Positions 1 through 26,260 of a DNA stretch of 26,260 nt are shown here, piece after piece. Every line of letters starts with the position of its first letter. Within the stretch, counting starts at the first letter, position 1. A program made the position numbers and the translations under genes. The notes under the pieces were generated by a model. It was not told where the DNA came from, ran no database searches, and worked only from the letters and a program-made list of their open reading frames with translations. The DNA comes from a virus, in the IMG/VR virus record IMGVR_UViG_3300013132_000226, positions 1 through 26,260 of that record; one strand, given 5' to 3'.

Positions 1-1007
1 CTTTTCCACCCCTCGGTTAGAGGGCTGGTCAACAATTTTGCTATCGCTTGTCCTTTTGACCGCAGCAATTCCTGTGTCTCCCTTGCTAATTGTTGTGCTT
101 CAGGTGAAGCAGCTTTTTCGAATTTACTTGAGCTGGCTACTTTTTCAATCTTGCTCAAATAAATTTCTTGAATACGGCTTAGTAGATCTTCGGCACTGGC
201 GTAGGCGTTGCCAGAGGCCGCTAATCGATTGTTAAGTTCTAAAGTCCGTGCTATCCCAATAATCGAACCAACGATTTGCTCTAGTGTTATCTCCTGTCCC
301 ATTCCTGGATAGCGAGCTAACATTGGATCAATTTGTTTACTGCCAAAGTATTTAGCAATGTCTGCTGCCCACTGCTGTGAATTAGTACTAATTGTAACAA
401 TTTCTACATCTTTTTGCTTGCTGAACGGTACAATTTGCCCGTTTGCAGTCTTAATTTGTACACCTAAATCCGATATACTTAGATTTAGTGCTTCAGCTAA
501 TGCTGAATATAAACTGGCACTGAGTACACCTTTTACACCCTCAGGTGGCGAAAATATGTCATTCCACTGCACTAATTCACCGTAGATACTGACTAGATCA
601 ACTTGAGCATATTTGTTTTCGCCAATTTCAATTACAATGTTTTTACCGTTGCCGGATTCATAAAATCCCGATTGATCTCCGAAACTTTTAGCTAAATCAT
701 AGTAAAATTGTTTGTTTTCGTTGTTAGTTTTACTGGATATACGGGGTACAATAAACTGTATATCTATGTCTCCGTATCGTTTATCTGGTTGTGTTTTTAA
801 ATGTCGTTGATAGTAAGTACCACTGCCCACAGGACGACCAAATTCTATAGAGGGTATTCCTCGATCGGTTAACCACTGATTCATTCGTGGTTCAACCTCA
901 TTCTTAAGTCGAGATACCACTTTTTCTAAAACCTGTGGCGTGACTATAGTACCTTGTGTTTTGGTGCTGGCCCATCCCCCCTCTAATACAATTTCACGTA
1001 TTTTCAT
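1..1007 (-). CDS. Pol-beta-type nucleotidyltransferase, 3' end beyond window
   Basis: The reading frame stays open from the ATG at 1007 down to the left edge, so at least 335 residues are present and the C-terminus is missing. The nucleotidyltransferase signature is visible: GSGTYYQ at residues 61-67, a GDID pair giving Asp80 and Asp82, and a third acidic residue in QVDLVS (Asp137). This is the GS...DxD...D layout of the DNA polymerase beta superfamily, which moves NMP groups onto RNA, nucleotides or proteins; the substrate here is unknown. The start overlaps the stop of the upstream gene as ATGA, which supports the start and translational coupling. The N-terminus MKIREIVLEGG resembles the capsid-targeting peptides of T4 internal head proteins. 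The later part (about residues 230-330) looks helical. Family assignment is fairly secure, function is not. Confidence 0.75.
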   Translation of the reverse strand, partial: MKIREIVLEGGWASTKTQGTIVTPQVLEKVVSRLKNEVEPRMNQWLTDRGIPSIEFGRPVGSGTYYQRHLKTQPDKRYGDIDIQFIVPRISSKTNNENKQFYYDLAKSFGDQSGFYESGNGKNIVIEIGENKYAQVDLVSIYGELVQWNDIFSPPEGVKGVLSASLYSALAEALNLSISDLGVQIKTANGQIVPFSKQKDVEIVTISTNSQQWAADIAKYFGSKQIDPMLARYPGMGQEITLEQIVGSIIGIARTLELNNRLAASGNAYASAEDLLSRIQEIYLSKIEKVASSSKFEKAASPEAQQLARETQELLRSKGQAIAKLLTSPLTEGWK

Positions 1008-2035
1008 ATTGGGCGCTTTGCTTCAATTTTTTTTAATTTGATATAATAATCAGGATCTTCGGCTAAATGATCTAAGGCAATCTTTATAGCGGTACTGCGA
1101 TCATCGGTATGCTCATATTCAACGGCTACACCCTTTTTTAGCTGTGCTTTTATATATTCAACTGAAACACCGTGCTTATTGGCTATTTCGTTGACCTGTG
1201 GCCGATCGGGATTTAATATTAATTCTTCGTTGCTGATACCATCCATTAATGTTCTAAACCAGCGTGCTGATCCAAACTCCAGTCCTTCGGGCAACATTAT
1301 ACCTTCTCTGCTTAATGTTTCTCGTGCCGAAGCTACTAATTTTTCATAGTCGGGATCGGTTTTAATTTTACCAAGTATATTGCTGATAGACTGTATGTCT
1401 TGAGCACGAGCACCAGATCCCAGTAATGCCATTGCGATTTTATCAGGATTTTTTTCAATAGTTCGATCAGTGACTGGGTCCATTAATGCATTTTTATAAC
1501 TATACTTTAATCCACGAGCACGAGCAATACTGGCTAGTAAAATATGTCGATGCATGCCTTTATATTGGCTACCTTGTACTTCGCCACGCATACTAAATTG
1601 TTGCCAAACTGGATCGCTGGTAAACATAAAATCAGTTTGAACGAACCCCTTATTAGGCTCTCCCATAATAGGAGCACGAAAATGCACACTGTCGCCGCTC
1701 ATGGCTACCCAACCATCACGACGACTTTTGACATTGACAATGTTTTCCTCGGGTATACCTTGTTCACGACACCACTGAATTAGAGTATTTTTTAATTGAT
1801 CTTTACTAATCTCGCGCTCATCAACACTGAGATCTAAATCACCACTGCTTTCTTTTCGACCAGTTGTGCCTAACCACTTTATTGGTATACCATTGTCGTC
1901 CAGGTCCTGTGTTAAGTCTAACCCGGTGAGTGCTTCTAACCACTGAATTGTGGGCAGTATTTCGTCTTGATTGATTCTACGTGCTATTAGCGACCCGTCA
2001 GGATTTTTAAAAACATTTTGGCTTTCTAATATCAT
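1004..2035 (-). CDS. Second, distinct nucleotidyltransferase-fold protein
   Basis: The 343-residue product has LGTTGRKESSGDLDLSVD at about residues 55-72, giving Asp66 and Asp68, and a third candidate catalytic Asp135 in VQTDFMF. This is again the Pol-beta nucleotidyltransferase arrangement, but the sequence differs clearly from its downstream neighbour, so this is not a simple recent duplication. A helical C-terminal region follows (residues about 215-343). The substrate cannot be told from sequence. The start overlaps the upstream stop as ATGA and its own stop overlaps the next ATG the same way, so the three genes at 1-2874 form one coupled operon. The N-terminus MILESQ contains an I-x-E triplet, a weaker match to the targeting motif of its neighbours. 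No host gene is recognisable nearby, so a phage role is inferred. Confidence 0.7.
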   Translation of the reverse strand: MILESQNVFKNPDGSLIARRINQDEILPTIQWLEALTGLDLTQDLDDNGIPIKWLGTTGRKESSGDLDLSVDEREISKDQLKNTLIQWCREQGIPEENIVNVKSRRDGWVAMSGDSVHFRAPIMGEPNKGFVQTDFMFTSDPVWQQFSMRGEVQGSQYKGMHRHILLASIARARGLKYSYKNALMDPVTDRTIEKNPDKIAMALLGSGARAQDIQSISNILGKIKTDPDYEKLVASARETLSREGIMLPEGLEFGSARWFRTLMDGISNEELILNPDRPQVNEIANKHGVSVEYIKAQLKKGVAVEYEHTDDRSTAIKIALDHLAEDPDYYIKLKKIEAKRPI

Positions 2036-2874
2036 GATTGTCCTAAATTTAGATCTTTGGATATTTGATTTAATCTTTTTATTGTGTTGACATCAGTGAC
2101 AATCGTATCTCTTGCAGGAGGAACTCCAACTTGAAACCATAACCCCGATCGACCAGTTCTGGTCAGATAACGAAATTCTCCGGCATTTTTTGTCATCAAT
2201 GACGGAATGTTTTTAACAGGGAACGGTATTTCCGGCTGTATGGCATTTTCTTGATTCCACAGTTCGCTTAAACGATCTACAATAGTTGCATCAGCTGGCG
2301 TGCCTGAAGGATCCATCCAGGCTCCTCTTTGTACTGTAAACATACCTCTATTGGTATCTAATGTACTCCCATCAGGAGGTACAGCGGGACCAGCAGACCT
2401 GACTGCTAAATCGGGCGGAGTAGGAAGTGGTGTATATGTAGCAGATTTAGCATAATTATGTTGCCATTGTTGTTTTAACCATTGACTGACATCAGAATTT
2501 TCAACCCCGGCCGGTTTACCAACTATTTCAAACGGCATTTTTGATGGATTATTATCGTTGTCGCGGCCGAGAATGTCAGGACCTGAAATATAAGAATCTT
2601 TAAAATATACTTTTGCCCAATTAACTACATCATCGGGCACAATATTGGGTTTAGTGGCCAATAGTGATTGTTTAGTTTTTCCCCAGTCTCCTATGGCAAA
2701 TTTTACATTATCGCGGAGATCTTCCTTTCTTTCAATTTCGCCACGTTTGGCTGCATAACCAGCACGGAATCCGCCACCAGTGGCCATGCTTTTGACTCCG
2801 GCGGCTAGTTTTTTAGCGAAATCAAGCGGGCCTTCATCTAGGTTTTGCTCAACAATAATTTCATTTACTTTCAT
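2032..2874 (-). CDS. Unrecognised protein with capsid-targeting-like N-terminus
   Basis: I do not recognise this 280-residue protein. It opens with MKVNEIIVEQNLDEG, which carries two (I/L)-x-E triplets (IVE and LDE) like the sites cut by the T4 prohead protease. A Gly/Ala-rich stretch follows (residues about 20-45), then a Pro-rich low-complexity middle near residues 145-170 (TPLPTPPDL, AVPPDG), and a C-terminal part with aromatic residues that looks folded. It lies first among the operon genes with this type of N-terminus and is coupled by ATGA to the nucleotidyltransferase behind it. Its start overlaps the end of the small gene upstream by 14 bp. A virion-internal or structural role is inference from the N-terminus and neighbours only. 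Confidence 0.65.
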   Translation of the reverse strand: MKVNEIIVEQNLDEGPLDFAKKLAAGVKSMATGGGFRAGYAAKRGEIERKEDLRDNVKFAIGDWGKTKQSLLATKPNIVPDDVVNWAKVYFKDSYISGPDILGRDNDNNPSKMPFEIVGKPAGVENSDVSQWLKQQWQHNYAKSATYTPLPTPPDLAVRSAGPAVPPDGSTLDTNRGMFTVQRGAWMDPSGTPADATIVDRLSELWNQENAIQPEIPFPVKNIPSLMTKNAGEFRYLTRTGRSGLWFQVGVPPARDTIVTDVNTIKRLNQISKDLNLGQS

Positions 2875-3115
2875 GTTTGGCCTTTCTTACACCACGAACA
2901 AATTTAGAACTGTCCCCGGTTCGAATACTATTTAAAAGCCGTTTTTCAAGATCTAGTGCAGTCTCAGAATCAAAGTTTTCCTTAAGATAGCCGAGCAAAT
3001 TTACTGCACTTTGTATTACATGAATTGCTCGATTTTCTGTGAGCTGTAATACATCACCTTTACGATTAGATATATCGGCCAATTCGTCCAATATACTACG
3101 AGTTTTTCTCTGCAA
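2861..3115 (-). CDS. Small helical protein with TTG start
   Basis: An 84-residue product that I do not recognise; it is charged and predicted by eye to be mostly helical (LDELADISNRKGD, ALDLEKRLLNSIRTGD). There is no ATG in frame near the beginning. The start is taken as TTG because a GGAG ribosome binding site sits seven bases before it. The stop lies inside the beginning of the next gene (14-bp overlap), so the two are probably translated together. It follows the helicase gene after a 61-bp gap in which no clear promoter or terminator was seen. Confidence 0.6.
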   Translation of the reverse strand: MQRKTRSILDELADISNRKGDVLQLTENRAIHVIQSAVNLLGYLKENFDSETALDLEKRLLNSIRTGDSSKFVRGVRKAKHESK

Positions 3116-3176
3116 AATAGTACTCCAAAGAGGTATAAAATATTTACCTTTTTGATTCTATTTCGGTGAGTAAAAT

Positions 3177-4571
3177 TTAATCTAGGCTACTGTTTTTGCC
3201 TAAATTGCTTAACATCTGTTTTAATTTTGTTGAGCTTGCCTGTGCTACAGGACGAGTGTCAGATGGCATACTTGTGCTATTAGCAGACCCTTTGATTTTA
3301 TCCAGAATCTGACGAGCACTGTCTGATACCGGTCCGTCATTTTGTTCTCCGGTATCAGTAATTCTAAGAGTATCAACGTCGAAATCTAAATCAATTTTTT
3401 GTCCAACGCCATTACTATTACGTGTTTTAAGTAATTGCAATTGATATTTTCCGCGCTCTTTCATTGCTCTACTGGTATAAATTCCAATAAAGTTATCCGA
3501 TGTGTTAACTTTACTGATACCACCACTGATATGTGCGTGGTTAAATTCAACTTCCTCTTGTGCACTACGATTGAACTGTGCCGCAGTCAACAATACTAAT
3601 TTGTATTCTTTAGCCAGATTTCTTAGCTCTTCAGCAACAAACTTATCTTTGGTAAAAAAATCACTGGGATTGACTTTGACTGAACTAGGCATTAGCAAAT
3701 CTAAATAATCTACCACTAAGAAATCCAATGGTTTATTAGTCTTGACCATTAGTTCTTTAGCATAGCTTCTGACCTGATTTACTGTACTTTGAGCTGGCAT
3801 ATATTTGATTTGAAACTTACCAAATCGACGAGCTGCCATTCTAACTGTCATTTCCACATTGTCTATGTCTTTGAAAATCTCTCGACTGGCTACACCGGAT
3901 ATCATACTGTCAATACGCATGGCACAGAGTTCTTCACTGAGCTCAAATGTCAAATAGGCTCCATTTAGTCCCCGTTCAAGCCAATTGACAGCAATATTTT
4001 GCATGATTAAACTTTTACCACCACCACTTTGTGCTGCAACAATTTCTAACTCACCGCGATTGAATCCACCATACAACAAACGATCTAAACTGGGCCATCC
4101 ACTACTGACTTGACCATTCTGATTACGCAATGCAGCCAATCTGGCCTTGGGATCAGCGAAATAGTCAGTGCCCATGTCTCTCACTAGCCCAACTTGTACA
4201 GCATCTTTGATTAACTTTTCAACTGGATCGTATTCGCCTTTTTCAAGTAAATCAGCACTTTTTAAAATAGCACGTTCCAGTTCTTGTCTACGGCTGAATT
4301 TTTCAAACTCATCAAAGAACCATTCTATATGTTGATCAGTGAGATCGTCGATACGAGCGAACTCTCGATCAGAAACTGCACTGATCTGACCAAATGTGGG
4401 AACAGTTTTATATTCCTCTACATGATCATACATGAACTGTGCTGCTTGTCTTAAACTCCGATCAAAATTTTCAGCATTAAAGATGCCTTGCACACGGATA
4501 TAGCAGTTAGCATCCGTTAACATGATTTCCAGGAAAAACTTTTGTACTTCTACGGTGAATTCTTTAAGCAT
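3177..4571 (-). CDS. Replicative DNA helicase, DnaB/T4 gp41 family
   Basis: This 464-residue protein has a helical N-terminal domain (residues 1-130) and a RecA-like motor. Walker A is AAQSGGGKS at residues 179-187, Walker B is FLVVDYLDLL at about 284-293, and the following LLTAAQFNRS segment matches the sensor region of DnaB-type helicases. Length and order fit T4 gp41, the hexameric helicase that unwinds the lagging-strand template 5' to 3' and recruits the primase. The gene lies directly behind the primase gene with an 8-bp overlap, the expected primosome pairing. The C-terminal 60 residues are Ser/Thr-rich and probably disordered. No ribosome binding site of note was seen, consistent with coupling to the primase. 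Confidence 0.9.
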   Translation of the reverse strand: MLKEFTVEVQKFFLEIMLTDANCYIRVQGIFNAENFDRSLRQAAQFMYDHVEEYKTVPTFGQISAVSDREFARIDDLTDQHIEWFFDEFEKFSRRQELERAILKSADLLEKGEYDPVEKLIKDAVQVGLVRDMGTDYFADPKARLAALRNQNGQVSSGWPSLDRLLYGGFNRGELEIVAAQSGGGKSLIMQNIAVNWLERGLNGAYLTFELSEELCAMRIDSMISGVASREIFKDIDNVEMTVRMAARRFGKFQIKYMPAQSTVNQVRSYAKELMVKTNKPLDFLVVDYLDLLMPSSVKVNPSDFFTKDKFVAEELRNLAKEYKLVLLTAAQFNRSAQEEVEFNHAHISGGISKVNTSDNFIGIYTSRAMKERGKYQLQLLKTRNSNGVGQKIDLDFDVDTLRITDTGEQNDGPVSDSARQILDKIKGSANSTSMPSDTRPVAQASSTKLKQMLSNLGKNSSLD

Positions 4572-5601
4572 AGTTCCAGCAAGTCTTTTTTGACCATAGT
4601 TGAATTTTTAGACTGCTATGTTCAGCACTATCTAATATTGTCTTTAGTACAAATAATTTACCATATCTGCAAACAGCATCATTAATATCTTTACAGGTCT
4701 CTCGCCAAATCGGAAAACTCACAGCCCAATTATATTCAATGGCCTGATCGACTAATTTTTTTCCACTGGCATCCCAATCCGGAACCACAATAATGTCTCT
4801 AGATAGATTATCAATTTGATCAGCTTGAGATTCGGATATTTCGTTATGCATTAATGCCACACCATCGATGCTCAAGGCATCAAATATTCCTTCGCAGACA
4901 ACAACTAATTTCCAATTTGCTTGTTGTTGATCAAGGTTGAATACATAGCCGTTTTGTTTTTCCATGTAATATTTTGGTTTGACTCTGTCATCAAAAGTAC
5001 GAGCACTATAACCTACAAGTTGATTCTGGTGAGTAAAAGGAACTATGACTCTGCTGGACATGTTATTTTTTCGAATATCAGTAAAATAAAATTCATACCG
5101 ATTCATATCTATGTCTCGTCGATTCACATAATCTACTGCATCAAGAAAGTTCTTAGGACAATGATCTAGTCCTTTTAATGCATAAAATTCTGCCAAGGCT
5201 AAGAAACTTTGACTGCCCTCGGGTAATTCTGTTTTATCAAACTTAACAACATTTTCGGGTTCAATTGAAGAATCGCCACCAACTGTGTCCTTGATTCTCA
5301 CTGCTTCTAAAATCAAAACTCTGATTTGATTTTCATCAAATCCCATCCATGACATGAGCTTACGCATCTTATAGCTCAATGCCCGCCCGGGATGATAGTG
5401 TGCTCGGAACCCGCAGTTAAAGCAACTATAACTAACACTGCCTTCTGCGCCCGATATCATACCACCACGCCCACGACGATCGGATTTATGCCCGTTGTGA
5501 TGACAACAGACAGCATTAGAACTTATCCATCCATTTGGACTGGTTCTAGTACGGTTTCTCTGCCATGCTTCTAGTAAAGAAGTTTGAATAATGTTAGACA
5601 T
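4564..5601 (-). CDS. DNA primase, T4 gp61-like, zinc finger plus TOPRIM
   Basis: A 345-residue primase. The N-terminal zinc-binding region shows CCHH at residues 32-35 and the pair C60/C63 (YSCFNCGF). The TOPRIM catalytic core shows CEGIFDAL at 236-243, with the conserved Glu, and PDWDASG at 274-280, with the Asp-x-Asp. The protein makes RNA primers for lagging-strand synthesis together with the helicase encoded immediately downstream. The arrangement and length fit the gp61 family. No Shine-Dalgarno is visible before the ATG; instead a perfect 9-bp inverted repeat ends five bases upstream of it, which could control expression. The family call is secure from motifs. Confidence 0.88.
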   Translation of the reverse strand: MSNIIQTSLLEAWQRNRTRTSPNGWISSNAVCCHHNGHKSDRRGRGGMISGAEGSVSYSCFNCGFRAHYHPGRALSYKMRKLMSWMGFDENQIRVLILEAVRIKDTVGGDSSIEPENVVKFDKTELPEGSQSFLALAEFYALKGLDHCPKNFLDAVDYVNRRDIDMNRYEFYFTDIRKNNMSSRVIVPFTHQNQLVGYSARTFDDRVKPKYYMEKQNGYVFNLDQQQANWKLVVVCEGIFDALSIDGVALMHNEISESQADQIDNLSRDIIVVPDWDASGKKLVDQAIEYNWAVSFPIWRETCKDINDAVCRYGKLFVLKTILDSAEHSSLKIQLWSKKTCWNYA

Positions 5602-5606
5602 AGTAA

Positions 5607-5632
5607 GTCTTAGTATTTTACGCTACTAAGAC
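5607..5632 (-). promoter_or_regulatory. Inverted repeat in the primase leader
   Basis: GTCTTAGTA and TACTAAGAC form a perfect 9-bp inverted repeat with an 8-base loop, ending five bases before the primase ATG on the transcribed strand. There is no U-run, so a terminator is unlikely. It could be a translational operator, a binding site for a dimeric protein, or a structure that holds the start codon in a fixed position. Confidence 0.5.
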
Positions 5633-5649
5633 AGCAAATGCAAGACTAT

Positions 5650-6414
5650 TTAACTTCTCGCTAAAATTTTAGTGACTTCGCCAGTGGTCTCTAATATTCT
5701 GAACCTTATTGCAGTGTAAGGACCCTCAACTGTGATCAATGCAGTATCGGTTTGACTGGTATAGTTTGTAGTACTATAAGTCATCCAGTCGCCCTCTACA
5801 ATAGTATTAATAGGCTCGGTAGTGACTTGAGCAATAACCTGCCCTGTGAAGTTATCAAAATAAAACTGAAACGAATGCCAAAGATTGTATCCTGATGGAT
5901 AATTACCACTGATAGCTGATGTGACTACAACATTTTCGGTGAGGTTAGTTAGACTTAAATTTTTACTTGGCTGGAATGCGGCATTGTACCCGTCCAGTAC
6001 TTGTATTTGTCCTCTCACTGTGAAAAAATCGTCTGTATAAACTGTGATTTCTAAATCATTTTGATCGGTCACTTTTAATGCATAGTTATAAAACTCTCGA
6101 TCTAAATAAGCTAAATCTTGTTCAGGAACAATAACTGACACAAGTCCTTTGGTAGCATCAACAATAGTACCTTCAAACTCAACGAATTGTGTATTGTTGT
6201 CATCATTCACAATACTCATTGTGACTGAGTAATTTGAAATATTGATAGGTTTCTGATCACTGTTTTTTAACTGAAAAACTACAGTGTTATCCATACCACG
6301 ATAAATTTTGATTGTACGTGCATACACAATTTTGTTCCTTGTAGTTAAAGACGGATCGATGTCAGCCAATACTTCAATTCGATTTTGATATATAAAGGCG
6401 GTTATTCTTTGCAT
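5650..6414 (-). CDS. Phage structural protein, BppU-like N-terminal domain
   Basis: The 254-residue protein is almost entirely beta-strand by pattern. Residues about 35-125 (IYRGMDNTVVFQLKNSD ... LDREFYNYALKVTD) match the layout of the Ig-like N-terminal domain of phage baseplate upper proteins (BppU): a strand, a polar loop with DN, a mixed sheet and a final G/Y-x-Y-x-L strand. The second half has repeated Thr-rich strands and resembles a receptor-facing or interface domain. A baseplate or fibre-associated role follows from the domain pattern and is moderately sure. The setting is odd: it stands alone between replication genes and is divergent to the single rightward gene. A GGA ribosome binding element lies seven bases before the ATG. 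Confidence 0.55.
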   Translation of the reverse strand: MQRITAFIYQNRIEVLADIDPSLTTRNKIVYARTIKIYRGMDNTVVFQLKNSDQKPINISNYSVTMSIVNDDNNTQFVEFEGTIVDATKGLVSVIVPEQDLAYLDREFYNYALKVTDQNDLEITVYTDDFFTVRGQIQVLDGYNAAFQPSKNLSLTNLTENVVVTSAISGNYPSGYNLWHSFQFYFDNFTGQVIAQVTTEPINTIVEGDWMTYSTTNYTSQTDTALITVEGPYTAIRFRILETTGEVTKILARS

Positions 6415-6436
6415 AGATGATCCAAAAAAATTTAAT

Positions 6437-6460
6437 TGCTTTCGAAATGGTAAATATACT
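6437..6460 (+). promoter_or_regulatory. Possible MotA-type middle promoter
   Basis: On the plus strand TGCTT (6437-6441) within AATTGCTTTC is followed 13 bases later by TATACT (6455-6460). T4 middle promoters combine a MotA box centred on TGCTT with a -10 element at about this distance. It lies 21 bases before the only rightward gene. This is one weak match in AT-rich DNA and no MotA gene is in the window. Confidence 0.3.
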
Positions 6461-6481
6461 GCTCGTTTATTTATTTGATAA

Positions 6482-6859
6482 ATGACAGAACTAAATTACA
6501 AGACCTTGTTAGATCAATATCCATTCTTAACCTACTTAACCTATGGCAAAACAGAATTCATAGGTATAATTCAAAATGTCGATGATGTGGTGACTACTAT
6601 TTACGATTATGGTAGCTTAAAAACACACGAGCAAAAATTAGAATTTCTTCGCCTAGGCGACGAATGGTGGTGGGAAAGTAGCCGTCAAATCCCTATCAAC
6701 TTATTCATTAAAAACGATTGGGTCCAGTTTAGAATCTGTTTGAAAATCTTAAACAGCAAAGACGTAATCATTAAACACGGCCCATACGTCAGTCTTAAAG
6801 AAATTAGTCAAAAAAAGACTAAACGTCGTAGTATTACACTAGTCAAACGTGTTGGCTAA
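6482..6859 (+). CDS. Unrecognised protein, the only rightward gene
   Basis: A 125-residue product I do not recognise. It is rich in aromatic residues, with a WWWESS patch near residue 60, and has a basic tail (KKTKRRS). The pattern suggests a small alpha/beta or beta protein. No Shine-Dalgarno precedes the ATG; a MotA-like box with a -10 element sits upstream. Its 3' end overlaps the convergent DnaE-like gene by 17 bp, so antisense effects between the two transcripts are possible. It is taken as real because the frame is long for an AT-rich region, is not a shadow of another gene and fills an otherwise empty stretch. Confidence 0.6.
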   Translation: MTELNYKTLLDQYPFLTYLTYGKTEFIGIIQNVDDVVTTIYDYGSLKTHEQKLEFLRLGDEWWWESSRQIPINLFIKNDWVQFRICLKILNSKDVIIKHGPYVSLKEISQKKTKRRSITLVKRVG

Positions 6860-7430
6860 GTAAATTAATATGTACCGCTACTAATAAACTATAGCTCATG
6901 GCATGTGAGTGTTTGAACCCATAGGTGCCATCTGAAGCCTTAGTCCAAACCAACTGTGCAATATCTTTCCATAACAGACCTACTAAATTACGCTTCGCTG
7001 GTCTAATTAATGCCAAAAACATTGCCATGTGCTCTAAGTTTGCGATTGGCTCAGCTAATTTTTTATATAAAGAATAATGATTTCCGATATGAACTACACG
7101 GGCAAAGAAATCAGGATCCTGTAGTCGAGTCCAATCAACCGGCTGTTGAGTTAGTTCAATGAGATGTGCTCGATCTTTAACTAATCGATAAACTGTATTA
7201 TTCAAAATATCAAGTTTGATGTATCCTCGATCCTCGGCTTCTCGATAGTCCACACTGGCGAACTCAGTCAACGGGTTTGTTGGTATATCAGTCACATAGA
7301 TGCCAGTATTATGTTTAATCCAAGAGCCGTTGTCTTTGTGTATAGCAGCAGGAATATGATCAATTTCTTTTAAGAGTTGATCTCTATCTGCTACATCGAT
7401 GTCAATATCACCAACTTTAATCAAGGTCAT
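6843..7430 (-). CDS. Small protein with DnaE (Pol III alpha)-like motifs
   Basis: The start is placed at 7430 because that ATG overlaps the upstream stop as ATGA; an upstream in-frame extension would lie inside the previous gene. The 195-residue product shows three segments in the same order as bacterial DNA polymerase III alpha: EAEDRGYIKLDIL (residues 64-76, like AxxxGLVKFDFLGL), LALIRPAKRNL (139-149, like ALFRPGP) and YGFKHSHAMSYSLL (170-183, like YGFNKSHSAAYALV). DnaE is over 1000 residues, so this would be a drastically reduced, probably non-catalytic relative. It sits in the replication block. Homology is inferred from these motifs; an accessory replication role is possible. Alternatively the likeness is convergent. 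Confidence 0.55.
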   Translation of the reverse strand: MTLIKVGDIDIDVADRDQLLKEIDHIPAAIHKDNGSWIKHNTGIYVTDIPTNPLTEFASVDYREAEDRGYIKLDILNNTVYRLVKDRAHLIELTQQPVDWTRLQDPDFFARVVHIGNHYSLYKKLAEPIANLEHMAMFLALIRPAKRNLVGLLWKDIAQLVWTKASDGTYGFKHSHAMSYSLLVAVHINLLSQHV

Positions 7431-8176
7431 AATCCGGCTTTTTCGGTAATTTCTTTGGCCCACTCAAAGTCATATACACGCTTCTTAAAATTTTGATCCC
7501 AATAATCGCTGTTAATCCAAGACCATATAGAAGTTAGATCGTGGTCGTTTAGTTGAGCAATAAAATTAGTTCCTGTATTAGAGCAATAAAGGGACCATGG
7601 ACTGATTCTACCAGACTGAATATCAAAACATATTCTAGTGGCACTTGCATATTTAAAGTAATCTTGAAATTTAGATTGATTTTCCTCGGCCCACTCGTTC
7701 ATGGTCTGAATACTACGTTCCAATGCAGTGCCAGCAGATTCTCTGCGTATATAGTCTAACAGAAATTCTTCGTAGAAGCTATCACGGCACCAATGATCCA
7801 ATTTTTTATTATTTTTAATAAGCCATTCACAGTATGATTCTGGAGCAACTGCTCGAATCTCTACTAGATATCTGCCAAACTTAACAAAGGCCAAATAGTA
7901 TGGACTATCAACAAAATCTCGATAAGTTTTTTCTACATCAGTGGGACGAATATAATTAAAGAATTTATTAAAACAATAAAAACCCAGTCTGACACCAGCC
8001 TCTTTTTCCTGTGCAAGTCGGCGTTTGGTTTCGCAATTATGTATTGCAAAAACTGTTTCTTTAGTGAAGCCCTTGTTGCAATACTGACAGACAAATGGCT
8101 TACTTGAAGAAGTCCCGGATTTCTCTGTCTGTCCAGCCATGCTCTCTTGCCAAATTTTCAAAATATCGTTGATCAT
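7427..8176 (-). CDS. Zinc-finger (C2HC) protein in replication cluster
   Basis: The 249-residue product carries one zinc-finger-like module near the N-terminus: C30-x2-C33, then H46-x-C48 (VCQYCNKGF ... IHNC). The remainder looks helical and is rich in aromatic and acidic residues. I do not know the function; nucleic-acid binding is a reasonable inference from the finger and the neighbours (helicases, primase, DnaE-like protein). The start is uncertain: the ATG at 8176 overlaps the upstream gene by 77 bp, and a second in-frame ATG at 8140 would still include the finger. The stop is coupled by ATGA to the next gene. Confidence 0.65.
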   Translation of the reverse strand: MINDILKIWQESMAGQTEKSGTSSSKPFVCQYCNKGFTKETVFAIHNCETKRRLAQEKEAGVRLGFYCFNKFFNYIRPTDVEKTYRDFVDSPYYLAFVKFGRYLVEIRAVAPESYCEWLIKNNKKLDHWCRDSFYEEFLLDYIRRESAGTALERSIQTMNEWAEENQSKFQDYFKYASATRICFDIQSGRISPWSLYCSNTGTNFIAQLNDHDLTSIWSWINSDYWDQNFKKRVYDFEWAKEITEKAGL

Positions 8177-8564
8177 TTAGTTGTACCAATACTTCCAGGT
8201 CTGCTATTTTAGCTGCCGGGCGAGTTAACTTTAAAAATTTCAATGCGGCATTTTGTTTACCACGCCCTTGACTTTTCGGGAACCAATGTTTTTGAACTCC
8301 CATGTCAGGACTGACTGTGGTACACAATAACCATTGCAACTTAGGATGCCGAGCTAGATCAAAAAAATTCATGTTAACGTTCTCGTTCATCGCACGAAGA
8401 TAGTATTCTTGCAAGTCCGAAGACCCCTGTACAGCCGATCCCCATTTAAGCATTAGATAAGTACTGAATTTTTTACGTTCTTCGTCGGTAAAATTATCAT
8501 AGTATTCTCGATCTTTACGATCTAATGCTGCCATCTCGTTATTGATGTTTAATCGATCGGTCAT
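8100..8564 (-). CDS. Unrecognised conserved-looking phage protein
   Basis: The ATG at 8564 is chosen because it overlaps the stop of the 49-residue gene upstream as ATGA; a longer frame would need a TTG start inside that gene. The 154-residue product contains aromatic blocks (EYYDNFTDEERKKF, HPKLQWLLCTTV) and a basic patch KSQGRGKQN, followed by a helical end. I do not recognise the family. Its position in a chain of coupled genes between UvsW and the DnaE-like gene suggests a role in DNA metabolism, which is inference from context. Confidence 0.6.
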   Translation of the reverse strand: MTDRLNINNEMAALDRKDREYYDNFTDEERKKFSTYLMLKWGSAVQGSSDLQEYYLRAMNENVNMNFFDLARHPKLQWLLCTTVSPDMGVQKHWFPKSQGRGKQNAALKFLKLTRPAAKIADLEVLVQLNDQRYFENLAREHGWTDREIRDFFK

Positions 8565-8710
8565 GATTTTCTCTGATCCGGAGGTATCATTCCGTATTCG
8601 CGATAAAGCCAACGCAGAAAATGCTCACCGTTTTGCCTATCTTGGTCAACTGTTTTAACATAGATCGAATAGGCGTGCCAGACTCGGTCTAACCATTTGA
8701 TGTCGTTCAT
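8561..8710 (-). CDS. Small 49-residue protein in ATGA chain
   Basis: This short gene encodes 49 residues beginning MNDIKWLDRVWHAY and ending PPDQRKS. Its start overlaps the stop of the gene before it as ATGA, and its stop overlaps the start of the gene after it the same way. Two exact overlaps make it very likely real. It is basic and aromatic; no function is recognised. Confidence 0.7.
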   Translation of the reverse strand: MNDIKWLDRVWHAYSIYVKTVDQDRQNGEHFLRWLYREYGMIPPDQRKS

Positions 8711-8880
8711 TCTGTATCCAAAATTTTAAAATCTGCTCGATCAAGAAAATTTAAATCAACGCTCGGTTTCTTCTCTACAGATGAAACATAGTTTGAAAAA
8801 TTATTTTCTAGTATCTGTATACGTTCTTCGAGTTTGAGAATACGTTCTGCCAGTGCAGTTTCAATCACACTTAGTTTCAT
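8707..8880 (-). CDS. Small coiled-coil protein, 57 residues
   Basis: The product starts MKLSVIETALAERIL and has a heptad-like helix through residues 5-30 (ERILKLEERIQILENNF), then a polar tail. It begins six bases after the stop of the upstream gene, with a TAGG element before the ATG, and ends in an ATGA overlap with the next gene. A small dimerising helix is likely; no function is recognised. Confidence 0.65.
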   Translation of the reverse strand: MKLSVIETALAERILKLEERIQILENNFSNYVSSVEKKPSVDLNFLDRADFKILDTE

Positions 8881-8886
8881 TTTTGC

Positions 8887-9387
8887 CTACCAAATTTTAC
8901 TGTAATTAACGATTTCACTTTGTTTACTGATATCCCGAACAAAATACACACAGTCAGGTTCGTTGCCTGAGTGCAAAGGCACACTAAGAAGTTGACTGGG
9001 TTTGAGTTTCGGTGAGTACCATTTGACATCTTGATAAATGTCTACAACTTCAATCTTTCGAAATTCGGGCCTGAAACTGCTGAGAGGATTAAAAACAAAA
9101 GCATTAAACCCTCTGTCGTTTACTGCGGTCAACGGAACAACTTCGAGATCGCCTTGATCGGGCTCGCCGATTAAGATTTGCCAGTCTACAGGCATGGTGA
9201 TTTTATGCTCACCGATTTGCAGTACCAATGCTGGAGCATTGAAACTCTCAAGAAAGATCAATGGAATAAAAAAGTAATCAGGATCCTTATAGTTGCTATT
9301 ATCTAAGATACAAAATCGTAGATCATCTACTTGTTCAGGAATCTCATTGAGATCGAATGCACTATTATTAAGTGATAGTATGTTCAT
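8887..9387 (-). CDS. Unrecognised protein with putative leaderless promoter
   Basis: The 166-residue product is acidic and beta-rich (FFIPLIFLESF, VLQIGEHKITM, NPLSSFRPEF, VPLHSGNEPDCVYFVRD). I recall similar sequences beside UvsW in marine T4-like phages but cannot name a function. No Shine-Dalgarno precedes the ATG. Instead a TTGCAA-17-TATAAT promoter lies directly before it, with exactly six bases between TATAAT and ATG, so transcription should begin at or near the A of the start codon. It is therefore probably expressed separately from UvsW. Confidence 0.65.
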   Translation of the reverse strand: MNILSLNNSAFDLNEIPEQVDDLRFCILDNSNYKDPDYFFIPLIFLESFNAPALVLQIGEHKITMPVDWQILIGEPDQGDLEVVPLTAVNDRGFNAFVFNPLSSFRPEFRKIEVVDIYQDVKWYSPKLKPSQLLSVPLHSGNEPDCVYFVRDISKQSEIVNYSKIW

Positions 9388-9393
9388 GATGTT

Positions 9394-9422
9394 ATTATAT
9401 TACTGCCAATTGATTTTTGCAA
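9394..9422 (-). promoter_or_regulatory. Sigma70-type promoter, leaderless geometry
   Basis: TTGCAA (9417-9422), a 17-base spacer and a perfect TATAAT (9394-9399) read leftward. The ATG of the 166-residue gene begins six bases downstream, where the transcript should start. Confidence 0.6.
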
Positions 9423-10836
9423 CCGTATAGGGATAATCGGCCTCGGCATAAAATTGTTTGCGTTTGGTAAGATGTCGTTTGCTGAATTTGCATGTACTGG
9501 TAATGTCCCAGATCTCTACATGATCTTTGTCAAAACCTTTACGCAATCCACGCCCGATACTTTGAATCACCCGCACAAAACTTTTACCAGGCTCGATCAA
9601 TACGAGATTGTGAAGTTTGGTAATATTGATGCCCACCGCAGCGATGCCATAGGTGGCCACAAGAACTTTCCCGTCGCTGAAGTTGACTTCCACATATTGC
9701 TCGCGACGATCTCGAACTTTGGTAGCGCCACTGAGAAAGGTAGCATTGTTAATATAACTGGCCAGTTCTTTACCGGGCTCAACACGATCGATCAAGACCA
9801 AACTATTGCCTTCTAACTTATTGACCATACTGGCAATAAACTTCAAACGATCGTTATTCTCTAAGAGATATCTTAACTCGCTTTGATAATCCTTGTACTC
9901 AGAATGATCTACTAATTGCATGACATTGACATTACAGTCAGCTAATACACCTCGATCCTGTAATTCGGCAGCGGTAATTTTGTTGATTACTTCGCCTACA
10001 CTGACTTGTAAACTACGAAAGTCATGTTCCTCTTTGGGAATGGTTCCCGACACTGCCCAACGAATTGGTACACGAGCTAACACATCAGTCATCAATGCTT
10101 TTAACTTGTCAGCCTTCAAACTGTGACACTCGTCGACCATTACACAGACCACACCTTCGATCAATGTGGCTAAAGACTCGGGATCATCGGACAGCAATCG
10201 ATTGAGACTTTGCCAGGTGCAGATAGTATGCTGTCGAACAAACTCCTTTCGATCACCAAATACCACACCGGTATCCAATCCAATGTTGACATAGTCCTCT
10301 TCGGTCTGTGTGACTAAGTTTTTACTAGGTACGATCAAAATACTGCGACCATAGAAACCGGCACACTTAGCCAAAGTCGCTGTCATCAAAGTTTTTCCTG
10401 CACCGGTTGCAATACATTGTATAGACTGTGAGTTGCTGAGAAAAGTGTTCACAGCTTCAAGTTGATAGTCACGTAAACGTATAGGTTCGCCGGCGTTAGG
10501 ATGTCCTTCGGGCCAAGTACATCCTTCAAGATAGTCTTCAGTAATAGGTTCAAAAGTATAGCCAGTGCGATACTCTCTACGATCATCAATGTCGAGATCG
10601 TAGCCTCGATCTTCTAGCTCAGGTATGATTTCAGGTAGTAGATTTATATAAGTGCTGCCGCCCATACTGAAGAAGGCGGTACATCCATCCCAACGTCCTA
10701 AACGAACTGCTGGTATAAATCTAGCTCCAGGAATTTCGTATTTGAACTTGTTGTTCAATGTTCGTCTAGTAGCTGCATCAAGACCTTCGATCTTGACGTT
10801 AACTTCGTCGGCGATAATTAGTTTTGCTGTGGGCAT
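9400..10836 (-). CDS. uvsW: UvsW-like superfamily 2 DNA helicase
   Basis: This 478-residue protein has an N-terminal UvsW-type domain (residues 1-110), the RDYQ motif at 122-125, Walker A ATGAGKT at 143-149, the DECH box at 235-238 and the arginine motif QSIGRGLRKG near the end. Length and layout match T4 UvsW, an ATP-dependent helicase that unwinds R-loops and drives branch migration, switching replication from origin-dependent to recombination-dependent mode. It follows a HARP-like gene after 16 bp, probably in one transcript. No strong ribosome binding site was seen before the ATG. The family call is strong; the precise symbol rests on the phage context. Confidence 0.88.
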   Translation of the reverse strand: MPTAKLIIADEVNVKIEGLDAATRRTLNNKFKYEIPGARFIPAVRLGRWDGCTAFFSMGGSTYINLLPEIIPELEDRGYDLDIDDRREYRTGYTFEPITEDYLEGCTWPEGHPNAGEPIRLRDYQLEAVNTFLSNSQSIQCIATGAGKTLMTATLAKCAGFYGRSILIVPSKNLVTQTEEDYVNIGLDTGVVFGDRKEFVRQHTICTWQSLNRLLSDDPESLATLIEGVVCVMVDECHSLKADKLKALMTDVLARVPIRWAVSGTIPKEEHDFRSLQVSVGEVINKITAAELQDRGVLADCNVNVMQLVDHSEYKDYQSELRYLLENNDRLKFIASMVNKLEGNSLVLIDRVEPGKELASYINNATFLSGATKVRDRREQYVEVNFSDGKVLVATYGIAAVGINITKLHNLVLIEPGKSFVRVIQSIGRGLRKGFDKDHVEIWDITSTCKFSKRHLTKRKQFYAEADYPYTVAKINWQ

Positions 10837-10852
10837 GTTCTATAGTTTATCC

Positions 10853-11965
10853 TTATTTCTCTACATCGGTTAATAGTCGTTCTCCCCAATACACAATCTT
10901 TCGACTATGTTGCCCCCATCGGCGTTTGATTTGATAGATCACACTTTGTCTTGTGACAAAAATACCTATTGTATCTAACGAGTTCGGCAATCGTTCTGCA
11001 ATTAATATAAGACGTTCGGATACCGGATTACGATGTTTGAGCTTATGTTTATTTACTGTGGTCACACGCTCATTACCAAAATGCGCTCGAAGAATATCCA
11101 TGTCTGTGGGTTGATCTGAATGCCAAATCACCGGCCAAATATCAGCTGCTTCCAACCAATGAAAAAATTCAATTTGAGTTTCTGGAGTTGGTCTGACATG
11201 CAGCATTCGACGACTACTCCACTCTATCCATTGATCACTGAATCCCTGTTGCTTGGCACACTTGACTACCGAACTGTCTATGGCTATTTGCCATTCGCCG
11301 GCACAACAGATAGCATGTATCAAATTTTGATCAGGTTCGTTGAGTAGATTTTCGTTGATACTGCCAGGATTGTTATCAACTGTTAACACACGGTCTGATC
11401 CTGGCTGTAAGGTCAAACGCGGGATCGAAACATCATTGTATAGAGTTTCTAAGAGTTGTTCGTGATCGAATGTAATTTTAAAATTGTTGTTCTGTGCCCA
11501 TTGTACTAACCAAACCAAGTTAGGCAAGGTGCAGTCTGATCTCCAGGCTTTGGAATCTCGATCGAACGCAAACTCACCGCAACTCAGTGATACTAGCCCA
11601 CGTATACTTTGAACCAATGTGTCGTTGTAAGGGAATCTTACTAGTAGTTGATTGGAGGCCTCGTCATAGGTCAGTGTTTGGCTACGATCAACATGACGTA
11701 TAGGAATACGAAGTTCTAGTTGTTCGGGCATCGCGATACCTTTTAATTGTAGTTGTTTGCGATACTTGTAAACAATCTTCTTTGCTAGCTCATATTGTCG
11801 ATCAGTTAATCCGTTGCCAGTGGATGTTTGGTACCCTAATGTGTTTACAATATTTTGGTCGTAGTTGGCCAGACGAACGTTTGGTGTTCCAACATAATTC
11901 AGGTTTCCGGCCATTGTGCGATAGCCGCCAATGAACTCTAAGTAGTCTTCAAGGTATATAAGCAT
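10853..11965 (-). CDS. Protein with possible HARP-like domain, before UvsW
   Basis: The 370-residue protein is not recognised with certainty. Residues about 105-160 (LLVRFPYNDTLVQSIRGL ... FDRDSKAWRSD) follow the pattern of HARP domains: a strand, an I/L-rich helix, then FDxxxKxW and a further strand. HARP domains accompany SMARCAL1-type annealing helicases and bind DNA forks. Being next to UvsW would make it a partner supplied in trans, which is inference. The start ATG lies exactly six bases after a TATACT -10 element and has no Shine-Dalgarno, so the transcript is probably leaderless. The C-terminal part (residues 220-370) looks alpha/beta and has no assignable motif. Confidence 0.55.
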   Translation of the reverse strand: MLIYLEDYLEFIGGYRTMAGNLNYVGTPNVRLANYDQNIVNTLGYQTSTGNGLTDRQYELAKKIVYKYRKQLQLKGIAMPEQLELRIPIRHVDRSQTLTYDEASNQLLVRFPYNDTLVQSIRGLVSLSCGEFAFDRDSKAWRSDCTLPNLVWLVQWAQNNNFKITFDHEQLLETLYNDVSIPRLTLQPGSDRVLTVDNNPGSINENLLNEPDQNLIHAICCAGEWQIAIDSSVVKCAKQQGFSDQWIEWSSRRMLHVRPTPETQIEFFHWLEAADIWPVIWHSDQPTDMDILRAHFGNERVTTVNKHKLKHRNPVSERLILIAERLPNSLDTIGIFVTRQSVIYQIKRRWGQHSRKIVYWGERLLTDVEK

Positions 11966-11971
11966 AGGTCA

Positions 11972-12001
11972 AGTATAACAGAACACAGAAACAAAAGTCA
12001 A
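11972..12001 (-). promoter_or_regulatory. Sigma70-type promoter, leaderless geometry
   Basis: TTGACT (11996-12001), an 18-base spacer and TATACT (11972-11977) read leftward, placed directly after the terminator of the AAA+ gene. Six bases separate the -10 element from the ATG at 11965. Confidence 0.6.
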
Positions 12002-12025
12002 AAAAATACCGGCCGAAGCCGGTAT
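12000..12025 (-). terminator. Rho-independent terminator of the AAA+ gene
   Basis: On the minus strand ATACCGGC-TTCG-GCCGGTAT forms a perfect 8-bp stem with a stable TTCG tetraloop, followed by a run of T. It lies 24 bp after the AAA+ gene stop. Confidence 0.9.
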
Positions 12026-12048
12026 AAGACTACACGGATTTTATTCGC

Positions 12049-13071
12049 TTAGGCAGCGAGCTTCATGCAAGTCGTTGCTGCCATAGTCTTCCAACGAAGC
12101 GGAAAGCTCTTACGCAGGTCTGCAATCTTCAGTGCCATACGCAGGCTCATCTCACGCAACGAATTCTGCTTCTCTTGCATGAAGTCGAGAATCTCGTCTT
12201 GTGCTTCTTTATCAAAGTCATAGCCTTCGAACAGCTGACCATCACCAGCGATCTGTTTGATACGCAGAATCTTGTCACGCATGGTATCCAGCGTAAGATC
12301 AAGATAGTGACAACGGCTCTGAAGTGCATCCAAATGGTCACGAAGTTTCTGCGATTTCATCTGATCAAATTTGAGATTTGTAATAAAAATTACAGAACCT
12401 TTGAATTCGAAACTGTCAGGAATGCCTTCACGACGCAAAGTGCTGCTCTCAGACAGCCACGAAATCTTACGCTTCTTGCCTGAGTCCAACGCACCTTTCA
12501 GCAAGTTAAGGCTAACGTCGTCGAGCAGAATGCTGTCGCAGTCATCAAACACAACTACGCAATTGGCATCCGAATACTTGTAAAGCGTCTGGTACAGTCC
12601 GATGGGAGTAGCGGAACCTTTAACAACTTCGGCACGAAGACGCTTGCCAGCGATCTTGTCAAACAAGCAGGCTTTCTCAACTTCTTGCTCAACACCGTGG
12701 CTTTTGCCTACTCCGGGGGGACCCGAAACAATCATAGCACGGATGTCGCCAGTAGTAGCAGCCTTGGTCATGTCCGTAAGGATTTCGAAACGCTCACGGA
12801 TACGTGCAATGGCTTCTTCTTCAGTTTCGGTCACAAGAGCAGCCACAGCCTCAGGAATCGTTGCGGTAGAAACACCGTTCACGAACTGATAATCTTGAGG
12901 ACTGGTTACGTTAATACGAATGGTCTCGGGGAAGCCAGGGAACTGTCCAGAATTGCGAACAGTAACGAACGCACTCTTAGCAGTCTTTTGAAACTGTTGA
13001 ACGAGTTCAAACACTTGGCCAGCGACGCTTTTGTTGCGATAGGTGCCATTGATGATTTGGACTTGAGCCAT
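12049..13071 (-). CDS. AAA+ ATPase
   Basis: The 340-residue protein has an N-terminal region of about 100 residues, then an AAA+ module: Walker A SGPPGVGKS at 116-124, Walker B VVFDDCDS at about 173-180, and a sensor-1 segment FITN. The C-terminus is helical and basic. It is a phage AAA+ protein that I cannot place in a named function; clamp-loader-like or chaperone-like roles are both possible. Expression seems strong: two sigma70 promoters precede it, a GGAG ribosome binding site lies seven bases before the ATG, and a stable terminator follows. By eye the codon use is richer in G and C than that of the replication genes, which may reflect high expression or recent acquisition. Confidence 0.85.
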   Translation of the reverse strand: MAQVQIINGTYRNKSVAGQVFELVQQFQKTAKSAFVTVRNSGQFPGFPETIRINVTSPQDYQFVNGVSTATIPEAVAALVTETEEEAIARIRERFEILTDMTKAATTGDIRAMIVSGPPGVGKSHGVEQEVEKACLFDKIAGKRLRAEVVKGSATPIGLYQTLYKYSDANCVVVFDDCDSILLDDVSLNLLKGALDSGKKRKISWLSESSTLRREGIPDSFEFKGSVIFITNLKFDQMKSQKLRDHLDALQSRCHYLDLTLDTMRDKILRIKQIAGDGQLFEGYDFDKEAQDEILDFMQEKQNSLREMSLRMALKIADLRKSFPLRWKTMAATTCMKLAA

Positions 13072-13104
13072 TTGTTACTCCGTGTAATTTGTTACAGTAT
13101 CAAC

Positions 13105-13133
13105 ATTGTAGCAAAACGAACTGGAATTGTCAA
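13105..13133 (-). promoter_or_regulatory. Proximal sigma70 promoter of AAA+ gene
   Basis: TTGACA (13128-13133), a 17-base spacer and TACAAT (13105-13110) with an upstream TGC giving an extended -10. The predicted leader is about 27 bases and contains the GGAG site. Confidence 0.8.
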
Positions 13134-13143
13134 CCGTTTTTTC

Positions 13144-13167
13144 TGCTAAAAAAGTGTTGTTTTTTAG
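13144..13167 (-). promoter_or_regulatory. Inverted repeat between two promoters
   Basis: GCTAAAAAA and TTTTTTAGC form a perfect 9-bp inverted repeat around CAACAC (minus-strand reading). It lies between the two AAA+ promoters. Read leftward a T-run is part of the stem and not behind it, so an operator is more likely than a classical terminator. Confidence 0.45.
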
Positions 13168-13221
13168 CAACAATTGACAGTTTTTGTTCGTTTTTGCTCC
13201 GTTTTTTCAGCGTATGAGTGT

Positions 13222-13250
13222 ATTTTAGCACCAAATTTAATGGCTGTCAA
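13222..13250 (-). promoter_or_regulatory. Distal sigma70 promoter of AAA+ gene
   Basis: TTGACA (13245-13250), a 17-base spacer and TAAAAT (13222-13227), again with TGC before the -10 element. It starts seven bases after the stop codon of the upstream gene. Confidence 0.75.
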
Positions 13251-13256
13251 CCTAGG

Positions 13257-13628
13257 TTACAGCCCTAAAAGTCGGCGTTCTTCGTCACTGAGTTTAGCCA
13301 GAGCAGCACGACGGACTTGTACTTGCCTTTCTTGCTCTTCTTCACGTAGTTTGATTAGTTCAAGTTCTTGCTCTACTTGTTCCAGGTGCCAAACCAATGT
13401 CTGGTTGTATTCTTCGTCGAGAACCACTGGTAAAGTTACTGTGGTATAATTAAAAGAAATTTCGTATCGAGTGGAGTCAAGAGATTGGACTTGAAATTCA
13501 TTGCGACGCATAGTTTGATAAAGAACCGAAGCAAAACGGTAAGGATAGTTTTTTACAAACTCTACCCAAGTTTGGCGTTCTTGTTCTAGCCGAAGTTGCT
13601 CTAACTGTTCCTTGGTCATGCGTGGCAT
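13257..13628 (-). CDS. Coiled-coil small protein
   Basis: The 123-residue product has charged Glu/Gln/Arg-rich helices at both ends (KEQLEQLRLEQERQ at 6-19 and an ELELIKLREEEQERQ stretch near residue 90) around a short beta-like middle. It looks like a helical hairpin or dimer; no family is recognised. The start at 13628 has a GAGG element five bases upstream and lies seven bases after the stop of the preceding gene. It is the last gene of the early run starting at 13978, before the AAA+ promoters. Confidence 0.6.
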   Translation of the reverse strand: MPRMTKEQLEQLRLEQERQTWVEFVKNYPYRFASVLYQTMRRNEFQVQSLDSTRYEISFNYTTVTLPVVLDEEYNQTLVWHLEQVEQELELIKLREEEQERQVQVRRAALAKLSDEERRLLGL

Positions 13629-13635
13629 GATGCCC

Positions 13636-13809
13636 TCACTGATTGGTTTTTTCTATTACTTCCATGTCGCTGACATCGAACTCACGCCGAGCCTGATCAT
13701 ACACTGCTCGAAACCTTTGCAAGAGATAATGGCTTGCACAGGTTTTTACGAGCAGCCGTTCGGCTTGAGCAATAGCATCCAATGCTGTCTGTTCTGCTGG
13801 CCCGAACAT
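13636..13809 (-). CDS. Small helical protein, 57 residues
   Basis: The ATG at 13809 is preferred over a TTG 48 bases upstream because the latter lies deep inside the preceding gene, while the ATG has GGTGA just before it and begins five bases after that gene's stop. The product (MFGPAEQTALDAIAQAER...) is helical, with an Arg-rich second helix. No function is recognised. Confidence 0.55.
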   Translation of the reverse strand: MFGPAEQTALDAIAQAERLLVKTCASHYLLQRFRAVYDQARREFDVSDMEVIEKTNQ

Positions 13810-13813
13810 ACAT

Positions 13814-13978
13814 TCACCGATAGAAGTTATGTTGTTCGACTGCAAGGCAAAGATCAATCAACACTTTGCGTGATTCGGTAAGATCGACATCGAGCCCATA
13901 AGATTCGCGAGCAACATCAACGAGTTCAAAGTCAGACAAAGATTCGAGATCTACACGGATTTTGTCAAATACAGTCAT
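13814..13978 (-). CDS. Small acidic protein, 54 residues
   Basis: The product begins MTVFDKIRVDLESL and ends VEQHNFYR; it is acidic and helical. An AAGGA ribosome binding site lies six bases before the ATG and a consensus promoter lies about 50 bases upstream, so it is the first gene of a short early-type operon (13978 to 13257). No function is recognised. Confidence 0.65.
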   Translation of the reverse strand: MTVFDKIRVDLESLSDFELVDVARESYGLDVDLTESRKVLIDLCLAVEQHNFYR

Positions 13979-13980
13979 GA

Positions 13981-14511
13981 TCATTCCTTATAAGGGATTT
14001 TTGAAAGTTTCTCGCAGACAACATCGATATTATACGGCATCATTTGATTTGTGTCAACCCCCACGTCTAAAATCCTGCCTTTTGTTTGAGTAGGGCGTCC
14101 GTGGCAGTGACCATGCAACATAAACGAACCATGATAACTTTCGTTCCAAGATTCAATAGGATAGTGCATCATACAAATCTTGGTTCCATTATAGCGTATT
14201 TCTTTGTATACGTCAATGGACTCAAAACAGTCACGAAATTCTTGTTTTTTCAGTGCATCAACGTCGTGGTTGCCCGAAATAAGGTGCAGTCGACAATGAA
14301 TTTTTCTTAGCAACCAAACTGAATTTTCCGGACGTCCAAATGTGACATCGCCCAGAATCCACAGTGTGTCACCGTGGTGTGTCGCTTGATTAATATTGTC
14401 TACAATGGCCAAGTTCATTTCGTCCACATTTTTAAATGGACGGGACTGGGCACAATACCTAAGAATATTGCTGTGGTAAAAATGTAGATCTGATGTAAAC
14501 CAAGTAGCCAT
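13981..14511 (-). CDS. Calcineurin-like metallophosphoesterase
   Basis: The 176-residue protein shows the full metal-ligand set of the family: DLHFYH at residues 8-13, GDVTFG at 54-59, GNHD at 80-83, MHYP at 115-118 and HGHCHG at 133-138. Such small phage phosphoesterases act on nucleotides, cyclic nucleotides or RNA ends; the substrate here is unknown. The start is fixed by the first catalytic motif lying at residue 8. The gene is preceded by a TTGACA-17-TAATAT promoter with six bases from the -10 element to the ATG, and by a long imperfect inverted repeat. A second, perfect promoter lies inside its 3' end and serves the genes downstream. Confidence 0.88.
   Translation of the reverse strand: MATWFTSDLHFYHSNILRYCAQSRPFKNVDEMNLAIVDNINQATHHGDTLWILGDVTFGRPENSVWLLRKIHCRLHLISGNHDVDALKKQEFRDCFESIDVYKEIRYNGTKICMMHYPIESWNESYHGSFMLHGHCHGRPTQTKGRILDVGVDTNQMMPYNIDVVCEKLSKIPYKE
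14029..14057 (-). promoter_or_regulatory. Perfect consensus sigma70 promoter inside a gene
   Basis: TTGACA (14052-14057), a 17-base spacer and TATAAT (14029-14034) match the consensus exactly. It lies within the last part of the phosphoesterase coding region and points to the small genes starting at 13978. Confidence 0.8.
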
Positions 14512-14517
14512 GATCCT

Positions 14518-14546
14518 ATATTACAACAAATAAATTCAGCTGTCAA
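14518..14546 (-). promoter_or_regulatory. Sigma70 promoter with leaderless geometry
   Basis: TTGACA (14541-14546), a 17-base spacer and TAATAT (14518-14523); six bases separate the -10 element from the phosphoesterase ATG at 14511. The -35 hexamer is in the loop, and the spacer in one arm, of the inverted repeat at 14523-14562. Confidence 0.7.
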
Positions 14547-14562
14547 CTGAATATTTTGTTGT
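14523..14562. repeat. Long imperfect inverted repeat over a promoter
   Basis: ACAACAAATAAATTCAG (14523-14539) and CTGAATATTTTGTTGT (14547-14562) are near-complementary with one bulge and a 7-base loop. It overlaps a sigma70 promoter, so it may be an operator; it could also serve as a weak terminator for the 54-residue gene that ends two bases away. Confidence 0.6.
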
Positions 14563-14564
14563 AT

Positions 14565-14729
14565 TTAAGCTACTTTTCCGGCACCAGCATCAAGAAATTC
14601 TTTGATAAATTTCAGCACTCGACGGTACGAGTCAAATACGTATTCCTTTGAATCTTCTTCGGTGTTGACTACGACCACAAAGCCGTTAGCGACTTTTCTA
14701 ATTTCAATTGATTCCATTTTGTTTTCCAT
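14565..14729 (-). CDS. Small protein, 54 residues
   Basis: The product starts MENKMESIEIRKV and has a strand-strand-helix pattern (FVVVVNTEED, then YRRVLKFIKEFL). The ATG follows two bases after the stop of the upstream gene, so re-initiation is likely; an internal ATG four codons on is an alternative start. No function is recognised. Confidence 0.6.
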   Translation of the reverse strand: MENKMESIEIRKVANGFVVVVNTEEDSKEYVFDSYRRVLKFIKEFLDAGAGKVA

Positions 14730-14731
14730 TT

Positions 14732-14968
14732 TTAGTTGGCATATTTAAGAGCCAGTATTGTAGCGTGACCATCGTCGTTTAACTCAACTACAACTTTAGA
14801 TTCCATTAAGTTTCGATTGGTTATACGCCATTGTTTACCGCCACGGTATTGACTCATATAATAAGTTCTATAGCCGATTTCACGTCGACAGTATTGTTCA
14901 ATCTCGTCACGATATCGATCAGCAAGTAAGAGTTTATGTTGAAATTTTTGATCTAATACACTAGGCAT
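14732..14968 (-). CDS. Small basic protein, 78 residues
   Basis: The ATG at 14968 is chosen; a longer frame would use a TTG that coincides with the -35 element of a good promoter. The product (MPSVLDQKFQHKLL...) is basic and Tyr/Arg-rich in the middle (GYRTYYMSQYRGGKQWR) and ends in beta strands. No function is recognised. Only about ten bases separate the -10 element from the ATG and no Shine-Dalgarno is present, so the leader would be very short. Confidence 0.6.
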   Translation of the reverse strand: MPSVLDQKFQHKLLLADRYRDEIEQYCRREIGYRTYYMSQYRGGKQWRITNRNLMESKVVVELNDDGHATILALKYAN

Positions 14969-14978
14969 AATACTGTTG

Positions 14979-15007
14979 ACTATAGCATATCTGTCAACAG
15001 TGGTCAA
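14979..15007 (-). promoter_or_regulatory. Sigma70-type promoter with overlapping dyad
   Basis: TTGACC (15002-15007), a 17-base spacer and TATAGT (14979-14984) with extended TGC. GTTGAC/GTCAAC arms at 14975-14980 and 14993-14998 surround the -10 region and could be an operator. Confidence 0.5.
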
Positions 15008-15025
15008 ACTTTATGGCAAATTTTA

Positions 15026-15574
15026 TTATCTATATCTTGGATTGGGTTGAGTTACACCTACAGGACAATCTACTTCGGTTTTATGAGCAATCTTTCTTGC
15101 CATTGCGTCTTGAATTCTTTTATTAGGTGGTTGCCCAATACCCAATTCATCGTGAGTATAAAAGCCATACAGCCAAATTGTTCCACCATCTAACTTGTAG
15201 ACAATGCTTAAATCTAAGGTGATATGTGCATGTTTTAAGTTGGGCACTGACCTTATGAACAATCCAGTACCTAAAAATAATTTATCACTTTTTCCAAATG
15301 GTTCAATGGGATTCCATCTTTTTAATTCCATGAAATCTCTAAACTTAGATCGAATGGCACTATAGGGTCTTACTTTGGCAAAGTAAGTTTCTTTATAACT
15401 ATCACAACGTCGAAATACAGTTTCTCTTTGGTTTGAGTTATTGCGATCAACCGAAGACAAACCTACCTCAGCTAGTATTTGATCAGCAGTTAACTCTTCG
15501 GACCAACAATTGGTATCTTGATCTTCCGATAAAAAATCAATTATTTTTGGTAGTATTACTTCTGAGATTTTCAT
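15026..15574 (-). CDS. Unrecognised protein with capsid-targeting-like N-terminus
   Basis: I do not recognise this 182-residue protein. It begins MKISEVILPKIIDFL, with an I-S-E triplet, followed by an acidic linker and a folded-looking alpha/beta region with strands LFIRSVPNL, HITLDLSIVYKL and IWLYGFYTHDELG. It is the last of three coupled genes whose products share this type of N-terminus; the start overlaps the upstream stop as ATGA. A role inside the virion or as a partner of the amidoligase-like protein is inferred from the operon. Confidence 0.6.
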   Translation of the reverse strand: MKISEVILPKIIDFLSEDQDTNCWSEELTADQILAEVGLSSVDRNNSNQRETVFRRCDSYKETYFAKVRPYSAIRSKFRDFMELKRWNPIEPFGKSDKLFLGTGLFIRSVPNLKHAHITLDLSIVYKLDGGTIWLYGFYTHDELGIGQPPNKRIQDAMARKIAHKTEVDCPVGVTQPNPRYR

Positions 15575-18500
15575 GACAATTCTCTTTCAACACGACCTAT
15601 TGTGTCGTGTAGGGTATAATTTGGAAACTCGTCTTCGTTGTGCCCCATATCTCTAAGATATCTAATAGCATTTAATTCTGCACTATCCATGTAGTCAGGT
15701 CTATGCAAGGTGTCACTGGGCAAGTTGAATCTATAACTAGATTCGCTGCCAGGTGTGTTTGTTCTTAAAATAAATCTTCCTTGTGGAGAATCGGGATAGT
15801 AGTCTCTGCCCGGCACATATCTAGGCTCAGAAGGCCACCAGGTTGATCTAGTTGCCGGAACAACTTCTAATTCGGCACCATTGCCCAATGTTAATCTTCC
15901 TTGACGTACTTGTTCTGAGGCCCAGGCACGAGCAGCAGCATTGGCATCACCTTGATTATTTCGATTCCAAAAACGATGCACTTCTTCACCATCAACTAGA
16001 ATGCTCCATTGTACACTTCCATTTTGGGTGGGAGGAGTATCGCCGCGACGTATAGGCTCAACACGGAATTGATTGGGTTCCAGAACACCATAGCCATTAT
16101 TGTATAGCCACATAGAGGCACGACTCTCAGCTTCTTGCTGACTTATACCGGTGTTAGTTCCTTGGTGTACTTCTTCACCATTGGCTAACACAATTCGCCA
16201 ACCTGATATAATACTAGGGTCTGTTGTTCTTGTAGAGCTTGCGGGACGAATTGTTCCTGTGCTCGGAGGCTGTTCTCTTACACTGTAGGAAGTATTGGGA
16301 TTACCATTGTTTCTAACCCATCGCAGACCTACTTCATTGGCATCTTGTTGATTATTTTCTCGACTGAGATAAAATTCGTAAGCAACTTCACCGTCGGCAC
16401 TATCTACAATCTGCCAAAGTCTATTGTTCGAAGTCGACGAATCAGTTTGTGCGGCCTGCTGTAGTTGACCGGTACCTGCAGGTTCAGATTGAGTATTAAT
16501 CGAACTTTCTGGATAAACAACTTGCCCATTACGATCTCTTAACTGATATCTTTCTGGATCAGAATATATTCCTGTCGCTGTTGCAATGCGTTGTTGAAAC
16601 TGTTGAATCGCATCTGCCACTGTTCTTGCTCGAATACCTGCTATATTGTATCTGTCCCGGGTATCATATATCGTATAGGTTTCTGGTTGTTGTGGTTGTC
16701 CGCGTTCTTGGCGTGGATCTGGTCTCAAAACATAATCCCCAGGATACTGTCTGTTCCATTGATCCAGTACAGTACGAGCATCATCTCCATTTGCAGCCAT
16801 AAATCGATATAATGGCGTGTTGACATCATCGATAAAGGCAATATACGAATTACCATCAGGGTTGCTGGGTCTACCATTTAGCACTGGCGGAGGTATATTG
16901 TTTTGCGTCCGTGAATATGAAGTTCTTGGTGTCACTGGTTCAAGTCTATACAATTGAGTCTGAGTATCTATTCCCATACTAGTCAGCCATCGACGATATG
17001 CAGTTTCGGCTTCCTGTGGAGTGTTTCTTGTAAAATAATTTATAATAGCATCGTCACTATTACGTACAATAGCATAATTTGAATCAGGCTCGTTTTCGGG
17101 GGCAACTAGTGTGCGTTTTGGTGGCAGTGCAGTGGCAACTAAATCTTCAGGTGCTATATTATACCAGTCTCGTCCTGACATTCTAGCCGCACGTATAGCT
17201 TCTTCTGCGCTTTTGGCTGATACTTCTACCGCTACGTAATTTTGTCTACCCACATCAGATTTTTTCATCACACGCCAAGTGTACGTTTCTCCGGGCTTTA
17301 ATCCGGTCTTTTTAAATTTCCTTGCTTGACGTATAGTTTTTAGAAAACTCATTAGTGCTGATCGTGGTAATCTGGTTTCCTTAGAACCAGGAGGCGGTGG
17401 CTCACCACCTGCATACTGAACAAAGTATTTTATAACATCTTCCTCGGCTGGGTCTTGGGGGATACGTGATCGCAACATTTTAGCTAATTTAACTTTATAT
17501 TCTCTTTGGTATGCGTTGGGATCACTGGCAGCATCTAAGACCACAACAAATCTTCTAAGAAAATCAGACAATTCTTCAGCGGTTTTTTCATTCCAATCTC
17601 CGCCAGGACTACGAAACTCAATTCTAAAATCTTCTCTGTCAATTATATAATGCACACTGAAATGATGATTAGATGCTTTAAACTTTCCTAGTGTGTTTAA
17701 TGCCTGTAGTGCTTTTGCAGAAAAACCGCGACGCATTTGCTCTAGATATAATTCCGCCTTTTCAGGAGTGACGTCACCACTTACGCTTTTCAATGCTGGG
17801 ATAGAATAAGTGTTAGTTGCTCGTTCAAACTTATTCAATACATAGTCGTCGCCTAACAACAAAATCAATTTCATGTAATCGATTTCGTCCGGATTGAATC
17901 CTTTTAGTCCTACATTCATATGCAATCCGGTACTGCCACGTAATTCTTTTTCATCACCTTTGAAGGTGTAAGCACCGGATTTTTTCATAAAATCTTTAAT
18001 ACTGGCAATCTTTTCAACCATTTCATCAACCGAGATCGGTGGACTAATAATTTCAATACCGTAATCCCCGGGTTCACGTGGACGATTTAAACTACTGTCG
18101 GGTTCAATGATCCAATAACGATCCTTGGGATCGGCATCTACTGCTACCCGCGGAACACCATGATAACGTGTACTGAATCTTATTGGAGTATTAACATATC
18201 CTTCAAGTTGGTCGGCGATTCGTTGTAGTACTTCATGGGACAAACTATCGGTATTAGTAGAGGGCCATCGTGCTTCATATCGTCTAGCAACATCTGACAT
18301 TTGGTCAAGTCCCACCGATGATAACCACTCACCTTCGTCGGCAGTGCCAAAAAAGTTTGACAATGCGTGATCTCGAGCATTTGAATAGTAGGGCTCAATC
18401 TTATCGTCTTCGATTACAGAAACAGCATCTAGGTAATCTCCTCGGCTAATTTCTTCTTCATCATCTTCGAGATTTAAAATCGATCTAATGTCATCCTCTG

Positions 18501-18843
18501 TCAGATTGTAAATATAGTCCCCGATTTCAGCATTGGAATTTCTGTCCCAATATTGATCGAACTGTTCCGCAGTCCATTCAGCCAATCCGTCCTGAAGCTC
18601 TTGTTCTAGTCTGTTTAAAAATCCATTGCTATTAGAGTCATGCTGTGAGAAAAACTCAAGGATGTTATCGATACTCTCAGTGTCTTCGTCCTCTATTACA
18701 CCACTAGAAAATCCAGGATAGTACATTTCGAACTCTAACCCAGTGGTAGCTGCTTCTACTTTGGAAGCAGCACGAACCAAGGCCTTTGGTCCCATACGAA
18801 TTTCGTTGATTAGATTGTCTTCGAATAACTCGTGTATTCTCAT
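15571..18843 (-). CDS. 1090-residue amidoligase-like protein with tandem repeats
   Basis: Two parts are visible. Residues 30-450 match the amidoligase (COOH-NH2 ligase, glutamine-synthetase-like) pattern: GLEFEM at 35-40, EPDSSL at 247-252, YGIEIISPP at 261-269, TGLHMNVG at 305-312 and RIEFRSPGGD at 407-416. Known members join amines to carboxyl groups using ATP, for example in peptide tagging or cell-wall linked chemistry. Residues 521-1080 hold eight degenerate repeats of 45-60 residues, each with an aromatic-x-I start, an EA/DA helix ending in W or R, and a final strand. The N-terminus MRIHELFEDN is like T4 capsid-targeting peptides. Both ends overlap neighbouring genes as ATGA. Amidoligase assignment is fairly sure from motifs; the target and the function of the repeats are unknown. 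Confidence 0.75.
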   Translation of the reverse strand: MRIHELFEDNLINEIRMGPKALVRAASKVEAATTGLEFEMYYPGFSSGVIEDEDTESIDNILEFFSQHDSNSNGFLNRLEQELQDGLAEWTAEQFDQYWDRNSNAEIGDYIYNLTEDDIRSILNLEDDEEEISRGDYLDAVSVIEDDKIEPYYSNARDHALSNFFGTADEGEWLSSVGLDQMSDVARRYEARWPSTNTDSLSHEVLQRIADQLEGYVNTPIRFSTRYHGVPRVAVDADPKDRYWIIEPDSSLNRPREPGDYGIEIISPPISVDEMVEKIASIKDFMKKSGAYTFKGDEKELRGSTGLHMNVGLKGFNPDEIDYMKLILLLGDDYVLNKFERATNTYSIPALKSVSGDVTPEKAELYLEQMRRGFSAKALQALNTLGKFKASNHHFSVHYIIDREDFRIEFRSPGGDWNEKTAEELSDFLRRFVVVLDAASDPNAYQREYKVKLAKMLRSRIPQDPAEEDVIKYFVQYAGGEPPPPGSKETRLPRSALMSFLKTIRQARKFKKTGLKPGETYTWRVMKKSDVGRQNYVAVEVSAKSAEEAIRAARMSGRDWYNIAPEDLVATALPPKRTLVAPENEPDSNYAIVRNSDDAIINYFTRNTPQEAETAYRRWLTSMGIDTQTQLYRLEPVTPRTSYSRTQNNIPPPVLNGRPSNPDGNSYIAFIDDVNTPLYRFMAANGDDARTVLDQWNRQYPGDYVLRPDPRQERGQPQQPETYTIYDTRDRYNIAGIRARTVADAIQQFQQRIATATGIYSDPERYQLRDRNGQVVYPESSINTQSEPAGTGQLQQAAQTDSSTSNNRLWQIVDSADGEVAYEFYLSRENNQQDANEVGLRWVRNNGNPNTSYSVREQPPSTGTIRPASSTRTTDPSIISGWRIVLANGEEVHQGTNTGISQQEAESRASMWLYNNGYGVLEPNQFRVEPIRRGDTPPTQNGSVQWSILVDGEEVHRFWNRNNQGDANAAARAWASEQVRQGRLTLGNGAELEVVPATRSTWWPSEPRYVPGRDYYPDSPQGRFILRTNTPGSESSYRFNLPSDTLHRPDYMDSAELNAIRYLRDMGHNEDEFPNYTLHDTIGRVERELS
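15604..17283 (-). repeat. Eight degenerate protein repeats in the amidoligase gene
   Basis: At the protein level repeats begin near residues 521, 589, 666, 722, 809, 881, 945 and 1022. Shared features are YTW/YAI/YIAF/YTI/WQI/WRI/WSI/FIL openings, an Asp/Gly turn, a Gln/Glu-Ala helix and a closing strand. Pro/Gln/Ser-rich linkers separate several of them. The copies are old: no DNA repeat is visible. Confidence 0.65.
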
Positions 18844-20228
18844 GGTATGTTTACACCTTGCAGTTTCTGTGCCTGCATAATCAATGCATTAATACTATCT
18901 TTCAATTGAACACCTGTTCGAACAGCCTCTTCTTGTTGTTTTAGAGCCACTGAGACTTGAGGACTAGTTTTAAATCTATTGTCGTTGATAGCACGTATAC
19001 TATTTTTTCGTTTGAATTCGTCTATGGTTCTAGTGAGTTGGGAACTTAGATCAACTAACTTAATTAATGGGTCAAAACTTCCCACAGTAGCAGCCTCTGA
19101 TCTCAGTTTCTCTGTACGTTTTCTTATTCGATCAATCTTAGCTAAATATTCCGCTTGGGTTTTATTGGAATGATCAAAATAACTGTTTTGAGCCATACTA
19201 TTCGACAACTCAATTGTCTCGGGGTGTGCATAGCCGGAATGTAAAACTGCATATGCTACATCATATGCTAATTCCCAATCTTGGATACGTGCTTGATGAC
19301 CACCGGATCTTTTTAGAATAAAAGAAAGATAATTTAGTATTTTGCGTCCAACAAATGCGTCGCCTTTTGTTAAAGCAGTTCTAAAATGCCGATTAGTAAA
19401 ATGAGAACGGAATTGTTCTGCTGTTTTTTCTAGAGTGCCCTGCAGACCTCGTGGATTAGTTTCGGGTTGATCTACTTCTATTCTTGTGTCTTCCACTGAC
19501 AGAGTTTTCACTAGTTCTATAGCAGCAGGATCAACGACTACTCCTTGGTTTGGTTCGTTTTCGTGTATAACACCTCGAGAATCCATGTAGGCCGATATCC
19601 CTAACAGACGGCTTAGCCAGTTCCATAATACCGGTGATCGTTGAGCCTGCATATATTCTCGACGAGATTTTTTCCTTAGATAAGGAACATTAAGTACCTC
19701 TGTGCTTAATTTATACAATAAATACCAAAATTGTCCTCCAGGGGTACTAACTAAGGCCGCTGCCGGAGCATCGCTTACTATATCATCAATGACTTGATCA
19801 ATGTCAACATCTTTTATATATTCTGCAAATTCTGGAACTGTTGCATTTATTTGTGGAATTTTTGATCTCAGCAAACGCACATAACCGCGTACAGTTTTAT
19901 CGGTCATCTTGTCTAAATTCAATACAGTACCAGACTCGGGCTTGATGCGAAATATCTGTATATATTTCGGATCTTCGGGATGAGGCATTCGCTGTCCTTG
20001 TTGAACCTCGTTCACATAGAAACTCAAAGGATAAAAATAAATGCCCAACGGTGTATTATATGTGCTTCGCGGATTGATCCCCAATTTATTGACCATGGTG
20101 AGCGATACACCATATTGACCATATTGGTCTGGGGTTATGTTTTGCTTAATCCACTCCAAAGAACCGCGATACCCTATTAACTCCTTTGGGCCACGTTTTT
20201 CATCTAAGAACAGTTCAAAAAGACGCAT
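18840..20228 (-). CDS. Possible ADP-ribosyltransferase-like capsid cargo protein
   Basis: The start is set at 20228: an upstream ATG would lie inside the terminator of the preceding gene. The 462-residue product begins MRLFELFLDEK, closely like T4 Alt (MELITELFDED), an ADP-ribosyltransferase packaged in the T4 head. YRGS follows at residues 20-23, and TPLGIYFYPLSFYV at 59-72 with a later FRIKPESGTVLNLD strand, an order seen in ADP-ribosyltransferase folds (R/H-G-S/T, then GIYF). A clear catalytic Glu was not identified, so the fold call is tentative. Residues 200-462 are helical and basic. A TATAAATA late-type box precedes the gene by seven bases, and the gene heads a three-gene coupled operon. 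Confidence 0.5.
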   Translation of the reverse strand: MRLFELFLDEKRGPKELIGYRGSLEWIKQNITPDQYGQYGVSLTMVNKLGINPRSTYNTPLGIYFYPLSFYVNEVQQGQRMPHPEDPKYIQIFRIKPESGTVLNLDKMTDKTVRGYVRLLRSKIPQINATVPEFAEYIKDVDIDQVIDDIVSDAPAAALVSTPGGQFWYLLYKLSTEVLNVPYLRKKSRREYMQAQRSPVLWNWLSRLLGISAYMDSRGVIHENEPNQGVVVDPAAIELVKTLSVEDTRIEVDQPETNPRGLQGTLEKTAEQFRSHFTNRHFRTALTKGDAFVGRKILNYLSFILKRSGGHQARIQDWELAYDVAYAVLHSGYAHPETIELSNSMAQNSYFDHSNKTQAEYLAKIDRIRKRTEKLRSEAATVGSFDPLIKLVDLSSQLTRTIDEFKRKNSIRAINDNRFKTSPQVSVALKQQEEAVRTGVQLKDSINALIMQAQKLQGVNIP

Positions 20229-20235
20229 GATCTTA

Positions 20236-20243
20236 TATTTATA
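20236..20243 (-). promoter_or_regulatory. T4-type late promoter box TATAAATA
   Basis: TATAAATA reads leftward directly after the terminator at 20249-20277 and seven bases before the ATG at 20228. T4 late promoters consist of this single element. The short distance predicts a leaderless or nearly leaderless transcript. Confidence 0.55.
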
Positions 20244-20248
20244 CGCCC

Positions 20249-20277
20249 AAAAAAATAGACCCACTTAGGGGTCTATT
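20249..20277 (-). terminator. Terminator of the outer-membrane protein gene
   Basis: On the minus strand AATAGACCC-CTAAGT-GGGTCTATT forms a perfect 9-bp stem followed by T7. It starts 20 bp after the stop codon of the beta-barrel gene. Confidence 0.92.
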
Positions 20278-20297
20278 ATAGCATCAGTTAACTATGC

Positions 20298-20741
20298 TTA
20301 GAAACTGGTACGAATGCCCATAGAAACAATAGTTGCTTCCTGTGACTTAATTTTGTCCTCGGGCATGATACGATTTGCATCAGCTACAATTGAAATTTTC
20401 TTAGTAATTGGATAAGAAACGCCGAGACCAACTGTGCCAGCAAATCCATTACGTCCGCGCTCGACATCTAGATAACTAAGACCAAGTTGTCCCGAAACTC
20501 CAAGTTTACCGAGTTTAAAAATTTCGTAAGAGCCAAGAACACCATAAGAATCAACATCTGTGCCTTTGGCAAAACGATCAAATGTGACAGCAACAGTGGC
20601 TTTCTCTACACTGGCACTTAATGCCAAACCACCACCATTAATTTTATTACTGGTGTCACGGTTGTAATTTACTGTTAGATCAGCAGCCGATGCTGTACCT
20701 GCGGCAGCAGCGATAGCGATTGCAGCTAGAACTTTCTTCAT
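20298..20741 (-). CDS. Phage-encoded outer-membrane beta-barrel protein
   Basis: The 147-residue product has a clear Sec signal peptide (residues 1-19, MKKVLAAIAIAAAAGTASA, with A-S-A before the cut). Alternating hydrophobic and polar strands follow (LTVNYNRD, LALSASVEKATVAVTFDRF, VSGQLGLSYLDV, GTVGLGVSYPI), ending in Phe (GIRTSF), the usual recognition end for the BAM complex. Size fits a small 8-stranded barrel after export. It places the host among Gram-negative bacteria. Possible roles are blocking receptor sites for other phages or stabilising the envelope, both inference. It stands as a single-gene unit: consensus TTGACA-17-TATAAT promoter, AAGGAG ribosome binding site and strong terminator. 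Confidence 0.8.
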   Translation of the reverse strand: MKKVLAAIAIAAAAGTASAADLTVNYNRDTSNKINGGGLALSASVEKATVAVTFDRFAKGTDVDSYGVLGSYEIFKLGKLGVSGQLGLSYLDVERGRNGFAGTVGLGVSYPITKKISIVADANRIMPEDKIKSQEATIVSMGIRTSF

Positions 20742-20767
20742 ATTAACTCCTTAATAGTTGTTAGTTT

Positions 20768-20796
20768 ATTATATATGAACAAACAAATTATGTCAA
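20768..20796 (-). promoter_or_regulatory. Perfect consensus sigma70 promoter for the barrel gene
   Basis: TTGACA (20791-20796), 17-base spacer, TATAAT (20768-20773). The leader of about 20 bases carries AAGGAG before the ATG at 20741. Confidence 0.85.
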
Positions 20797-20799
20797 AAA

Positions 20800-21318
20800 T
20801 TAGTTTGTCATAACACGGCTGACCGCTGTCATTACAGCAGCGATACGGCCAATGTCTCTTAGTTGCTCCACACTATAACCTTCTTTTTTCAAGGTATCAT
20901 AGTGGGCTCGAACACAAAACTCGCATTTACCCACAATACTGGCAGCAAGGCTATATGCTTCAAAACGAGCCTTAGTAGTTCCACCATGTGTGGCAATAGC
21001 ATTCATACGTAGTTGGGCGGGTAATCCCGACAACTGTTCGTCCGCGGCCATTTCAACATAGGGGTACCAGGTATTGTTCATGGACATCAATGATGCTGCG
21101 GTAATAGCAGCATTGACTTCTGCTTGACTCGAACCAGCTATTTGACCACTAATCCATGTCCATAATTTACTATTGCCTGTAGCAAAGGATGCGGCCAATG
21201 CTACACATTGTGCTTCCTCGAGATCTAATGTGCTACGTTTTACCACTGCGTCCAGATTAAGCCTTGTGTCCTTAGCATAGTCTGGGATTGCTTCCTTTAA
21301 TTGATCAACCCAATTCAT
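20800..21318 (-). CDS. ahpD: Alkyl hydroperoxidase AhpD
   Basis: The 172-residue helical protein has the AhpD active site E120-x11-C132-x2-C135-x3-H139 (KCEFCVRAHYDTL), the same spacing as in mycobacterial AhpD. AhpD keeps AhpC reduced, drawing electrons from a lipoyl protein, and has weak peroxidase activity itself. Length is near the family norm of about 175. The start overlaps the end of the TerC gene by 14 bp, with AAGGA some 12 bases upstream. Co-occurrence with an AhpC of the AhpD-dependent type in the same operon supports a working pair. Such a gene is unusual in a phage and was probably acquired from a bacterium. Confidence 0.9.
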   Translation of the reverse strand: MNWVDQLKEAIPDYAKDTRLNLDAVVKRSTLDLEEAQCVALAASFATGNSKLWTWISGQIAGSSQAEVNAAITAASLMSMNNTWYPYVEMAADEQLSGLPAQLRMNAIATHGGTTKARFEAYSLAASIVGKCEFCVRAHYDTLKKEGYSVEQLRDIGRIAAVMTAVSRVMTN

Positions 21319-21988
21319 TATTACGATTTTTCCTTTTTAGTTTTAGATTACGACGTATTTCAAACCAATAGTATTGTTTTCCTAACAGGACTGCACCCAT
21401 AAAGAACGGGAATAATGTTTCCAGTTTTGGAAAGTCTTTCCACTCTTCGGCAATAAACGGTTCTCCAATAATCATTTTACAGGCCACAACAAACAGCACA
21501 AAACTACCAATGTAAACTGCATTAGGATATCGTTTTAACAAACGTGCAATTACAGTGCTGCCAAACAAAATAATAGGTACACTAACTAGCAATCCAAAAA
21601 TTACCAACCACATATTACCATCAGCAGCAGCAGCAATACCAAGTGCATTATCTACACCCATAACTGCATCTGCGACTACAATAGTGCTGATAGCACCCCA
21701 GAAAGTCGATTTAGCTGCAATATCATGTTCCTTTTCGCTCTGTACTAATGTCCAAGCAATGTAAACCAATAAAAGCCCGCCCACTAATTTAAGTCCAGGA
21801 ACCATTAGTAGATAGGTCAACAATGCTACTGATATAAATCTTACTGCCACAGCACCGAATGTACCCCACATAATTGCTCGACGCTTAAGATGCTCGGGCA
21901 ACTTATTCGCAGCCATACCAATTACTAAGGCATTATCTCCGGCTAATACTACATCAATCATGATGATTGCCAGTACGGCCCAAATCAT
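21305..21988 (-). CDS. TerC/YjbE-family integral membrane protein
   Basis: The 227-residue protein has about seven hydrophobic segments and the two family motifs DVVLAGDNALVIG (residues 12-24) and DAVMGVDNAL (107-116), whose acidic residues are thought to bind metal. TerC proteins of the YjbE type export manganese in Bacillus and are linked to metallation of secreted proteins; in others they accompany stress genes. Beside AhpC and AhpD, a manganese or metal-balance role during peroxide stress is likely but inferred. The ATG at 21988 has no good ribosome binding site. An AGGAG element lies just upstream at the end of the aldolase gene, where an unusual ATA or TTA start would be better spaced, so the N-terminus may be slightly longer. 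Confidence 0.88.
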   Translation of the reverse strand: MIWAVLAIIMIDVVLAGDNALVIGMAANKLPEHLKRRAIMWGTFGAVAVRFISVALLTYLLMVPGLKLVGGLLLVYIAWTLVQSEKEHDIAAKSTFWGAISTIVVADAVMGVDNALGIAAAADGNMWLVIFGLLVSVPIILFGSTVIARLLKRYPNAVYIGSFVLFVVACKMIIGEPFIAEEWKDFPKLETLFPFFMGAVLLGKQYYWFEIRRNLKLKRKNRNNELG

Positions 21989-21996
21989 TTCTAATG

Positions 21997-22644
21997 TTAT
22001 TTTACAACTCCTTTACTTGCTAATACGATCTTACAAATATGTTCGAGCCGTTCTATATGCTCAAACGCACGCCATGGACTAGTGTCCACTGCTACTACAC
22101 CATGTCGATCCATGCCCACAACATGATTTAGCACACTGCCATTATTGGTCAATCCAAATTCTGGAATAACCGCATCGGCTAGTTCTTGGCTAATCACAGG
22201 CACAACTGGTACAGTACGGCCCACTCTTGTATATCGACCCAGTTCGGGAAAGTCCTTTACTAGGTCACTGAGCTCAATTCCGGCATACATTGCGGCCACA
22301 GTATAAGTTGGATGAAAGTGAAGAACCACACGAACTTCAGTATCGATACTTTTTTGTAATCCAAAATGTAGTGGTATTTCTCCGCTAACTTTTAGATTAT
22401 CACTGATATCGGTGTATTCAGTTTCCTGCCAAGATTCTCTAATAAAAGGAGGAACTGCATGGGTTTCTTGAATTACACGAATACGTTTAAACATCTCAGG
22501 TTGTAGATATTGTTTACGTATACCAGTGGGTGTGATATAAAAGTGATCACGATCATGCCAACGTATACTGGCATTACCATCTCTGGCTGTGATCCAGTTA
22601 CGTCGATATGCTTCTTGGAACAAATCAGAGATGGTTTCTAACAT
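21997..22644 (-). CDS. Class II aldolase/adducin-family protein
   Basis: The 215-residue protein has the fuculose-phosphate aldolase family layout: GNAS at residues 23-26 and TPTG at 38-41 for phosphate binding, SGEIPLHF at 87-94 with the catalytic-type Glu89, the metal site HFHP at 109-112 and a third ligand His181 (DRHGVVAV). All zinc ligands and the Glu appear intact, so an active enzyme on a phosphorylated sugar or related carbonyl compound is likely; the substrate is not known. It begins one base after the AhpC stop, so it belongs to the same operon. Its part in peroxide defence is unclear. Confidence 0.85.
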   Translation of the reverse strand: MLETISDLFQEAYRRNWITARDGNASIRWHDRDHFYITPTGIRKQYLQPEMFKRIRVIQETHAVPPFIRESWQETEYTDISDNLKVSGEIPLHFGLQKSIDTEVRVVLHFHPTYTVAAMYAGIELSDLVKDFPELGRYTRVGRTVPVVPVISQELADAVIPEFGLTNNGSVLNHVVGMDRHGVVAVDTSPWRAFEHIERLEHICKIVLASKGVVK

Positions 22645-22645
22645 A

Positions 22646-23212
22646 TTATACCTTTAGTGTATCGCCGCCGACGGCACGATTGCAAGCACAGAGTTCGCCA
22701 GTTTGGAGACTGTCGAGAACACGTAGAGTTTCCTCGGGGCTACGACCAACATTCAAGTTGTTAACGGTGACATGTTGAATTACATTATCGGGGTCAACAA
22801 TAAAGGTAGCACGTAGAGCAGCACCAGCAGGATTATAAAATACACCCAGTTGATCCACTAGCCCAACAACGGAACTGTCACGATCCCAAAAGGTACGAAC
22901 TGTGTCAGCAAATTGAATGTGACGGATCTTCTGTAGATCTGGATGGGCTTTTTGCCAGGCCACTTTGCAGAACTCATTGTCGGTACTACCAGTTAGTAGA
23001 ACTGCATCACGGTCTTCAAAGTCTTGGAACAGTTTATCATAGGCCACGATCTCTGTGGGGCAAACGAACGTAAAATCTTTTGGGTAATAGACAATTACTT
23101 TCCATTTACCTTTAAAACTTTCTTCATTGATTGTGAAGAATGCATCGTCGGGTTGACCAGGACGTACACCGGTTACTACAAATGGCTCGAGGCGATCGCC
23201 AACAGTTTTCAT
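22646..23212 (-). CDS. ahpC: Peroxiredoxin AhpC (AhpD-dependent type)
   Basis: The ATG at 23212 is chosen because AAGGAG lies six bases upstream; an upstream in-frame start lacks this. The 188-residue enzyme has the peroxidatic Cys51 in FTFVCPTE and the C-terminal pair Cys175 and Cys177 in LCACN, as in mycobacterial AhpC, which uses AhpD for reduction. It reduces hydrogen peroxide and organic peroxides in the cytoplasm. It heads the operon AhpC - aldolase - TerC - AhpD. A TATAAT element with a 15-bp palindrome in the position of its spacer lies upstream, suggesting regulated expression. Probably of bacterial origin; not a usual T4-like phage gene. Confidence 0.93.
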   Translation of the reverse strand: MKTVGDRLEPFVVTGVRPGQPDDAFFTINEESFKGKWKVIVYYPKDFTFVCPTEIVAYDKLFQDFEDRDAVLLTGSTDNEFCKVAWQKAHPDLQKIRHIQFADTVRTFWDRDSSVVGLVDQLGVFYNPAGAALRATFIVDPDNVIQHVTVNNLNVGRSPEETLRVLDSLQTGELCACNRAVGGDTLKV

Positions 23213-23241
23213 AAATTCTCCTTGATTGAAAAACAATAAAA

Positions 23242-23266
23242 ATTATACTTATTTGTCTAGGACAAA
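23242..23266 (-). promoter_or_regulatory. Promoter with palindromic operator before ahpC
   Basis: TATAAT reads leftward at 23242-23247. The palindrome TTTGTC-TAG-GACAAA (23252-23266) covers the spacer just upstream. No good -35 hexamer is visible, as expected for an activated or repressed promoter. The binding protein is not identifiable here. Confidence 0.5.
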
Positions 23267-23297
23267 CACTGACAATTTTTATTTCAGCTACCAGTGA

Positions 23298-23618
23298 TTA
23301 TAACTTAGTTCCTGGGTCAGATACAAGACTAGATTTATAGCCGATGCCCAAAATACAGCCAGTGGTTTTACCAAACTGCACAATAGTAAAGGCCTTGGTT
23401 TTCGAATTTACGAAAAGCATAAACTCGCTTTTACCAGTGTCATCCTGTCCAATCCATATGGGCTTTTCATTGATGTCGTCATCGGCTAGCCCTTTTAGAA
23501 TGGTCTCTGCTGGTCCACAAATAACTGGTTTGTGTAGAGTAGCGAATTCAGGTCCAATTTGGGCGTTGGCTATGGTGCTGGTCGAGCAAAATAGGAACGC
23601 CACTAATAGTTTACGCAT
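23298..23618 (-). CDS. Small secreted (periplasmic) protein
   Basis: The 106-residue product has a signal peptide (MRKLLVAFLFCSTSTIANA, cut before Q20); the Cys at 11 does not sit in a proper lipobox. The mature part of about 87 residues holds two cysteines (VICGP and TGCILG) that could form a disulfide, and strands such as FMLFVNSKTKAFTIVQF. Similar short exported proteins with a TKxWTI-like strand occur in marine T4-like phages, from memory. Function unknown; a periplasmic role on the host envelope is inferred. It has its own TATAAATA late-type box 21 bases upstream and an AAGGA ribosome binding site. Confidence 0.7.
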   Translation of the reverse strand: MRKLLVAFLFCSTSTIANAQIGPEFATLHKPVICGPAETILKGLADDDINEKPIWIGQDDTGKSEFMLFVNSKTKAFTIVQFGKTTGCILGIGYKSSLVSDPGTKL

Positions 23619-23639
23619 GGTGGCAAATCCTTAAAGTAG

Positions 23640-23647
23640 TATTTATA
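23640..23647 (-). promoter_or_regulatory. T4-type late promoter box TATAAATA
   Basis: TATAAATA reads leftward in the gap between the glycosyltransferase stop and the secreted-protein gene. The predicted leader of about 15 bases includes AAGGA before the ATG at 23618, the normal T4 late arrangement. Confidence 0.6.
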
Positions 23648-23667
23648 AAAATAGGCCCGAAATTTGT

Positions 23668-24390
23668 TCAATTCCAATAACGACTGTTATCCAATTGATC
23701 CCAATATTTTTGATTATTACGATTTATAAAATTTTTCATCAAGTATTGTGCCATACCAAAGTATCCCATTTTACGAAATCTACGGCTGTCTTGCCCAAAA
23801 TAATGATCAATAATTCTAAATTTTTTTGGATCGTATTGTCTCGATAAAAAATAATCTTCTGAGGTAGAATATTTTTCCGGGAAGCCGCCTAGCTCTTCGA
23901 AACGATCGCGTCGTGTTAGCATAAAAGCACCAACGGCAAATGGTGAAAAATATTTCAACACGTTGTTGATACAATTAAAAATTGTAAATCCAATCTTTGT
24001 TCTTATATCGTTGTCATAGCATTTGACATTAAGCCCAACGAGATCAAGATCTTCTGTATAAATTTTATCAACCGAATCATGAATAACATTATCGTCGAAG
24101 AATCTAACATCTGCATCGATGAACAATATATAAGGAGTTGTGCTTAATTTTGCTCCATTATTCTTAGCGATTGAAACAGGTCCTCCGGTGATTATTTCTA
24201 AATTTAGCCCATGACTATTATCCAATATTACTTGTCTGGTATTATCAGTGGAACAGTCGGCAATGATGATTCTTGTATCATCTATGTTTTGTTGACGCAA
24301 AGAATTTAACAAATGATGAATATAATTTTCTTCATTTTTACAAGGAACAACTACAGTAATTAACTCAGAAATTTTTATTGTTTCACGCAT
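23668..24390 (-). CDS. Family 2 glycosyltransferase
   Basis: The 240-residue protein has the GT-A fold signature: VVVPCKNEENYI at residues 13-24, IADCSTDNT at 44-52, the metal-binding FIDADVRF near 90-97 and GAFMLTRRDRFEELGGF before a SEDYFLS acidic motif that normally holds the catalytic base. It transfers a sugar from a nucleotide sugar, probably to a lipid or polysaccharide of the cell envelope. There are no strong transmembrane segments, so it would act on the cytoplasmic side. AAGGAC lies just before the ATG. It follows an LpxH-like gene and a hidden 56-residue gene. Surface modification of the host (receptor change) is the likely use in a phage; inference. Confidence 0.88.
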   Translation of the reverse strand: MRETIKISELITVVVPCKNEENYIHHLLNSLRQQNIDDTRIIIADCSTDNTRQVILDNSHGLNLEIITGGPVSIAKNNGAKLSTTPYILFIDADVRFFDDNVIHDSVDKIYTEDLDLVGLNVKCYDNDIRTKIGFTIFNCINNVLKYFSPFAVGAFMLTRRDRFEELGGFPEKYSTSEDYFLSRQYDPKKFRIIDHYFGQDSRRFRKMGYFGMAQYLMKNFINRNNQKYWDQLDNSRYWN

Positions 24391-24545
24391 TGTCCTTCTA
24401 CCTTAAAATTTTCAAACTTCAACTTCCAACGTATAGAAGCTAATACTTGTTCACAGATCTGTTGATTGGGAAACTGTAATTCTATTCTTCCCGGAACGTC
24501 TTTTGGATTGCTGATGTGTACTGCTATCAATATCATTAACCACAT
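24375..24545 (-). CDS. Hidden 56-residue gene bridging two envelope genes
   Basis: The frame starts inside the end of the LpxH-like gene (94-bp overlap), fills the 60-bp gap and ends inside the glycosyltransferase start. A full AAGGAG ribosome binding site lies seven bases before its ATG. The product begins with a hydrophobic segment (MWLMILIAVHIS) and continues as a normal-looking protein (DVPGRIELQFPNQ, then ILASIRW-like and KFENFKVEGQ segments). No family is recognised. Confidence 0.6.
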   Translation of the reverse strand: MWLMILIAVHISNPKDVPGRIELQFPNQQICEQVLASIRWKLKFENFKVEGQCVKQ

Positions 24546-25296
24546 CGTCGCTCTCCTTAGTCCATGTCACGATTTCCCAACGACCGTCCCAATGTTCTAC
24601 TAATGCGGTCATTGATTCGACCCAATCACCATCGTTCATATATATTACACCATCGATTTCTTTTATTTCTGCGTGATGAATGTGACCGCAAATGACACCG
24701 TCAAATCCACGCTTTTTACAATATCCTGCTAGATTTTGTTCAAACTTAAATATAAAATCCACAGCACGTTTGACACGATGTTTAAGAAATAGGCTTAAAC
24801 TAAAATATCGAAAACCCAGTTTATGTAATAGCCAATTAAGCCTTGTATTCACACGCAAAATAAAATCATAAGATCGATCACCTAACATGCTTAGCCATGG
24901 TGCTAATCTTGTAATACCATCAAATAAATCCCCATGTACCACAAGATAGTGTCGGCCATCAATGCCTATATGTTCGGTTTGATTATGTATCTCAATTTGA
25001 CCAAAACTTATTCCTAATGGGATCATCGGACGTAAAAATTCATCGTGATTACCTGCTACATAAACTACTCGAGTACCACGTTTAGCATGACCTAACACAC
25101 GGCGAACTACATTGGTATGACTTTGCTTCCAACGCAATCTATTTTGATTTACTTTCCATCCATCAATAATATCACCGACTAGATAAAGTGTATCGCAGGT
25201 GTTATGTTTTAAAAAATTGTTTAACTGCTCGGCCTTACAATCTTTTGTACCGAGATGCACATCTGACACAAATATGGAACGGTATGTTCGTTGCAT
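24451..25296 (-). CDS. LpxH-like metallophosphoesterase
   Basis: The 281-residue protein shows the UDP-2,3-diacylglucosamine pyrophosphatase-type metal site: SDVHLG at 11-16, GDIIDGW at 41-47, GNHDE at 82-86, VHGDLFD at 120-126 and GHIHHAE at 204-210, plus NDGDWVES. The amphipathic, aromatic helices between residues 130 and 180 fit a lipid-facing insertion. LpxH cuts UDP-diacylglucosamine in lipid A synthesis; close relatives beside glycosyltransferases act on other phospho-lipids, so the exact substrate is open. The last 40 residues are Ser/Lys-rich and overlap the hidden 56-residue gene. It begins the envelope module, with a possible TTGTAA...TATACA promoter upstream. Confidence 0.82.
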   Translation of the reverse strand: MQRTYRSIFVSDVHLGTKDCKAEQLNNFLKHNTCDTLYLVGDIIDGWKVNQNRLRWKQSHTNVVRRVLGHAKRGTRVVYVAGNHDEFLRPMIPLGISFGQIEIHNQTEHIGIDGRHYLVVHGDLFDGITRLAPWLSMLGDRSYDFILRVNTRLNWLLHKLGFRYFSLSLFLKHRVKRAVDFIFKFEQNLAGYCKKRGFDGVICGHIHHAEIKEIDGVIYMNDGDWVESMTALVEHWDGRWEIVTWTKESDDVVNDIDSSTHQQSKRRSGKNRITVSQSTDL

Positions 25297-25308
25297 AGCA
25301 ATATTTAT

Positions 25309-25336
25309 TGTATAGTAATGAATATTTTCTTTACAA
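25309..25336 (-). promoter_or_regulatory. Possible promoter of the LpxH-like gene
   Basis: TTGTAA (25331-25336) and TATACA (25309-25314) are 16 bases apart; TACAAT two bases further on is an alternative -10. An AATAAATA late-like box overlaps at 25302-25309. The distance to the ATG at 25296 is short and no Shine-Dalgarno is seen. Confidence 0.4.
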
Positions 25337-25352
25337 TTATATTACAATAGTC

Positions 25353-25379
25353 AAAAAAAATAGGACCATCGAGGTCCTA
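25353..25379 (-). terminator. Rho-independent terminator
   Basis: On the minus strand TAGGACC-TCGAT-GGTCCTA forms a 7-bp stem followed by T8, 45 bp after the stop of the 78-residue gene. Confidence 0.9.
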
Positions 25380-25423
25380 CTGCTGGTTACGAGCATCCAG
25401 CACCACTCTATCTTGTGGTCGTT

Positions 25424-25660
25424 TTAGGCTGCGAGAGACACATGCTCGTCGGTAGAAAAACGATACTTATCTTCGTCTTGCTCAACAACTTCCTCATTAT
25501 CTTCAACTTGAACAATCGAAACATTGACATGATCGTACTGTGTTAATGTGTCAACTAATTCTTTAATTTGCGAAAGAACTTCTAACTGATCATTATTACC
25601 TTTACTGTCCTCTAACTCGACTTTGATGTCAAGATCCCATACACGCATTTCAAGTTTCAT
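25424..25660 (-). CDS. Small acidic protein, 78 residues
   Basis: The start has AGGAG seven bases upstream. The product opens with a strand MKLEMRVWDLDIKVEL, then a helix LEVLSQIKELVDTL, then a second strand VNVSIVQVEDN and a strongly acidic tail. It looks like a small folded alpha/beta protein with a flexible end; no family is recognised. It is a one-gene unit closed by a strong terminator. The leader contains the hairpin GAAAGA...TCTTTC at 25685-25703, which might affect translation or separate it from the transcript upstream. Confidence 0.65.
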   Translation of the reverse strand: MKLEMRVWDLDIKVELEDSKGNNDQLEVLSQIKELVDTLTQYDHVNVSIVQVEDNEEVVEQDEDKYRFSTDEHVSLAA

Positions 25661-25684
25661 TTTGTGACTCCTTGGTTTAATATC

Positions 25685-25703
25685 GAAAGACTTGTGATCT
25701 TTC
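25685..25703 (-). promoter_or_regulatory. Leader hairpin of the 78-residue gene
   Basis: GAAAGA and TCTTTC form a 6-bp inverted repeat with a 7-base loop, 25 bases before the ATG at 25660. No T-run follows it. A possible but weak promoter (TTGTAA-16-TAATAC) lies just upstream. Confidence 0.4.
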
Positions 25704-25746
25704 AGTATTATTTACTATGATAAACGTTACAAAAATGTTAAAATTT

Positions 25747-25777
25747 ATAAAAAAATAGGCCCCGAAAGGCCTATTTT
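25747..25777. terminator. Symmetric terminator with 10-bp stem
   Basis: AAAATAGGCC and GGCCTATTTT form a perfect stem with a 6-base loop. The leftward transcript continues into T7, so it should stop transcripts from the gene at 25905-26078; by symmetry it could act rightward too. Confidence 0.9.
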
Positions 25778-25904
25778 GGTAAGTTTGATTACAAGGTCTT
25801 TCCTACCCCGGCTTAGCCTCAAGCGGCTAAAGCAAATACCTCTTCATTGGCATTTATTGTTTTTGCTAGAATTACGTTCTTCGCCTATCGTGTTGTCCAG
25901 TTGT
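25778..25904 (-). other. Structured 3' untranslated region, no gene seen
   Basis: This stretch lies between the 57-residue gene and its terminator. It holds a hairpin with TTAGCC/GGCTAA arms (25813-25818 and 25825-25830, extendable with one bulge) but no convincing coding frame; the longest start gives eight codons. It could be a 3'-derived small RNA or plain untranslated region. Confidence 0.4.
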
Positions 25905-26078
25905 CTATTTCACGCCAATCGATACTGTTTCGGGCCCTTCATTAAGAGACTGCAAACGTTCTCTACTTTGCTGTACCCACATACAAACAGTTAGATTATC
26001 TGTGTCTTCGCTGACTGTGTCTACTACCCACTGACAAATTTCTCGACTTTGACTGTGATAACCACATAACATGTTCAT
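25905..26078 (-). CDS. Small Cys-containing protein, 57 residues
   Basis: The product starts MNMLCGYHSQSRE and contains three cysteines (5, 15 and 32) and four tryptophan/tyrosine residues. AGGAG lies five bases before the ATG, the best ribosome binding site in this part of the window. A promoter about 90 bases upstream and a terminator downstream make it a single-gene transcript with a long leader. No family is recognised; a small host-takeover protein is one possibility. Confidence 0.65.
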   Translation of the reverse strand: MNMLCGYHSQSREICQWVVDTVSEDTDNLTVCMWVQQSRERLQSLNEGPETVSIGVK

Positions 26079-26101
26079 ACAATCTCCTAATGGTGGACCC
26101 G

Positions 26102-26120
26102 GGGAGGTACTGCCCCTCCC
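26102..26120 (-). promoter_or_regulatory. GC-rich hairpin in a phage leader
   Basis: GGGAGG (26102-26107) and CCTCCC (26115-26120) form a strong hairpin with a 7-base loop, about 20 bases upstream of the AGGAG site of the 57-residue gene. It stands out in AT-rich DNA and carries no T-run, so it is more likely to stabilise or control the message than to end it. Confidence 0.5.
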
Positions 26121-26163
26121 GTCTTGCTCGTCTTTCGACTTCCTTCATACAACCATATACTAC

Positions 26164-26192
26164 AGTATATATTTATTTCTGATAGTTGTCAA
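26164..26192 (-). promoter_or_regulatory. Sigma70 promoter of the 57-residue gene
   Basis: TTGACA (26187-26192), a 17-base spacer and TATACT (26164-26169). The palindrome AGTTG-T-CAACT (26184-26194) covers the -35 element. The promoter lies over the 3' end of the upstream gene. Confidence 0.75.
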
Positions 26193-26260
26193 CTCTATAT
26201 CTGGGTGGAGATCCTGTAATTTTACGTGTGACATAGTCCGAAAACAAAAAAGGCAAGATA
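26173..26260 (-). CDS. C-terminal end of a gene entering from the right
   Basis: A leftward open frame enters at the right edge and ends with TAA at 26173-26175. The visible 28 residues include SDYVTRKITGSPPRYR and end in DNYQK. It reads like real protein, but the piece is too short to name or to be certain. Confidence 0.45.
   Translation of the reverse strand, partial: ILPFLFSDYVTRKITGSPPRYRVDNYQK

Follow-up and report, generated by a model that had tools for sequence, protein, structure and literature searches.

Glutamine-synthetase-like (GS-like) amidoligases, including the Amidoligase_2 family (PF12224), were reportedly set out by Iyer et al. in 2009. In phage T4, the internal proteins IPI-IPIII and Alt combine a capsid-targeting sequence (CTS) with gp21 processing and ejection, and the gp21 cleavage consensus lies after L/I-X-E (PMC9026906). 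The polyvalent proteins that phages and conjugative elements encode are presumed to be injected, and an amidoligase goes unmentioned in the paper on them (Iyer et al. 2017, PMC5512222). For Agrobacterium phage Atu_ph07, two clusters of virion-protein genes (CDS 31-76 and CDS 170-215) are defined by mass spectrometry (PMC6102473). The UniProt label 'Amidoligase enzyme' exists for proteins of uncultured Caudovirales; in the literature searched, we found no description of their packaging, cleavage or repeats, nor of the amidoligase family examined here.

The window is the whole stretch of 26,260 nucleotides that was analysed, a 26-kb fragment without head genes, and its source reads as a large, freshwater-type, T4-like jumbo phage of bacteria. 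One of its genes (Table 1) encodes an amidoligase followed by an array of repeats, and it is probable that this protein is an effector that is packaged in the head, trimmed by a protease and ejected into the host, with repeats that serve for docking and not as substrate. The coordinates given in the initial annotation stand, with the open reading frame placed on the minus strand, as stops occur throughout the plus-strand reading. The frame overlaps both the upstream and the downstream ORF by 4 bases (ATGA-type) in an operon-like arrangement, and ATG 20228 is a likelier start for the upstream gene than GTG 20264. Late expression of the amidoligase gene is suggested by the T4-type late promoter candidate TATAAATA, whose count in the window is at chance (2 observed versus 2.2 expected) and whose spacing of 15-16 nt recurs ahead of the amidoligase gene in three relatives (L072, L104 and L029). 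Fourteen of the 18 occurrences of this motif in a 338-kb relative lie no more than 120 bp upstream of ORFs, and one precedes an operon whose last gene encodes the polyprotein.

Table 1. Features of the amidoligase-repeat locus, in positions of the window
Feature	Position	Strand	Description
Downstream gene	15026..15574	minus	Start MKISEVILPK; possible third tagged protein
Amidoligase-repeat gene	15571..18843	minus (18843 to 15571)	1090 aa, targeting peptide, amidoligase and repeats; stop-free
r8, residues 1023-1090	15574..15777	minus	Unproven; low pLDDT, no score with relatives' profile
r7, residues 945-1022	15778..16011	minus	Matches the terminal repeat (NxQxDAN) that relatives conserve strongly
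r6, residues 881-944	16012..16203	minus	18.6 bits with relatives' profile; E-E-H-E
r5, residues 808-880	16204..16422	minus	30.2 bits with relatives' profile; E-E-H-E
r4, residues 721-807	16423..16683	minus	Unproven; low pLDDT, no score with relatives' profile
r3, residues 666-720	16684..16848	minus	24.4 bits with relatives' profile; E-E-H-E
r2, residues 590-665	16849..17076	minus	37.5 bits with relatives' profile; E-E-H-E
r1, residues 521-589	17077..17283	minus	E-E-H-E, core at high pLDDT; like first C-terminal repeat of relatives
GS-fold amidoligase domain, residues 15-460	17464..18801	minus	PF12224, fold, invariant residues
Capsid-targeting-like propeptide MRIHELFEDNLINE, residues 1-14	18802..18843	minus	Two L/I-x-E sites: LFE-8, INE-14
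Upstream gene, same operon	18840..20228	minus	Start MRLFELFLDE; second tagged protein, function unassigned
TATAAATA, T4-type late promoter candidate	20236..20243	minus	15 nt before ATG 20228, directly after hairpin and T-run terminator

The identity of the enzyme domain as a GS-fold amidoligase is confirmed by profile, fold and kept active-site-type residues. PF12224 matches residues 205-428 at 31.2 bits (cut-off 22, E 2.6e-7), the relatives likewise score above the cut-off, and the motifs quoted in the initial annotation (GLEFEM, EPDSS, YGIEIISPP, TGLHMNVG and RIEFRSPGG) are all there. Structure comparison gave a best Z of 10.9 to glutamine synthetase (rmsd 4.0 over 198 residues), with the GS fold in 50/50 of the structural matches listed; Foldseek alone returned no PDB match of significance for the model. 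Residues E37, E39, E247, E264, H308, R341, E409 and R411, among others, are invariant across 34 sequences, and we take them to be the equivalents of glutamine-synthetase active-site residues. An extra alpha-helical insert occupies about residues 58-217, and an fn3 match (PF00041, residues 466-534) was rejected, scoring under the cut-off and overlapping a helical linker. The predicted activity is ATP-dependent amide or isopeptide formation; our guess is that the bond would be made on a target in the host or, alternatively, on another protein that is ejected.

With the window protein as sole query, a scan of IMG/VR gave no match, and 420 relatives were reached there via a two-sequence and then a five-sequence alignment. 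With 420 loci in a single viral collection the family is large, yet it is nearly missing from cultured phages, where at this similarity level only Atu_ph07 was found among about 50,700 records; the 67 pattern matches in GTDB genome contigs included 0 relatives, and thus gave no sign of cellular copies. Many relatives are polyproteins of 1200-2850 aa that carry other effector-like enzymes, the fused or adjacent modules being a deaminase, GNAT, Pol-beta NTase, NMNAT-type cytidyltransferase, GH19-like and SLT enzymes, whereas in the window protein a single enzyme is joined to the repeats. Tentatively, and with confidence falling slightly short of even, we suggest that in freshwater T4-like jumbo phages one late gene gives rise to a string of host-directed enzymes that is packed whole into the head, divided into separate effectors when the prohead protease cuts at L/I-x-E sites, and ejected together, with the amidoligase and its docking repeats as the common core and the window as a single-module form. 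The enzymes named for this proposed strategy are a nucleotidyltransferase, the amidoligase, a deaminase, an acetyltransferase and others. If true, protein ligation would stand beside ADP-ribosylation among the chemistries delivered by phages as infection begins, and the prohead protease, besides its work in assembly, would process an effector cocktail. An unlikely alternative is that the amidoligase works within the particle, where it would cross-link or modify head or other internal proteins at maturation while the repeats would attach to the core or to DNA. It shares the evidence for targeting and cleavage given below, and the same repeat in two tagged proteins that have no amidoligase fits a role of the repeats in packaging or core binding; however, the fused and adjacent modules seem to be host-directed and not assembly factors.

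Residues 1-14 look like a T4-type capsid-targeting peptide, in keeping with the 'capsid-like N-terminus' of the initial annotation: the tag resembles the pattern of the T4 IPII/IPIII N-terminus (MKTYQEFIAE) and closes with a putative prohead-protease site, LINE↓I. In all 59 contexts from relatives (59/59), [L/I]-x-E stands directly before the amidoligase, with P2 and P2' variable, compared to a background of 660/5586 (12%) of all Glu residues. In addition, the tag M[KR]xx[EDN][FILVM] opens 12 of the 355 ORFs of the 338-kb relative (2.0 +/- 1.4 in shuffles, maximum 9 in 300), and the first 14 residues are disordered in the model (pLDDT <50), whereas the amidoligase domain is ordered. It is possible to read the protein as an ordinary late cytoplasmic enzyme whose N-terminal pattern arose by coincidence or belongs to the enzyme fold, since conservation (E..M....L, residues 14-22) extends past the junction on both sides of the putative cut and could be structural; the invariant junction against its low background, the disorder of the peptide and the presence of the same tag on unrelated proteins make this distinctly unlikely.

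Peptidase_S77, the mark of a gp21-family prohead protease, scored above the cut-off in three relatives (G001, G002 and Atu_ph07). Half of the tagged ORFs of Atu_ph07 (13/26) fall in virion cluster CDS 31-76, a cluster of 48 of the 809 ORFs; the P value of 1e-10 is uncorrected for paralogy and inflated, because many tagged ORFs are paralogues of one another. The Atu_ph07 orthologue is gp196, counted from portal gp198, gp204 and capsid gp215, which lies inside virion cluster CDS 170-215 and on the strand opposite to the portal and capsid genes. Head packaging of the amidoligase protein is well supported, if indirectly, and injection with the viral DNA is probable because of the T4-like N-terminal address tag and cut site. 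Of delivery into the cell or action in the particle, which the initial annotation had left side by side, it is delivery via the particle that the targeting peptide, protease site, late-type promoter and virion gene cluster support. The propeptide would bring the protein into the prohead core, a gp21-type prohead protease would cleave after LINE-14 so that amidoligase and repeats stay in the head, and the trimmed protein would leave the head together with the DNA.

Of the eight tandem repeats initially proposed, six are solid, because r4 and r8 have low pLDDT and no profile score. AlphaFold2 models r1, r2, r3, r5, r6 and r7 as E-E-H-E (beta-beta-alpha-beta) units at pLDDT about 75-95, and the pairwise Smith-Waterman scores sum to 1000, versus 756 +/- 31 (maximum 846) once the residues within the segments, whose boundaries were set by eye, are shuffled. 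A profile of relatives in which r7 was the only window repeat found r2, r3, r5, r6 and r7 (18-43 bits), r7 being itself a member. The module is present in 57 of about 65 relatives, with 1 to at least 5 copies detected. Searches against Pfam, PHROGs and PDB sequences gave scattered weak matches only, DUF2188 scored under the cut-off, and likeness to protein G B1 and to an EHEE mini-protein was faint, a common topology at best. Modelled from a single sequence, the repeats came out poorly in the second half of the model, and searching the PDB with it yielded nothing usable. Comparisons at the sequence level support an unnamed module that matches no known family, as first supposed, the whole-model PDB search being no test of the repeat fold.

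Our guess is that these small domains sit on flexible linkers and dock the enzyme to a partner; this preferred reading includes a host target as a possible partner. That the protein acts on the wall, with an amidoligase that edits stem peptides or the precursors of peptidoglycan and with wall-binding repeats, appears very unlikely: wall-degrading enzymes do occur in some polyproteins or their neighbours (SLT and PG_binding in L005, a GH19-like C-terminus judged by eye in L076), but no wall-binding profile matches the repeats. A self-modified ladder, with the repeats as the amidoligase's own substrate, would suit their fusion in cis and varying copy number and is highly improbable, as lysine is scarcely present in 156 repeat copies (at most 10% at each column except column 7, 28%), no acidic position is common to all of them, repeats exist without the ligase, and the ligase exists without detected repeats in Atu_ph07 and L005.

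Compared to described systems, the window protein shares with Amidoligase_2 the above-cut-off profile, the GS fold and the E.E, EPD, H.N and E.R residues, and differs in its alpha-helical insert, targeting peptide and C-terminal repeat array; no operon pairing an amidoligase with a peptide substrate was found. In the viral library, the models that match its structure best are 'Amidoligase enzyme' entries of uncultured Caudovirales such as A0A6J5LC14 (1071 aa). Atu_ph07 gp196 (AUZ94978.1; UniProt A0A2L0UZM1, 'Amidoligase enzyme') has 28% identity over the ligase core and an LTE↓L junction at residue 13, but no detected repeats. While no similarity of the window protein to T4 Alt or the internal proteins was found, the N-terminal tag with its terminal L/I-x-E and the gp21-family protease encoded in relatives recall the T4 system. 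Alt is also a protein-modifying enzyme, but an ADP-ribosyltransferase where the window protein has a ligase fold, and the relatives of the window protein, unlike the T4 internal proteins, often lie within a multi-module polyprotein. As large multidomain proteins mixing unrelated enzymes, these relatives resemble polyvalent proteins; however, their modules are parted by prohead-protease-type sites and their carriers are T4-like jumbo phages.

The window protein contains an amidoligase of the glutamine synthetase (GS) fold, as the initial annotation had proposed. In a profile search, Amidoligase_2 (PF12224) matched residues 205-428 at 31.2 bits (cut-off 22), and residues E37, E39, E247-P248-D249, E264, T305-G306, H308, N310, R341, E409, R411 and R431 were invariant in an alignment of 34 sequences. 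When an AlphaFold2 model built from this alignment was compared with known structures, glutamine synthetases and close GS-fold ligases filled all 50 listed matches, the best of these having a Z of 10.9 and an rmsd of 4.0 over 198 residues; Foldseek by itself ranked glutamine synthetase first, not significantly. The profile match, invariant residues and structural matches therefore identify the domain as a GS-fold amidoligase, and we infer amidoligase activity.

Coordinates of features in the window (an IMG/VR virus record of 26,260 bases) and in related phages
Source	Feature	Coordinates	Strand	Remarks
Window	Amidoligase ORF	18843 to 15571	minus	1090 aa
Window	Operon with TATAAATA ahead of first gene	20228 to 15026
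Window	Two adjoining proteins, nucleotidyltransferase-like by eye	3-2874		one with DUF5661 (PF18905) at its end
Window	Neighbour within this pair, with tag-like start MKVNEIIVEQNLDE	2032-2874
Window	Adjoining genes for an AhpD-like protein (PF02627), TerC, a class II aldolase and an AhpC-type peroxiredoxin	20800-23236		possible peroxide or stress module
338-kb phage (L003/L004)	2845-aa ORF	5064-13601		cytidyltransferase (phrog_3041), two amidoligases, at least 5 repeats; L/I-x-E site ahead of each amidoligase
338-kb phage (L004)	DUF6267 protein (PF19782)	3469-4608		tag-like start MFINQILTEA; KWDGKP motif, like nucleic-acid ligase motif I
L065	Amidoligase polyprotein	6630-11759		C-terminal modules differ among these four
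L037	Amidoligase polyprotein	5384-13066
L108	Amidoligase polyprotein	6603-11519
L076	Amidoligase polyprotein	6564-11327
Atu_ph07 (MF403008.1)	Eleven adjoining genes, start M[RK]WxQL[TN]E or close variants	39484-50592		within virion cluster defined by mass spectrometry
Atu_ph07	Tagged ORF	290373-290885		ADP-ribosyltransferase-like by eye
Atu_ph07	Tagged ORF	303755-304783		ADP-ribosyltransferase-like by eye

Used alone as query, the window protein matched only Agrobacterium phage Atu_ph07 among about 50,700 phage records and no relative in IMG/VR, while with an alignment of five sequences as query, 420 relatives came up in IMG/VR (80 kept, 61 distinct) and none in GTDB genomes. Two main architectures were observed. 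The first joins a short tagged N-terminus (resembling T4 capsid-targeting peptides) straight onto the amidoligase, as in the window protein, and the second comprises polyproteins of up to 2845 aa with extra modules before and after the amidoligase and repeats. On the N-terminal side lies either a Pol-beta nucleotidyltransferase-like domain (phrog_36119) or a cytidyltransferase of the NMNAT type; the modules on the C-terminal side are deaminase (PF00383), GNAT or ParB-like, or else GH19-like, NlpC-like and metallopeptidase modules recognised by eye. Two amidoligases occur within one chain in the 338-kb relative. The C-terminal modules of the four polyproteins from L065, L037, L108 and L076 include cytidine deaminase, GNAT, ParB-like and GH19-like modules; a basic peptide with the pattern ENFADG...KASVxxLRKxAK...AHWxANMKAGRAK recurs among them.

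Eight tandem domains had been proposed to follow the amidoligase. The eight segments (residues 521-1090) have a pairwise likeness of 1000 versus 756 +/- 31 for shuffles, and AlphaFold2 modelled r1, r2, r3, r5, r6 and r7, mostly with high confidence, as E-E-H-E units joined by disordered stretches, but r4 and r8 yielded no confident unit of this kind. A profile built from the repeats of relatives together with r7 itself picked up r2, r3, r5, r6 and r7, and in relatives 156 copies were found in 57 proteins (1 to 5 per protein), nearly equal to the result of an earlier iterated profile; no family in Pfam, PHROGs or PDB sequences accounts for the repeat. Conservation in relatives is highest in the last copy, W(K/R)V...GxEvyRFsGxGNxQxDANRxAxxWL...EVxPxM. 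GNxQxDAN was the selection rule, which makes its part of the 46/46 counts circular; the counts for the two Trp, the Gly and the Pro are free of this circularity. All copies share Trp/Tyr at column 6, Ala at column 28 (149/153), mostly Trp/Tyr at column 35, and hydrophobics. The near absence of Lys from the copies in relatives speaks against the suggestion that the repeats are an amide-linked substrate. In addition, one copy of the repeat lies in a tagged protein of 138 aa adjoining the polyprotein of the 338-kb relative, the repeat is also present in a 791-aa tagged protein at the L061 amidoligase locus, and the profile detected no copy in the amidoligases of Atu_ph07 and locus L005; within this protein set the repeat is therefore a mobile module and no obligatory ligase substrate.

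T4 IPII and IPIII start with MKTYQEFIAE, and the first ten residues of IPIII are enough to enter the T4 head (PMC9026906). The gp21 protease cleaves after L/I-X-E (PMC9026906; PMC9958956), and T4 Alt is trimmed at both ends (PMC5694885). At the start of the window protein, MRIHELFEDNLINE is followed by IRM; L/I-x-E occurs twice, at 8 and at 14, and the model leaves residues 1-14 disordered. In 59 junction contexts of relatives chosen by the rule E-[IVL]-x-M, P3, which lies outside the rule, was Leu in 53 and Ile in 6, compared to Leu/Ile at that place for 660 of 5586 Glu residues in the relatives' proteins; P2 and P2' were variable. Among polyproteins running >100 aa beyond the last detected repeat, 9/14 have [L/I]-x-E within 20 residues, versus a 13% background (P 1e-5, with some homologues near-duplicates). 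Similar tag starts were found in 12 of 355 ORFs of the 338-kb relative versus 2.0 +/- 1.4 when shuffled (maximum 9 in 300 shuffles), including proteins unrelated to the amidoligase.

Mass spectrometry of Atu_ph07 placed most virion proteins in three clusters, one being CDS 31-76 with 29 identified (PMC6102473). This phage has a row of genes with an MRWxQLTE-type start, and 13 of its 26 tagged ORFs lie within CDS 31-76 (P 1e-10, inflated by paralogy). Counted from the portal (gp198), gp204 and the major capsid protein (gp215), its amidoligase is gp196, which lies in virion cluster CDS 170-215 on the strand opposite to the portal and capsid genes. The annotated prohead core protein gp204 is located where an S77 peptidase match falls, and gp21-family proteases scored above cut-off in the 338-kb relative, a 117-kb relative and Atu_ph07.

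The T4 late promoter, TATAAATA, occurs 18 times in the 338-kb relative; 14 of these copies lie upstream of an ORF at a distance of up to 120 bp, and one stands ahead of the operon ending in the polyprotein. It is strongly avoided there other than immediately upstream of ORFs, base composition alone predicting about 78 copies, and may therefore be a good late-gene marker in that phage. It lies beside the amidoligase start in 4/56 relatives versus 0.16 expected, at a distance of 15-16 or 27 nt. The operon in the window is preceded by a terminator followed by TATAAATA, the latter 15 nt ahead of the first gene; since two copies in the window equal the chance number, a late promoter here is only suggested.

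Amidoligases go unmentioned in polyvalent-protein work (PMC5512222) and are named in a reference title only in a jumbo-phage survey (PMC7824862). Amidoligase, polyprotein and prohead are all absent from a 2026 jumbo-phage review. Absence from the papers searched is no proof of novelty, and some relatives already carry the label 'Amidoligase enzyme' in UniProt. Judging from the fold and the domain's company, the amidoligase may form an amide bond on a host target, with the repeats as guide. By sequence and by analogy with the T4 model, the window protein would be made late, targeted, then cut, and finally ejected.

Follow-up and report, generated by a model that had tools for sequence, protein, structure and literature searches.

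A peroxidase gene, ahpC, and the gene of its reductase partner, ahpD, very probably make up an antioxidant cassette that belongs to large phages, has an interior open to additional genes and would be fed with electrons by the host. The pair is obligate, its catalytic residues are kept, its phage copies fall into a group without bacterial members, and the aldolase and TerC genes that accompany it are optional; we therefore read it as a phage-owned cassette whose interior accepts genes. The DNA that we analysed (hereafter the window) is a linear fragment of 26,260 bases from one IMG/VR record. A preliminary description had proposed that the window encodes a complete operon against peroxide and metal stress, whose four genes might form one protective pathway and would spare the phage a host AhpF.

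Four genes in the window and their catalytic residues

As listed in Table 1, the window encodes AhpC, a class II aldolase, a TerC/YjbE-type protein and AhpD in this order, all on the minus strand, and all four Pfam matches are above the family cut-offs. The junctions measure +1 bp (ahpC/aldolase), +8 bp (aldolase/TerC) and -14 bp (TerC/ahpD, i.e. a 14-bp overlap), so the four intact, co-directional genes spaced by -14 to +8 bp are there as first described. We place the start of ahpC at the ATG downstream of AAGGAG; a TTG at 23236 was rejected, as it merely gives a longer mechanical ORF.

Table 1. Genes of the cassette and candidate control elements in the window
Feature	Position	Strand	Evidence
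ahpC, AhpD-dependent-type peroxiredoxin, 188 aa	22646..23212	-	Pfam AhpC-TSA 1.8e-20
Class II aldolase (FucA/RhaD/DrdA-like fold), 215 aa	21997..22644	-	Pfam Aldolase_II 9e-25
TerC-family membrane protein, YjbE subfamily, putative Mn/metal transporter, 227 aa	21305..21988	-	Pfam TerC 1e-43
ahpD, reductase partner of AhpC, 172 aa	20800..21318	-	Pfam CMD 4e-13
Putative cassette control region	23242..23265	-	palindrome TTGTCCTAGACAA 23253-23265, then TATAAT (-10-like) 23242-23247
Perfect sigma-70 consensus promoter, TTGACA-17-TATAAT	20768..20796	-	12/12 matches; consensus match only

The two redox proteins bear out what had been said of them, namely a three-cysteine, AhpD-dependent AhpC and an AhpD with an intact E-C-C-H site. 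AhpC has the peroxidatic Cys51 within FVCPTE and the resolving Cys175 and Cys177 within ELCAC (a CxC motif), and both motifs are retained in 187 of 196 phage copies. Its best PDB match is the AhpC of Mycobacterium tuberculosis (2bmx, 1.3e-38); it scores far below the cut-off of the AhpF-type AhpC model TIGR03137 (108 vs 272 bits), the AhpD-dependent type being closest. Relative to bacterial homologues, phage AhpC contains a short insert. The active site of AhpD (Glu120, Cys132-x-x-Cys135 and His139) is complete, and the motif is retained in all 202 phage copies; the best PDB match is M. tuberculosis AhpD (1gu9, 5e-23). AhpD stays under the cut-off of the NCBIfam AhpD subfamily model TIGR00777 (116 vs 192 bits) and clears that of the core-domain model TIGR00778 (31.4 vs 27.8), and on these scores we class it as an AhpD-like partner and leave it outside TIGR00777.

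Linkage, gene order and distribution

We counted linkage in dereplicated viral loci with 3.5 kb of flank on both sides. AhpD is present at 42/42 AhpC loci and AhpC at 30/30 AhpD loci on viral contigs, an association that far exceeds chance, and AhpC precedes AhpD at every locus, phage (190/190) or bacterial (64/64). The other two genes behave differently: the aldolase adjoins the pair at 12 and TerC at 4 of the 42 AhpC loci, and AhpCD is found near 18 of 32 aldolase-anchored loci (absent from 14) and near 1 of 19 TerC-anchored loci (absent from 18).

The space between ahpC and ahpD varies likewise. Among 139 dereplicated phage loci, the two genes are directly adjacent in 54, and the gap was found to hold an aldolase in 35 (a count biased upward because some loci were fetched through the aldolase), an SGNH-type protein in 23, TerC in 7, as well as homing endonucleases and other genes (the names SGNH and homing endonuclease were read from the sequence). 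The SGNH-hydrolase-like protein is small (GDSIAVG...) and lies in or near the gap, e.g. at loci L224 and L149; it occurs near ahpC in 36 of 116 dereplicated loci and is thus commoner there than the aldolase, again with names read from the sequence.

Six further records have all four genes on one strand and in one neighborhood, and three arrangements are seen among them: the exact order of the window in three phage records (IMGVR 3300018050_001924, 3300017917_000733 and 3300046786_000293), AhpC-TerC-aldolase-AhpD in two, and TerC after AhpD in one. The search for the same gene order elsewhere, which the preliminary description had put forward, thus did return other cases. These recurrences, together with a TAATG stop-start overlap at the ahpC/aldolase junction in about 30 loci and the purifying selection on all four genes (see below), speak for a true four-gene stress operon, in which TerC would adjust manganese or metalate secreted proteins and the aldolase would remove a toxic sugar phosphate or aldehyde, acting with AhpCD against one infection-linked stress. 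We consider this quite unlikely, given how seldom the aldolase and TerC flank the pair, how many of their loci have no AhpCD nearby, the shifts of internal order, and the many unrelated genes that fill the same gap. The same counts go against the claim that the four genes form one pathway. Taken together, linkage, gap contents and varied orders therefore show that AhpC-AhpD is the sole obligate unit and that its interior is a site where genes come and go.

In uncultured viral contigs, the AhpC scan returned at least 599 stretches and the AhpD scan 168 relatives, and the AhpC-AhpD pair is found in more than 100 other uncultured phage sequences. Cultured phages gave no AhpD match, AhpC matches that were all below 60% identity (best about 32%) and a single aldolase match of 23%; we therefore found no isolate with the cassette. 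The pair is a widespread phage antioxidant cassette, of which the aldolase and the metal transporter are frequent but optional extras.

Phage context of the fragment

The cassette is flanked by genes of a DnaB-type (T4-type) helicase, a primase, UvsW and a phrog_1250 protein, with phage-core genes on both sides, which upholds the reading of the region as phage and not as host chromosome. UvsW and the phrog_1250 protein share about 50% identity with their counterparts in PA5oct-like Pseudomonas jumbo phages, so the fragment probably comes from a far larger phage. We also tested 29 phage records in which AhpCD or one of the satellite genes is present (most are longer than 90 kb, up to 343 kb), and found the gp23 capsid gene in 12 and a terminase gene in 16 of them; the cassette genes are carried by bona fide phage genomes.

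Several other features of the window were observed. An intact-looking permuted two-piece tmRNA (25751-26154, minus strand; Rfam tmRNA_permuted 109.5 bits, beta_tmRNA 86.6 bits), overlooked by ARAGORN, is unusual in the length of its intervening stretch, and its tag reads ...ANEEVFALAA; its type hints at a betaproteobacterial host. Two-piece tmRNA genes are already known in aquatic phages (PMC9004378). A 1,090-aa protein (15571-18843, minus strand) contains a putative amidoligase domain (PF12224, 2.6e-7) and, after it, a long repetitive region of low complexity. A metallophosphoesterase (24451-25296, minus strand) and a glycosyltransferase (23668-24390, minus strand) have copies in other phages that are 74-82% and 71-74% identical, respectively, and the two move jointly, adjoining the cassette or TerC (e.g. 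phage loci L103, L267 and L291).

Evolution and origin of the pair

We built trees from 126 phage and 49 bacterial pairs, the bacterial sample being from Pseudomonadota. A branch with support 99 separates the phage AhpC proteins from the bacterial ones; the phage AhpD proteins are set apart likewise, with a weak support of 37. With AhpC and AhpD joined, for which we used 61 of the phage pairs and the 49 bacterial ones, the phage group stood apart with support 100. In the phage copies, the median dN/dS of each of the four genes falls between 0.08 and 0.09; all four are therefore working genes under purifying selection.

Among bacteria, the closest relatives are ahpC and ahpD genes that lie side by side in Burkholderiales, and identities between phage and bacterial proteins are about 60-66% for AhpC and 50-62% for AhpD. 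An AhpD match of any kind was found in 40 of 399 Burkholderiales genomes, and a close one in about 23. We searched about 700 Pseudomonadota genomes for a host pick-up: no host chromosome had the same four genes at >85% identity, and the best bacterial AhpD is 62% identical, one contig-end match aside. The latter, an 80% AhpD match (L167:6001-6468; MAG REEB434, contig JAGWWC010000055.1), was set aside. It lies at the extreme end of an 8-kb betaproteobacterial MAG contig, after iscS-like DNA, and an AhpD gene of this type is absent from all 25 family relatives of the MAG (25/25); it is probably an assembly chimera or a phage trace.

These data bear on whether a host chromosomal stress operon was recently captured by chance, or a host contig misfiled as viral. 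Bacterial ahpC-ahpD operons share the gene order, the nearest relatives are betaproteobacterial and the tmRNA of the window is of betaproteobacterial type, all of which would fit such an origin. It is nevertheless highly improbable in view of the phage-core genes on either side of the cassette, the capsid and terminase genes in cassette-bearing records, the fully supported separation of the phage copies from bacteria in the joined tree, and the distance to the best bacterial AhpD.

Aldolase

The assignment of the aldolase to class II, made at the outset, is borne out by its Pfam match. Residues E89, H109, H111 and H181, which we take to be the catalytic Glu and the three metal-binding His of FucA, are invariant in 68 phage homologues, in keeping with the class II aldolase superfamily. 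An AlphaFold model (pLDDT 89.9) has FucA, RhaD and the deoxyribose-phosphate aldolase DrdA of Bacillus thuringiensis among its top Foldseek matches. No NCBIfam equivalog cut-off for a substrate class (FucA, MtnB, OtnC, RU1P aldolase and others) was reached, and a sequence search of the PDB gave no match. A close relative was found in one of 349 Burkholderiales genomes; it is 49% identical and chromosomal as judged by its neighbors.

A role of the aldolase in sugar-phosphate or nucleotide metabolism is plausible. Aldolases without AhpCD (loci L169-L244) often adjoin genes of NrdA, NrdB, glutaredoxin, thioredoxin or QueE (names read from sequence), and within 5 kb of AhpCD loci we found dCMP deaminase (17/116), glutaredoxin (13/116) and NrdB (12/116). 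Such neighbors, and the presence of DrdA among the top fold matches, would suit a deoxynucleotide-supply module in which AhpCD shields ribonucleotide reductase and thiol donors while the aldolase handles a pentose or deoxysugar phosphate, e.g. the radical-SAM by-product 5-deoxyribulose-1-phosphate, which would be salvaged or disposed of. We regard this as unlikely: the fold matches fail to separate FucA, RhaD, DrdA and MtnB, the equivalog models add no decision, the NrdA, NrdB, glutaredoxin and QueE identities rest on a reading of the sequence, no nrd gene adjoins the cassette in the window, and the argument from neighborhood is weak because large phages often have nucleotide genes.

TerC and the putative control region

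TerC passes the YjbE subfamily model TIGR03717 (204 vs 134.8 bits), as expected from its earlier naming as a TerC/YjbE-type transporter. Within the window there is no Rfam match at gathering score to the Mn riboswitch yybP-ykoY, which is typical of YjbE genes and not required for them. The proposed link to metal stress is a family-level inference, which we do not consider supported. The place of TerC in the cassette is facultative.

Relative to the ahpC ATG, the putative control region lies about 30-53 nt upstream. Its palindrome, TTGTC-N3-GACAA, is exact in the window. Of the 131 dereplicated upstream regions, 15 contain it with at most one mismatch, compared with 0.6 in shuffled sequences, a count that is inflated by related phages, set against shuffles that keep base composition only, and obtained from the same sequences in which the motif was first noticed; for these reasons we treat the palindrome as a lead and a possible operator. 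In the 15 loci it stands about 46-64 nt before ahpC, often with a TATAAT-like box after it. A late promoter, TATAAATA, was also tried before ahpC and rejected (no enrichment, 7 vs 6.0 expected). At the other end, the sigma-70 promoter lies just after ahpD and is aimed at the next gene, which encodes a YfaZ-like OMP (20298-20741), and for this reason it is likely to mark the downstream border of the cassette.

In a wider proposal, the aldolase and TerC would form, together with the ahpC and ahpD that bracket them, a module of large phages that combines redox, metabolite and metal functions and is both selected and co-regulated. The TTGTC-N3-GACAA palindrome would mark the promoter of this module, the aldolase would clear a reactive sugar phosphate arising from nucleotide or radical-SAM chemistry, and TerC would tune manganese, protecting the deoxynucleotide supply of the phage under peroxide. 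We give this combination little credence.

Proposed mechanism and electron source

For the phage-owned pair with its variable interior, the bacterial enzymes provide a template. In Burkholderia thailandensis, AhpC uses Cys57 and the resolving Cys171/Cys173 and is reduced by Cys131/Cys134 of AhpD; electrons pass from NADH through Lpd and SucB to AhpD, and thioredoxin works too, less well (PMC6626918). Since every catalytic residue of the B. thailandensis proteins is kept, we conclude by homology that the phage pair would be a peroxidase of the same kind. AhpC would reduce hydrogen peroxide and organic hydroperoxides, and probably peroxynitrite, via Cys51, with Cys175 and Cys177 as resolving cysteines, and would be re-reduced by the C132-x-x-C135 site of AhpD.

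AhpD would most likely receive its electrons from dihydrolipoyl proteins of the host (SucB/Lpd, with NADH). The view that the operon is complete and makes the phage independent of its host holds in part: AhpD does take the place of AhpF, but AhpD itself needs re-reduction, which in the characterised Burkholderia and mycobacterial systems comes from SucB/Lpd with NADH (PMC6626918). We searched for AhpF, Lpd and TrxB in the 29 phage records and found no full-domain Pyr_redox_2-type reductase, only short Rossmann fragments; some of these records are incomplete, which lessens the weight of the negative. Because none turned up, the cassette is likely still to depend on the host for its electrons (NADH via Lpd/SucB).

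If expressed in infection, the cassette would keep the cell and the thiol- and radical-dependent machinery of the phage working as peroxide rises, at a time when the host is no longer able to respond by itself. The gap between the two genes takes up an aldolase most often, TerC sometimes, and also the SGNH-type hydrolase and homing endonucleases; the inserted genes would be co-transcribed passengers with a benefit of their own.

Comparison with known systems

Phage antioxidant genes are usually reported singly. Here, an enzyme and its dedicated reductant entered large phages as an inseparable pair, which is kept under strong selection and has diversified apart from the bacterial copies sampled. 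Two questions become testable, i.e. the productivity of infected cells under peroxide and the use of electrons from the 2-oxo-acid dehydrogenase complexes of the host. A side yield is an aldolase family that is widespread in phages and almost missing from the sampled Burkholderiales (the single close relative above).

Antioxidant genes of phages as such are already known: auxiliary genes of this kind occur in more than 10% of the freshwater phages recovered in one survey, which covers ferritin, superoxide dismutase, glutathione peroxidase, thioredoxin and glutaredoxin and whose main text has neither AhpC nor alkyl (PMC6802176). In putative Microcystis viruses, of a different host type, an ahpC gene has been reported and interpreted in terms of oxidative stress, and the accessible part of that report mentions no AhpD partner beside it (PMC12542629). 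The match that we found in a cultured Microcystis phage is a selenocysteine PrxU-type protein (32% identity). We found no description of a phage ahpC-ahpD pair in the openly accessible literature that we searched.

As for the optional genes, methylotroph phages of Lake Baikal carry a class II aldolase of unknown role, which resembles the present one by description and for which the accessible part of the report gives no link to AhpC or AhpD (PMC7678222). The TerC of the window, which passes the YjbE model, shares the TerC fold with MeeF, MeeY and YjbE; MeeF and MeeY metalate exported Mn enzymes, and TerC relatives move or insert manganese (PMC10550928). It differs from MeeF/MeeY in that the window has no Mn riboswitch, and its function in phages is putative.

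The highest similarity is to the AhpC-AhpD systems of B. thailandensis and M. tuberculosis, which have in common with the phage pair the three catalytic cysteines, the CxxC with Glu and His, and the ahpC-ahpD order (PMC6626918). Control by OxyR is a feature of the bacterial ahpC-ahpD genes, whereas the phage copies form their own group and have extra genes inserted between the two.
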